From Treponema sp. (GTDB lineage: Bacteria > Spirochaetota > Spirochaetia > Treponematales > Breznakiellaceae): DNA of 46,356 nucleotides. A program made the position numbers and the translations under genes. This document shows, piece after piece, positions 1 through 46,356 of this stretch (position 1 is its first letter; each line of letters starts with the position of its first letter). Location: assembly GCA_031286205.1 (NCBI GenBank), contig JAITUR010000012.1, positions 1 through 46,356 on the forward strand. The letters run 5' to 3'. The notes beneath the pieces are model-generated. The model saw only the letters and a program-made list of their open reading frames with translations. It had not been told where the DNA came from and did not search any database.

Positions 1-381
1 AAAGATATTTTAATTAAGCTGGATATTTGGGATATAAAAGAGCGGATGATCAACGAGCTTTCCGGCGGAACATTGCAGCGTGTTTTTCTTGCAAGAACCC
101 TTGCGCAAACGCCGGAAATCATTTTACTTGACGAACCTGCCAATCATCTTGATCTAAAACATCAGGTTGAGCTTTTGGATTATTTAAAAACATGGGTTAA
201 GGCCAACAATAAATTGGTTATAGGCGTGTTTCACGATTTAAACATGGCGCGCCGCTTTGGCGATACGGCAATAGTGCTGGAAAACGGTAAAATTGCAATC
301 GCCGGAAAAATAGACGATGTTTTGCAAAATGAAACAACAAGCAGGGTTTTTGGGATAGATATCCGCGGATTTCTTTTATAA
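1..381 (+). CDS. ABC transporter ATP-binding protein, 5' end outside the window
   Basis: This is the C-terminal part of an ABC-type ATPase that would power a membrane importer from the cytoplasmic face. The frame is open from the first base, so the gene starts upstream; 126 residues are visible. They contain the signature motif LSGG (residues 20-23 of the visible part), Walker B with its catalytic glutamate (IILLDEP), the D-loop and the H-loop histidine (VFHDLN). Walker A and the Q-loop lie outside the window. The short C-terminus and the wording around the H-loop are typical of the FecE/BtuD/FhuC group that serves iron-siderophore, haem or cobalamin permeases. The substrate cannot be read from this fragment. 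The call of ABC ATPase is secure; the metal-chelate subgroup is inference. Confidence 0.93.
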
Positions 382-409
382 ATAATACCTTTTTTTGATG
401 ATATTGACC

Positions 410-438
410 TTGTCTAAAAAACATGACATTGTTATATA
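410..438 (+). promoter_or_regulatory. Promoter of the rubrerythrin-superoxide reductase operon
   Basis: A -35 element TTGTCT (410-415) is separated by 17 bp from a -10 element TATATA (433-438). The start of transcription would be near 445, just before the GGAGG ribosome binding site at 447-451. The leader would therefore be only about 12 nt. No operator is evident. Confidence 0.5.
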
Positions 439-456
439 TATAAATATGGAGGATTT

Positions 457-999
457 ATGGCAAACTTAAAAGGGTCAAAGACCGAAAAAAACTTAATGGA
501 AGCATTTGCCGGCGAAAGCATGGCAAGAAATAAGTACACATACTTTGCTTCCAAGGCGAGGAAGGAAGGCTACGAACAAATAGCAGCTTTATTCGAAGAA
601 ACTGCGGGCAACGAAAAAGAACACGCAAAAATTTGGTTTAAATTGCTTTGCGGCGGAGAGATTCCCGGAACTGCAGAAAACCTGACAGCTGCTGCAGAGG
701 GCGAACATGGCGAATGGACGGAAATGTACAAACGCATGGCGGAAGATGCACGCTCAGAAGGCTTTAACGATATTGCATTTTTATTTGAGTCTGTAGGTAA
801 TATCGAGAAGGAGCACGAAGACCGCTATCTTAAGCTTCTTAAAAATGTACAGGACAAAGCTGTCTTTAAGAAAAATCAAAAATCTGTGTGGATTTGCCGC
901 AACTGCGGATACATTATGGATAACGAAAATGCACCGTTAAAATGTCCCGTTTGCACGCATCCACAAAGCTACTTTGAGCTTCGTGTAATAAATTACTAA
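457..999 (+). CDS. rbr: Rubrerythrin
   Basis: Rubrerythrin is a cytoplasmic non-haem iron peroxidase that reduces hydrogen peroxide to water with electrons from rubredoxin or NADH-linked donors, and so protects anaerobes from oxygen. The 180 residues have the two usual parts. The first is a ferritin-like four-helix diiron domain with E20, the ExxH motif E53-H56 and a second EKEH motif near residues 118-121. The second is a C-terminal rubredoxin-like iron site with C147, C150, C163 and C166. A GGAGG ribosome binding site lies 5 nt before the ATG. The next gene encodes superoxide reductase, whose product is hydrogen peroxide, so the pair removes superoxide in two steps. The stop codon overlaps the ribosome binding site of the next gene, which suggests coupled translation. 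Confidence 0.97.
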   Translation: MANLKGSKTEKNLMEAFAGESMARNKYTYFASKARKEGYEQIAALFEETAGNEKEHAKIWFKLLCGGEIPGTAENLTAAAEGEHGEWTEMYKRMAEDARSEGFNDIAFLFESVGNIEKEHEDRYLKLLKNVQDKAVFKKNQKSVWICRNCGYIMDNENAPLKCPVCTHPQSYFELRVINY

Positions 1000-1009
1000 G
1001 GAGGACAAA

Positions 1010-1384
1010 ATGAATTTTTTTATTTGTCAACATTGCGGCAATTTGGCAGGACTTATCGTTAACAGCGGAGTCCCAATTGTTTGCTGCGGCGAAGATATGA
1101 TGGAACTTGTTTCCAATACGGTAGAAGCAAGTACAGAAAAGCATTTGCCGGATGTAAAAGTTTCCGGCGACAATGTCAGTGTTCAGGTTGGAAGCGTATC
1201 GCATCCTATGGAAGCCGGACATTATATCGGTTTTATTTATCTGCAAACGGAAAAAGGCGGACAGCGTAAATCATTAAAAGCAGGCGATCAGCCGAATGCA
1301 GAGTTTGCCGTTAAAGGCGATAAACCTGTTGCCGTTTACGCTTACTGCAATCTGCACGGACTTTGGAAAACCGAAATTAAATAA
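1010..1384 (+). CDS. dfx: Desulfoferrodoxin (superoxide reductase, two iron centres)
   Basis: This enzyme reduces superoxide to hydrogen peroxide without making oxygen, and is characteristic of anaerobes. The N-terminal desulforedoxin-like domain keeps all four cysteines of the first iron centre (C6, C9, C25, C26). The catalytic domain keeps the ligands of the active iron: E43 and H45 in the EKHLP motif, H65, H71, C113 and H116. The protein is thus a class I, two-centre enzyme of normal length (124 residues). Translation starts at the ATG behind AAGGAGG, which overlaps the rubrerythrin stop codon. It forms an operon with rubrerythrin, which can detoxify the peroxide made here, and is followed directly by a strong intrinsic terminator. 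Confidence 0.97.
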   Translation: MNFFICQHCGNLAGLIVNSGVPIVCCGEDMMELVSNTVEASTEKHLPDVKVSGDNVSVQVGSVSHPMEAGHYIGFIYLQTEKGGQRKSLKAGDQPNAEFAVKGDKPVAVYAYCNLHGLWKTEIK

Positions 1385-1402
1385 CGGAAAAACATTAGTT
1401 AA

Positions 1403-1437
1403 AGGGGTGTTAGCTGCGGCTTACGCCCCTTTTTTTT
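1403..1437 (+). terminator. Rho-independent terminator after superoxide reductase
   Basis: The arms AGGGGTG (1403-1409) and CGCCCCT (1424-1430) pair, and the stem continues inward through AGC/GCT around a short loop. A run of T follows (1430-1437). It ends the rubrerythrin-superoxide reductase operon. Confidence 0.9.
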
Positions 1438-1447
1438 GTCAAAGTTA

Positions 1448-1477
1448 TTGACGCATCCGCCGGTTTTTTGCTAAACT
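1448..1477 (+). promoter_or_regulatory. Promoter of the cyclic-diphosphoglycerate-synthetase-like gene
   Basis: TTGACG (1448-1453) and TAAACT (1472-1477) are separated by 18 bp. Transcription would start near 1484, and an AAAGGA ribosome binding site (1484-1489) precedes the ATG at 1497. Confidence 0.45.
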
Positions 1478-1496
1478 TTTCGTAAAGGAAAATAAT

Positions 1497-2840
1497 ATGA
1501 AAAAACGCAATGTAATAATTATTGGTGCGGCAGGACGGGATTTCCATAATTTTAACACCTACTACCGCGATAACCAGAACTATACAGTAGCAGCTTTTAC
1601 CGCCGCACAGATACCGGATATTGCCGGCCGCAAGTACCCTGCGGAATTGGCGGGGAAGTTTTATCCCAAAGGAATACCGATTTTTGCCCAAGATGAATTA
1701 GAAAAATTAATCAAAGAGCTTAATGTCGATGAATGTGTTTTTTCATACTCTGATGCTTCATACACAGATGTAATGGCACTTGGAGCCAAGGTAAACTCCG
1801 CAGGCGCGGATTTTACATTATTTGGACATAAAAACACAATGATTAAAAGCAAAAAACCTGTAATCGCTGTAGGCGCTACAAGAACAGGCTGCGGTAAAAG
1901 CCAAACATCCCGCCGCATAGCGGAAATTCTTATGGCTCAGGGGCTTAAAGTAATTGCTGTTCGCCATCCCATGCCTTACGGAGATCTTGCTGCTCAAAAA
2001 ATACAACGATTTGCCGCCCTCGAGGATCTAAAAAAACATAAATGCACGATAGAAGAAATGGAAGAATACGAGCCTCATATCGAGCGCGGCAATGTTATTT
2101 ATGCCGGTGTCGATTACGAAGCAATTTTACGGGCTGTAGAAAACGACCCCAACGGCTGCGATGTAATACTCTGGGACGGAGGCAACAATGACTTCCCCTT
2201 CTATACCCCCGATCTTATGATCACTGTAGTAGATCCTCACCGTCCCGGCCATGAACTTTCTTATTATCCTGGCGAAGTTACATTACGCATAGCCGATGTT
2301 GTCGTAATAAATAAAATTGACAGCGCCGATTTTAACGACATTCAGCAGGTAAGAATCAATATAGAAAAAGTAAATCCTAAAGCCATTGTTGTAGATGCTG
2401 CTTCTACTATCAGTGTCGATAAACCGGAAATTATAAAAGGGAAAAGCGTACTTGTAATAGAAGACGGTCCTACGCTGACCCACGGCGAAATGAAAATAGG
2501 CGCAGGTATAGTTGCCGCCAAGCGTTTTGGTGCCAAAGAAATAATTGATCCAAGACCATTTGCCGTAGGAAAGCTGGCTGATACATACAAGGCATATCCC
2601 AACATAGGTCCACTGCTGCCGGCAATGGGTTATGGAGATAAACAGATTAAAGACCTTGCCGCAACCATTAACAAAGCCAAATGTGATTCCGTAGTAATAG
2701 CCACACCAATCGATCTTGGACGAGTTATTAAAATTAACAAACCCAAAACCCGCGTGGATTATTCTTTACAGGAAATCGGCCGCCCCGACATGACAGATGT
2801 CCTGGAACCTTTAATCAAAAAGATTAAAACAAAGAAATAA
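1497..2840 (+). CDS. Cyclic 2,3-diphosphoglycerate synthetase-like GTPase
   Basis: The 447-residue protein matches the predicted-GTPase family that includes the archaeal cyclic 2,3-diphosphoglycerate synthetase, which cyclises 2,3-bisphosphoglycerate at the cost of ATP. An N-terminal Rossmann-like part (IIIGAAGRDFHNFN, residues 7-20) precedes a P-loop, GATRTGCGKS (126-135). Further on come an acidic DGGNND motif and an NKID motif resembling the base-specificity motif of GTPases. The compound is known as an osmolyte and thermoprotectant in methanogens; bacterial members have no clear role. The ATG has an AAAGG ribosome binding site and its own promoter, and the neighbours do not suggest a pathway. 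Family assignment is firm; the reaction in this organism is not established. Confidence 0.85.
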   Translation: MKKRNVIIIGAAGRDFHNFNTYYRDNQNYTVAAFTAAQIPDIAGRKYPAELAGKFYPKGIPIFAQDELEKLIKELNVDECVFSYSDASYTDVMALGAKVNSAGADFTLFGHKNTMIKSKKPVIAVGATRTGCGKSQTSRRIAEILMAQGLKVIAVRHPMPYGDLAAQKIQRFAALEDLKKHKCTIEEMEEYEPHIERGNVIYAGVDYEAILRAVENDPNGCDVILWDGGNNDFPFYTPDLMITVVDPHRPGHELSYYPGEVTLRIADVVVINKIDSADFNDIQQVRINIEKVNPKAIVVDAASTISVDKPEIIKGKSVLVIEDGPTLTHGEMKIGAGIVAAKRFGAKEIIDPRPFAVGKLADTYKAYPNIGPLLPAMGYGDKQIKDLAATINKAKCDSVVIATPIDLGRVIKINKPKTRVDYSLQEIGRPDMTDVLEPLIKKIKTKK

Positions 2841-2851
2841 CCCGGGTTATT
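2836..2851. repeat. 16-bp perfect palindrome over a stop codon
   Basis: The sequence AATAACCCGGGTTATT is its own reverse complement and covers the TAA of the upstream gene. It has no loop and no T-run, so it is a poor intrinsic terminator. A protein-binding or RNA end-protection role is possible. Confidence 0.4.
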
Positions 2852-2886
2852 ACTCCATATATTCGCCGTAAAAAGTTTTCAGTGTA

Positions 2887-2915
2887 TTGACAAAACTTTA
2901 GAAATTTGTTAAAAT
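2887..2915 (+). promoter_or_regulatory. Promoter placed for a leaderless mRNA
   Basis: TTGACA (2887-2892), a 17-bp spacer and TAAAAT (2910-2915) form a near-consensus sigma-70 promoter. The expected start of transcription, 2922-2923, is the first base of the ATG at 2923. There is no Shine-Dalgarno sequence before that ATG. Confidence 0.65.
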
Positions 2916-2922
2916 TAATTAT

Positions 2923-4134
2923 ATGCTGAAAAGACCTGATTATTTGAATAATTTGATAAGTTATAAAGATACAGAACTTATCAAGGTAATTACAGGGATC
3001 CGCCGGTGCGGGAAATCCACCCTGCTTGAGTTGTACCGTTTATGGCTGCTGGAAAATGGTGTCGCTCCGGCGCAGATTCAAAGTATCAATTTTGAAGATG
3101 TAAATTATTCATACCTGACAAATCACAGAACTTTGCACGAACATATTTTACAAAACTGTGTGCCAAATAAGAAAAATTATATCTTATTAGACGAGATTCA
3201 GAATGTAGAGAAATTCCAGACAGCGGTTGACAGCTTATTTATAAGAAAAAATATTGATATTTACATTACAGGTTCAAACGCCCGCCTGCTTTCCGGAGAA
3301 CTGGCAACACTTCTTTCCGGCAGATATATCGAAATTCATATACTGCCTCTTTCTTTTCAGGAATATCTTTCCGCTTTTGATAATAAATATGAACTTTCTA
3401 AAAAATATAACGATTATATTATAAACAGCTCTTTCCCCTACAGTTTAAAATTGCGGGACGATCCTAATCAGATACGCGATTATCTTGGCGGAATTTACAA
3501 TACCATTGTATTAAAAGATGTAATTGAGCGGAAAAAAGTTGCAGATGCGGCATTACTAAAAAGAGTAATTCGATTTATGTTCGATAATATCGGTAATTTG
3601 TGTTCCAATAAAAAAATTGCAGACACTCTTGTTTCTTCCGGGCGTCAAATTTCAACTAACACGGTAGATTCATACTTATCTGCATTGACAGACAGTTACA
3701 TACTTTACCGTGTCGGAAGGTATAATGTACGAGGTAAGGAATACTTAAAAACAGGGCATAAGTATTACCTTGCTGATATAGGTTTGCGGTTTTATCTTTT
3801 AGGCAGTGCGATTTCCGATCCAGGCAGAATTTTGGAAAATGTAGTCTATCTTGAACTTCTGCGCCGCAGATGGGAAATATATATAGGAAAAATTGATAAT
3901 TACGAAGTTGACTTTGTTGTTCAAAAAGGCGGACAACGGGAATATTATCAGGTAGCTCTTACTGTCCGTGACAAAACAACTCTTGAAAGAGAACAGCGTT
4001 CTTTGTGTGCAATAAAAGACAATTATCCAAAATTTATTTTAACTATGGATGATGATCCTCCTGCGAACGATGACGGTATCCAGAGGCTTAATGTTCTAGA
4101 CTGGCTTGCCGACTACGGCCAAAGAACGATATAA
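2923..4134 (+). CDS. AAA ATPase with DUF4143 domain
   Basis: The 403-residue protein has an N-terminal AAA_14-type ATPase domain with Walker A GIRRCGKST (25-33) and Walker B LLDE (88-91, in NYILLDEIQN). A sensor-like ITGSNARLL segment follows. The C-terminal half is a DUF4143 domain that ends in a nuclease-like fold region (EVDFVVQKGG). Such proteins are abundant in anaerobic gut bacteria and archaea, often in variable copy number, and their function is unknown. The ATG is chosen because the homologous N-terminus (RPDYLNNLISYKD) begins there. The last 22 bp overlap the convergent OmpA-like gene. Confidence 0.9.
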   Translation: MLKRPDYLNNLISYKDTELIKVITGIRRCGKSTLLELYRLWLLENGVAPAQIQSINFEDVNYSYLTNHRTLHEHILQNCVPNKKNYILLDEIQNVEKFQTAVDSLFIRKNIDIYITGSNARLLSGELATLLSGRYIEIHILPLSFQEYLSAFDNKYELSKKYNDYIINSSFPYSLKLRDDPNQIRDYLGGIYNTIVLKDVIERKKVADAALLKRVIRFMFDNIGNLCSNKKIADTLVSSGRQISTNTVDSYLSALTDSYILYRVGRYNVRGKEYLKTGHKYYLADIGLRFYLLGSAISDPGRILENVVYLELLRRRWEIYIGKIDNYEVDFVVQKGGQREYYQVALTVRDKTTLEREQRSLCAIKDNYPKFILTMDDDPPANDDGIQRLNVLDWLADYGQRTI

Positions 4135-4961
4135 CCCTGAGCTTCGTACTTGGCAAATAACTGTCCTATTGCATTAAGCCAGTCTGTTTCATCAAAACCA
4201 TGCTGTTGGTGGCGCTCTTCATAAAATTTGTATGCAAGGTTGCGGATTTCTTCTTCGGTAAGCCTGTAGTATTTTGGTTCTCCGCCTTCCGGTCTGATTA
4301 ACGCAGCTTTGGTTTCTGTAACTTTTTTTTGCATAGGAATTGTAACCGGTTTTTTGCTTCTTCGTTTTGGCCAAAGTAAAAGAAGGAGCGGCAGCAATAA
4401 AAGCAGCAGCCACCACCAGTTATAGCCGTCATCCTCGGAAACAGTCACTGAGGATTGCTGTGCGGATTCTTCTTCAGCCAGTTCAAAAGCAATGATCTCT
4501 TCTTCGGCTTCCTCTACAACTTCCGGGGTAATAATTATATCTTCGAATAAAATTCTTACACGCCTGTTTGGGCTTCTGTCGTCCTCGGTTATATTATTGC
4601 CCCATAAATTAACAGAACCATGACCGACAGGGGCAGTAAAATTACTGCGCGGGATACCGCGTCTTTGCAATTCGTTAATTACATGAAGAGCTCTTTCTCT
4701 GGATAATGTGTCCGGATCAATATCATTTGCGACATCCGCTGTATAGCCGTAAACATAAACCTGAGCTTCTGTTAAAGTTTTTGTTCTTAAATATCTTGCT
4801 ATATTATCCAGCTGGATTCTAGCCCGGGCTTCATCAGCAAATTGATTACTGCTGTTGGGTAAAAACAATAAATAGTCAACTTCTTCCTGTTCTTCGTTAT
4901 CGCCAAAAACAAAAGTAAAAGAAACAGCAAGTAAAACCAATAATAAAAATAGTTTTTTCAT
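4113..4961 (-). CDS. OmpA-like protein with a membrane anchor and DUF2934-like tail
   Basis: The 282-residue protein begins with a signal peptide (residues 1-20, cut near FVFG/D). An OmpA-like peptidoglycan-binding domain follows (about 25-140, with LSRERALHVINELQRRG and SPNRRVRI). Unusually, after an acidic stretch there is a hydrophobic segment at 182-197 followed by KRRSKK. This suggests an inner-membrane anchor with the remaining 80 residues in the cytoplasm. That tail (about 234-270, EEEIRNLAYKFYEERHQQHG) resembles the small DUF2934 helical domain. Classical OmpA proteins are fixed in the outer membrane, so this one may instead link cell wall and cytoplasm. The ATG follows AAGGAG. The gene lies 20 bp after glnS and is probably cotranscribed with it. 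Confidence 0.82.
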   Translation of the reverse strand: MKKLFLLLVLLAVSFTFVFGDNEEQEEVDYLLFLPNSSNQFADEARARIQLDNIARYLRTKTLTEAQVYVYGYTADVANDIDPDTLSRERALHVINELQRRGIPRSNFTAPVGHGSVNLWGNNITEDDRSPNRRVRILFEDIIITPEVVEEAEEEIIAFELAEEESAQQSSVTVSEDDGYNWWWLLLLLLPLLLLLWPKRRSKKPVTIPMQKKVTETKAALIRPEGGEPKYYRLTEEEIRNLAYKFYEERHQQHGFDETDWLNAIGQLFAKYEAQGYIVLWP

Positions 4962-4981
4962 AATTTTACTCCTTGTCTATA

Positions 4982-6697
4982 TTATACCTTGTTTGCTATT
5001 TTTGTCCAAGTATCTTTTAACCCTACTGTTTTATTAAACACAGGCCGATTATTCGATGTTTCGGGATCACAGGCAAAATACCCCAATCTTTCGAACTGTA
5101 CGGCAAAATCTCCGGGTTTAATGTTTGATAATGCAGGCTCTCCATATGCAGTTTCTATAACTTCCAGCGAATTTGGATTGATATTGTCCGTAAAATCGCC
5201 TGCAGCTTCCATAGGTTTTTCTATGCTAAAAAGATAGTCGTATAGGCGGGCTTCGAAAGAAACTGCTTTTTCTGCAGACACCCAATGAATTGTACCTTTA
5301 ACCTTTTTGCTGCCGGGATTTGCAGGACTACCTTCGGTATTGCCGCTCTTTGTTTCAGGATCGTAGGTACAACGCACTGCGGTAATATTTCCGTTTTCGT
5401 CTTTATCAAAACCGGTACAGGTAATTATATAGGCATAACGCAGGCGTACGGAGTTGCCCGGAAAAAGACGGAAATATTTAGGCGGCGGATTTTCTTCAAA
5501 ATCATCCCGTTCTATCCAAAGCTCGCGGGTAAATGGCACTTTGCGTTTGCCGGCGCTTTCATTTTCGGGGTTATTAACCGCTTCCATTTCTTCGATTTTA
5601 CCTTCTTCCCAATTTTCGATAATTAATTTAAGGGGGCGCAATACTGCCATAATGCGCAACGCTCTTTTGTTTAAATCTTCGCGCAGGCAATATTCTAAAA
5701 AAGCAATATCGACTGTGCTGTCGGTCTTGGCAATGCCTATCTGTGAAACAAAACTGCGTATTGCTTCCGGTGTATAACCTCTGCGGCGAAGTCCGGCAAT
5801 TGTCGGCATACGGGGATCGTCCCAGCCTGTAACAAGTTTTTCCTGTACAAGTTTTAACAGCCAGCGCTTGCTCATGACGGTGCGTGTTAAATTAAGGCGG
5901 GCAAACTCTATTTGCCGCGAAGGAAAGACCTCCGCTTCTTTTATAAACCACTCGTAAAGCGGACGGTGAATTTCGTATTCCTGCGAACAAAGAGAATGGG
6001 TTATTCCCTCTTTTGCGTCCGACAATGGATGCTGATAATCGTACATGGGATAGATACACCATTTGTCTCCTGTGCGATAATGATGCTCGCGGCGAATTCT
6101 GTACATGACGGGGTCTCGCATTATTAAATTAGGATGGGTCATATCGATTTTTGCCCGCAGGGTTTTTGCGCCGTCAGGGAATTCGCCTGCCCGCATTTTT
6201 GCAAAGAGGTCCAGGTTTTCCTCGATAGAACGATCGCGCCAGGGGCTGTTTCTGCCCGGCGGTGTTTGGGTAATATTGTTCTTGTCCGCTACGGCAGTGC
6301 CCCGGTATTCGCTCATTTCCTTGTCTGTAAGATCGTCAACATAAGCATTGCCTTTTTTTATAATCTTTATTGCAAGTTCGTAGAGGTGTTCGTAATAATC
6401 GGATGCGTAATATTCGCGGTCTTCCCAATCGTAGCCCATCCATTTAATGTCCCGTTTAATTGCCTCGACATATGATATATCTTCTTTTTCCGGGTTGGTG
6501 TCATCGAAGCGCAGATTGCATTTGCCGCCAAAACACTCCGCCATGTAAAAGTCAATATAAAATGCCTTGCAGTGTCCAATATGCAGCCAGCCATTTGGTT
6601 CCGGCGGGAAGCGTGTGTGCACATAACTAAAGCGGCCGCTTACCAAGTCTTCTTTAATAAATTCGCTTATAAAATCTGAACCTGTATCGTTAGACAT
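4982..6697 (-). CDS. glnS: Glutaminyl-tRNA synthetase
   Basis: This cytoplasmic class I enzyme charges tRNA-Gln with glutamine. The catalytic core has the HIGH motif (HIGH at 39-42 in [12 protein letters not shown]) and the KMSKS-type motif VMSKRWL near residue 270. The C-terminal half is the beta-barrel anticodon-binding region typical of GlnRS. The length of 571 residues is normal. GlnRS rather than GluRS is indicated by the PPEPNG signature, the [12 protein letters not shown] segment and the C-terminal wording ([25 protein letters not shown]). The upstream gene's TAA overlaps the AAGGA ribosome binding site, so translation may be coupled. Confidence 0.98.
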
Positions 6698-6707
6698 AAA
6701 TTAATCC

Positions 6708-7292
6708 TTAAAAATTAGTCAAGTAACAAAGACCAAGAAGCAAAACCGCCCACAAAAAACCATCGTCTTTGCTTTTATTTTTTTCTATCAACTCATCTAA
6801 AGAAGACAATTTGGAGCCGTACCACCAAAAAAGACCCATTTGTTCATCGATACGAAAAGTGTATTCGGTAAAACTTTCTCTTTCGCTCTCTGAGCCAAAA
6901 AATAAATAAGAAAGCTCTTCCAAAATGGCACCAAAATGTTTTATAGCTTCGGGATAATCGCCGCTTTCCAGTTTTTCCATAAAAGAGGGAATATCGTTAT
7001 GCAGCGAAGCCTTGCGTCTTTCTTCGGATTTCTCCACCCAGGTTTTTTGAATTAATAAATCCAAATTGGTTCTAAATTGATGTAAAAATGTTTTATAATC
7101 TCCGGAGTTTTTATTCAGAGCAAGCGCTCTATGATACTCTGCACCGGCCCCCAGTGCCTTTGCAAATTCAGCGGCCGCTTTTATATCCGGTTTCTGCCCT
7201 CTGGAAAACCCGTCATTTGGAAACAAGCGTTCGGCAACTTTGCGGTACTCGACGGGCAAGACAGAATTGGCAGGGGAAGAGTGTTTACTCAT
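6708..7292 (-). CDS. Hypothetical protein with a hydrophobic C-terminal tail
   Basis: I do not recognise this 194-residue protein. It is mostly helical and charged. The last 17 residues (GFLWAVLLLGLCYLTNF) are hydrophobic, so it may be tail-anchored in the membrane with the rest in the cytoplasm. It lies 10 bp before glnS on the same strand and is likely the first gene of that operon. The ATG at 7292 has no Shine-Dalgarno sequence. A TACAAT element about 8 bp upstream, with TTGACT 15 bp further up, would put the start of transcription at the ATG. Confidence 0.7.
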   Translation of the reverse strand: MSKHSSPANSVLPVEYRKVAERLFPNDGFSRGQKPDIKAAAEFAKALGAGAEYHRALALNKNSGDYKTFLHQFRTNLDLLIQKTWVEKSEERRKASLHNDIPSFMEKLESGDYPEAIKHFGAILEELSYLFFGSESERESFTEYTFRIDEQMGLFWWYGSKLSSLDELIEKNKSKDDGFLWAVLLLGLCYLTNF

Positions 7293-7319
7293 AAGTATAG
7301 ATTGTAGATAATATCGATT

Positions 7320-7874
7320 TTAGTCAAGCAACTCAAAATATGCTTTTACTGCCCGCCTTGTGGACTCAAAGGCAAAGTCATTAAGATTGATTTCTTGCTG
7401 TCTTAAAAAACGGATTTCCGAAATTTCGGCTTTTTCCAGGTTTATATCCTGTGGAGTTAAACCCGGTGCGGAAACCGTAAAATACATATCGCAGGTGTTA
7501 TAATCCACGCCCTTGTACGGATAAACATTCGGAAAAGAAGCATACAGCTTAAAAATATCGGTAAGACGGGTTCCAGCGGGAACAGGAGGCGTCCAGCCAA
7601 TTTCTTCGCGCAGTTCGCGGTAAAGCCCTTCCAGGATACCTTCGCCCGGATCTACAAAGCCGCCGGGCATATCCAGCTTGCCTGACCCCGGCTCTTTGCT
7701 TCGAACCGTAAAAACAAGCCTGTCCTCGTTCTTTGTCTGCCCCGGCACAAGAATTAAACAACCGGTAGCGGCAGCAGTGTTATGATAATACACAAAACCA
7801 CAGTCCGGACAACGAAAAACATTAATCTTAAAACCTATCTTTTTAGAGGCACACGCCGGGCAATAATTGAACAT
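7320..7874 (-). CDS. Nudix hydrolase with N-terminal zinc ribbon
   Basis: The 184-residue protein starts with a four-cysteine zinc ribbon (C5, C8, C22, C25) and continues with a Nudix fold. The Nudix box is complete: G72, E78, R86, E87, E90, E91 and G93 match GX5EX7REUXEEXGU. Such enzymes cleave nucleoside diphosphates linked to another group. The zinc ribbon recalls NudC-like proteins, but the SQPWPFP signature of NADH pyrophosphatases is absent, so the substrate is open. The true NudC candidate is at 17311. The gene is divergent from the thioesterase gene, and the two start codons are only 27 bp apart. Confidence 0.9.
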   Translation of the reverse strand: MFNYCPACASKKIGFKINVFRCPDCGFVYYHNTAAATGCLILVPGQTKNEDRLVFTVRSKEPGSGKLDMPGGFVDPGEGILEGLYRELREEIGWTPPVPAGTRLTDIFKLYASFPNVYPYKGVDYNTCDMYFTVSAPGLTPQDINLEKAEISEIRFLRQQEINLNDFAFESTRRAVKAYFELLD

Positions 7875-7895
7875 AATGTATTATATCATTATAAT
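7867..7895 (+). promoter_or_regulatory. Promoter placed for a leaderless thioesterase mRNA
   Basis: TTGAAC (7867-7872), a 17-bp spacer and a perfect TATAAT (7890-7895) predict a start of transcription at about 7902, the A of the thioesterase ATG. The -35 element lies within the first codons of the divergent Nudix gene. No Shine-Dalgarno sequence is present. Confidence 0.65.
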
Positions 7896-7901
7896 TAAAG
7901 T

Positions 7902-8294
7902 ATGAAAACTGAATGCACATTAAGGGTTAGAACTTACGAATGTGATGGTTATGGGCATGTAAATAATGCCAACTATCTTAACTATCTGGAATTTGCCCGG
8001 TATGAATTTTTAAGAGATATTGGGTTTGATTATTTAAAAGCCGTCGAAAAAGGCTATGGAATGTATATTGCCAGAATCGAAATTGATTATAAAATGCCGG
8101 CATTTACCGATGACAACCTTGTTATTAAATCCAACCCTATTAAAAAAGGCGCGGTCTCTGGCACTATCGCTCAGCAAATTTGGCGCAATGACGATCTGTT
8201 AATAGAGGCCAAAGTTACATGGGCATTTGTCGATTCAAAAGGCGCGCCTGCCAAAATACCGCCAGAGTTCGATTTACCGGGGTTAAAGCCGTAA
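7902..8294 (+). CDS. Hot-dog fold acyl-CoA thioesterase (4HBT/YbgC family)
   Basis: The 130-residue protein matches the 4-hydroxybenzoyl-CoA thioesterase family. It has the catalytic aspartate region YECDGYGHVNN (D15) followed by the long central helix (NYLNYLEFARYEFLRDIG). These cytoplasmic enzymes hydrolyse acyl-CoA thioesters and usually act as tetramers. The exact acyl group cannot be read from sequence. The gene stands alone on the plus strand between two minus-strand transcription units and ends 1 bp before the convergent ddl gene. It starts at the ATG predicted to be the first codon of a leaderless mRNA. Confidence 0.9.
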   Translation: MKTECTLRVRTYECDGYGHVNNANYLNYLEFARYEFLRDIGFDYLKAVEKGYGMYIARIEIDYKMPAFTDDNLVIKSNPIKKGAVSGTIAQQIWRNDDLLIEAKVTWAFVDSKGAPAKIPPEFDLPGLKP

Positions 8295-8295
8295 C

Positions 8296-9291
8296 CTACA
8301 CCACGCTCGTTTTCAACAACCTTTCTTTTTCATGCCTTGCTATTGCAAGTTCGATTAAGCGGGTAATTAGCTCTGTGTAGGAGATGCCGCTTGCTTCCCA
8401 CATTTTGGGGTACATACTTATCTTGGTAAAACCTGGGATTGTGTTTATCTCGTTTACAATAAGCTCCCCATTATCTTTTAAGAAAAAATCCACGCGGGAA
8501 AGCCCTTCGCAGGATAATACCTGAAAAACTTTTACGGATATTTCCTGTATGCGCTTTGTCGTTTCTTTGTCCAGCTTTGCAGGAATTTCCAAAGCCGCGC
8601 CTTTTTCATCGATATACTTTGCATCGTAAGAGTAAAAGTCATGGGAAGGGATTATTTCGCCGGGGATAGATGCAATAGGATCTTCATTGCCAAGTACGGC
8701 GCACTCAATCTCCCGCCCCGGAATAAATTCTTCCATAATAATTTTTGTGTCGTATTGAAATGCATCTTTTACAGCGGCGGCAAATTCCGGTTCCTCTGTA
8801 ACTTTGCTTATCCCGACAGAAGAACCCATATTTGCAGGTTTGACAAAAACCGGCGCTCCAAGCGCGCTTTTAATTTCCGCAAAAGACGGCACAGGCTCGT
8901 GGCTTTTTAAGGTTAGAAATTTTCCGATGGGGATTCCGGCATCGCGCAAGAGCCGCTTCATTACATCTTTGTCCATGCCGACAGCGGAGCCAAGCACGCC
9001 GGAACCCACAAAGGGAATATTCGCCAGTTTAAGAAATCCCTGAATAGTGCCGTCTTCGCCGAATGGTCCGTGCAAAATGGGAAAGATAACATCGAATGGC
9101 GAAAGTTTATCGGAATTAAGTAAAAGCATTTGATCATTATCTAATTCCCATTTTCCGTTTTTATCGATTTTTATCATGACAGGATCGAACCTGGTTTTAT
9201 CCATAGCATCGTAAACATTTTTTGCGGACAACAGGGAAATTTCATGCTCTGCGGATTTGCCTCCAAAAAGAATGCCGATAACTTTTTTCAT
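8296..9291 (-). CDS. ddl: D-alanine--D-alanine ligase
   Basis: This ATP-grasp enzyme joins two D-alanines for the peptidoglycan precursor. Its 331 residues show the family motifs in order: GGKSAEHEISLLSA near the N-terminus, HGPFGEDGTIQG, VFVKPANMGSSVGISKV (ATP binding) and NEINTIPGFTKISMYPKMW at the C-terminal metal site. The gene is the last of a minus-strand operon (tatD, dus, rhomboid, ddl). It starts 1 bp after the rhomboid stop codon, which suggests coupled translation. Nothing is missing. Confidence 0.97.
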   Translation of the reverse strand: MKKVIGILFGGKSAEHEISLLSAKNVYDAMDKTRFDPVMIKIDKNGKWELDNDQMLLLNSDKLSPFDVIFPILHGPFGEDGTIQGFLKLANIPFVGSGVLGSAVGMDKDVMKRLLRDAGIPIGKFLTLKSHEPVPSFAEIKSALGAPVFVKPANMGSSVGISKVTEEPEFAAAVKDAFQYDTKIIMEEFIPGREIECAVLGNEDPIASIPGEIIPSHDFYSYDAKYIDEKGAALEIPAKLDKETTKRIQEISVKVFQVLSCEGLSRVDFFLKDNGELIVNEINTIPGFTKISMYPKMWEASGISYTELITRLIELAIARHEKERLLKTSVV

Positions 9292-9292
9292 T

Positions 9293-9991
9293 TTAACCCC
9301 GCCTTGTAAGCCGCCGCCAGGGGTTTATGCCATATCGAACCAAAAAATAAATCCAGCCAAACAGGAATCCGGCAAGATGGGTAATATGCGCCGTATTGCC
9401 CCTGCCGCCGGTAAAAGTAAAAAACAATTCCAATGCCGTAAAACCAAGCACCATAACAGGAGCGCGCAGGGGAAGTATACCCCAAATATAAATTATGGAA
9501 TCGGGAAAGAAAACCGCATAGGCAAGCTCGATAGCAAAGATTGCGCCGGACGCGCCAACAAGGGCTATTCCATAACGGTACGGCTCCGGAAATCTTGATA
9601 ACACTTCCCATGTATAACCGGAATTTATACTCATAAAATAATAAACAACAAAAGAAAATACTCCGGCTAAAGCGCCGGTAGCAAGATAATATAAAACAAA
9701 CTCTTTGCTGCCCATTTGTCTTTCTACATGAACGCCAAAAATAAAAAGTGCAAGCATATTAAAAAGTATATGTCCAAAATTGCCGTGCATGAACATATAT
9801 GTAATAAAAGTCCAAACCCAGCCGTCTTGGGTAATTCTAAAAGGTCTCATCGGCATTACTCTATATAGAAAAACCAGAAATTCTTCGCCAAGGAATCTCA
9901 TTGCGGCAAAAATAACGACATTTATTCCGATTATCCAAAATACTGCGCCATTGTAGGAGTAGCGGAAAGGTTTTCTTATTAAACTGTTCAT
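9293..9991 (-). CDS. Rhomboid family intramembrane serine protease
   Basis: The 232-residue protein has about six membrane segments and the rhomboid active site. The catalytic serine is S148 in GASGAIF, and the partner histidine is probably H205 in AHITHLAGFLFGW. The loop motif MFMHGNFGHILFNM (67-80) is also typical. It would cut membrane proteins within the lipid bilayer of the inner membrane; its substrates are unknown. The start codon overlaps the stop of the upstream dihydrouridine synthase gene by 4 bp (ATGA), and ddl follows after 1 bp. Confidence 0.95.
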   Translation of the reverse strand: MNSLIRKPFRYSYNGAVFWIIGINVVIFAAMRFLGEEFLVFLYRVMPMRPFRITQDGWVWTFITYMFMHGNFGHILFNMLALFIFGVHVERQMGSKEFVLYYLATGALAGVFSFVVYYFMSINSGYTWEVLSRFPEPYRYGIALVGASGAIFAIELAYAVFFPDSIIYIWGILPLRAPVMVLGFTALELFFTFTGGRGNTAHITHLAGFLFGWIYFLVRYGINPWRRLTRRG

Positions 9992-11064
9992 GCTTTAGGA
10001 TAGACTATTTGACGATATTCTTCAATCGTGGAAGCGTGTACTACCTTTTCTCGAAGAGCCGCGCCGCCCTGAACCCCCTTCGTGTAAGAGCAGAACTGCT
10101 TTCGCATTTCCAGACAGGCGGATCTTTCGCCAATATCCAGGGCAAGCATTTCTAAATGGCGCAAAGCCGCCTCTATGCGAACTTCAAAAGATGCCTGTTC
10201 CCAGCTGCCTGTTTCCAAAAATGACCTTGATTGAGAAAAGATAAAAGGGTTACCCATTGCGCCTCGTGCAAACATAACCGCCGCACAGCCTGTTTCCTGT
10301 AACATTCTTTGTACATCTTCCGGCGTATAAAGATCGCCGGAGCCCGTAACGGGAACTGAAAGGCGGCTTACCATATCCGTAAGATGATTCCAATCGCTCT
10401 TGCCGCCGTAACCTTGAGCTCGTGTACGCGGGTGCAGACTTACCATTGATGCGCCGGCTTCTACGGCTATTCGCGCACATTCGGCATAGTTAATGGATTG
10501 GCTGTCCCAGCCTGAACGCATCTTTATTGTAACGGGGACTTCGTTATGACATTCGCGCGAGGCACGGACAGCGGCCTCCACAACCTTGCCAATGTTGGAA
10601 GGGTTTTTCATAAGCGCAGAGCCGGCACCGTTTTTTACCACTTTTGGAACGGGACACCCCGCATTAATATCAATGGCGCTTGGGCGCAAGGGCGTAATAA
10701 TAACCGCAGCTTTGTAAATAGATTCCGGGTCTGCGCCAAAAAGCTGAATGGCATAATGTTTTTCGTTATCGCCCTTTCGTACAAGATTGGCGGCGGCGGC
10801 AACAGAGCCGGAAGCTGCAAACGCTTTTGCGGGGAAATCTCCGGTTGCGGCGGCAGTCAGTGCGGCAGTTGTATTGGTTAAGCCGTATCTTTCAGAGCTG
10901 CGGTGCAAAGCCTCGGCAGAGATAAGCTCGGTAAATGAAAAGCTTGCGCCCTGTTCGACACACAATGATCGAAAAGCCCTGTCTGTATAACCTGCCACAG
11001 GAGCCAGAAAGAGATTGCCCGAAAGTTCCAGAGAGCCAATTTTAACAGAACGATAAAGAGACAT
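9988..11064 (-). CDS. dus: tRNA-dihydrouridine synthase
   Basis: This FMN-dependent enzyme reduces uridines in the tRNA D-loop to dihydrouridine. The 358-residue protein has the N-terminal flavin-binding start FLAPVAGYTDRAFR, the catalytic-cysteine motif DINAGCPVPKVVKNGAGSALM (C137), the KMRSGW strand and SLHPRTRAQGY. It resembles the DusB branch. Residues 62-103 form an alanine-rich stretch (AALTAAATGDFPAKAFAASGSVAAAANL) that is longer than the usual loop between TELISAEAL and the QLFG strand. The ATG has only a weak TAGG ribosome binding site. The gene lies 109 bp after tatD. Confidence 0.93.
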   Translation of the reverse strand: MSLYRSVKIGSLELSGNLFLAPVAGYTDRAFRSLCVEQGASFSFTELISAEALHRSSERYGLTNTTAALTAAATGDFPAKAFAASGSVAAAANLVRKGDNEKHYAIQLFGADPESIYKAAVIITPLRPSAIDINAGCPVPKVVKNGAGSALMKNPSNIGKVVEAAVRASRECHNEVPVTIKMRSGWDSQSINYAECARIAVEAGASMVSLHPRTRAQGYGGKSDWNHLTDMVSRLSVPVTGSGDLYTPEDVQRMLQETGCAAVMFARGAMGNPFIFSQSRSFLETGSWEQASFEVRIEAALRHLEMLALDIGERSACLEMRKQFCSYTKGVQGGAALREKVVHASTIEEYRQIVYPKA

Positions 11065-11173
11065 TATTAACCTAGGAGCCGAGTGTCGCGGGTAAACGCA
11101 GTTTGCACATGACTGAGGCGACGACGGTTATCGAAGAGTTTAATACCCCGCGGCTTGCGCGATATGATACCCT

Positions 11174-11950
11174 TCATTCGGACGGTAAACCAAAAAACTT
11201 ATTCGAGTTATCCCATAATTGCGCCGCAAGTTCAGCTTCGTCTATTTCCAGCATATCCGCCATAAAGCGGGCTGTAAGCGGCATATACTTGGGCATATTT
11301 CGTTTTCCGCGATAATCTGCCGGAACCATAAATGGCGCTTCGGATTCAATCAGTATCCTGTCTACAGGAAGAACGCTTAGCGTTTCGTGCAGGTTTTTTG
11401 CATTTTTGTATGTCAGGTTTCCCGCAAAGGAAAAGTACAGGTTCAGGTCCAGCGCTTTTTCGGCATAGGCGGCATCTTCGGAATAGCAGTGCAGCACCCC
11501 GCCGCGCGGAGGCAGGCGGTCGCGGAGAATATCGAGTACATCATGCCCGGCATCGCGGTTGTGAATAATAACCGGCACATTCAATTTTGCAGCCATATCA
11601 AGTTGAGTAATAAAAAGCTCGATCTGGGATTTTTTGTCCCCAAATTTACGGTAATAGTCCAGGCCGATTTCGCCTATGGCAACAACACGAGGATATTGAA
11701 CAGCCTGCTCGATATTGGAAAACCAGTCCTTTCCCGGATTTTGAACCTCGGAAGGGGAGACCCCTACAGCATGATAAACATTTGTCGCAGACTTAAGGTT
11801 TTCGTAAACCTGACCAAAGTCATGGAGACTGTTGCAAATAGAGACAATACGATTAACCCCCGCCTGACGGGCTTCTTGTATCACAATTAGCTGCTCAATG
11901 GGGTCTTCAATTATAAGCCCCAAATGGGCGTGAGTATCAAAATACTGCAT
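11174..11950 (-). CDS. tatD: TatD family metal-dependent hydrolase (deoxyribonuclease)
   Basis: The 258-residue TIM-barrel protein has the TatD metal ligands and motifs: FDTHAHL at the start, IGEIGLDYYR, VIIHNRDA and LHCYS. The family includes 3'-5' DNases and D-aminoacyl-tRNA-related hydrolases. The last conserved motif, normally ETDxP with a metal-binding aspartate, reads ESEAP here, so glutamate replaces aspartate. I chose the ATG at 11950 because homologues start directly with MxxFDTHAHL; an in-frame TTG at 11962 has no better signal. It heads the operon with dus, rhomboid and ddl. Confidence 0.92.
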   Translation of the reverse strand: MQYFDTHAHLGLIIEDPIEQLIVIQEARQAGVNRIVSICNSLHDFGQVYENLKSATNVYHAVGVSPSEVQNPGKDWFSNIEQAVQYPRVVAIGEIGLDYYRKFGDKKSQIELFITQLDMAAKLNVPVIIHNRDAGHDVLDILRDRLPPRGGVLHCYSEDAAYAEKALDLNLYFSFAGNLTYKNAKNLHETLSVLPVDRILIESEAPFMVPADYRGKRNMPKYMPLTARFMADMLEIDEAELAAQLWDNSNKFFGLPSE

Positions 11951-12050
11951 AGCTTTATCCAAAAGGTGTGATAGGAATTACCAAACTGGTAGCTATAAAT
12001 ATACCATAGGTTGGGCTGGGTTGTCAACATAAATTTTCAATATAAAAAGG

Positions 12051-15000
12051 CTATTGCAGGCCGCCGGCTCCCGCCAATTCTTCCCAACGGGAAGGTTCCA
12101 GCACATCTTTGTCGATTCTTGGGAAAATTTGGGGGATATATCCACTTCCCGGGCGCAGAGAGTGGTGAGCATTCATATAACCCTGATTAATGCCCGGGGC
12201 TCCGGGTGTATCAACCAAACTCATTCTTGTCATGGTTGCAGGATTACGGGTGATAGAATCCCACGCTCGGGCAGATTCGGCATATAGGGACATTGCTCTG
12301 GAGCGATATTCGCGGTTTCCGGTCTGGTCGGCAAGGGCTTCGTAAATAACGCCCATATTGTTTCTTGCCATCATCAGGCGTTCGCCCAATTCCAGGAATT
12401 GAGGGTTGTCATTGGGTAAAAGAACGGGCAGGCGGACACGCTGATTTTCCAGTATATCCAGCAAGCGGTCGTAATACCCCTGTGCGGCAAAATAGTCGCC
12501 TCTTCTGTAAGCTGCGTTTCCAAGCGCATAAAGCATCCGCCTGTTTAACGGCAGGTCCGAAGAAGCATTAAACAAATACTCCAGAGCGGGTTTCCAGTTT
12601 TCCAGTTGATAATAAGCTGCCCCTATACGGTATTGAATTTCCGGCGGTGAATAGCCGTATCCTTCCGCTTTGTGATAATCTGCAAGAGCGGCTTCCATAT
12701 TGCCGGATTTTACAAAGTACTCGATATCGCCCTTTCCTGCATAAAGCTGGCCAAGCTGAGGTGTTGCCCGTATCAAATTTCTGGAAAGAAAATCTTCGTA
12801 TAACTCGATACTTTTTACTATTTGTTCTTCTGCCGGGAAGAATTCTTTGGCTCCCACAAGCAGATTGGAATAACGGAAATGGGTATCGACACGGTAAAGC
12901 CTGCGGCGTACGGTTTCTGTCTGCACCAGATTAAATGCACGAACAGCATTTTCCAAAGTCAGCCGTTCTTCGTAAGTATTGTTTAAATTTTTATGATACC
13001 TTGCAAGGTGGTAATGAGATTCCGGTAAATAGGGATCCTCTGCAATTGCCTGTAAAAGCATTGCCCTTACACTATAAATACCTTCCAGGTAAGGATCGGG
13101 CACTCCTTTTACTTCTTCCATCTGTTTATCCAAAAGATACCCTGCCAGTTCTGTTAAAGACGGCGGAGACAGCCTGCGTTTTTTATCGCTTTCGAACCAA
13201 TGCCTAAGGTACAGAACTTCTTTTAAATTATCTGTGCGGATAAAGTATCTTAACATTCGCTCTACAATGGGTACTTGCCATCCTCTTAATTCTAAAAGCC
13301 TTGCATAGGAGAAACGGGCATCTTCGTATTTGTCATAAAACCTTGCAGGATCAGAATCTGCCCAATGCAGGAAGTTATCTCCTGACGCCAATAAGCCCTC
13401 GTAATCGTTTGGAGAAAAATCCAATAGCTGCTGCTGCAATAATCTGTTTGCTTTATCGTAATTTAAAAGATAATATGTATTTAAACTTGCGTAATCCAAA
13501 ACGCCTTTTTTATCCCGCGGATAATATTTTAAAAGTTGATCATACTTTTCTTCTGCAAGCATATACCGGCGCTGATCCCTAAATGATTCTGCATACAAAT
13601 AAAACCATTTCTTTTTTCTATGCAGAGAGAATGCTTCGTCGAAAAGCTGGTTTGCTCTTTGGTATTCTCCTTCCGGAATACGCTCGTAGCCGCGCTTGTA
13701 CAAATTTTCCGCTTTAACGGGAATGTAAATAAACTTGTATCCAAGATACGCAGTCGATGCAATAATTGCCGCAATAACCGCAAATAATCTAAGTACGGGC
13801 AGGAAATTATGAAAGAAAATATATGCAAAACTGGTCTGCTCTGCCTCGAAAGCAGCACCTGTCATTTTTTCGTAACTTTTGGGTATGATAACCGGTTTGC
13901 CGGTAATTTCTTCTACAAGCGTTGCCATCTCTCTGACATGTGCGCCATTTATTAAACTGCGGACAAGCTTGGATAATTGCTGAGGCAGTAAAACCTGTTC
14001 TGCAATTAATTCTTCGCATGTAATTCTTAAATTCAAAGGATAAGACGCAATAGTGGCAAGAAGCCTGTCAACTTCATCTTGTGTAAGTTGTATTTCTTCG
14101 ATATCCGATTCGGCTTCCGGAAAATCTTCTTCCGTTTTTTTTCTTTTCCAAAAACTTTTCTTGGGTTTTGGAGCTATAGGTTCAGGTTTTGATTTATCAA
14201 ACAGTTCATCAAGACCATCCAGGGCAAAATCGCTGGAGCCTGTTTCGCTTCCAAAACCGCCCGAACCAAAATCTGTGTGTTCTGCTTCCTGTTCACTTCC
14301 CAGCTCGATAGAGTCTGTTTCAAAATCAGAGCCAAAATCGCCAAGATCCATGCCGTTTTCCGGGCTTGTTTCCATTTCGCCTGCACCTGCGTCAAATTCG
14401 CCCGCACTTGCGTCAAAACCGGCATCGCCAAAATCCGTACTTCCAAAATCGCCAAAATCGCCGAAGTCGCCAATACCGGTATCGGGCAGACTTTCGTCAA
14501 AAGACATCCCCCCGCCATCCAAAGGCATGGTATCTTCTTCCACAGAACCGATAGATTCTCCGCCTAAATCGATACCTTCGTTTACTTCTATGGGATCATC
14601 AAGAGGAGCATCAATAATCGGATCATCAATTATTTCGCTGCCTGAATTCATACCGCCTATGTCCATGCTGCCAAGCAGGTCGCCCATCGAAGGTTCGTCT
14701 GACGGAGGTATGTCCATTGGAAAATCGTCCGCGGGAGTGCCGCCGCTTATGTCCATGTCTCCAAGCAGGTCGCTCATCGAAGGTTCGTCTGACGGAGGCG
14801 CGTCCATAGAAAAGTCGTCTGCGGGTGTCTCTCCGCCTAAATCTATGCTGCCAAGCAGATCGCCCATCGAAGACTCGTCTGACGGGGGTGTGTCCATAGA
14901 GAAGTCGTCTGCGGGTGCCTCGGTGTCTAAATTCATACCGCCAAGCAAATCGTCCATCGAAGGTTCGTCTGACGGAGGCGCGTCCATAGAGAAGTCGTCT

Positions 15001-15539
15001 GCGGGTGTTTCGCCGCCTAAATCTATGCTGCCAAGCAGATCGCCCATCGAAGGTTCGTCTGCCGGGGGTGTGTCTATCGGGAAATCATCAGCGGGAGTAT
15101 CGCCGCCTAAATTCATGCCGCCAAGCAGGTCGTCCATCGAAGGGGTGTCTGCCGGGGGTGTATCCATTGGGAAGTCGTCTGGGGGGGTTGTATCGCCCAA
15201 ATTCATGCTGCCAAGCAGGTCGTCCATGGAAAATTCACCGCCGGCAGTTTCGCTCGAAGATTCGTCTGCCGAAGCAGTACCCATAAAAAAATCATCCAAA
15301 GGCGGCGGATCTATATCGTCTTTTGGTAAACTGTCAAAAAAGGCTCCAAAATCAAAACCGCCCGCATCCTCAGGCATGGCATCAGGATTTCTAACAGGAA
15401 AATCCATAGGTGCTGCTTCTGTTGTTGGTAAAGCCAGATCTTCATAGGGCGGTTTTTTAGGCTGTCCGTCGGCATCCTTCCCCATCCCAATACCATTAAA
15501 AGAGAATTTAAATTGTCCAAGGTCATTTAGTGACGGCAT
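12051..15539 (-). CDS. flcA: Large TPR membrane protein with acidic repeats, probable flagellar collar protein
   Basis: The 1162-residue protein has three parts. Residues 1 to about 470 are acidic and low in complexity, with a block of 30-residue repeats from residue 104. A basic linker (KPKKSFWKRKKTEE) and a helical domain starting at LTQDEVDRLLATIASYPLNLRITCEELIAEQVL follow. A single membrane segment lies near residues 580-605. The C-terminal half, outside the membrane, is built of TPR-like repeats (AENLYKRGYERIPEGEYQRANQLFDEA onward). This layout resembles the spirochaetal periplasmic flagellar collar protein FlcA (BB0236 of Borrelia). That identity is inferred from architecture and wording, so the symbol is tentative. 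The gene has an AAGGAAG ribosome binding site and a TATAAT-like -10 upstream. It is divergent from the gene at 15600. Confidence 0.72.
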   Translation of the reverse strand: MPSLNDLGQFKFSFNGIGMGKDADGQPKKPPYEDLALPTTEAAPMDFPVRNPDAMPEDAGGFDFGAFFDSLPKDDIDPPPLDDFFMGTASADESSSETAGGEFSMDDLLGSMNLGDTTPPDDFPMDTPPADTPSMDDLLGGMNLGGDTPADDFPIDTPPADEPSMGDLLGSIDLGGETPADDFSMDAPPSDEPSMDDLLGGMNLDTEAPADDFSMDTPPSDESSMGDLLGSIDLGGETPADDFSMDAPPSDEPSMSDLLGDMDISGGTPADDFPMDIPPSDEPSMGDLLGSMDIGGMNSGSEIIDDPIIDAPLDDPIEVNEGIDLGGESIGSVEEDTMPLDGGGMSFDESLPDTGIGDFGDFGDFGSTDFGDAGFDASAGEFDAGAGEMETSPENGMDLGDFGSDFETDSIELGSEQEAEHTDFGSGGFGSETGSSDFALDGLDELFDKSKPEPIAPKPKKSFWKRKKTEEDFPEAESDIEEIQLTQDEVDRLLATIASYPLNLRITCEELIAEQVLLPQQLSKLVRSLINGAHVREMATLVEEITGKPVIIPKSYEKMTGAAFEAEQTSFAYIFFHNFLPVLRLFAVIAAIIASTAYLGYKFIYIPVKAENLYKRGYERIPEGEYQRANQLFDEAFSLHRKKKWFYLYAESFRDQRRYMLAEEKYDQLLKYYPRDKKGVLDYASLNTYYLLNYDKANRLLQQQLLDFSPNDYEGLLASGDNFLHWADSDPARFYDKYEDARFSYARLLELRGWQVPIVERMLRYFIRTDNLKEVLYLRHWFESDKKRRLSPPSLTELAGYLLDKQMEEVKGVPDPYLEGIYSVRAMLLQAIAEDPYLPESHYHLARYHKNLNNTYEERLTLENAVRAFNLVQTETVRRRLYRVDTHFRYSNLLVGAKEFFPAEEQIVKSIELYEDFLSRNLIRATPQLGQLYAGKGDIEYFVKSGNMEAALADYHKAEGYGYSPPEIQYRIGAAYYQLENWKPALEYLFNASSDLPLNRRMLYALGNAAYRRGDYFAAQGYYDRLLDILENQRVRLPVLLPNDNPQFLELGERLMMARNNMGVIYEALADQTGNREYRSRAMSLYAESARAWDSITRNPATMTRMSLVDTPGAPGINQGYMNAHHSLRPGSGYIPQIFPRIDKDVLEPSRWEELAGAGGLQ
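14651..15230 (-). repeat. About 6.5 in-frame 90-bp repeats in the acidic domain
   Basis: Six full copies and one partial copy of a 30-residue unit run in tandem from residue 104 to about 300. The pattern is SMxDLLGxMxLGGxTPADDFxMDxPPxDEP. Copies 3 and 5 are almost identical, so the array has probably changed by recombination. The unit is rich in Asp, Pro and Ser. Confidence 0.9.
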
Positions 15540-15599
15540 GACTTCCTTGTGTATCTATATTAAGATAATTATATATCGACCGATAATTGTAAAGAATGT

Positions 15600-16364
15600 A
15601 TGAAAACGATTAGAACATTTTGTATTTTATTGATTATTACCTCTTTTTTGCTGGTTTCTGCTATTGCCGGAGCCGACTGGGAGGCTGACGAAGCTGTAAA
15701 CAGGCTATTATCCATCCAGGAGCCCGGATCCCCGATTATCCAGGGAAATTCGGTGATTTTTACTGCCGATTCTGCCCACAGAAGGGTGGGGGTCGCTTTT
15801 GCCCACGAAAGCTTTTCGACAGTTTACTGGTTTACAAAACTCCTTGTCCCCCAGGATCGTATAAATCCGGTTATTTTGCCGGGTCAGAAATTTCCCGATC
15901 CTTTTAAAGATTCCGGTATTCAATTTTATATTTACACCGTTCCCGAGCAGATGAATGATCTTGAATACAGATTAATTATAAACGGTCTTTGGACAACGGA
16001 TCCAAGCAATTCCAATGTTCGTAAAGACCCGTCTTCCGGTCTTTCCATGTCGGTTATAAATCTTCCGCCAAGAGCTATAAACTTAAATCCGGCAAGAGGT
16101 TTACCGGAAGGTTTGCATTTTACTTTTAAGGGACCGCCGGGAGAAACCGTTACAGTAGCAGGCAGTTTTAATGCATGGGATCCTTTTATGTTCGAGCTTA
16201 AAGAAGGGCCTGCAGGCACTTATACACTTACGCTTCCTTTGCCGCCGGGAACATATCAATATGTGTTTTTTCACAGAGGGCAGCGTTTACTGGATGTAAA
16301 CAACGGCCGCCGCGCCTATCTTCGTGACGGAAGCGCCGTATCCGAAGTAATAATTCCCAATTAA
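15600..16364 (+). CDS. Exported protein with glycogen-binding (CBM48-like) fold
   Basis: The 254-residue protein has a signal peptide (about residues 1-25, ending SAIAGA). A domain of unknown fold follows (about 30-155). The C-terminal E-set domain (about 175-254) resembles the AMPK glycogen-binding/CBM48 family: VTVAGSFNAWDPFMFELKEGPAGTYTLTLPLPPGTYQYVFF. In enzymes this fold binds alpha-glucans, but here there is no catalytic domain, so it may serve as a periplasmic binding or structural module. The gene is divergent from the large TPR protein, with 60 bp between the start codons, and may be functionally linked to it. There is no clear Shine-Dalgarno sequence; GATAAT at 15582-15587 could be the -10 element. 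Confidence 0.75.
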   Translation: MKTIRTFCILLIITSFLLVSAIAGADWEADEAVNRLLSIQEPGSPIIQGNSVIFTADSAHRRVGVAFAHESFSTVYWFTKLLVPQDRINPVILPGQKFPDPFKDSGIQFYIYTVPEQMNDLEYRLIINGLWTTDPSNSNVRKDPSSGLSMSVINLPPRAINLNPARGLPEGLHFTFKGPPGETVTVAGSFNAWDPFMFELKEGPAGTYTLTLPLPPGTYQYVFFHRGQRLLDVNNGRRAYLRDGSAVSEVIIPN

Positions 16365-16378
16365 CTTACGCAAATCTC

Positions 16379-17266
16379 TTACACATTCCCGGTATGCACA
16401 TAACGCAGTATGTTTTTGGCGCGTAAAGCAGTGCGGCGTAGAAATGCGGGATCTGTTCGAGGGGCATTCCAGCGGTAATCCGGGTGGTATGCTGTCAAAT
16501 GCCAGGGAATAGCGCGCTTGTCCGTATTTTCGACAGAGGCAAGAAATGCCGCAATTTTGTCTAACTCTTCGTCTGAATCATTTAAATCCGGCACAACAAG
16601 AGTGGTTACTTCCAAATGTACACCCATTGAATAAGCAAGTTTGATAAAATCCAGAGTAGTCTCCAAATTGCCGCCCAGACATTTTTTATAAGTTTCTTCG
16701 GAAAAACACTTAAGATCGATATTGGCGGCAGATGTAAGCGCAAGGATTTCCGCGGCAGGAGAATTTTCGTTATTTGCGCAAATACTGCCATTAGATACAA
16801 GTACATTTGCAATACCGTGTTTGCGGGCTAATGTCATACAATCCAATAAAAATTCTATATGAATAAGCGGCTCCGAATAAGTGTAAGCAATAGAAGGCGA
16901 ATTATGTTTTAAGGCGGCAGAAATTATTTCGCCGGGTTTCATGTATTTTCCGGACGGCGCACCTTTCGAAATATCCGTTAACTGAGAAATATGCCAATTT
17001 TGGCAAAAAGGACAGCGAAGATTGCACCCGGCAAAACCAAGAGAAAGAATCTGCGAACCCGGCTTAAAATGATACAAGGGTTTTTTTTCTATCGGGTCCA
17101 TTGCCAGTGCGGTAATAAATCCGTAAAAGGGAATTATTCCGATTCCGCCCTTGTTGCCCCGCGCTCCGCACAAGCCAAAACTGCCGTTCTTTATTTTGCA
17201 AAAATGGGGGCAAAGTTCGCAGCTTATAATGTCGCTGCCGCCGGTTAAAAAAAGCGGTTTATTCAT
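16379..17266 (-). CDS. amrS: Radical SAM enzyme of the AmmeMemoRadiSam family
   Basis: The 295-residue protein has the radical SAM cluster motif C81-x3-C85-x2-C88 (AGCNLRCPFCQNW). A cysteine-rich N-terminus (C16, C19, C23, C33) may hold a second metal site. Wording such as IGIIPFYGFITALAMDPIEKKPLYHF identifies the AmrS subfamily, which was formerly annotated as pyruvate formate-lyase activase. It typically occurs with Memo and AMMECR1 genes, and the target of the set is unknown. No Memo or AMMECR1 gene lies in this window, so the partners would have to be elsewhere. The gene is convergent with the CBM48-like gene and divergent from nudC. Confidence 0.88.
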   Translation of the reverse strand: MNKPLFLTGGSDIISCELCPHFCKIKNGSFGLCGARGNKGGIGIIPFYGFITALAMDPIEKKPLYHFKPGSQILSLGFAGCNLRCPFCQNWHISQLTDISKGAPSGKYMKPGEIISAALKHNSPSIAYTYSEPLIHIEFLLDCMTLARKHGIANVLVSNGSICANNENSPAAEILALTSAANIDLKCFSEETYKKCLGGNLETTLDFIKLAYSMGVHLEVTTLVVPDLNDSDEELDKIAAFLASVENTDKRAIPWHLTAYHPDYRWNAPRTDPAFLRRTALRAKNILRYVHTGNV

Positions 17267-17310
17267 ACTTTATACTAGACAAAAACAAATACAAATACCA
17301 TGCTATAAAT

Positions 17311-17958
17311 ATGGAATTGTGCGAAAATTGTAAAGCTGTCCCCGTACGGCAATTACTAACCCTGGCTGCCTCGGGTCAAATTAAATGCGATAAAAATGAT
17401 ATCGATAAAATTCTTCGCGACTGCCATATTTCTCAGTGGGAGCATAATTCCCGTTTTTGCGGAACTTGCGGTACAGAAAATCCGGAAATAATCATAAATG
17501 GGCAGGAAACGCCGCACCGTCTTTGCCCTAAATGCGGCAGGCAGGAATACCCAAGAATTTGCCCCGCAATTATTGTTATTATTACCGACGATAACGACAG
17601 AATCCTTCTGGCGCACAACAAGAAATTCCGCAAAGGCGTTTACAGCCACATATCCGGTTTTAACGAAGCGGGCGAAAGTCTGGAAGAAACAATCGTGCGC
17701 GAAGTATGGGAAGAAGTAAACATCAATATAAAAGATATTGAATATGTAAAATCCCAGCCCTGGCCGTTTCCAAACTCGCTTATGATTGGTTATCGCGCCC
17801 GTTATGCCTCCGGCACCGTCAAACCCGACGGCGCAGAAATAATTGATGCGCAGTGGTTTACCAAAGATATTTTAAGGCAGTTTGGACAGCCCGGTTTGCC
17901 GGAATTACCCGCCGAAGGATCATTATCAAGATGGTTAATAGACCGCTGGTTAGGTTAA
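17311..17958 (+). CDS. nudC: NAD+ diphosphatase (NudC), short form
   Basis: The enzyme hydrolyses NAD(H) to NMN(H) and AMP, and in other bacteria also removes NAD caps from RNA. The 215-residue protein has the zinc ribbon (C50, C53, C72, C75), a full Nudix box (GFNEAGESLEETIVREVWEEVN, 116-137) and the SQPWPFP signature (148-154) that marks NADH pyrophosphatases. It is shorter than the E. coli enzyme because most of the N-terminal domain is missing. A TGCTATAAA extended -10 (17301-17309) touches the ATG, so the start of transcription would be close to or just inside the start codon. A TTG at 17317 is therefore a possible alternative start. Confidence 0.92.
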   Translation: MELCENCKAVPVRQLLTLAASGQIKCDKNDIDKILRDCHISQWEHNSRFCGTCGTENPEIIINGQETPHRLCPKCGRQEYPRICPAIIVIITDDNDRILLAHNKKFRKGVYSHISGFNEAGESLEETIVREVWEEVNINIKDIEYVKSQPWPFPNSLMIGYRARYASGTVKPDGAEIIDAQWFTKDILRQFGQPGLPELPAEGSLSRWLIDRWLG

Positions 17959-17964
17959 TGATAC

Positions 17965-17993
17965 TTGAGAAAAAGTGAATCGTAGCTTATACT
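17965..17993 (+). promoter_or_regulatory. Promoter of the WD40 lipoprotein-uvrB operon
   Basis: TTGAGA (17965-17970), a 17-bp spacer and TATACT (17988-17993) predict a start of transcription near 18000. The leader of about 32 nt carries AAGGAG at 18020-18025 before the ATG at 18032. Confidence 0.65.
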
Positions 17994-18031
17994 TCTATAT
18001 ATTGATATTGAAAAATATTAAGGAGTTATTT

Positions 18032-20293
18032 ATGGCGAAAAAAATCAATTTTATATTAAACATTTTACTGGCAGTTGCTTTTTTATGGAGCTGTGCAAGC
18101 TCTGCTCCGGCACCTGTTACTGAACTGGAAGTAAGGGGCGTTGTTTCTGTCATTGCGGAAGGGGATGTGGTTATTTATCCTCAGTTGGGAAATAATAGCG
18201 GTGTTTCTGCTGTTGCCTGCAATAATAACGGTTTGTTTATTCTTTCTGCTTCCGGCAATACTTTTAAATTGTGGAGTGTAAATACCGGACGCGAAATCAG
18301 GACTTTTTCCGGGCATACAAATGTTGTTCATTCCGTTGCGTTTAGCCCGGACGATAACTTTGCTGTTTCCGGCTCCGCAGACAGAACTATCAAACTATGG
18401 GACATAAACACAGGCGAGCTTCTAAAAACTTTTACCGGGCACGGTGATATTGTATATTCGGTAGTGTTTAACTCTGACGGAACACAACTGCTTTCCGGTT
18501 CCGCAGATAAAAATGTAAAATTATGGGATATTGAAACAGGAAGGCAAATAAAGAATTTTAAGGGTCATTCATCCGCTGTTTTATCGGTTGCGTTTGTTCC
18601 TGACGGAGATAAGGTTCTTTCCGGCTCCAGAGATAACACTCTAAAATTGTGGGATGTTACCCGCGGACGGGTAATTCATACGCTTGTTGGCCACACAAGA
18701 TGGGTAAGGTCTGTAAGTGTCAGCCCTGACGGAAAAAGAGCTTTGTCCGGTTCCGACGATAACAGTATAAGGCTGTGGAATCTTGAGACAGGTCAATCAA
18801 ACAGAACATTTAACGAGCACGAAAGAAGTGTATTGTCCGTAAGTTTTAGTCCGGACGGGGACTTTGCGGTATTTGCTTCTGCCGACAGAACTGTAAAAGT
18901 ATTCGATATGGAAATAATGCGTATTACAAAAAATTTTACGGCGCATGACGGTGTTGTAACATCGGCAGTATTCAGCTCTGACGGAAAACGCATAATCTCC
19001 GGCTCCGAAGATAAAACAATAAAATTATGGGATATCAGTTCCGGCCAGGAAGTTAGAACTTTTGCGGGTTTTACCAACAGTGCAACTGCGGAAACATTCA
19101 GCCCTGACGGTTATTTTGCAATTACTTCTTCCTACACAGAAAATAATAATCTAAATTTATGGGACATTGTAAACGGCCGCGGCCAAAGAGTATTTCTGGG
19201 TACTAACGGATTAATCAGCTCGGTAAATTACAGCCCCGATGGAAAACAACTGCTCTCCGGTAATCTGGACGGAAACATTCGTCTGTGGGATGCAACAGCA
19301 GGACAAGAAACACGAATACTGCAGGGGCATACGCATCCAACTCAAACAGTTATATTCAGCCCTGCAGAAAACCGCGCAATTTCCGGAGCGGACAATGGCA
19401 GTATCAGATTGTGGGATACAGGAAACGGTCGCACTCTAAATGTTTTAACAGGACATAAGGGTGCTGTTTATTCATTGGGATTTAATATAGATGGCAGGCG
19501 CTTTGTTTCGGCTTCTGCAGACAAAACAATTAAAATATGGGATGTAGCAAGCGGCAGCACACTTAGAACTTTCTCCGGACACGGCGGCGCTGTTTATTCT
19601 GCAGCATTAACCATTGATGGCAGACAAATTCTTTCCGCTTCTGCCGACAAAACTGTAAGAATTTGGGATGTAGTAACCGGCAGGGTATTTAAAACTTTTT
19701 CCGGACACAGAGAAGCCGTTACATACGCAAAATTTAATTTTGATGAATCTCAGATTTTTTCCGTCTCTAAAGATAAAACTGTAAAAATATGGGATGTAGC
19801 ATCAGGAAAAGAAATACGAACTATTCTCTTTCCTCAGGATAATATAAATTCTGTTACATTCACCCCTGACGGAACACGAATTCTTTTTGGTTCCACAGAA
19901 GGTATAGCCCGTCTTTGGGATTTAATAAACGATGTAGAAATTGTCGCGTTTATTCCGGTTATAAACAGGGAAACCGCCAGAACCACAAGTTTTGAATGGG
20001 TTTGCATTACACCGGATGGATATTACACAGCTTCTACAAATGGGGATCAGTTTCTTAATGTTCGTGTTGGCAATGAAGTTACGGGTTTAAACAGCTTCCG
20101 CAATGTTTTATACAACCCAAATATAGTGCGCTCCCGTCTGATTGGCGAATACGAAACAGCGGCTGCCGGCAAAGTAGAAACTCTGACAATACCCTCATCG
20201 CCCACTTCTCTGCCAAGAGTTGTACCAAGAATAATACCCACTTTTTTGGATGAACCCGAAGAAACGAAAGAAGCGGAAGAAGCGGAAGAGTAG
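18032..20293 (+). CDS. WD40-repeat lipoprotein with 14 blades
   Basis: The 753-residue protein starts with a lipoprotein signal (MAKKINFILNILLAVAFLWSC; the lipid-bearing cysteine follows the relaxed lipobox FLWS). I count 14 WD40 repeats by their LWD-type ends (KLWDINTG, KLWDIETG, RLWDATAG and so on). That is enough for two seven-bladed propellers. The protein ends in an acidic tail of Glu and Ala. WD40 propellers act as binding platforms, and this one would sit on a membrane facing the periplasm or cell exterior. The start at 18032 is preferred over an in-frame ATG at 17975 because it follows AAGGAG and begins the signal peptide. uvrB follows after 12 bp without its own clear ribosome binding site. 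Confidence 0.9.
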   Translation: MAKKINFILNILLAVAFLWSCASSAPAPVTELEVRGVVSVIAEGDVVIYPQLGNNSGVSAVACNNNGLFILSASGNTFKLWSVNTGREIRTFSGHTNVVHSVAFSPDDNFAVSGSADRTIKLWDINTGELLKTFTGHGDIVYSVVFNSDGTQLLSGSADKNVKLWDIETGRQIKNFKGHSSAVLSVAFVPDGDKVLSGSRDNTLKLWDVTRGRVIHTLVGHTRWVRSVSVSPDGKRALSGSDDNSIRLWNLETGQSNRTFNEHERSVLSVSFSPDGDFAVFASADRTVKVFDMEIMRITKNFTAHDGVVTSAVFSSDGKRIISGSEDKTIKLWDISSGQEVRTFAGFTNSATAETFSPDGYFAITSSYTENNNLNLWDIVNGRGQRVFLGTNGLISSVNYSPDGKQLLSGNLDGNIRLWDATAGQETRILQGHTHPTQTVIFSPAENRAISGADNGSIRLWDTGNGRTLNVLTGHKGAVYSLGFNIDGRRFVSASADKTIKIWDVASGSTLRTFSGHGGAVYSAALTIDGRQILSASADKTVRIWDVVTGRVFKTFSGHREAVTYAKFNFDESQIFSVSKDKTVKIWDVASGKEIRTILFPQDNINSVTFTPDGTRILFGSTEGIARLWDLINDVEIVAFIPVINRETARTTSFEWVCITPDGYYTASTNGDQFLNVRVGNEVTGLNSFRNVLYNPNIVRSRLIGEYETAAAGKVETLTIPSSPTSLPRVVPRIIPTFLDEPEETKEAEEAEE

Positions 20294-20305
20294 TCAAGTA
20301 AAAAT

Positions 20306-22294
20306 ATGCGTGAATTTGAAGTTGTATCCCCATACAAACCTGCAGGAGATCAGGGTGAAGCTATTGCCGCGCTTGCAGGCGGTATAAAGGCGGGCGATCA
20401 ATACCAGACATTGCAGGGTGTTACCGGCTCCGGTAAAACTTTTACAATGGCAAAGATTATCGAAAAAGTGCAAATGCCCACTCTTGTTGTCAGCCACAAT
20501 AAAACGCTTGCCGCGCAGTTGTACCGCGAGTTTAAGGGGTTTTTCCCGCACAATGCCGTAGAATACTTTGTCTCTTATTACGATTATTATCAGCCGGAAG
20601 CTTATGTGGCAAAGAGCGATCTTTACATAGAAAAAGATTTTTCTATAAATGCCGAGATTGAGCGAATGTGGCTTTCTGCGGCGCGCAGTATGATGGAACG
20701 CGAAGATGTAATAATTATTGCGACGGTGTCGTGCATTTACGGCATGGTAACTCCCGATGTTTACAAAAAGATGACTGCCACTTTTTCGAAGGGCGAGACT
20801 GTAGATGTGGAGTCGCTTATGCGCCGCTTTGTGGAATTGCAGTACGAACGCAATGATGCCGTTCTAGAACGAGGCCGTTTCCGCCGCCGGGGAGATACGC
20901 TGGAGATCTTCCCCGCTTACATGGAAGAAGCCTACCGTGTGGATTTGGACTGGGACTGTGTCGAACAAATTCGGCGTTTTAACCCTATATCCGGCGAAAT
21001 ACTGGAAGAGCTTGATCGCGCCTTAATTTACCCCGCCAAACAATTCGTTATGCCGGCGGAGATGGTGCAGAATTCTTTAAACACAATCAGGGAGGAATTA
21101 AAAGAGCGGCTGGAATATTTTAAAAACAATGGAAAAATAATGGAAGCCGAGCGGCTTAAAACCCGCGTTGAATATGATATAGAAATGTTAACCGAGATGG
21201 GCTACTGCCCCGGAATCGAAAACTATTCCGCAATTTTGGCAGGGCGTAAACCGGGCGAAACCCCCGACACCTTGGTTGACTATCTTCCAAAGGAACATCT
21301 GACATTTATCGATGAAAGCCATGTTACCTTGCCGCAGTTGGGTGCGATGTATCTTGGCGACCGCAGCCGCAAGCAAAGCCTTGTCGATTACGGTTTCCGC
21401 CTGCCCTGCGCCCTGGACAACCGCCCTTTGCGCTTTGACGAGTTCGAAGAAAGGCTGGATAAAACTATCTTTGTTTCTGCAACGCCCGGCAAGGCGGAAG
21501 TAGAAAAATCCGCGCGGGTGGCTCAGCAGATAATACGCCCTACCGGTCTTCTTGATCCGGAAATCGAGGTGCGCTCAAGCGAAGGGCAAATGCAGGATAT
21601 TTATAAAGAAGTTCAGAACCGCATAAAAGCCGGGGAACGCTCGCTTATTCTTACGCTTACAAAAAAAATGGCGGAAGATCTTACCGATTATCTTTCCGGG
21701 CTTGGACTAAAAGTCCGTTATATCCACAGCGAAGTAGAAACAATCGAGCGTGTGGAAATTCTTACGCAGCTTAGGCAGGGCGAGTTTGATATTTTAGTCG
21801 GCATTAATTTATTGCGCGAAGGTATCGACTTGCCGGAAGTTTCGTTCATAGCAATTCTGGATGCCGACAAGATTGGGTTTTTGCGGTCGCTTACTTCGCT
21901 GATACAGATTATTGGGCGGGCTGCCCGAAATGCCGCAGGCAAGGTAATAATGTATGCCGACCGCACAAGCGATGCCATGCAGCAGGCAATTGCCGAGACC
22001 AACCGCCGCCGCGAAATACAGACGGCGTACAACAAAAAACACGGCATAACCCCGTCAACGGTAAAGAAGGCAATTGCGGATATACTTACCCGTCATGCGG
22101 AAGAAGCAATAGATGCGGCAAGCACTACTGTCGAAGTATTAAAGAAAAAACACAATATACTCATACCCGCCCAGCGCAAGCAGTTAATTAAAGCTCTGGA
22201 AAACGAAATGTTTGAACACTCAAAGAATCTGGAGTTCGAACAAGCAGCGGCAATCCGCGACGAGATTCAGAGAATTAGGGATGCTTTGGTGTAA
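20306..22294 (+). CDS. uvrB: Excinuclease ABC subunit B
   Basis: UvrB is the damage-verification helicase-like subunit of nucleotide excision repair and works in the cytoplasm with UvrA and UvrC. The 662-residue protein has Walker A GVTGSGKT (38-45) and the beta-hairpin region around YYDYYQPEAYV. Helicase motifs include TFIDESHVTLPQ, FVSATPG and the QIIGRAARN arginine finger. A UVR domain at the C-terminus (LENEMFEHSKNLEFEQAAAIRDEI) contacts UvrC. Length is normal. It lies 12 bp behind the WD40 lipoprotein gene and probably depends on that promoter. No LexA-like operator was seen. Confidence 0.98.
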   Translation: MREFEVVSPYKPAGDQGEAIAALAGGIKAGDQYQTLQGVTGSGKTFTMAKIIEKVQMPTLVVSHNKTLAAQLYREFKGFFPHNAVEYFVSYYDYYQPEAYVAKSDLYIEKDFSINAEIERMWLSAARSMMEREDVIIIATVSCIYGMVTPDVYKKMTATFSKGETVDVESLMRRFVELQYERNDAVLERGRFRRRGDTLEIFPAYMEEAYRVDLDWDCVEQIRRFNPISGEILEELDRALIYPAKQFVMPAEMVQNSLNTIREELKERLEYFKNNGKIMEAERLKTRVEYDIEMLTEMGYCPGIENYSAILAGRKPGETPDTLVDYLPKEHLTFIDESHVTLPQLGAMYLGDRSRKQSLVDYGFRLPCALDNRPLRFDEFEERLDKTIFVSATPGKAEVEKSARVAQQIIRPTGLLDPEIEVRSSEGQMQDIYKEVQNRIKAGERSLILTLTKKMAEDLTDYLSGLGLKVRYIHSEVETIERVEILTQLRQGEFDILVGINLLREGIDLPEVSFIAILDADKIGFLRSLTSLIQIIGRAARNAAGKVIMYADRTSDAMQQAIAETNRRREIQTAYNKKHGITPSTVKKAIADILTRHAEEAIDAASTTVEVLKKKHNILIPAQRKQLIKALENEMFEHSKNLEFEQAAAIRDEIQRIRDALV

Positions 22295-22317
22295 TCAGAG
22301 AACGGGATATTGCTTGC

Positions 22318-23022
22318 CTACTTTTCCAAAATTAGCAGGGTTTTGGGGTCAAGCTCCATTGCTATAGATTTGGAAATGATCGAGTCCCTGTCTTTTGATA
22401 TTGAAATCTCTACATAATCGCTCTTGGGGTTCAATACAATTACAATATCAATGGAAGATGTAAATTCGCTTAACACTACAGGAATGTTTTCCTTATCGTA
22501 TTGCCCTTCTCCGTCCTGCACCGAACAACTGTACCAAATTGCAACACCAAGCTCTGTGGCAAAGGTTTTAATATTTGCCATATTCTCTGCATTTGTTTTA
22601 GAAAAATCAAAGCCATCTATTATGATCGAGTCTGCCTTAAAACCTCCGTCAATAATCATTGCGCGCAGGCTTTTTATTATTTGCTCTACAGTTACTCCGT
22701 TCTGGTTAAAATTCATTAATACGCGGTTTACTGTAAGGCTGTCTTTAATTTCGGCGGCATTTCCCAGATTTTCCTTGCCGGTAAGTTCTTCGAAAATATC
22801 CTGGTACCATGTAAGCACATAATGAGTATGCTGAGTAAAAGAAACATGGATTACCTTTTTATCCTGGAGCAGTTTATCCAGAGCAAGCTGCACAAGAACC
22901 GATGTCTTACCCACTCCAGTTGGAGAGGCGACAATTCCAATTTCACCGGCTTTTAACCCGCCATGAATTGATTTTTCGAACAACCTTAACGGACTGCGCT
23001 TTATAAGCTCTTCTTTTCCCAT
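22318..23022 (-). CDS. KaiC/DnaB-like RecA-fold ATPase
   Basis: The 234-residue protein is a single RecA-type ATPase domain. It has Walker A SPTGVGKTS (33-41) in a KaiC/DnaB-like setting (GGLKAGEIGIVASPTGVGKTSVLVQLA) and a Walker B strand SIIIDGFDF. There is no helicase N-terminal domain and no recognisable partner-binding motif, so the function is unknown. The start codon lies 1 bp after the EF-G stop codon, which suggests an operon with coupled translation. Its pairing with EF-G may hint at a role in translation or stress response, but that is only context. Confidence 0.82.
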   Translation of the reverse strand: MGKEELIKRSPLRLFEKSIHGGLKAGEIGIVASPTGVGKTSVLVQLALDKLLQDKKVIHVSFTQHTHYVLTWYQDIFEELTGKENLGNAAEIKDSLTVNRVLMNFNQNGVTVEQIIKSLRAMIIDGGFKADSIIIDGFDFSKTNAENMANIKTFATELGVAIWYSCSVQDGEGQYDKENIPVVLSEFTSSIDIVIVLNPKSDYVEISISKDRDSIISKSIAMELDPKTLLILEK

Positions 23023-23023
23023 G

Positions 23024-25108
23024 TTATCTCTCCTTCTTTTTTTCCGCCGCTTCTTTAATTAAAGCATCGGAAATGCTCTGCGGTACTTTTGCGTATTTTT
23101 CAAATTCCATTGTAAATTCTGCCTTGCCCTGTGTCAAAGAACGCAGGGTTGTAGAATAGCCGAACATTTCGCTGAGTGGAACTTCCGCTTCCACGCGGGA
23201 GAATGTTCCGTCTTCTACCGACGAAGAAATAATACCGCGCCTTTGATTAATCGATCCAAAAATATTTCCCTGGAATTCTGTGGGACCTTCCACCGATACT
23301 TTCATAATCGGTTCCAGAATACACGGCTTTGCTTTGTTGTATGCTTCACGGAATGCGCCAATTGCCGCCTGTTGGAAGGCAATATCCGAAGAATCGACAG
23401 GGTGGCTCTGACCATCATTAATTAAACAGCGAATGTTTACGATTGGGAATCCTATCAAACTGCCTCTCTTGCAGGCTTCCTTAAAGCCCTTGTCGCAGCT
23501 TGGCACATATTCTGTAGGAATAGTGCCGCCCTTAATCATATCGACAAACTCATAGTCGCCGTCTGCAAAAGGTTCCATATAACCGGCAACGCGCCCAAAC
23601 TGACCTGAACCGCCGGTTTGTTTTTTATGAGTGTAGTTAAACTCCGCTTTTTGCGTAATTGCTTCACGGTAGGCAACCTGCGGCATACCGGTATCAACAT
23701 CGCACTTGTATTCGCGTTTCATGCGCTCGATATACACTTCCAGGTGAAGCTCGCCCATTCCTTTAATAATTGTCTGGTTCGATTCCGCATCAACATAGGT
23801 CTGAAAGGTGGGGTCTTCTTTGGTAAATCGATTAAGCGCTTTTGCCATTTGATCCGCGCTTTTCTTGTCTTTGGGAGTAACAGCAAGCGAGATAACGGGA
23901 TTCGGCACAAACATCGATGTCATTGCATAGTTTAAATTACCGCCGCAAAAAGTGTCGCCGCTTGCACATTCAATGGCGAACAGGGCAACAATATCGCCGG
24001 GCGCGCCCTCGTTAATATCTTCCATGCTTTCCGCGTGCATACGAACAAGACGGCCAACCTTAAACTTTTTACGGGCGCGGGTGTTAACCAATTCATCGCC
24101 TTTTTTAAGTTTTCCCTGATAAATACGCACATAGGTAAGCTGGCCATATTGACCGTCTTCCAGCTTAAAACCAAGGGCGACAGTCGGTTTTTTTTCATCG
24201 GAAGAAAGTTCTATTTTTTCTTCGTTATTGTCTAAATCAAGCGCGTAATTTTTAATCTCGGTAGGATTGGGAAGGTAATTGGTAATCCCGTCCATCAAGG
24301 GCTGGATACCTTTAAATTTATATGCCGATCCAAGCATAACCGGCACAAACTGTTCGGAAAGGGTTCCTTTGCGGATTGCCGTATGAATCACTTCCTCGGG
24401 AATATCGCCGCCGCCCAAAAACAACTCCGCAAGTTCATCGGAAAACATGGAAAGGGCATCCAGCATTTCCTCGCGGTATTTGCCGGCTTCTTCTTTTAAA
24501 TTTGCAGGAATATCGTCTATACGAAGTGTTTCCCCCTGCGCCCCATCAAAATAAATTGCCTTCATTCTGATAAGGTCTACAACGCCTTCCAGTTTGTCTT
24601 CCAATCCGATTGGGGTCTGAATCATTACCGCGTTAAGACCAAGCTTTTCGCGAAGCTGCATACGAACCTTAAAAGGATTAGCCCCTGTACGGTCGCATTT
24701 GTTAATAAACGCAATACGGGGGACATTGTATCGTTTTAATTGACGGTCAACCGTGATTGACTGGGACTGTACTCCGCCGACCGAACAAAGAACCAAAACC
24801 GCTCCGTCTAAAACTCGCAGAGAGCGTTCTACCTCGATAGTAAAATCGACATGCCCGGGTGTATCTATTACATTGATAGTATAATCTTTCCAATTTACCT
24901 GGGTTGCGGCAGATTGAATTGTAATGCCGCGTTCCCTTTCAAGTTCCATGTGGTCCATAGTCGCCCCCACTCCATCCTTGCCCCGGACTTCGTGAACGGC
25001 GTGAATTTTTTTGCTGTAGAACATAATTCGTTCAGATAGGGTTGTCTTCCCTGAATCAATATGGGCGCTAATCCCGATGTTCCGCATTTTGCTGACTTCA
25101 ATACTCAT
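23024..25108 (-). CDS. fusA: Elongation factor G, spirochaete/mitochondrial EFG1 type
   Basis: EF-G is the GTPase that moves tRNA and mRNA through the ribosome after each peptide bond. The 694-residue protein has P-loop AHIDSGKT (15-22), DTPGHVDF and NKCD motifs, followed by domains II-V. Its wording ([31 protein letters not shown]) matches mitochondrial EFG1 and its spirochaetal relatives rather than the usual bacterial EF-G. Spirochaetes with this type normally carry a second, EFG2-like protein for ribosome recycling. The second gene is not in this window. An AAGGAG ribosome binding site lies upstream of the ATG. Confidence 0.96.
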
Positions 25109-25178
25109 TTTCTAAAAACTCCTTATATTGGGATAACATAACTAAAATAAACAAAAATGTAAAGGGGGGGCAATTCTT

Positions 25179-26114
25179 CTAATTCGGCAGCAGTTTTAAC
25201 ATCTGGATTCTTTCATTTCTAACAACCATAACCCAGATATACGGCGGGTCGTAGATAATATTGCCGGGTCTAGTTAAATAATTAAAGTATAAATAGTTAT
25301 TATCAACACCAAGATGTTCTACTTTAATTATATGTAAAGTATTCTCTGGTTTACTAATATTTATCTTTTCTATATGTGCAGACTTGGACCGAATATAATA
25401 AAATAGCCAGCAATCTGTATCTCTAATTGTTATAGAAACATTCGGATAATAATAGAAAAAACTAGAAAAATCAGAAATATTTACAGTTTTTTCAAGTATG
25501 AAAGTTTCATTATTATAATTGAAAAAATAGAAAAAAGATACCCCCTGATTTCCTAAACAAAACCACAACAAATCATTAGCTTTATCATATCCCATTAACA
25601 GAGGGAAAGAAGATTTTAGCTCTGTATCGAATAATTCGGCTTCATCCATGATGATCGTTTCTCCGTTAATTAAATTAATTTTAATAAACTGTGAATAAAA
25701 GAAGCCATCATAATTTCTAATTGGATTTGAATATTGTATTAAAGCAAAATCATTTATAATAAAAAAACCTTGGTACCCAAACATACGCAAATTATGTTTA
25801 ATGGCATCAGGAACCTGTATTTCAATTTCTCTGGTTTTTACCATTGTATTTTTATCAAAAATAAAAATATTGTTTTCTGTCCTTAAATAAACAAAGCCAT
25901 TGTTTTCGAATAAATCAAAATCATTTTTTATACCTGCAATATCAGAATTATAAGAATGGTACCAAACACTGTCTGTTATATCGAAACTCCCGATAATTTT
26001 TGCACCGGCTTCTTGTGAATTATATGGGAGTCCTTTTGAATTATCACAGTCGCAATTACAAAGAAAAAAGATTATTAATAAAAATATAATATATTTACTA
26101 ATAGTCTTAATCAT
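25179..26114 (-). CDS. Lipoprotein with possible beta-propeller fold
   Basis: The 311-residue protein has a lipoprotein-type signal (MIKTISKYIIFLLIIFFLCNC; the lipid-bearing residue is probably C20). The mature part is rich in aromatic residues and beta-strand patterns (VYLRTENNIFIFDKNTMVKTREI, LLWFCLGNQGVSFFYFFNYN), as in six-bladed beta-propellers. I do not recognise a family. It is the last gene of a three-gene operon of exported proteins, and its start overlaps the preceding gene by 8 bp. The base composition is clearly AT-richer than the housekeeping genes nearby. Confidence 0.75.
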   Translation of the reverse strand: MIKTISKYIIFLLIIFFLCNCDCDNSKGLPYNSQEAGAKIIGSFDITDSVWYHSYNSDIAGIKNDFDLFENNGFVYLRTENNIFIFDKNTMVKTREIEIQVPDAIKHNLRMFGYQGFFIINDFALIQYSNPIRNYDGFFYSQFIKINLINGETIIMDEAELFDTELKSSFPLLMGYDKANDLLWFCLGNQGVSFFYFFNYNNETFILEKTVNISDFSSFFYYYPNVSITIRDTDCWLFYYIRSKSAHIEKINISKPENTLHIIKVEHLGVDNNYLYFNYLTRPGNIIYDPPYIWVMVVRNERIQMLKLLPN

Positions 26115-27267
26115 TATAATGTCCTAGCAATTCTTCTAAAAAATTTCTAATTTTATCTGTTTGTACATTGCTATGAAAAAAATCACGACTAGTAATTCCA
26201 TTTACAGGAAATCCAGCAGGAGCATTTATAACAATACAATGAACAGGGTTGTTGTTTTTTCTATTAATTTCCCTGCGGTTTATATAAGAATCAATATAAT
26301 CTACATAATCATTACTATTTACAAATAAAATATACACATCCATATGATATGTAGATATTATAGCAGATGATATATTGGAAGAAAAAACATCTTTTAATTT
26401 ATTAAAATTTATATAATCATCTTTACGAATTTTATCATACATATACTGAAAATAAGTATTCTTATTATCTGAAGAAGAGCTTTTATAGCCAGATTCTAAT
26501 GAAATTGTTTCAAACATAACCATATTAATGTTATTTCTTAAATTATTATTTTTAATAAAATTGAAAGGAGCACCATTTTTAAAAATGTCTTCTACATATT
26601 CTCTAAAATATCTAATTTGATCAGCTCGATACCCTTCTGCCATAATAGTTGCATTAATACTGTTTATACCTATTTCATTTGATCTAAGAATGTATTTTAT
26701 ATCTGGCTTTAAATAGGGGCTATAAGTTAATTGATCATTTATAAAGAAATTATCTCGTTCAACAAACTCTGTTTCTAAAGATACTTCAGCTCGTGATCTG
26801 TATGAGTAGTTCAACGAAATATCATTTTTTGTTCCAATTTTTAAGTTTGTATTAAAAATGGTATTATTTGTTAAAACAGTATTTTGAGAATAAAAAAAAG
26901 GAAGGCTTTCTGTTCTCAAAAAATTGGTTATAATAATCCCTAAATTATAATATTCAATATTATCACTATATTTATCATTATAGATAGCTTTAGAAGCATA
27001 ATAAGCATTGGTATTGAAATTTAATATACTTGGTTTGTTGTTATTGAATCGTATAGATTCCATAATTTCTATTGGAGGCCGATAAAGAGAAGAATAAGGG
27101 ATAGATATACTAATAGTGTCTATTTTATTATTACCTTCACTATAACTTGACCAATCTCCCTCAAAATTTGGCTGAGTAAATCTAATATAGATTCTATCTA
27201 CTTCAGCACGGGGTGTACAACTAACAAATAATATCGTTACAAATACAAAAAACGATAAATTTTTCAT
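26107..27267 (-). CDS. Lipoprotein resembling M64 peptidases but without the zinc motif
   Basis: The 386-residue protein has a lipoprotein signal (MKNLSFFVFVTILFVSC). The region from about residue 200 (INATIMAEGYRADQIRYFREYVEDIFKNGAPFNFIKNNNLRNNINMVMFETISLESG) resembles the start of the IgA-peptidase M64 catalytic domain. That domain normally continues to an HExxH zinc site. Here the protein ends at FLEELLGHYND, where the first histidine and glutamate of the motif appear lost. It may be an inactive or shortened relative, or only a distant one. It lies between two other exported-protein genes; the downstream gene overlaps its end by 8 bp. Confidence 0.6.
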   Translation of the reverse strand: MKNLSFFVFVTILFVSCTPRAEVDRIYIRFTQPNFEGDWSSYSEGNNKIDTISISIPYSSLYRPPIEIMESIRFNNNKPSILNFNTNAYYASKAIYNDKYSDNIEYYNLGIIITNFLRTESLPFFYSQNTVLTNNTIFNTNLKIGTKNDISLNYSYRSRAEVSLETEFVERDNFFINDQLTYSPYLKPDIKYILRSNEIGINSINATIMAEGYRADQIRYFREYVEDIFKNGAPFNFIKNNNLRNNINMVMFETISLESGYKSSSSDNKNTYFQYMYDKIRKDDYINFNKLKDVFSSNISSAIISTYHMDVYILFVNSNDYVDYIDSYINRREINRKNNNPVHCIVINAPAGFPVNGITSRDFFHSNVQTDKIRNFLEELLGHYND

Positions 27268-27275
27268 GAATTTAC

Positions 27276-29042
27276 CTACCTTACTATATTTATTGAATCC
27301 ATAAATAGAGCTCCCGCTTTATTATCCGTATTTAATACACCTGATCCATCTAATGCATATACTTCAATTCTTATAATATCTCCATTTTGAATTCTTGGTG
27401 CATATATTAATTGACCTGAATAGATTGGCGTAAAGCTTATTAATTCAGAGAAAATCATAAAACTTGTGTCTTTAGTTAATTTTTTATATGCTATACTCCA
27501 ATTATTATTGTCATTACTTATTTGTTTAGAATAACAACTATTAACAAGTACGATAACTGCATAATCATGTGCATTTGGGTACGAATCCCATCTTACAACC
27601 GGATAATTATTTGAAAAATTTTCATGTTCCAGATATATATTCATCCGTTTTGTAAAGTTAACAGTGAATTCCTGATTGTCGTTATCTCTTCTTAATGTGA
27701 AAATATGATTCTCCGGCTGCCATGGATTATTTGTTGTTTCAGAAAAATATGACCCTGACATTATAAAAGGTACAAAGCCGCCGCCAAAAACACCTGGTTC
27801 AGTATTATAATCATTTGCATTCTCAAATAAATATGAAATTACCTGCATACGTGTACTTGAACCCTGTATATGATTATTTTTTACAAGTATTTTTTCCGTT
27901 ATTCTGCTTCCTGCAAACTTACTAAACAGTGTAATAGGCGGTGCTCCCGAATCTATAAAATGTACTTCTGTTATCACTTCTTTGCCGCTTTTTGACCCAT
28001 CGGAATAGTCAATATTTAAAATGAATTCTGTAAAAGTAATCCCATTAGAAAAATTAAATTCATCTACGCGATACAAATTACAGACTATCCCGCTATAATC
28101 AACGGCGATAATGCTATCCAACGACCACTGTTTAACAGGCATTACTATTTCACTAGGGATTTTCTTCATTACATGGTTTAGCTCTCTTCTTCCAAGCCCG
28201 GGTGCATCAAGGCTTAAATTAGTAAGTCTTAGTTCTTTTCTGACAGAATTATATGAATAATTTGCCCATAGCGTATAATTTGGATAATCATCTATCCGTA
28301 AACGGGCAGAATTATTTGCGAATAATTGTACTAAGGTTTCATTTGCACCAAGATCGCTAGAGATTGACAGATACCCCCTAAATATACCGATTATTTCACT
28401 GGTATTTGTTATTTCCAGTACAGGCTGGAGACGATAACCTTGACCTTGATTCCAGCTTATTGATTTTGATGTATCAAGTCCAATCATTAAAGAAAATAAT
28501 TTGCCATTAGGTATTATAAATGGTCCTTTTAATTTAAGCCCTGACTGTTCGCCACTTGGGATTTTTATAGGATGCATTTCGCCGTTTACGGTGATAGTAT
28601 TTTCATCATGCAAAACCAGTCGCAGTTCATGGTAGATTCCAGGTTCAATGGAAACACTGGAAAGTATAACAGGATCACTTCTGGAAACACCCAATATATC
28701 AAAATTACGGTCTTCATCTAGAATAACTGTATGCTTACCATCCATGTCGATAATAACCATTTGACGTACGGTAAGATTAAGAGTTTGTATGTTTTGTATG
28801 TCTTTACCATTTCCAGCACTTCTGGCGGTAGAATACTGAGCAGTATCGTGCATACCTACAACAAGACGAGTAGAGCCATCGAGAGTGTCTTCCAAATCGC
28901 CGTAATTTAAATTATTTTTATCTAACAAATTTGGAAAAAAATGACAAGTCGCAATTGAGAAGGATGACACTATGGCAACAAGGATTGTAAAAAAAAGATA
29001 AAAGGCGTTTCTTCTTAATAAATTAACTATAAAAACCTCCAA
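27276..29042 (-). CDS. DUF4382 domain lipoprotein with unusual start
   Basis: The protein of about 585 residues has an N-terminal export signal with a possible lipobox (SIATC). A DUF4382 domain follows (about 55-215), recognised from RLVLHDENTITVNGEMHPIKIPSGEQSGLKLKGPF and the later SISW..GYRLQPVLEI. The remainder is beta-rich and unknown. DUF4382 proteins are surface or periplasmic proteins with no established role. Choosing the start is difficult. The only in-frame conventional codon is TTG at 29042, but the ribosome binding site GGAGG overlaps that codon and the next. The codon 5 nt beyond GGAGG is ATA (29030). The product may therefore begin at ATA, or at the TTG without an upstream site. 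Confidence 0.75.
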   Translation of the reverse strand: MEVFIVNLLRRNAFYLFFTILVAIVSSFSIATCHFFPNLLDKNNLNYGDLEDTLDGSTRLVVGMHDTAQYSTARSAGNGKDIQNIQTLNLTVRQMVIIDMDGKHTVILDEDRNFDILGVSRSDPVILSSVSIEPGIYHELRLVLHDENTITVNGEMHPIKIPSGEQSGLKLKGPFIIPNGKLFSLMIGLDTSKSISWNQGQGYRLQPVLEITNTSEIIGIFRGYLSISSDLGANETLVQLFANNSARLRIDDYPNYTLWANYSYNSVRKELRLTNLSLDAPGLGRRELNHVMKKIPSEIVMPVKQWSLDSIIAVDYSGIVCNLYRVDEFNFSNGITFTEFILNIDYSDGSKSGKEVITEVHFIDSGAPPITLFSKFAGSRITEKILVKNNHIQGSSTRMQVISYLFENANDYNTEPGVFGGGFVPFIMSGSYFSETTNNPWQPENHIFTLRRDNDNQEFTVNFTKRMNIYLEHENFSNNYPVVRWDSYPNAHDYAVIVLVNSCYSKQISNDNNNWSIAYKKLTKDTSFMIFSELISFTPIYSGQLIYAPRIQNGDIIRIEVYALDGSGVLNTDNKAGALFMDSINIVR

Positions 29043-29173
29043 AATCAGTACTTTTTAAAATAATAACTAAGGCTACTATAAAAAGCAGAAAAAGTCAATA
29101 AAATCAACAACCTTTTCCAAAATAATAACCGCTTTTAGAAAAGAAAATCGTTAAATTAGCCTGTTTTTTCGCT

Positions 29174-29193
29174 TTTTACACATTTTTTCCACA
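29174..29193 (+). other. Pair of near-consensus DnaA boxes
   Basis: TTTTACACA (29174-29182) and TTTTCCACA (29185-29193) each differ from TTATNCACA at one position. They point the same way and are 11 bp apart start to start, about one helical turn. Confidence 0.4.
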
Positions 29194-29323
29194 GGCTATT
29201 TCGATAAATCAATTTCATAACTCTAATATCTTAAATGCATAATTCCTTATGTAGTAAAGAATTAGCACTATCCGTTACTCGAAAATCATACTGTATCAAT
29301 ATTCATACAGGTATATAAAGGTG

Positions 29324-29343
29324 TTATCCACAAATTATCCACA
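29324..29343 (+). other. Pair of perfect DnaA boxes
   Basis: Two copies of TTATCCACA (29324-29332 and 29335-29343) match the DnaA-box consensus exactly. They are in the same orientation and 11 bp apart start to start, repeating the spacing of the pair at 29174. Confidence 0.6.
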
Positions 29344-29396
29344 TAATTGATATACAAGTATACAATTCTGGGGTATTTATACTTCATGGATTTAGG

Positions 29397-29948
29397 TTAA
29401 CCCAAAAGAACTTGACCTGTTTCGTCTATGGCAAGAATACTCTTACATTCAGAACAGCGGAAACGACCGGGTTTAACAGCTTTAAGTTTTTTATAGCAAA
29501 TTGGACAAGAAACAACCTTTGGGAAAATCGACGGTTTTTCCTGCGGCTTTTCTGTGTTAAAAAATACTATGGATTCTTCCAAACTGTCCCTGATATTAAA
29601 GAACTGGGAAAAGCCAAGAAGCTGAAAAACTTCGTAAACCTTTGGCTGAATGTCCAAAAGGACAAGGTCCCCGCCCTGGGGTTTTACCGCTTTTAAGAAA
29701 GTTGTAAACGAACCAATACCTGTAGATGAAACATAGTTTAACCCGCTGCATTGGAAAATTAACCTGACAAAACCAGATTCAATTGCTTTTTGAACCCGTT
29801 TTTGAAAGAAGTTAGAATTGTAAGTATCGATATATCCCGTTAAAACCAATAGAAGACACCTCGGCGCCTCATCGATTTTTTCTATGCGAATTTTTAGACT
29901 GTCATCTTTCTCATCGTCAAATCCGGAAACAATATCATTGTTAGCCAT
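29397..29948 (-). CDS. STAS-domain protein with C-terminal zinc ribbon
   Basis: The 183-residue protein has a STAS domain (about 20-130) of the anti-sigma-factor-antagonist type. The segment LIFQCSGLNYVSSTGIGSFTTFL contains the conserved S-S-T-G loop that is the usual phosphorylation site. A four-cysteine zinc ribbon follows at the C-terminus (CPICYKKLKAVKPGRFRCSEC). Such proteins usually bind a partner kinase or anti-sigma factor in the cytoplasm; no partner gene lies beside it. The gene has a near-perfect promoter and a palindrome at the start of transcription. AAGGATGAG serves as its ribosome binding site. Confidence 0.88.
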   Translation of the reverse strand: MANNDIVSGFDDEKDDSLKIRIEKIDEAPRCLLLVLTGYIDTYNSNFFQKRVQKAIESGFVRLIFQCSGLNYVSSTGIGSFTTFLKAVKPQGGDLVLLDIQPKVYEVFQLLGFSQFFNIRDSLEESIVFFNTEKPQEKPSIFPKVVSCPICYKKLKAVKPGRFRCSECKSILAIDETGQVLLG

Positions 29949-29959
29949 GTCTCATCCTT

Positions 29960-30008
29960 AAGTGTTATGATAACACTTCATTGTATAATTTTCGGTAGAA
30001 ATTGTCAA
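29960..30008 (-). promoter_or_regulatory. STAS gene promoter with inverted repeat at the transcription start
   Basis: On the minus strand, TTGACA (30008-30003), 17 bp and TACAAT (29985-29980) form a near-consensus promoter. Just after the -10, an 8-bp inverted repeat AAGTGTTA...TAACACTT (29978-29971 and 29967-29960, 3-nt centre) covers the start of the transcript. It could be a repressor operator or a 5' mRNA hairpin. Confidence 0.7.
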
Positions 30009-30040
30009 ATACTAAACAGCATATCTGCCTAATCATTATA

Positions 30041-30049
30041 TGATATACT
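30041..30049 (+). promoter_or_regulatory. Extended -10 element of the trmJ-like gene
   Basis: TGATATACT matches the extended -10 TGNTATAAT. It predicts a start of transcription at about 30055, the A of the ATG chosen for the gene. No -35 element or Shine-Dalgarno sequence is evident. Confidence 0.55.
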
Positions 30050-30054
30050 ATAGA

Positions 30055-30795
30055 ATGATTCTAGGAAATGTCAAGATAGTTCTTTCCAGGTCTTCAGAAC
30101 CCGGAAATATGGGGGCAATCTGCCGGGTAATGAAAAATATGGGGTTTTCCGGTCTTAGGCTGGCTGACCCCAAAATAGCTAAAAATAGCCCTGCCGATAT
30201 TAATATAATCCAAACCAGGGCTGTCCACGCCTTTGATATTTGGGAAAATGCCCAGGTTTTTGACACTTTGGCTGAAGCTGTTAAAGACTGCTCTATAGTG
30301 GTTGGCACTACCCGCCGGCGGGGTCAATACCGTAAAAATATATCTATGCCTCCCCGTGCCCTTGCGGAGTGGCTTGCCGGTCAAAAAGACGCAAATGCGG
30401 CCATCGTTTTTGGCAATGAACGGACGGGGCTTGAAGATGCCGAGCTTGAGCTTTGCAATTTTGCCTCGCATATCCCTGTTTCGGAAGGACAGCCGTCCCT
30501 AAACCTCTCCCATGCGGTGCAGATTTACGCCTACGAGCTTTTTCTGGCTTTACAGGAGCAAAAACCCGTTAAAGGAGAATGGCAGCCCATGAATCAGGCG
30601 GAAATTACGGCGCTTGTAGCCGATATTACGGATACTTTGGCAAATTTGGGCTTTTACAAGCTATACGGCAGGGATATTCAGGAGCGTTTTTTACATGATT
30701 TGGCGGCAAGGGCAGGGATAAGTGAAAAAGAGGGGAAATATTTTAAAGATATTTTTGTTAAGGCGGCAAGATTAGGAAGCAATAGTATGATATAA
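30055..30795 (+). CDS. trmJ: TrmJ-like tRNA 2'-O-methyltransferase (SpoU family)
   Basis: The 246-residue protein belongs to the knotted SPOUT methyltransferases. TrmJ methylates the ribose of nucleotide 32 in some tRNAs with S-adenosylmethionine. The three SpoU motifs are present: VLSRSSEPGNMGAICRVMKNMGF at the N-terminus, IVFGNERTGLEDAEL in the middle and IPVSEGQPSLNLSHAVQIYAYEL in the knot. I start it at 30055 rather than at an in-frame ATG 15 bp upstream. Homologues begin a few residues before the first motif, and the predicted transcript starts at 30055. A methyltransferase-like gene follows after 18 bp. Confidence 0.9.
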   Translation: MILGNVKIVLSRSSEPGNMGAICRVMKNMGFSGLRLADPKIAKNSPADINIIQTRAVHAFDIWENAQVFDTLAEAVKDCSIVVGTTRRRGQYRKNISMPPRALAEWLAGQKDANAAIVFGNERTGLEDAELELCNFASHIPVSEGQPSLNLSHAVQIYAYELFLALQEQKPVKGEWQPMNQAEITALVADITDTLANLGFYKLYGRDIQERFLHDLAARAGISEKEGKYFKDIFVKAARLGSNSMI

Positions 30796-30813
30796 TTACA
30801 GGAGGAGAGAAAA

Positions 30814-31863
30814 ATGACTATTGACGAAAAAAAATCCCTTATAGAAGCCAACTGGCGTATGGAAGAAGTTCCCGAAGTGCCCTTCATTATCGAAGTAGGT
30901 CCTATGCACATGGCGACAAAAAAATTCTACAATAACCCCGATGCGGAAATTGAATGGGCGGAAGAACATTCCCGCCTGCGCGAAGGTGTTTATGATTACG
31001 GCTTTCCGAATATCAAACCTAATCAGGGTATTAATATAATAGCAGGGGCATTTGGCTGCGAATGTAAACCCAATGACGAGGCAGATCCGTGGGTAGAGCC
31101 GCTTATTCGGGAAGAAAATGTCGAGGATGTATTTAACCTTAAAGTCCCGGATCCGGTAAATAACCCTTATTTTGAACAGGCGTGGAAACATGTAGAAGCT
31201 CTCCAGGCAAAATCCAAAATCCCTTTGCGTGTTATTAATGTACCGTCTCCTTTGGTAACAGCTTCTCTTATTTGGGAATATACCGGTTTTATAGAAGCCA
31301 CTCTTGTTTACCCGGATGAAGTTCACGCTCTTTTGGAAAAAATTACCGAAGCTACAATTGGCTACATAAAAGAGATGTTTAAACGAATTACAAATCTGTA
31401 CGGGGTTAGCCATGAATTTTGGTATGTGCCAAAAGAAACAGGTATCCGTGTAAGCGACGATACAGCCGCTCTTCTTTCTCCCAATCTTTACAGGGAATTT
31501 GGCGTTAAATACAATGCGCAAATTGCAAAAGAGTTCGGCGGTATTGTTGTTCATTCCTGCGGAGATGTTTCCAGTGTAGCCGAAGCAATGATAGAAATTC
31601 CCGGTCTTAAAGGTTTGGATTTTACCATTCCGCAGGTACAAGACTGGGCTAAATTGCGCGATGCTGTCTCCGGCAAAACCCCGCTCTGTCTGCGTCATTT
31701 TTATTGGGATCATATCGATGACAAAGGAACAGATTTAGCGGAATACTCAAAAAAACTTTTGGACTTTTTTGGGCGCAAGGGTTTGTTTATTCAAACTTCT
31801 ACACCCACCAGGGAAGAAGCAATCGAGTTAGGTGAAAAATTACATAAAATACTTGCAAAGTAA
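30814..31863 (+). CDS. Uroporphyrinogen decarboxylase-like (corrinoid methyltransferase-type) protein
   Basis: The 349-residue protein has the URO-D TIM-barrel fold. In anaerobes, relatives of this kind (MtaA, MtbA, CmuA and others) move methyl groups between corrinoid proteins and acceptors and use a zinc ion. VVHSCGDVSSV supplies the typical His and Cys ligands of that group, and a further LCLRHFYWDH segment lies near the end. The N-terminus lacks the RPPVWxMRQAGR motif of true haem-pathway decarboxylases, so haem synthesis is unlikely. The ATG follows GGAGGAG. It lies in an operon with trmJ and an E2-like gene; the corrinoid partner is not in the window. Confidence 0.82.
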   Translation: MTIDEKKSLIEANWRMEEVPEVPFIIEVGPMHMATKKFYNNPDAEIEWAEEHSRLREGVYDYGFPNIKPNQGINIIAGAFGCECKPNDEADPWVEPLIREENVEDVFNLKVPDPVNNPYFEQAWKHVEALQAKSKIPLRVINVPSPLVTASLIWEYTGFIEATLVYPDEVHALLEKITEATIGYIKEMFKRITNLYGVSHEFWYVPKETGIRVSDDTAALLSPNLYREFGVKYNAQIAKEFGGIVVHSCGDVSSVAEAMIEIPGLKGLDFTIPQVQDWAKLRDAVSGKTPLCLRHFYWDHIDDKGTDLAEYSKKLLDFFGRKGLFIQTSTPTREEAIELGEKLHKILAK

Positions 31864-31871
31864 AGGCAAAA

Positions 31872-32699
31872 ATGTTTTCTAAAAATAGATACGACGGAAC
31901 TCACCTTAGAAATCTTGATTTTTTTACTCATATAATGCCGTACACTAAACCTGCGCAGACAGATTCGGTTATTGTTTTTGAACAGGAATATGATATTACA
32001 AAAACCACAAAATACATACAGGAAAAAAATGTAAAATTTACGCATATTTTTTTGTATGCCGTAATGCTGTCTATTACACAAATGCCAAAAGTAAATCGTT
32101 TTGTATCCGGTCTTAGATATTACCAGAGAAACCGTATTGCTTTTACATTTAAAGAAGACGATGCCAATCTTACCATGTCGTTTTCTCCGTTATTATCGCT
32201 AGAAAAGTTTTGCGATAAAATTCAAAACCATTTATTGCCGCAAGATAACGAAGCTGAAAAATCAAAAGAAAAAATATTTTCTATAATTAAAAAGCTGCCT
32301 CGTTTTTTAACCAGATTTTTAATTTGGGGCATAAAATTTCTTGATTATCATAATGGTCTTCCGGTTTCATTTACAAATTCTTTGCCTTTTTACAGCACCT
32401 TAATTTTAACCAATACCGGTAATATAGATATTGATTCGACATATTATCATAATCTTAAAATTGGAACCTGCGGAATTTTTTGCACGATTGGGAAAATAAA
32501 AAATATCAATGAACATAACAAGGTTAAAATAACCTTTACATTTGACGACAGAATTATAGACGGGAATTATTTTGCGCAATCCATAGACCTTGTACGCAAT
32601 TTGGTTGAAAACCCGGAGCAGTTGGAAACACCGCCGGATCTGACAACAGAACAGCTTGTAAGGCTTGGGCTTTCAGAAAAAGAACTTAATAATATATAA
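31872..32699 (+). CDS. E2/chloramphenicol-acetyltransferase-like protein without the catalytic histidine
   Basis: The 275-residue protein has the fold signature of the catalytic domain of 2-oxoacid dehydrogenase E2 subunits and chloramphenicol acetyltransferase. It has the N-terminal strand region (VKFTHIFLYAVMLSITQMPKVNRFV) and the C-terminal motif KVKITFTFDDRIIDGNYFAQSI. In active enzymes the latter motif reads DHRxxDG, with His as the general base. Here it is DDRIIDG, so the base is replaced by Asp. It lacks a lipoyl domain. It is probably a non-acetyltransferase relative or a variant enzyme. The gene follows the URO-D-like gene after 8 bp, and its end overlaps shikimate kinase by 14 bp. 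Confidence 0.75.
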   Translation: MFSKNRYDGTHLRNLDFFTHIMPYTKPAQTDSVIVFEQEYDITKTTKYIQEKNVKFTHIFLYAVMLSITQMPKVNRFVSGLRYYQRNRIAFTFKEDDANLTMSFSPLLSLEKFCDKIQNHLLPQDNEAEKSKEKIFSIIKKLPRFLTRFLIWGIKFLDYHNGLPVSFTNSLPFYSTLILTNTGNIDIDSTYYHNLKIGTCGIFCTIGKIKNINEHNKVKITFTFDDRIIDGNYFAQSIDLVRNLVENPEQLETPPDLTTEQLVRLGLSEKELNNI

Positions 32700-33216
32700 C
32701 TGAAGCAATCTCTGAGGCAATGGCAGACGGCGTTTTTCCCTCGACATCTATTACAATATCTGCAAATTTTAGGTAAGCGGTGGCGCGCCGTTCGTGCAAA
32801 GCATGGTGGGTTTCCTGCGGGGTATTGGTTTGTAAAAAAGGCGGCAGCTCTTTAGAACCGGCGGTTATTCGTTCCCAAGCGGCGGCGGCGGAAATATTCA
32901 GGTACACAATTTTAACACCGGAGTTTTTTAACAAAGAAAGATGAGTAACTGCATCCGGGTTATCGATTATTCCGCCGCCTGTCGCGATAATGCGCTTTCT
33001 GTCGCAATCAACGCCGGCAAGAGAAGTTAATGCTTCGGCTTCGGCTTTTTGAAAAACAGCGGGGTTTTCTTTGTAGAGTTCCCTTGGGGTTTTACCTGTT
33101 TTTTGTGTTATTTCTGTATCAAGGTCGATAAAGCTGCCGGAGATTATGGACGCAAGCAATTCTCCCGCAGTTGATTTTCCGCAATGTTTAGGACCTGTTA
33201 AAATTATTTTATCCAC
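32686..33216 (-). CDS. aroK: Shikimate kinase
   Basis: The 176-residue protein phosphorylates shikimate in the pathway to chorismate and aromatic amino acids. It has Walker A GPKHCGKST (8-16), the substrate-binding aspartates in FIDLDTEI (D31, D33) and the GGGII motif (TGGGIIDNP). The usual LID motif with RPLL is altered to KELPPFL, so one expected arginine is missing from the standard place; ERRATAYLKFADIVID supplies the later conserved arginine. Other shikimate pathway genes are not in the window. The gene is convergent with its left neighbour and divergent from the PrsW-like gene. Confidence 0.85.
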   Translation of the reverse strand: MDKIILTGPKHCGKSTAGELLASIISGSFIDLDTEITQKTGKTPRELYKENPAVFQKAEAEALTSLAGVDCDRKRIIATGGGIIDNPDAVTHLSLLKNSGVKIVYLNISAAAAWERITAGSKELPPFLQTNTPQETHHALHERRATAYLKFADIVIDVEGKTPSAIASEIASVIYY

Positions 33217-33220
33217 GCCT

Positions 33221-33248
33221 TTAACCTTATCTTAAAATATGATAATAT
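33221..33248 (+). promoter_or_regulatory. Possible promoter of the PrsW-like gene
   Basis: TTAACC (33221-33226), 16 bp and TAATAT (33243-33248) would place the start of transcription at about 33255, the ATG itself. The match to consensus is moderate. No Shine-Dalgarno sequence is present. Confidence 0.35.
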
Positions 33249-33254
33249 TCTATC

Positions 33255-33968
33255 ATGTATGGTACTTGGGTTTTAATAACAATGTTGATAGTTTCCTCTT
33301 TTCCGGTAATAGCTGTTTATATTTGGTATCGTTTTGCAAAATATCCTGTTTCGTTAATTAAGTTATTAATTACGCTGTTAATTGGCGCCGCCGCTATTTT
33401 TCCTGCCATTCTTTTACAAAATCTTGTATCATTGTTTAGTCCTTCGGGCAACAGGGCAGCGTTGTTTTACGAGTTCTTTTTTCGCATAGCCTTTTCAGAA
33501 GAACTAAGCCGCATGATGCTTTTGTTTATTTTCTTTTTATTGGCTGGTTTATTAAAACCTAAAGAAGACAGCCAGCCGCTTTCCTGGAGTTCTGTAAAAA
33601 TGGGGACAGCGCTGGGGCTTGTTGCGGGTCTTGGGTTTGCTATTCTGGAAAACGCCGTTTATTCGGCTTCTAGTATGGATATAAACCTGCTGCTGCTACG
33701 GGCAGTTACAGCCGCCCCTATCCATGCCGCCTGCGGTTCCCGCGTTGGCTCTGCCGCAATAATGCTTCGTACAAATCCCGCCCAGGCAATCTTCCGCCTG
33801 CTATCGGCAACAGCTATTCACGGTATTTACAACCTGATGGTTACCATGCCCGGATTCCCCATAATACTGGCAATATTAATAGCCTTCTCCGCCCTTATAA
33901 CCGCAATTCTTTCGATTAAGGGAAGCTGGGAAGGAGAAGGTCTTGACAAGACTGTAAAAAATAAGTAA
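33255..33968 (+). CDS. PrsW-type intramembrane metalloprotease
   Basis: The 237-residue protein has about seven membrane segments and the motifs of the PrsW/CPBP-like protease group. These are E82-E83 in FSEELSR, E132-N133 in GFAILENAVY and H157 in AAPIHAACG, which together could bind a catalytic metal within the membrane. PrsW of Bacillus cuts an anti-sigma factor. Here the target is unknown, and no anti-sigma gene is adjacent. It is a single gene followed by the initiator tRNA 14 bp later. Confidence 0.85.
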   Translation: MYGTWVLITMLIVSSFPVIAVYIWYRFAKYPVSLIKLLITLLIGAAAIFPAILLQNLVSLFSPSGNRAALFYEFFFRIAFSEELSRMMLLFIFFLLAGLLKPKEDSQPLSWSSVKMGTALGLVAGLGFAILENAVYSASSMDINLLLLRAVTAAPIHAACGSRVGSAAIMLRTNPAQAIFRLLSATAIHGIYNLMVTMPGFPIILAILIAFSALITAILSIKGSWEGEGLDKTVKNK

Positions 33969-33982
33969 GTTATATATTACGG

Positions 33983-34055
33983 CGCAGGATAGAGCAGTTG
34001 GCAGCTCGTCGGGCTCATAACCCGGAGGTCGTAGGTTCGAGTCCTACTCCTGCTA
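33983..34055 (+). tRNA. Initiator tRNA-fMet (CAT anticodon)
   Basis: A full cloverleaf of 73 nt can be folded. Its acceptor arms are CGCAGGA and TCCTGCT, the D arm is GAGC/GCTC, the anticodon loop is CTCATAA and the T arm is GTAGG/CCTAC. Three initiator features are visible: an unpaired first position (C1 opposite T72), the A11-T24 pair in the D stem, and three G-C pairs next to the anticodon loop (GGG/CCC). CCA is not encoded. The gene marks the left edge of the accessory island; its 3' end is repeated downstream. Confidence 0.95.
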
Positions 34056-34325
34056 AATACTAATAAATAAAGAATTTTGTTATGAAAAGCCAGAAAATTA
34101 ATAATTTAGGACTAATGTAGGACTCGAACCGGAGCATTGCCAGAATTTTGCCAAGGCGACAGCCTTATAGAGATAACTTTGCCGCATGGATGCGGCAGCA
34201 ATGCGCAGGCGGCCTGGAAGCCCGAGACAGGATGTCGAGGGTTGGAAGGCGAGTCCTACTCCTGCTATAAATGGAAGCCCGCTTGCGGGATGTCAAGAGC
34301 TGAGAGGCGAATACTACTCCTGCTA
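34038..34325 (+). repeat. Repeats of the tRNA-fMet 3' end, possible attachment sites
   Basis: The last 18 bases of the tRNA (CGAGTCCTACTCCTGCTA, 34038-34055) occur again perfectly at 34250-34267 and with three mismatches at 34308-34325. The last two end a pair of degenerate tandem units of about 58 bp, each starting TGGAAGCCCG and carrying GGATGTC and AGGCGA. A 14-bp inverted copy of the T arm lies at 34117-34130 (GTAGGACTCGAACC). The 275 bp contain no credible gene. This fits repeated integration and decay at the tRNA, or degenerate tRNA copies. Confidence 0.7.
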
Positions 34326-34330
34326 TAACG

Positions 34331-35680
34331 CTAATAGAATCTGGTTTCATTTTGTTCCTTTCTCTTATCAATAAACCATGCGTACCACGGTTCCGGGGTT
34401 TTATTCCAGCCAATAAGCCATGCGTTTATTGGATCTAAACCAGAAGCCCCCTGGCTATTAAGCATTATAGAATTGCCAAGAAGTGTTTTAAAATTTCTTT
34501 CTACTTCCAGTGGGACTATGCCTTGTTCGTAATATAAATCTTCTGCGCCAAAAGCATGAAAAATTTCATGTGCTAAAGTTCCGGCGGTAAATCCTCTTGC
34601 ATCTTTAAACCATAATATAGCATGTTCTTCGCTTCTGCCCAGCGATCCTGCATATGTAATATAAGAACGCTCTGTTTTATCGACAGCATATACAGTAATA
34701 ACATGATTAAAATTTCTATATCTGTTTCGATATAAAGAATATTGCTGCAATCCTTTCGCACTATTATTCATGGTAAAATATGAGTCGTACTCCCATTCTA
34801 TCGTTATATTTTGATTATATCGTCTTGCCTGCTCTTTAATTATATTTAGCCCATCCTGGACAATAGGTGTAAGATTGTTAAAATTCATTCTAAATCTATT
34901 GCCTTTATAATTTGTTGGAATAATTAATACTTTAATTCGTCCAGAAATATTACGCCTGCCTTCTTTTTTTGCCGCCAAAATTTCTATTAGTAAATCATTT
35001 TGAAGATTTTCGATTAACCTGTTTCTTTCTGTTTTCTGTTGCGTATTATTTTGTCCGGTTGGGCTTTGATTATTTTGATCGTTCTCTATTTGTTTTTTAA
35101 TTTGATCCAACTGGTCAGTAATTTGTTCCTGATGCTCTGTTATTCTTTTTAGCTCCTCTATTCTTTCATCGATAATACTATCAACTATTTCTTTGGATGC
35201 AGCTTTATATGCAAAATTAAAGATTAATGTAATAATAAAAATAATAGCAACAATAAAGCTAGACCATTTTACAATAGGTTTTTTCCATAATAAAATCAGT
35301 TGATTGCTAATTTGATTTTTAATAGAGCTCGAAGACTGAATTAGACTTGGGGCGGCTGGGGCAGGCGCAATATTTCCAAATATTGTTGCATCAAGTATAT
35401 CTAAAGCGTCTCTGCATAGAGATAAATTTATACCTGTAGTACTTTGTAATTTTTGGGATAAGCTTGATTTTACCTGGCTGCGCTCGTTCATATTTTGCGC
35501 TTTTTTTAACTCTTTGTAACAACCAATTTCTATACAGCGTCCAAAAGCAATGCGTTCTGCCTTTGGTTCGTTTTTTGTATGTTTGGCAAGTATTTTCTTT
35601 AACCGCAAGGGATCGCCAAGAATGTATTCCCCATGCTGCGAAACAACCCATTTTATACTTGCCAAAAGTGACCTATTCAT
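34331..35680 (-). CDS. Membrane-anchored HExxH metalloprotease with shared N-terminal adaptor domain
   Basis: The 449-residue protein has four parts. Residues 1-102 form a helical domain also found at the start of the proteins at 35710 and 40438 (with the block EPKxERxAFGRCIEIG). A membrane segment lies at 139-160 and a coiled coil at about 165-215. The C-terminal part is a zinc protease domain with H371-E372-x-x-H375 followed by FGAEDLY, like the HExxHxxGxxD site of gluzincin/metzincin-type enzymes. By the topology of a single uncleaved anchor, the protease would face the periplasm. It is the last gene of the TerY-type operon and a good candidate for the effector. An AAGG ribosome binding site precedes the ATG. 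Confidence 0.8.
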   Translation of the reverse strand: MNRSLLASIKWVVSQHGEYILGDPLRLKKILAKHTKNEPKAERIAFGRCIEIGCYKELKKAQNMNERSQVKSSLSQKLQSTTGINLSLCRDALDILDATIFGNIAPAPAAPSLIQSSSSIKNQISNQLILLWKKPIVKWSSFIVAIIFIITLIFNFAYKAASKEIVDSIIDERIEELKRITEHQEQITDQLDQIKKQIENDQNNQSPTGQNNTQQKTERNRLIENLQNDLLIEILAAKKEGRRNISGRIKVLIIPTNYKGNRFRMNFNNLTPIVQDGLNIIKEQARRYNQNITIEWEYDSYFTMNNSAKGLQQYSLYRNRYRNFNHVITVYAVDKTERSYITYAGSLGRSEEHAILWFKDARGFTAGTLAHEIFHAFGAEDLYYEQGIVPLEVERNFKTLLGNSIMLNSQGASGLDPINAWLIGWNKTPEPWYAWFIDKRKEQNETRFY

Positions 35681-35709
35681 TTATTTACCTTGAGAATTTG
35701 ATGATTATC

Positions 35710-36912
35710 TTACGATTTTTTGATATTAACAACAAAACTTACTTTGCCAAAATCAACTTTCTCTCCATTTTGCAAATCCCTTCGCTGGCTTGTTTTTTTG
35801 TCATACATTACAACTTTTGAATTCTCTATTTGTACTGTCGCTCTTACAGGCGGTTCAGTTTCTTTAGAGAGGTATATATCGGCGCTTGAAGATGAACCAA
35901 AAATAATCGGCTTTTCTCCTAACGAAATTGTTCTTGTTTCGTTCTTACCCCAAATTATCGTAAGCCATGCTTGCCGTAGAGCTTCTTCTACGATAGAGAT
36001 GGTTAATCCAATAAAAAGTCCCAAAGTTGCATTCCCAAAAAATCTACCTGCTATATTTGAAAGTGAAGGTGCCAACACAATAAAAAAAATGCCGCCTATT
36101 ATTCCGCCAAAAAATCCGGCTATTACTGCACGCTTTTTTGGATAATTTGGTACAAATAATGAAACACCCCAACCTATTCCTAGCCCCATAATTCCCCAGC
36201 AGATAACTCTGATTACTTCTAAAACTATAAATGAAACATGATTATATATCGAACCAAATATTAATTGTGCAATTCCTCCTGATACAGCGCCCATACCTAT
36301 ACCAATAAGCATGGTTTTTATAAAAGTTATTAATTCAGGTTTCTTTTTTTGATATATGTTTTGTGCTATCAGCAATCCAACAGAAATTCCAAATCCAATA
36401 AATGCTGCCCATATGGCTGTGTCAAAAATTAATCTTATCCTTGAAAATGAATCTTCGTGTGTAATAAATCCTTCAGAAAGATATGAACCAAAAGCACCGC
36501 CCAATGCCCCAACTATACCAAAAATAATTGTCCTAATGCTAATTTTATTTTTACCGGATTGTGTACCAAAAATTGTATTTGATTGCATTGCAGTATATGG
36601 GGAAGTTTTATAAACAACAGCTTCTAATATATCAAGAGCTTCTTCGCACAATTTTTTTTCTATCCCTGTTTTTGCATGAAGTTGATTTGCAAGCAATGAT
36701 TTTTTCCTTTTTCTTTCGTTTTCAGCAGTTGTATTTTTTAACTCCCAATACGCTCCTATTTCTATACATCGTCCAAAAGCGGCTCTTTCGTCTTTTGGTT
36801 CATCTTTTGCATAATCCTTAAACAAAGGATTTAATTTTTGCGGATCGGCAAGTACATTCTCGCCCCTTTCGTTAACAATTCGTTTTACAATATTCAGTAA
36901 GTTAGTATTCAT
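35710..36912 (-). CDS. Polytopic membrane protein with shared N-terminal domain and degenerate FHA domain
   Basis: The 400-residue protein starts with the same domain as its neighbour (residues 1-101, EPKDERAAFGRCIEIGAYWELK). A glycine-rich membrane region with about six to seven helices follows (about 127-315). The C-terminal FHA-like beta domain (326-397) contains ISLGEKPIIFGSSSSADIYL. FHA domains bind phosphothreonine and would suit the kinase in this operon. However, the conserved arginine after the first glycine and the SRxH motif are not kept (FGSSSSADI; VRAT), so phosphopeptide binding is uncertain. The start codon is directly behind the phosphatase gene, with AAGGAG inside its end. 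Confidence 0.8.
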   Translation of the reverse strand: MNTNLLNIVKRIVNERGENVLADPQKLNPLFKDYAKDEPKDERAAFGRCIEIGAYWELKNTTAENERKRKKSLLANQLHAKTGIEKKLCEEALDILEAVVYKTSPYTAMQSNTIFGTQSGKNKISIRTIIFGIVGALGGAFGSYLSEGFITHEDSFSRIRLIFDTAIWAAFIGFGISVGLLIAQNIYQKKKPELITFIKTMLIGIGMGAVSGGIAQLIFGSIYNHVSFIVLEVIRVICWGIMGLGIGWGVSLFVPNYPKKRAVIAGFFGGIIGGIFFIVLAPSLSNIAGRFFGNATLGLFIGLTISIVEEALRQAWLTIIWGKNETRTISLGEKPIIFGSSSSADIYLSKETEPPVRATVQIENSKVVMYDKKTSQRRDLQNGEKVDFGKVSFVVNIKKS

Positions 36913-37908
36913 TTAAATCTCCTTATCTATTGAAGTTTTTTTCTGTTTATCTGCAACAAAGTCGCCGTAATTTTCAGGATTCCCGTTTTTTTTAATCTGT
37001 TCCTGCCATATTGGAACAACTTTTTTTACGGCAGCCATATCAATGAAACCTGCAATGCTTGTATCATCCCCTTTTCCTTTGGTTGCAAATGAATCCGCTA
37101 AATCTTTTAACTGGTAAAATGTTGATTCAAAACCGTCTTCTGCAAAGGTAAGTGCAATGGTTCTGTATATTTTAAATAAGTATTTTTCGTTTTCATTAAC
37201 CGGATAATTATCATCTATACCGTCAGTGCAAAGAAAAATTGCTACAGGAGATTTATTCTTATCGTGGAAAGACGAATAACACCGTGCCTGTTCAAAAGAA
37301 TCATCATCACAGATAGATGTTGTTACATTAAGATAACATTTTTCATCCCAGAGAACAGGCTGATCGCAGCTTCCGTCAGAATAAAGGGCGGTAAGGCGTC
37401 CATCTCCTATATGAATACCAAACCAGTAATGCTCCGTAATAGCGGCAGCTATAAGTGTTGCACCATAAACTTTGGTTAAGCTATTGCCTGCCTCGTATCT
37501 TTTTTTATATTTTTCGTCGGCGAGTGCAAGTTCGTCGGAGCTGAATGGATTTGCCGTATAATCTTCTTCTACTCTTGCCTGCCAGGAAGCAATAATATGT
37601 TTAACCAGATCGCGGATTGCCTTATCAAACTCGCTTTTTGCGGGAATATCCTTTTTTTTAAAAAGACCCGAAGAAAATTTAGGTTCGTAAACTTTTACAA
37701 ATTCTTCTATCCCTCTTGCAGCACAGGCAACAGCCAGTTTTGCTCCTTTATTGCTTCTAAAACAATTCCCGTCTCCATGACCATCAGAAACTGCCGCAAT
37801 GGAAACAATATCTTTCTCGCTGCAAAACGAAGCATCCTGACAGCCTTTTCCTTGTTTGATATGGCTGCCGCCTGTTACAGTAATTGCAAATGATTTATAT
37901 ATACTCAT
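36913..37908 (-). CDS. PP2C-type protein phosphatase of a TerY triad
   Basis: The 331-residue cytoplasmic protein is a PP2C-family serine/threonine phosphatase that needs two metal ions. The motif SDGHGDG (41-47) supplies the first metal-binding aspartate, FLCTDGIDDNY the second, and GKGDDTSIAGFID the last. In TerY-P systems such a phosphatase stands with a kinase and a vWA protein, presumably to reverse their phosphorylation. I start it at 37908, where TAATG joins the vWA stop codon to the ATG. A TTG two codons earlier would also be in frame. Confidence 0.93.
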   Translation of the reverse strand: MSIYKSFAITVTGGSHIKQGKGCQDASFCSEKDIVSIAAVSDGHGDGNCFRSNKGAKLAVACAARGIEEFVKVYEPKFSSGLFKKKDIPAKSEFDKAIRDLVKHIIASWQARVEEDYTANPFSSDELALADEKYKKRYEAGNSLTKVYGATLIAAAITEHYWFGIHIGDGRLTALYSDGSCDQPVLWDEKCYLNVTTSICDDDSFEQARCYSSFHDKNKSPVAIFLCTDGIDDNYPVNENEKYLFKIYRTIALTFAEDGFESTFYQLKDLADSFATKGKGDDTSIAGFIDMAAVKKVVPIWQEQIKKNGNPENYGDFVADKQKKTSIDKEI

Positions 37909-38645
37909 TACCAATCCAATTGATCATTATCAGGGGAGACGGCTATTTCTCCGGCAAATTCTTGTAAGTTTGCATTTAATTCCTGCTGTTTTTGCTCGTC
38001 GCCGGTATATGCACCTTCTACGCCGGCATTGGAACTTTTACTGGCAACCTGAGAAGCACGAACACTTACAAACTTTATCATTTTCTTTAATGTCGCAGCA
38101 TTGTGAGTTTCTAAAACAGCTTCCATAGAACCGGTAAATTCTTTTAACATATCTTTATTTGCATCGTCGCCTATGGCAATAGCTACTTTAACGCCTGCCT
38201 TAAACCAGTTGTTTTGTTTTAGCAATGCCAAAACACTATGCCATTCATCTGTAGGTTCGCCGTCAGAAAGTAAAAATATAGCAGGCGCAAAAGAACCGGT
38301 AGCTTCCTGCATAAAAGCTTTTGTAGAAAGTTTATCGTTCAATGTTTTGCAGGCTGCTCCAAAATCCGTAACACCTGAGGCATCCAAATAATTCCAGCGA
38401 AATTGTTCTGCTTCTACAGGACCATTTGCGGTAATCCACCTTGCACCGGAAGAAAATTCAAGAGCAGCAATTTTTATTTGCGCATCGGCATTTTCATCCG
38501 AGACTTCCCTAATTGCGGGAATAACTTCTTCGATTGCGACATTTACTGCTCCGATTTTATTTCCATCCATACTTCCCGAAGTATCAATGATAAAAAATAA
38601 AACCATTGTTCTTCTTGGGATTTCGATTTTGTCCATTAACGACAT
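37908..38645 (-). CDS. terY: TerY-like vWA domain protein
   Basis: The 245-residue protein is a von Willebrand factor A domain with a full metal-ion-dependent adhesion site: DTSGS (21-25), the threonine in SGVTDFG, and LLSDGEPTD. The overall wording matches the TerY group of the tellurite-resistance and stress-response gene families. There TerY with a kinase and a phosphatase forms a predicted phosphorylation switch. It is probably cytoplasmic and acts as a metal-dependent scaffold. AAGGAG precedes the ATG. The symbol reflects the family; no tellurite-resistance core genes (terB, C, D) lie in the window. Confidence 0.9.
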   Translation of the reverse strand: MSLMDKIEIPRRTMVLFFIIDTSGSMDGNKIGAVNVAIEEVIPAIREVSDENADAQIKIAALEFSSGARWITANGPVEAEQFRWNYLDASGVTDFGAACKTLNDKLSTKAFMQEATGSFAPAIFLLSDGEPTDEWHSVLALLKQNNWFKAGVKVAIAIGDDANKDMLKEFTGSMEAVLETHNAATLKKMIKFVSVRASQVASKSSNAGVEGAYTGDEQKQQELNANLQEFAGEIAVSPDNDQLDW

Positions 38646-38666
38646 ATTCTTCTCCTTAAATATTAA

Positions 38667-39941
38667 TTAAATTACCTCGGCATTTGCATGACCAAAGTTG
38701 ATTTTTATATCCTTTTTTAACAAGATTGATGCATCAGGCGCTATGGAAATACTGTTATCTCCGTCTATTACCGTCCAGTTTATTTTTGATACATTTTTTA
38801 ACTCAAACTCATTATCCTTTTCTGTTACTTCGCCGGTTATGGTTAAAAAATCGTCGGAGTCTTTTTCTGTATGGCATATATATAATTTTGTCCGCTGATG
38901 AACCGGCAGATTATATCTGTATGTTTTTATATATAATGGAAATATATTTTGCTTTTTACATCCAGGACAGGAATTGTTATTTACCGGATCTGCAAAATAA
39001 ATTATACCGCAGGGGCATTTAAAAATTTCCGACCTCATACGAATAAAAGTTCTTAACCATTCCTGCTCTATAATTCTATTTGAAGGATCTGTTAAAATAT
39101 CCTTACTAAATGCTTTAATAAATAAGTCCCGTACATATTCCGGCAAAAACGGCCATCGGACGATAGCACCTTTATGGAGTCCTTGCACCGGTCTATTGGA
39201 AATATCATTTGGATCCCAGACAAATACGGGGTTTTCGCCATAAATTTTTCTTTCGTGTTTTGCATCCATACATACAGGACAAGCGGCCTTTCCTTCCAAG
39301 GGATGATTATTTGTCCACAATAAAAACAACACTACAGAAAGCGAAAACCTGTCTGTTTTTATATCAGGTTTGGCTCCCTTTGCCACGATTTCAGGCGCCA
39401 TATAGCGCGCCTTTCCTGCAATGCCGGAATTTTTTCCGTATTCCGAAACATTATCGTTATCGCATATAAGCACATCGCCATTTTTTGGGTTAATAAAAAA
39501 GTTGCCGTCGTTTAAATCCTGATAACTATAACCTTTGGCATGTAATTCGCGAAAACCTGCTGTTATATGTAAAGCAGCATTTGTCATTGCTGTTATACTT
39601 GCAAAACCTTCTTTACCTATAAGGAATTTGGAAAAATCTTTATAATCGCCCGGTCTTAAATCCATAATATAGCCAAAAGCTGTTCCTTTATAATCTGTTA
39701 AATCTTCCGGCCATAAAAATGCTTTTGTCGGCTTTCCTTTTTTTATATTATTTTCCAGATTAGTGTAAAATTTCTTAGGGTCTTTAAATTTTTTACCCGA
39801 GTACCATTTTAGCGCCTTTGGTTTACCATCGTAGCTTACATGGTATACTGCGCCTTGCCCGCCTTCGCCAAGTTTATTGTTTACAATAACTTTCTTAAAG
39901 TTTCTTGTTTGTATTGTAAATCCTTTTTGTAAATCTAGCAT
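38667..39941 (-). CDS. Protein kinase with zinc ribbon, of a TerY triad
   Basis: The 424-residue protein is a eukaryote-type protein kinase. It has the glycine loop GEGGQGAVY (25-33), K45, the catalytic loop YQDLNDGNFF with D141 and N146, and the metal aspartate D160 (CDND in place of DFG). The activation-segment end APE is at 181-183. The HRD arginine is replaced by Gln, as in many kinases of these clusters. A zinc ribbon (CPCG and CPGC, near residues 309-328) and a small beta domain follow. It is expected to phosphorylate partners in the operon. The ribosome binding site is GAGGAG; vWA follows after 21 bp. Confidence 0.93.
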   Translation of the reverse strand: MLDLQKGFTIQTRNFKKVIVNNKLGEGGQGAVYHVSYDGKPKALKWYSGKKFKDPKKFYTNLENNIKKGKPTKAFLWPEDLTDYKGTAFGYIMDLRPGDYKDFSKFLIGKEGFASITAMTNAALHITAGFRELHAKGYSYQDLNDGNFFINPKNGDVLICDNDNVSEYGKNSGIAGKARYMAPEIVAKGAKPDIKTDRFSLSVVLFLLWTNNHPLEGKAACPVCMDAKHERKIYGENPVFVWDPNDISNRPVQGLHKGAIVRWPFLPEYVRDLFIKAFSKDILTDPSNRIIEQEWLRTFIRMRSEIFKCPCGIIYFADPVNNNSCPGCKKQNIFPLYIKTYRYNLPVHQRTKLYICHTEKDSDDFLTITGEVTEKDNEFELKNVSKINWTVIDGDNSISIAPDASILLKKDIKINFGHANAEVI

Positions 39942-39974
39942 TGATTGTTCTCCTCGTGTTGTGTATTTGGACTG

Positions 39975-40014
39975 GCAACACCAAAATCATTTCAATTTTG
40001 GCGTTGCTTTTTTT
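39975..40014 (+). terminator. Strong hairpin with T-run, oriented against the operon
   Basis: A 13-bp stem (39975-39987 with 39995-40007, one G-T pair) encloses a 7-nt loop and is followed by seven T on the plus strand. It lies between two minus-strand operon genes. On the minus strand the T-run is a preceding A-run, so termination there should be weak. Confidence 0.7.
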
Positions 40015-40020
40015 AGATTA

Positions 40021-40215
40021 TTAGTCCTTAACTTCTGCATCAAGACACATAGAGGGGCGCATATAACCCGAACGGTCTGCATTATTTTCTACCACATGAT
40101 CAATAGGAATATCAAACAGTGTGCATTTCGGATATTTTTCATAACGACAATTTCCGCATCTCTCCTTATCATTTTCAATTTCAATTATATCATTACCTTT
40201 TCTTACCTTTGTCAT
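40021..40215 (-). CDS. Small four-cysteine protein in the TerY operon
   Basis: The 64-residue protein has C20, C23, C31 and a later cysteine (PSMC), in RCGNCRYEKYPKC. It could bind one zinc ion or an iron-sulphur cluster. I know no family for it. It lies between the WD40 protein and the kinase on the same strand, with AAGGAG 7 nt before its ATG, so it is most likely a real part of the system. Its task could be a small adaptor or redox or metal sensor, but that is a guess. Confidence 0.7.
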   Translation of the reverse strand: MTKVRKGNDIIEIENDKERCGNCRYEKYPKCTLFDIPIDHVVENNADRSGYMRPSMCLDAEVKD

Positions 40216-40254
40216 TTATTTTCTCCTTCTACGGTAAAGATCTGACATCTATTA

Positions 40255-40350
40255 TCAGTCATTACCTGTGTAATTTTTATCTCCGTCCTTCATACAAAGT
40301 CCGGTCGCACGCACAAGAACCGTGCCTGTTCCTGCCTTGCTTTATTTCAT
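40255..40350 (-). pseudogene. Short frame broken by a stop at codon 3
   Basis: A textbook GAGGAGG (40364-40358) stands 7 nt before an ATG that is followed by AAA and then TAA. The same frame then stays open for 28 codons (SKAGTGTVLVRATGLCMKDGDKNYTGND) to TGA. This is either a small gene with a nonsense mutation or a two-codon leader ORF. It lies in the 222-bp gap between the WD40 gene and the four-cysteine protein gene. Confidence 0.35.
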
Positions 40351-40437
40351 ACTTCTGCCTCCTCTTCTCCTAAAATTTTACCTTAACAATATCTGGTATA
40401 AATCCAGTTTAATAAACATAAGACCAATTACTTTTTA

Positions 40438-41952
40438 CTATTTTTCTCCAAAAGTTCTAATTTCTCTGCCACTTGCTACATCCCAAAGTTTGATTGTTCC
40501 GTCACTGGAACCAGAAAGCGCATGCCTGCCGTCAGGGCTGAAGCTTACTGAATTAACGCCAAGAGTATGTCCTGTAAAAGTTCTGATTACTGTACCGCTT
40601 GCTACATTCCAAAATTTGATCGTTTTGTCTATGGAACCAGAAAGCGCATGCCTGCCATCAGGGCTGAAGCTTATCGAAGTAACACTAGAGGTATGCCCTA
40701 TAAAAGTTCTGATTACTCTGCCGCTTGTTACATCCCAAAGTTTGATTGTTTTATCTATGGAGCCAGAAAGCACCTGCCTGCCGTCAGGACTGAAGCTTAC
40801 TGAATAAACACCTAAAGTATGTCCTGTAAAAGTTCTGATTTCTCTGCCGCTTGTTACATCCCAAAGTTTGATTGTTCCGTCACTGGAACCAGAAAGCGCA
40901 TGCCTGCCGTCAGGGCTGAAGCTTACCGAAGTAACAGAAGAGTGTCCTGTAAAAGTTTTGATTACTGTACCGCTTGCTACATTCCAAAGTTTGATTATTC
41001 CGTCCCTGGAACCTGAAAGCACCTGCCTGCCGTCAGGACTGAAGCTTACTGAATAAACACCAGAAACACCAGAAAAGTGTTCTGTAAAAGTTCCGATTTC
41101 TCTACCGCTTGCTACATCCCAAAGTTTGATTCTTCCGACTCTGAAACCAGAAAGTACCTGCCTGCCGTCAGGGCTGAAGCTTACTGAATAAACACCAGAA
41201 GAGTGTCCTGTAAAAGTTCCGATTTCTCTACCGCTTGCTACATTCCAAAGTTTGATTATTCCGTCCCTGGAACCTGAAAGCACCTGCCTGCCGTCAGGAC
41301 TGAAGCTTACTGAATAAACACCACGAGTATGTCCGGAAGTAGTACCAGAAGTATGTCCTCGCTGTGGAAAAACTTCTTTTAAGAATGAAGGCATAAATTG
41401 ATAAAAATATTGGTAAAAATAAAAAAACGACAAAACCAATCCGATAGCTATAATTAATGAAATTATAATAATTTTCTTAGTTTTCTTTTTTTTCGGCACA
41501 GGTGTTAAACTTATCCGTTTTTTTGTATTTTTCAGATTAGACCCAATAACATCAGCCTCCCGGCGAGTAACGCCAGAACTGCAATGTGGACAAGTTTTCC
41601 ACTCTTCCTGTAATTCTTTTTTACAGTCTTTACAGATATTTTTCTCTTTTTCCTGCTCCTTTAAAACCAAAATTAACATATCTACAAGGTCTGCGGCAAC
41701 TTCTTCCGCCAAAAAATGTTCTTCCCTTAATACTCTTATTTGCTGCTTTTTGCATATTTCTAAATTATCTGCTGTCTCTATCGCTTTTTGCACTCCTGCT
41801 TCAATGGCTTGTAACAAAAGACGGCTTTCTTTTTTATAGTCCCCGCGGGTATAATCGGCTAATAATGCTTTTAATTTTGCTACATTAGACAAAACTTCCT
41901 TGCCCTGTTCTTCGATGAGTTTTTTTATAACGGTAACAAAATCCTGATTCAT
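40438..41952 (-). CDS. Membrane WD40 protein with shared N-terminal domain and zinc ribbon
   Basis: The 504-residue protein starts with a divergent copy of the domain shared with the proteins at 34331 and 35710 (residues 1-100). It continues with a zinc ribbon (C107, C110, C121, C124), a basic linker, a membrane segment (about 160-182) and seven WD40 repeats (about 209-504). The topology suggests the propeller is outside the cytoplasm, where it could sense or bind a ligand or protein. It is the first gene of the TerY-type operon, with AAGGAAGG before the ATG. It is divergent from an XRE regulator. The WD40 repeats are nearly identical, unlike those of the lipoprotein at 18032. Confidence 0.88.
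   Translation of the reverse strand: MNQDFVTVIKKLIEEQGKEVLSNVAKLKALLADYTRGDYKKESRLLLQAIEAGVQKAIETADNLEICKKQQIRVLREEHFLAEEVAADLVDMLILVLKEQEKEKNICKDCKKELQEEWKTCPHCSSGVTRREADVIGSNLKNTKKRISLTPVPKKKKTKKIIIISLIIAIGLVLSFFYFYQYFYQFMPSFLKEVFPQRGHTSGTTSGHTRGVYSVSFSPDGRQVLSGSRDGIIKLWNVASGREIGTFTGHSSGVYSVSFSPDGRQVLSGFRVGRIKLWDVASGREIGTFTEHFSGVSGVYSVSFSPDGRQVLSGSRDGIIKLWNVASGTVIKTFTGHSSVTSVSFSPDGRHALSGSSDGTIKLWDVTSGREIRTFTGHTLGVYSVSFSPDGRQVLSGSIDKTIKLWDVTSGRVIRTFIGHTSSVTSISFSPDGRHALSGSIDKTIKFWNVASGTVIRTFTGHTLGVNSVSFSPDGRHALSGSSDGTIKLWDVASGREIRTFGEK
40460..41345 (-). repeat. Seven near-identical WD40-coding repeats of about 126 bp
   Basis: Each unit encodes about 42 residues of the form VYSVSFSPDGRQVLSGSRDGTIKLWDVASGREIRTFTGHT. 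Long stretches of DNA (for example around CCGTCAGGACTGAAGCTTAC) recur without change from copy to copy. Such identity points to recent duplication or gene conversion. Confidence 0.9.
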
Positions 41953-42056
41953 TTGTATTTTCCTTCCTTATCTGTCAAGTTTTTATTAATCCTGCTGGCA
42001 CGATAATAATTCCGGTTTTTCATAAAAATCGCCTTATTTTGCAAATATGACAAAAG

Positions 42057-42157
42057 ACATAATTATGTTCTATATTCAATAATGCACATAAATATGTAAT
42101 TTTGTCAATATATACAGTAATAATGCGTACCTTTAGCCATAAACTGCATAATTATGT
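42057..42157. promoter_or_regulatory. Three palindromic operator candidates between divergent genes
   Basis: ACATAATTATGT (42057-42068) is a perfect palindrome. ACATAAATATGT (42086-42097) and GCATAATTATGT (42146-42157) are close copies. They lie between the start of the WD40-TerY operon (41952, minus) and the XRE regulator gene (42170, plus), and the third is 12 bp before the regulator ATG. They are likely binding sites for that regulator. Confidence 0.65.
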
Positions 42158-42169
42158 TATTTTTTAATT

Positions 42170-42517
42170 ATGACTGATTTTTCGCAGCGTTTACGCTCAG
42201 AAATTGAGTATATAGACCTCAATCAAAAGGAATTTGCCGCAAAAGCAGGAATAAAAAAACGAGCTTTAGAAGCTTATTTAGGCCCACAACAATCCATGCC
42301 GCCTGCCGATATAGCGGTAAAAATGGCTACTGTTCTTGGGTTATCCGTCGAATACCTGGTGACAGGCAAGGAATTCAAGAAAACTGTAGATATTTCTAAG
42401 TACCTGCAATTCAAGGGTATCCTTGACGATCTAGCAATCCTTCCACAAGAAACCCTCGACCCCATAAAATCTGTAATAAAAGCCTTCGCAGACAACGAAC
42501 GAAGTAGAATAGGATAA
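42170..42517 (+). CDS. XRE-family transcriptional regulator
   Basis: The 115-residue protein has an XRE/Cro-type helix-turn-helix domain at about residues 5-66 (LNQKEFAAKAGIKKRALEAYL...ADIAVKMATVLGLSVEYLVTG). A short helical tail may aid dimer formation. It is transcribed away from the TerY-type operon, and three similar palindromes lie in the shared upstream region. It therefore most likely represses itself and the operon. BrnT/BrnA follow 95 bp downstream with their own promoter. No Shine-Dalgarno sequence is seen before the ATG. Confidence 0.9.
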   Translation: MTDFSQRLRSEIEYIDLNQKEFAAKAGIKKRALEAYLGPQQSMPPADIAVKMATVLGLSVEYLVTGKEFKKTVDISKYLQFKGILDDLAILPQETLDPIKSVIKAFADNERSRIG

Positions 42518-42562
42518 TTTAACCCCCTGCAAAGAAGTATGACTGCAATAACGATATTCTCC

Positions 42563-42600
42563 TTGACAAGTATAAAAAACGGCTATACATTTAAGTATAG
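42563..42600 (+). promoter_or_regulatory. brnT promoter with overlapping operator palindrome
   Basis: TTGACA (42563-42568) is the likely -35 element. The -10 region (TATACA or TACATT, 42584-42591) lies within an inverted repeat CTATACATTTAAGTATAG (42583-42600; 6-bp arms, 6-bp centre). BrnA antitoxins repress their own operon, so this is a good candidate for the operator. Confidence 0.65.
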
Positions 42601-42612
42601 ACGGGAGAAGCT

Positions 42613-42909
42613 ATGTTTACATGGACAGAAGAAAAAAATCAGCTTAACAGAAAAAAACATGGTTTTTTCTTTTCTGAAATAACAGATGTTTTCGACGATC
42701 CGTATTTGATTGAATTTTTTGATGAGGCTCATTCGACAACGGATGAGGAAAGATACATTTGTTTAGGTCGTTGGCAGGATTTTTTTATCTTGTCTGTGGT
42801 ATTTACAGAAAAAGGTGACAACATTCATCTTATAACAGCACGAAAAGCCACTACAAAAGAAAGGAAAATTTATGAAGAAAATTACAAAAAAGAGACTAGC
42901 AGAAATTAA
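42613..42909 (+). CDS. brnT: BrnT-type ribonuclease toxin
   Basis: The 98-residue protein matches BrnT (DUF497), a RelE-fold ribonuclease toxin. The family start is clear: FTWTEEKNQLNRKKHGFFFSEITDVFDDPYLIEF. The usual middle (ERYICLGRWQDFFILSVVFTE) and end (IHLITARKATTKERKIYEENY) with basic active-site residues are also present. The ribosome binding site GGGAG is 5 nt before the ATG. The antitoxin gene starts 38 bp before this gene ends, in another frame, and is thus translated from the same mRNA. Confidence 0.94.
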   Translation: MFTWTEEKNQLNRKKHGFFFSEITDVFDDPYLIEFFDEAHSTTDEERYICLGRWQDFFILSVVFTEKGDNIHLITARKATTKERKIYEENYKKETSRN

Positions 42910-43135
42910 ATCATTCAAGGTTACCGACTATTCGGATGCCCCGGAATTAACCGATGAACAATTAGCGCAAATGAAACCTTCTCATTTGCGGAATATGGCA
43001 AATTATAAGCCTGTAAAAAAAACAGTAAATGTTCGTCTTGACGCTGATGTGATTGAATGGCTACAAAGTGCAGGAAAAGGCTATCAGACTCGTATGAATT
43101 CAATTCTTCGAGAAGCTATGTTGCATTCTGTGTAA
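42872..43135 (+). CDS. brnA: BrnA-type antitoxin
   Basis: The 87-residue protein matches BrnA, the antitoxin that binds BrnT and represses the operon as a DNA-binding dimer. The N-terminal half binds the toxin (SDAPELTDEQLAQMKPSH). The C-terminal half is a ribbon-helix-helix DNA-binding domain (VNVRLDADVIEWLQSAGKGYQTRMNSILREAML). The AAAGGA ribosome binding site lies inside brnT, and the overlap of 38 bp is longer than usual for the family. Confidence 0.94.
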   Translation: MKKITKKRLAEIKSFKVTDYSDAPELTDEQLAQMKPSHLRNMANYKPVKKTVNVRLDADVIEWLQSAGKGYQTRMNSILREAMLHSV

Positions 43136-43162
43136 TAATAATTAGAAAAGGAGAAATAGATA

Positions 43163-43336
43163 ATGAGTAATGAAAACAATGAAACAACTATTCAAACAAC
43201 AGAAACACTAAAATCTGAAACACCAGAGAGAATCAATCTTGCTACACCGAGACCTTCAGACACAAAGGTTCTGAATAATTCCTTGACAGGAAGAACTTTT
43301 ATACAACTAAGCGATACAGAGAAAAACGAGGAGTGA
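43163..43336 (+). CDS. Small hydrophilic protein downstream of brnTA
   Basis: This 57-residue frame begins 27 bp after brnA behind AAAAGGAG (43146-43153), with 9 nt to the ATG. Its product (from MSNENNETTIQTTETL to SDTEKNEE) is rich in Thr, Asn and Glu, looks disordered and matches no family I know. The ribosome binding site and position suggest a third gene of the brnTA operon. It could also be a chance frame. Confidence 0.5.
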   Translation: MSNENNETTIQTTETLKSETPERINLATPRPSDTKVLNNSLTGRTFIQLSDTEKNEE

Positions 43337-43368
43337 CATTAAAGATTAAGTATCTTGTCCTGATAACT

Positions 43369-43902
43369 CTATCTAAGATAATTTACTAAAAGAAATGCCA
43401 AGAAGCTAGTCAAAGGAAGAATTGCGCAAAATGTAACGGCAATTCTAAAATTCCAAGCTCTTTTATTAATTATTATATAATCTTGTAAAATGCAATTATG
43501 TAAATTAATTATATTTCCAACAAACAGCTCGCGCATATTTCTTTTATAATAATCATCTGTAAGGTACGCTCTTGGCGACCCTACTCCTTGGTTAATGCTA
43601 CGAGGTACAATTATAAACAACAAGTTGAAGGTGATCACAAAAAGACAAACACCTGCCCAGCTTGCGGTAAATAAAATATAACAAGAAAGCTCTCCCCAAG
43701 TTATTGCAAGATAACCAGCTAAAGCTGTCATAATTGGCATGATAAAAGAAAGCATGCCAAGGGCTTTGTCACATATTCGGTTATTATTTTCTATAATTCC
43801 TTTGTGATGTTCCAAAGCTTCATTATAAATGAATTCTGCTTTTTTCTCGTCAATTTCCTTCCAATCAATTTTTGTGAAATCAATACTTTCTTCTGCTTGC
43901 AT
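43369..43902 (-). CDS. Membrane protein of unknown function, possible defence effector
   Basis: The 177-residue protein has an N-terminal cytoplasmic helix (about 1-45), two adjacent membrane segments (about 47-100), a cytoplasmic loop and a last membrane segment (about 152-176). I recognise no family. The layout of a helical head followed by a few membrane helices recalls small membrane effectors of nucleotide-based defence systems, but there is no nucleotide cyclase gene in the window, so this remains a guess. The ribosome binding site GAGAGG precedes the ATG. It is convergent with the small gene after brnA. Confidence 0.65.
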   Translation of the reverse strand: MQAEESIDFTKIDWKEIDEKKAEFIYNEALEHHKGIIENNNRICDKALGMLSFIMPIMTALAGYLAITWGELSCYILFTASWAGVCLFVITFNLLFIIVPRSINQGVGSPRAYLTDDYYKRNMRELFVGNIINLHNCILQDYIIINKRAWNFRIAVTFCAILPLTSFLAFLLVNYLR

Positions 43903-44018
43903 TTTAACCTCTCTTAATTAAGTATATCATAATTTATAGAATTATCTCCTTAAACCTGGAACATAAAACTGGACAAAATCGGCTGATTCTCTGAAGTTTT
44001 AGATACCTCAAAAAGAGC

Positions 44019-44381
44019 CTATATATCGTGTATTTCCTTATCTATAGCTGCTTTTGCTATAGTATCATCAACTGCTAATTCATTAGGATAACGAACTGCA
44101 ACTCCGTAAGGGGTTAAATCTGCACAAGCATCCATGATTTCTAAGAAATTACTATCATGAATAATACACATCTGGCATAACTCGACTAAATTATGGGTTT
44201 TGGGCGGGGTTGTATCCTTAAAAAATAAAAATCCTTTTAATGCTTTCTCTGCACATTGCTGACTAAGATAGCAGGCAATTTCTGTCTGTTTTGGGTATAA
44301 ATTATTAAACAAATGTTTTGCCGATATTAAATCATTCGTGGAATAGTTAAACCACTCATGTACCAGATTAATGTCGCTCAT
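44019..44381 (-). CDS. HEPN domain protein
   Basis: The 120-residue helical protein matches the HEPN family partnered with small nucleotidyltransferases (YLSQQCAEKALKGFLFF...PPKTHNLVELC). In such toxin-antitoxin pairs the HEPN protein is often an RNase with an R-x4-6-H motif. That motif is not evident here: the typical place reads VRYPNELAVDD. It may thus act differently or be inactive as an RNase. Its start overlaps the end of the nucleotidyltransferase gene by 14 bp, so the two are translated together. Confidence 0.9.
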   Translation of the reverse strand: MSDINLVHEWFNYSTNDLISAKHLFNNLYPKQTEIACYLSQQCAEKALKGFLFFKDTTPPKTHNLVELCQMCIIHDSNFLEIMDACADLTPYGVAVRYPNELAVDDTIAKAAIDKEIHDI

Positions 44382-44694
44382 AGAGAATCACTCCATCACT
44401 GGCTATTCTTCGTTCTATGGTTGGCTGTGTACTGCGCCACTCAAAGCGGGATTTGTAGTTGGCAAGGACATCTATTGGCGGTGTCATTGGTCTTTTTGCC
44501 AAGCTGCGATAAATCTTTTGAAGGACTAAAATTGGCTTCTCGGTATCATCTTCCAAAACTACAAAAAAGTCATAATCACTGTCTTTGCGAGGGTCTCCAT
44601 AAGCATGAGAACCAAAGAGAATTATCTTTTCGCAGGTTTCGCCAACAGTATTGAGAATGTCATCTTTAATTGCGATAATATTATCGTTTATCAT
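44368..44694 (-). CDS. MNT-type nucleotidyltransferase
   Basis: The 108-residue protein is a minimal nucleotidyltransferase with the active-site signature GSHAYGDPRKDSDYD. The turn is G28-S29, and the metal-binding aspartates are D40 and D42. In HEPN/MNT pairs this protein is the antitoxin and in studied cases adds AMP groups to the HEPN partner. The ATG follows AAGGA. It forms a two-gene operon with the HEPN gene downstream. Confidence 0.93.
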   Translation of the reverse strand: MINDNIIAIKDDILNTVGETCEKIILFGSHAYGDPRKDSDYDFFVVLEDDTEKPILVLQKIYRSLAKRPMTPPIDVLANYKSRFEWRSTQPTIERRIASDGVILYERH

Positions 44695-44827
44695 CTTCTT
44701 ATCCTTTGGAAAATAAAACCCAATTGAGAGGGGCTAATATCCAAAACTACCCCAACCAATGTTTTAATTATCATGCCAAAACCATTACTTGTCAAGGCAA
44801 AGGGATATATAGAGTCCCCTGCTTTTA

Positions 44828-44856
44828 TTGACAACATGGAGAAGCTGATATATGCT
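44828..44856 (+). promoter_or_regulatory. Promoter of a candidate small RNA
   Basis: TTGACA (44828-44833), 17 bp and TATGCT (44851-44856) form a good sigma-70 promoter facing the plus strand. The start of transcription would be near 44863. No plus-strand gene of credible length follows. Confidence 0.5.
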
Positions 44857-44862
44857 TAGTAT

Positions 44863-44945
44863 GCGGGGTTTGAATGTTATACACGCCCTGCCCAATGACC
44901 GGGAAACCGGTTTTTATATAATGGGGCTGAAAAGCCCCTTTTTTT
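44863..44945 (+). ncRNA. Candidate small RNA of about 83 nt with three hairpins
   Basis: The expected transcript starts near 44863 and contains three hairpins. The first is GCGGG/CCTGC (44863-44867 and near 44887-44891), the second is ACCGG-GAAA-CCGGT followed by T, and the last is GGGGCT-GAAA-AGCCCC (44923-44938) with a seven-T run. The last is a clear intrinsic terminator. The region lies between the MNT and DUF167 genes, both on the other strand, so the signals have no other user. A 32-codon frame from the ATG at 44861 also exists but runs through the terminator. Confidence 0.45.
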
Positions 44946-45249
44946 ATCGTATCGTATAATGAATATTGCAAACAGTTTCTAAGTTTTGAATATAATTTAC
45001 CGGCACTGAAACGGTTTTTAATCTTGACTTCTCGCCTTTTATAAGTACAACGCTACTCTTTGCACATCCAATAGTTTTGGCAAGAAACTTGCAAAGGCTG
45101 GTGTTGGCTTTTCCATCTTCAGGCGGAGAAGTTATTCGAATACATAAACGGTTGTCTTTTATTCCGGTAATTTCATTTTTAGAAGCATTAGGGGTGGTTT
45201 TTATATTGAGATATATTTTTTCATTTTCTATATAATAAATATTTTCCAT
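44944..45249 (-). CDS. DUF167 (YggU-type) protein
   Basis: The 101-residue protein matches the DUF167 family: KTTPNASKNEITGIKDNRLCIRITSPPEDGKANTSLCKFLAK, then a GEKSRLKTVSV end. Members are small alpha/beta proteins found in all domains of life with no settled function. The ATG has no Shine-Dalgarno sequence. It stands 8 bp after the stop of a 28-codon frame that does have one, so translation is probably coupled. Its stop codon overlaps the T-run of the plus-strand terminator. Confidence 0.88.
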   Translation of the reverse strand: MENIYYIENEKIYLNIKTTPNASKNEITGIKDNRLCIRITSPPEDGKANTSLCKFLAKTIGCAKSSVVLIKGEKSRLKTVSVPVNYIQNLETVCNIHYTIR

Positions 45250-45257
45250 TGTTCTAT

Positions 45258-45344
45258 CTATGCAGAGCGAAATGCATCTAAACTTTTATATCGCATAAAA
45301 TATTTTAATTCATTTCTGTCTGTGTGTAATTCACTCCTTTGCAT
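45258..45344 (-). CDS. Short leader ORF before the DUF167 gene
   Basis: A 28-codon frame (MQRSELHTDRNELKYFMRYKSLDAFRSA) has a perfect AAGGAGG (from 45357) 6 nt before its ATG and ends 8 bp before the DUF167 start codon. The next gene lacks its own ribosome binding site, so this frame may load ribosomes for it. The peptide has no known family. Confidence 0.4.
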   Translation of the reverse strand: MQRSELHTDRNELKYFMRYKSLDAFRSA

Positions 45345-45501
45345 AAAATACCTCCTTAATTTGTAAATTCTTCAACAGATTATTAATTTAATCTGAGGTA
45401 ATTATATAACCAAAGAGAGATATCTTCTACCTTGTATTTTTTAGCTATAATTTTCTTATTATCTTTGCCTAAATTGTAATAACACATATACTCTCGTTCA
45501 C
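45345..45501. other. AT-rich spacer between the DUF167 leader and the nuclease gene
   Basis: Apart from the ribosome binding site of the short leader ORF, I see no gene or clear hairpin. The stretch must hold the promoter of the DUF167 transcript; several TATAAT-like strings make the exact place unclear. Confidence 0.4.
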
Positions 45502-46356
45502 TCACTCACCATCATCCTTCGGCTCCAAAAAATATTCTACCTGTTTTTGCCCTTTTCCGCTAGCCAGCAATTTACGGCGTTCAAGGCGTTCCTGTGCTTC
45601 AGACAAAATTGCTTTTATCTTTTCTTCCAACAATGCTTTTGGCGGCAGGTTTGTCCAATATTCGGCAACAGCGATTCCGGCTTTGTCTAGTTCCAGAAGT
45701 TCAATTTGGTTTCGGCTTGCCTTTGTGCAAAGGATTAATCCAATAGGCTCGTTTTCTCCATCTTTTCGTTCATATTTATTAAGCCATTTCAGGTAAAATT
45801 CCATTTGCCCCTTGTACTGCGGAATAAACTTGCCTATTTTTAATTCAATCGCTACTAGGCGTTTTAGAACACGATGGAAAAACAAAAGATCAAGCGTGAA
45901 GTCTTCATCATCCATTGTCATCCGTTTTTGTCGTTCGACAAATGTAAATCCATGACCAAATTCCAGGATAAACGCTTCAAGTTCTTTTAGGATGGCTTTT
46001 TCCAGATCGGATTCCAAAAAGTTTTCCTTTAGAGCTAAAGTATCAAGAAGATATGGGTCTTTAAAAACATTGAATGGAACAACTGACTTATCTGAAATTC
46101 GAGCATTTGCAATTTCCCGTCTTTCGTATGCTTTCCGAGATATTTGATACCGGAGTTCTCTTTTACCCAAATGGCGAACTGCTGCATCGTTTGCATAATA
46201 TAGTCTTGCTTCCTGTGACTCCAACGGCAAAATTTCAACAAAATGCGACCAGCTCAATTGTGTCGCCAGTGGCGACACAATCTTTATTTCTGGAAAAACA
46301 TCAGCAAATTGAACCATGCGTCTAAGGTTACGCAATTCAAAACTATTGCCATATTT
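45502..46356 (-). CDS. PDDEXK nuclease family protein (YhcG/DUF1016), 5' end outside the window
   Basis: The frame is open to the window edge, so the N-terminus is missing; 284 residues are visible. The visible start (KYGNSFELRNLRRMVQFADVFPEI) and the core match the YhcG/DUF1016 family. The PDDEXK-type nuclease site is seen in FTLDLLFFHRVLKRLVAIELKIGKF, where D, E and K of the motif stand in order. Such proteins are common in accessory regions and are thought to be nucleases; their target is not settled. A TTG at 46335 is not the true start, because homology continues upstream of it. Confidence 0.93.
   Translation of the reverse strand, partial: KYGNSFELRNLRRMVQFADVFPEIKIVSPLATQLSWSHFVEILPLESQEARLYYANDAAVRHLGKRELRYQISRKAYERREIANARISDKSVVPFNVFKDPYLLDTLALKENFLESDLEKAILKELEAFILEFGHGFTFVERQKRMTMDDEDFTLDLLFFHRVLKRLVAIELKIGKFIPQYKGQMEFYLKWLNKYERKDGENEPIGLILCTKASRNQIELLELDKAGIAVAEYWTNLPPKALLEEKIKAILSEAQERLERRKLLASGKGQKQVEYFLEPKDDGE

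Follow-up and report, generated by a model that had tools for sequence, protein, structure and literature searches.

A TerY-P type kinase-vWA-phosphatase triad in Treponema sp. and the helical domain shared by its membrane-protein partners

Genes and domains of the locus

The window, a 46,356-nucleotide stretch of a Treponema sp. contig (GenBank assembly GCA_031286205.1, JAITUR010000012.1), contains six main genes between positions 34331 and 41952, which, as initially annotated, all lie on the minus strand and are transcribed in the order A, K, V, P, E and F (Table 1). The initial annotation also described them as one operon of mostly tightly spaced genes. Tight spacing holds for the last five, for which the ORF coordinates give a spacing of 21 bp between K and V, a 7-bp overlap of V with P, 0 bp between P and E and 29 bp between E and F, but not for A, which ends 496 bp ahead of the start of K. 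As this gap contains a 64-aa four-cysteine ORF and, directly upstream of K, a 14-bp hairpin (z -5.1), it is unproved that A belongs to the same operon as the rest. The small ORF had been counted as part of the system and was considered as a zinc subunit; it has no Pfam match and no credible relative among the kinase loci (best tblastn E 0.40), and it was dropped.

Table 1. Features of the locus and their positions in the window
Feature	Position	Strand	Evidence
Protein A (504 aa): shared domain, zinc ribbon, one TM helix, seven WD40 repeats	40438..41952	-	ORF; WD40 8.8e-90
Shared helical domain of A	41662..41952	-	profile match 2.4e-27
CxxC...CxxC ribbon of A, residues 107-124	41581..41634	-	sequence
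Small four-cysteine ORF (64 aa), unlikely to be a conserved component	40021..40215	-	
Kinase K (424 aa): C-terminal zinc ribbon and further C-terminal region	38667..39941	-	Pkinase 6.5e-16
Zinc ribbon of K, four Cys, residues 309-328	38958..39017	-	Cys conservation in relatives; TerY_C weak, 0.019
TerY-like vWA protein V (245 aa), MIDAS motif complete	37908..38645	-	VWA 1.7e-6
PP2C phosphatase P (333 aa)	36913..37914	-	PP2C_2 1.3e-31
Protein E (400 aa): shared domain, TM region of six long helices, FHA-like C-terminal end	35710..36912	-	
Shared helical domain of E	36616..36912	-	profile 1.7e-27; predicted seven helices, pLDDT 93-98
FHA-like domain of E (residues 330-400), lacking the residues that commonly bind phosphothreonine	35713..35925	-	
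Protein F (449 aa): shared domain, one TM helix, coiled coil, metzincin-type protease	34331..35680	-	
Shared helical domain of F	35384..35680	-	profile 1.7e-22; pLDDT 93-98
HExxHxxGxxD zinc motif of F, residues 371-381	34538..34570	-	sequence
Possible Met-turn of F	34460-34474	-	

K, V and P match the Pkinase, VWA and PP2C_2 families and stand side by side, in agreement with the original reading of a kinase with zinc ribbon, a TerY-like vWA protein and a PP2C phosphatase. Their functional residues are intact: the catalytic Lys, Asp, Asn and Asp of K are present in 80/81 relatives (the remaining one is gapped) and its ribbon Cys in 78-79/81 (the others gapped), the MIDAS residues of V in 72-74/74, and the metal residues of P in 65-67/67 (the others gapped). 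The three proteins occur together in 59 of the 68 loci whose sequence continues for 2.5 kb or more beyond K, and the window's genome has no PP2C_2 match other than P. By sequence, the triad thus has the parts of a TerY-P module, namely a Ser/Thr kinase with a C-terminal zinc ribbon, a TerY-like vWA protein with a MIDAS and an adjacent PP2C, and its assignment to this type is supported. Because the catalytic residues are intact, the triad is predicted to set a phosphorylation state. PADLOC assigned neither V nor P to a family and matched K to kinase models of other systems, the best being PD-T4-6 (1.5e-14). A second FHA domain, considered for the C-terminal region of K, is unsupported (profile comparison probability 9.6%, 20 columns).

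As proposed earlier, A ends in a WD40 propeller, whose seven repeats correspond to a 126-bp DNA repeat (x7.0, 40450-41334). Seven K/R lie within the 15 residues before the TM helix and two after it, and the propeller of A, like the protease of F, is likely to be located outside the cell. Like A, other members of the shared-domain family have zinc-ribbon matches (Zn_Ribbon_1 in 9/88). The WD40 repeats have a mean identity of 74%, a mean dN of 0.18 and a mean dS of 0.24, with two repeats containing small indels left unrealigned, so that their differences are inflated. Repeat variation is concentrated at HET-E positions (p 0.002), but since a 772-aa WD40 protein of ordinary type, also encoded in the window, behaves alike (p 0.0006, 5 repeats found by script), the position test does not discriminate, and, with repeats no more alike than this, a HET-E-like hypervariable sensor was rejected.

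The FHA-like end of E was upheld as to its fold, which a fold search supports, but not as to phosphobinding: the sequence match is weak (Yop-YscD_cpl 2.8e-4, under the family cut-off), and the Arg and SxxH that make up the FHA phosphothreonine-binding motif are absent in 5/5 relatives. The HExxH protease noticed in F is of the metzincin type, as judged from its predicted fold and from the stretch HEIFHAFGAED, which has the metzincin zinc motif HExxHxxGxxD/H and is identical in locus L002 and differs in L090 by a single substitution, A to T. The charges flanking the TM helix of F (2 and 3) leave its topology undecided; one relative of the protease part starts with a signal-peptide/lipobox-like sequence (by eye), so export is favoured.

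The shared domain and its linkage to the triad

A, E and F each begin with a domain of about 100 residues, predicted with high confidence (pLDDT 93-98 in E and F) to form seven helices. That the three membrane proteins have a domain in common is borne out, since they belong to one family not only in profile searches, where the whole-genome E-values of Table 1 come from a profile that itself includes these three rows, but also with the E domain as a single-sequence query, which matches F (49% identical, 2.6e-26) and A (31%, 7.1e-6). These are the only three copies in the window's genome (2.34 Mb, about 94% complete). The domain has no match in the Pfam copy used and no credible one in PDB and PHROG sequence searches, and both fold searches with shared-domain proteins were dominated by parts other than the domain. 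It was found in none of the labelled K, V and P proteins (80 loci, further loci and the window), and its profile yielded probabilities <1% in comparisons with those of K, V and P. The literature on TerY/TerY-P, on kinase/PP2C/vWA conflict systems and on WD40 sensors does not describe it in the titles and abstract starts among the matches listed, and an earlier description may exist.

The proposed tie between membrane proteins and triad through this domain was supported, as it occurs in 61 of the 80 loci that encode a related kinase, spread over seven phyla, and on both inspected plasmids with a close kinase, which were outside the profile-building set. Related loci are present, among others, in the cultured Acetobacterium paludosum (L030) and on a Methylomonas plasmid (L108). 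Among 194 genomes of the window's order, 15 have domain and kinase, 5 the domain only, 9 the kinase only and 165 neither. In IMG/VR the kinase was found on two putatively viral contigs, one of which also encodes V, P and a pair of domain proteins, and the protease part of F had no match there. Across phyla the domain is thus linked to this kinase branch, whereas the parts joined to it are exchanged and include TPR, Sel1, LRR, WG, MORN, FGE, WD40 and others. Relatives of the F protease part occur in 1/80 loci (L002), those of the TM-FHA part of E in 4/80 (L001, L002, L016 and L018), and an A-type propeller on a shared-domain protein in 1/80 (L009) plus one genome-search contig (L100), all counted by single-sequence searches at E 1e-5. 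None of the 80 loci combines the WD40, FHA-TM and metzincin parts, so the three membrane proteins do not form a conserved set with the triad; the initial annotation had itself named triads without them as evidence against its proposal, and for these three proteins this is what was found. The conserved unit is the triad with changing domain-tagged partners. A TerY_C-like small gene precedes K in 13/80 loci (14 ORFs); it represents a family distinct from the 64-aa ORF, and the one ORF tested, from L005, matches Pfam TerY_C at 2e-10. TerD is present in L042.

Beyond A, E and F, the window's flanks hold HTH, BrnT/BrnA and HEPN/nucleotidyltransferase genes on one side and, on the other, a convergent neighbour (33255-33968) that matches the PrsW protease. 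A clear defence setting was seen in the window's own flank only. The flanks of 12 loci (100 of 110 ORFs) gave 19 PADLOC models, and 100 control ORFs of the same 12 genomes, taken from contig 1, of which the initial 5-14 kb were used, and longer in sum, gave 9, of which 5 were common to the flanks. No ter families were found among the flanking genes scanned.

Proposed mechanism and alternatives

We propose, with confidence and doubt about evenly balanced, that the locus represents a third type of TerY-P triad, whose partners are joined by a seven-helix adaptor and whose likeliest purpose is defence or conflict. In this model, the inner membrane would be where the helical domains either cluster together or attach to the triad. 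A would be the sensor, its propeller meeting a ligand outside the cytoplasm, and V would bind metal, perhaps also peptide, and with the kinase/phosphatase pair fix the phosphorylation state of the cluster. E may act as a membrane scaffold that holds the complex via its shared domain and FHA-like end, and F as the output, a membrane-tethered metzincin that would cut envelope proteins once the cluster has rearranged. A defence role is plausible, and conflict with phages or rival cells is the likeliest purpose because an antiphage member of the TerY-P triad family has been reported and recognition folds of a changeable kind make up most of the attached parts.

More tentatively, the adaptor domain may define a modular platform, in which a constant kinase-vWA-phosphatase core is connected via the seven-helix tag to exchangeable receptors (propeller, LRR, TPR, Sel1 and C-type-lectin-like FGE) and effectors, with sensor and protease effector outside the cytoplasm. 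If true, it would be the counterpart, built around a kinase, of immune networks that rely on adaptor domains. Known TerY-P triads accompany tellurite and restriction systems as add-ons; tag-bearing partners offer a direct handle on what these triads switch, since a search for the recognizable tag reveals likely clients. They make it possible to test what feeds into, and what comes out of, a whole class of bacterial phosphorylation switches, besides adding a domain without a match in the Pfam copy used.

Alternatively, though we consider this somewhat doubtful, the adaptor-linked triad may serve envelope-stress or housekeeping control, monitoring the envelope or an outside nutrient while the protease trims envelope proteins, with no enemy involved. 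The three membrane partners in the window would suit such a role, as would the PrsW-matching neighbour (this family takes part in envelope-stress control in Bacillus), the flanks of the 12 loci, which are not clearly defence-rich, and the attached repeat folds, which are general binding folds. Housekeeping control is, however, usually more evenly distributed than this kinase, which occurs in 24/194 genomes of the order and in 2/10 other same-genus genomes among those listed; moreover, different phyla interleave in the kinase tree and two plasmids carry the system. Also somewhat doubtful is that the helical domain serves as a substrate tag instead of a docking adaptor, each tagged protein being switched singly through phosphorylation by K and dephosphorylation by P. 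Proteins of little more than two domain copies (L019-L021), the 17 domain matches that one genome has on contigs other than the kinase contig, which would suit diffusing clients, and the domain's absence from core proteins speak for such a tag, but no conserved Ser/Thr stands out: in 85 aligned rows only a Gly column reaches 90% conservation. That domain and triad merely co-travel on mobile elements without joint function, as the mixing of phyla in the kinase tree and the plasmids might suggest, is very improbable, given that their association has held over deep divergence (kinases 36-82% identical), that domain genes often directly adjoin the triad in locus maps and that the genome-wide counts agree.

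Relation to known systems

The adaptor-linked triad can be compared with several described systems. Fungal NLRs with homogenized WD40 sensors, such as HET-E, are described in PMC1805685, PMC12222747 and PMC4986451; like those of HET-E, the WD40 repeats of A are tandem, of about one length, alike in DNA and different mainly at surface positions, but they are 74% alike, versus the 85% used for fungal NLR repeats, and A has no NACHT domain.

Ter-linked TerY-P modules on plasmids of E. coli (pF1022-1, L115), E. hormaechei (L109), Hymenobacter (L113) and Aromatoleum (L114) consist of the same three protein types, with K, V and P profile matches in 4/4. Their gene order is vWA, PP2C, kinase, whereas that of the window is kinase, vWA, PP2C; they have ter genes beside the triad, which the window lacks (TerD has no match in its genome), and the shared domain in 0/4. 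According to PMC11090510, Type II/III-A CoCoNuT systems also include TerY-P. Three loci assigned to the CoCoNuT type by reading of their neighbour genes (L110-L112) resemble the window in having a kinase and a vWA protein, with PP2C in 2/3, beside variable machinery. They differ in their AAA and DUF2357 neighbours (L110 and L111; unnamed in L112), neither of which was found in the window's flanks, and in the shared domain (0/3). Window-type kinases form a branch apart from the ter-linked (100% SH-aLRT, quick tree) and also from the CoCoNuT-linked kinases.

Effector-associated domains (EADs) are described in PMC7159879 for vWA-MoxR and GTPase-centred conflict systems, and kinase-ZnR/PP2C/vWA genes are reported there from 10% of GAP1-N2 neighbourhoods, in actinobacteria. 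The MoxR, VMAP and GAP1 of these systems were unrecognized among the window genes, which were not searched by name. Unlike the EADs of that account, the shared domain was not found fused to a core component in the loci covered and has no Pfam match. We nevertheless read this adaptor as resembling EADs: it is small, helical and non-enzymatic, occurs in several copies in adjacent genes with differing partners, is joined to parts resembling effectors or sensors, in some cases with an FGE-sulfatase domain, and has extra copies elsewhere in some genomes.

The locus and its setting

Six genes on the minus strand (table) encode a TerY-P type triad, composed of a kinase (K), a TerY-like vWA protein (V) and a PP2C phosphatase (P), and three membrane proteins, A, E and F. 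The initial annotation had placed all of them in one operon, mostly tightly spaced; the single strand stands for all six and the tight spacing for K, V, P, E and F (-7 to 29 bp), whereas A ends 496 bp upstream of K, and the gap contains a small ORF (64 aa) as well as a strong hairpin. PADLOC assigns none of V, P, E and F to a family, and K matches kinase models of other systems, the top one being PD-T4-6 (1.5e-14). P is the single PP2C_2 match of the genome, in which TerD has no match anywhere. In a survey of 12 other loci, the flanks do not stand out clearly as defence-rich.

Features of the locus, its surroundings and three other loci
Feature	Location	Strand	Description
A	40438-41952	minus	membrane protein; WD40, 8.8e-90 (Pfam scan)
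K	38667-39941	minus	Pkinase, 6.5e-16 (Pfam scan); C-terminal four-cysteine ribbon
V	37908-38645	minus	VWA, 1.7e-6 (Pfam scan)
P	36913-37914	minus	PP2C_2, 1.3e-31 (Pfam scan)
E	35710-36912	minus	TM; Yop-YscD_cpl, 2.8e-4 (Pfam scan), an FHA relative
F	34331-35680	minus	putative metzincin-type protease; sole Pfam match of this part a weak Reprolysin_5 (0.025)
Hairpin	39945-40030		14 bp, immediately 5' of K, z -5.1; read on the plus strand, a T-run follows
Defence-like cluster	42170-46335		upstream; HTH, BrnT/BrnA, HEPN/nucleotidyltransferase pair, YhcG-type nuclease (PADLOC PDC-S02 models, 6.4e-98); DUF167 and a multi-TM protein also on this side
Multi-TM protein	43369-43902		177 aa, within the upstream cluster; by eye resembles a small membrane effector; no Pfam match
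PrsW-type intramembrane protease	33255-33968		downstream, convergent with F (Pfam)
WD40 protein	17975-20293		772 aa, many repeats, lipoprotein-like start (by eye); relative of the A propeller without the shared domain
Locus L090	4284-16345		exported-looking relative of the F protease, tubulin-like and duplicated Hsp70-like genes; by eye possibly a GTPase-centred conflict system
Loci L099, L094	10388-14421, 399-5025		three tandem domain proteins each, FGE-like ends (by eye); possible diversity-generating retroelement target

The catalytic residues of the triad are intact across 80 loci, kept from 173 confirmed kinase relatives. Of 81 kinase relatives, 80 have the Lys, the catalytic Asp, the Asn and the DFG-type Asp (the remaining one is gapped), and 78-79 have the ribbon cysteines; MIDAS residues are intact in 72-74 of 74 vWA relatives, and PP2C metal residues are retained in 65-67 of 67. 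Judged by these residues, K, V and P are active-looking.

A common domain with exchangeable partners

A, E and F all start with one domain of about 100 residues, present in three copies in the genome, every one at this locus. AlphaFold2 models it as seven helices (pLDDT 93-98, two separate jobs). Pfam gives no match for the window's own row and only scattered chance-level matches over 85 domain rows, any one family in at most two, and searches of PDB sequences and PHROGs returned nothing credible; the domain appears undescribed in the literature and databases searched.

Its attached parts are exchanged between loci. Among 88 domain proteins (85 from the loci, without near-copies and short fragments, and three from the window), partners include Sel1 (10), LRR_5 (7), WG (7) and MORN (5) repeats, TPRs (at most 8 for any single model), zinc ribbons (9), FGE-sulfatase (5) and Fib_succ_major (3), counted over the 25 commonest of 133 Pfam families, so that rarer enzymatic partners may go unseen. 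The E-type TM-FHA part has the shared domain at its opposite end in L016 and is a separate gene adjoining a domain protein in L018, while some proteins of L019-L021 consist of two domain copies and little besides. Such changing partners, rearrangements and near-bare double copies are what an adaptor would show. The particular combination of A, E and F is a local one.

Linkage of the domain to the triad

Searches with an iterated profile place the domain in 61 of the 80 kinase loci (97 proteins), and K, V and P stand side by side in 59 of the 68 with enough sequence. Since the training loci of this profile had been chosen by their kinase, linkage was checked in three ways: in genomes of the window's order, in two other orders and on plasmids. 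Among 194 genomes of the window's order, 20 have the domain, 24 the kinase (E up to 1e-40) and 15 both. Eight of the nine kinase-only genomes belong to one family; in that family a diverged domain copy lies beside one triad (L105, 3.3e-8), and another triad has no more than a poor match (L106, 0.034). Of five domain-only genomes, one has, on a contig of 4.1 kb, the domain gene next to one for a PP2C (L100), and another no triad gene within 19 kb (L101). The second order (198 genomes) gives one domain and two kinase genomes, the single shared one being the chosen centre; the third (67 genomes) gives four (one at 4.7e-4) and three, all three shared, centre included. Nine of 2313 plasmid records with a kinase match were opened: both with a close kinase carry the domain (two and five proteins), and none of seven ter- or CoCoNuT-type records does.

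The domain is missing from 19 kinase loci, some on short contigs and six of at least 15 kb; for 12 loci of this kind the whole genome was searched, and 11 of these genomes hold a copy, that of L064 giving none. One genome has 17 matches on contigs other than that of the kinase. In four loci from uncultured Ruminococcus/Clostridia (L026, L031, L034, L052), kinase and membrane domain protein occur with no vWA or PP2C match nearby. The initial annotation was a good one; the tie of the domain to the triad holds beyond the window, and the domain is more general than the window's sequence alone could reveal.

Proposed function and relation to known systems

In our view, the shared domain is the most valuable element of the locus. 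It is probably an adaptor, which would bring a sensor, a scaffold and an effector together on the membrane-located triad; a ligand bound by the A propeller would shift the kinase/phosphatase balance, and F would then cleave envelope proteins. That F, a putative protease, is the output is a tentative assignment. Whether the system serves defence or conflict is an even call, with defence the likeliest use given its patchy and mobile distribution, its many recognition-fold partners and the activity against T7-like phages reported for a TerY-P triad in PMC7699616. To the proposal as a whole, with adaptor-linked triad, sensing by A, output by F and defence, we give an even chance.

The shared domain resembles the effector-associated domains of PMC7159879; the first criterion for such a domain is that one copy forms part of a core protein of the system, and as no such fusion was found in the loci or the window, we do not class it among them. 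A kinase tree built by a quick method from 77 of 88 kinases (11 near-copies and partial loci left out; long branches flagged for the outgroup and L108) contains a spirochaete-rich clade in which Helicobacteraceae and Zoogloeaceae kinases are paired and which includes Prevotellaceae, Tannerellaceae and Fibrobacterota, a mixing of phyla that signals transfer unless bins are mixed. In the same tree, the ter-linked kinases (four rows) form one branch and the CoCoNuT-linked kinases (three rows) another, and a fully supported split separates both from the 70 window-type kinases.
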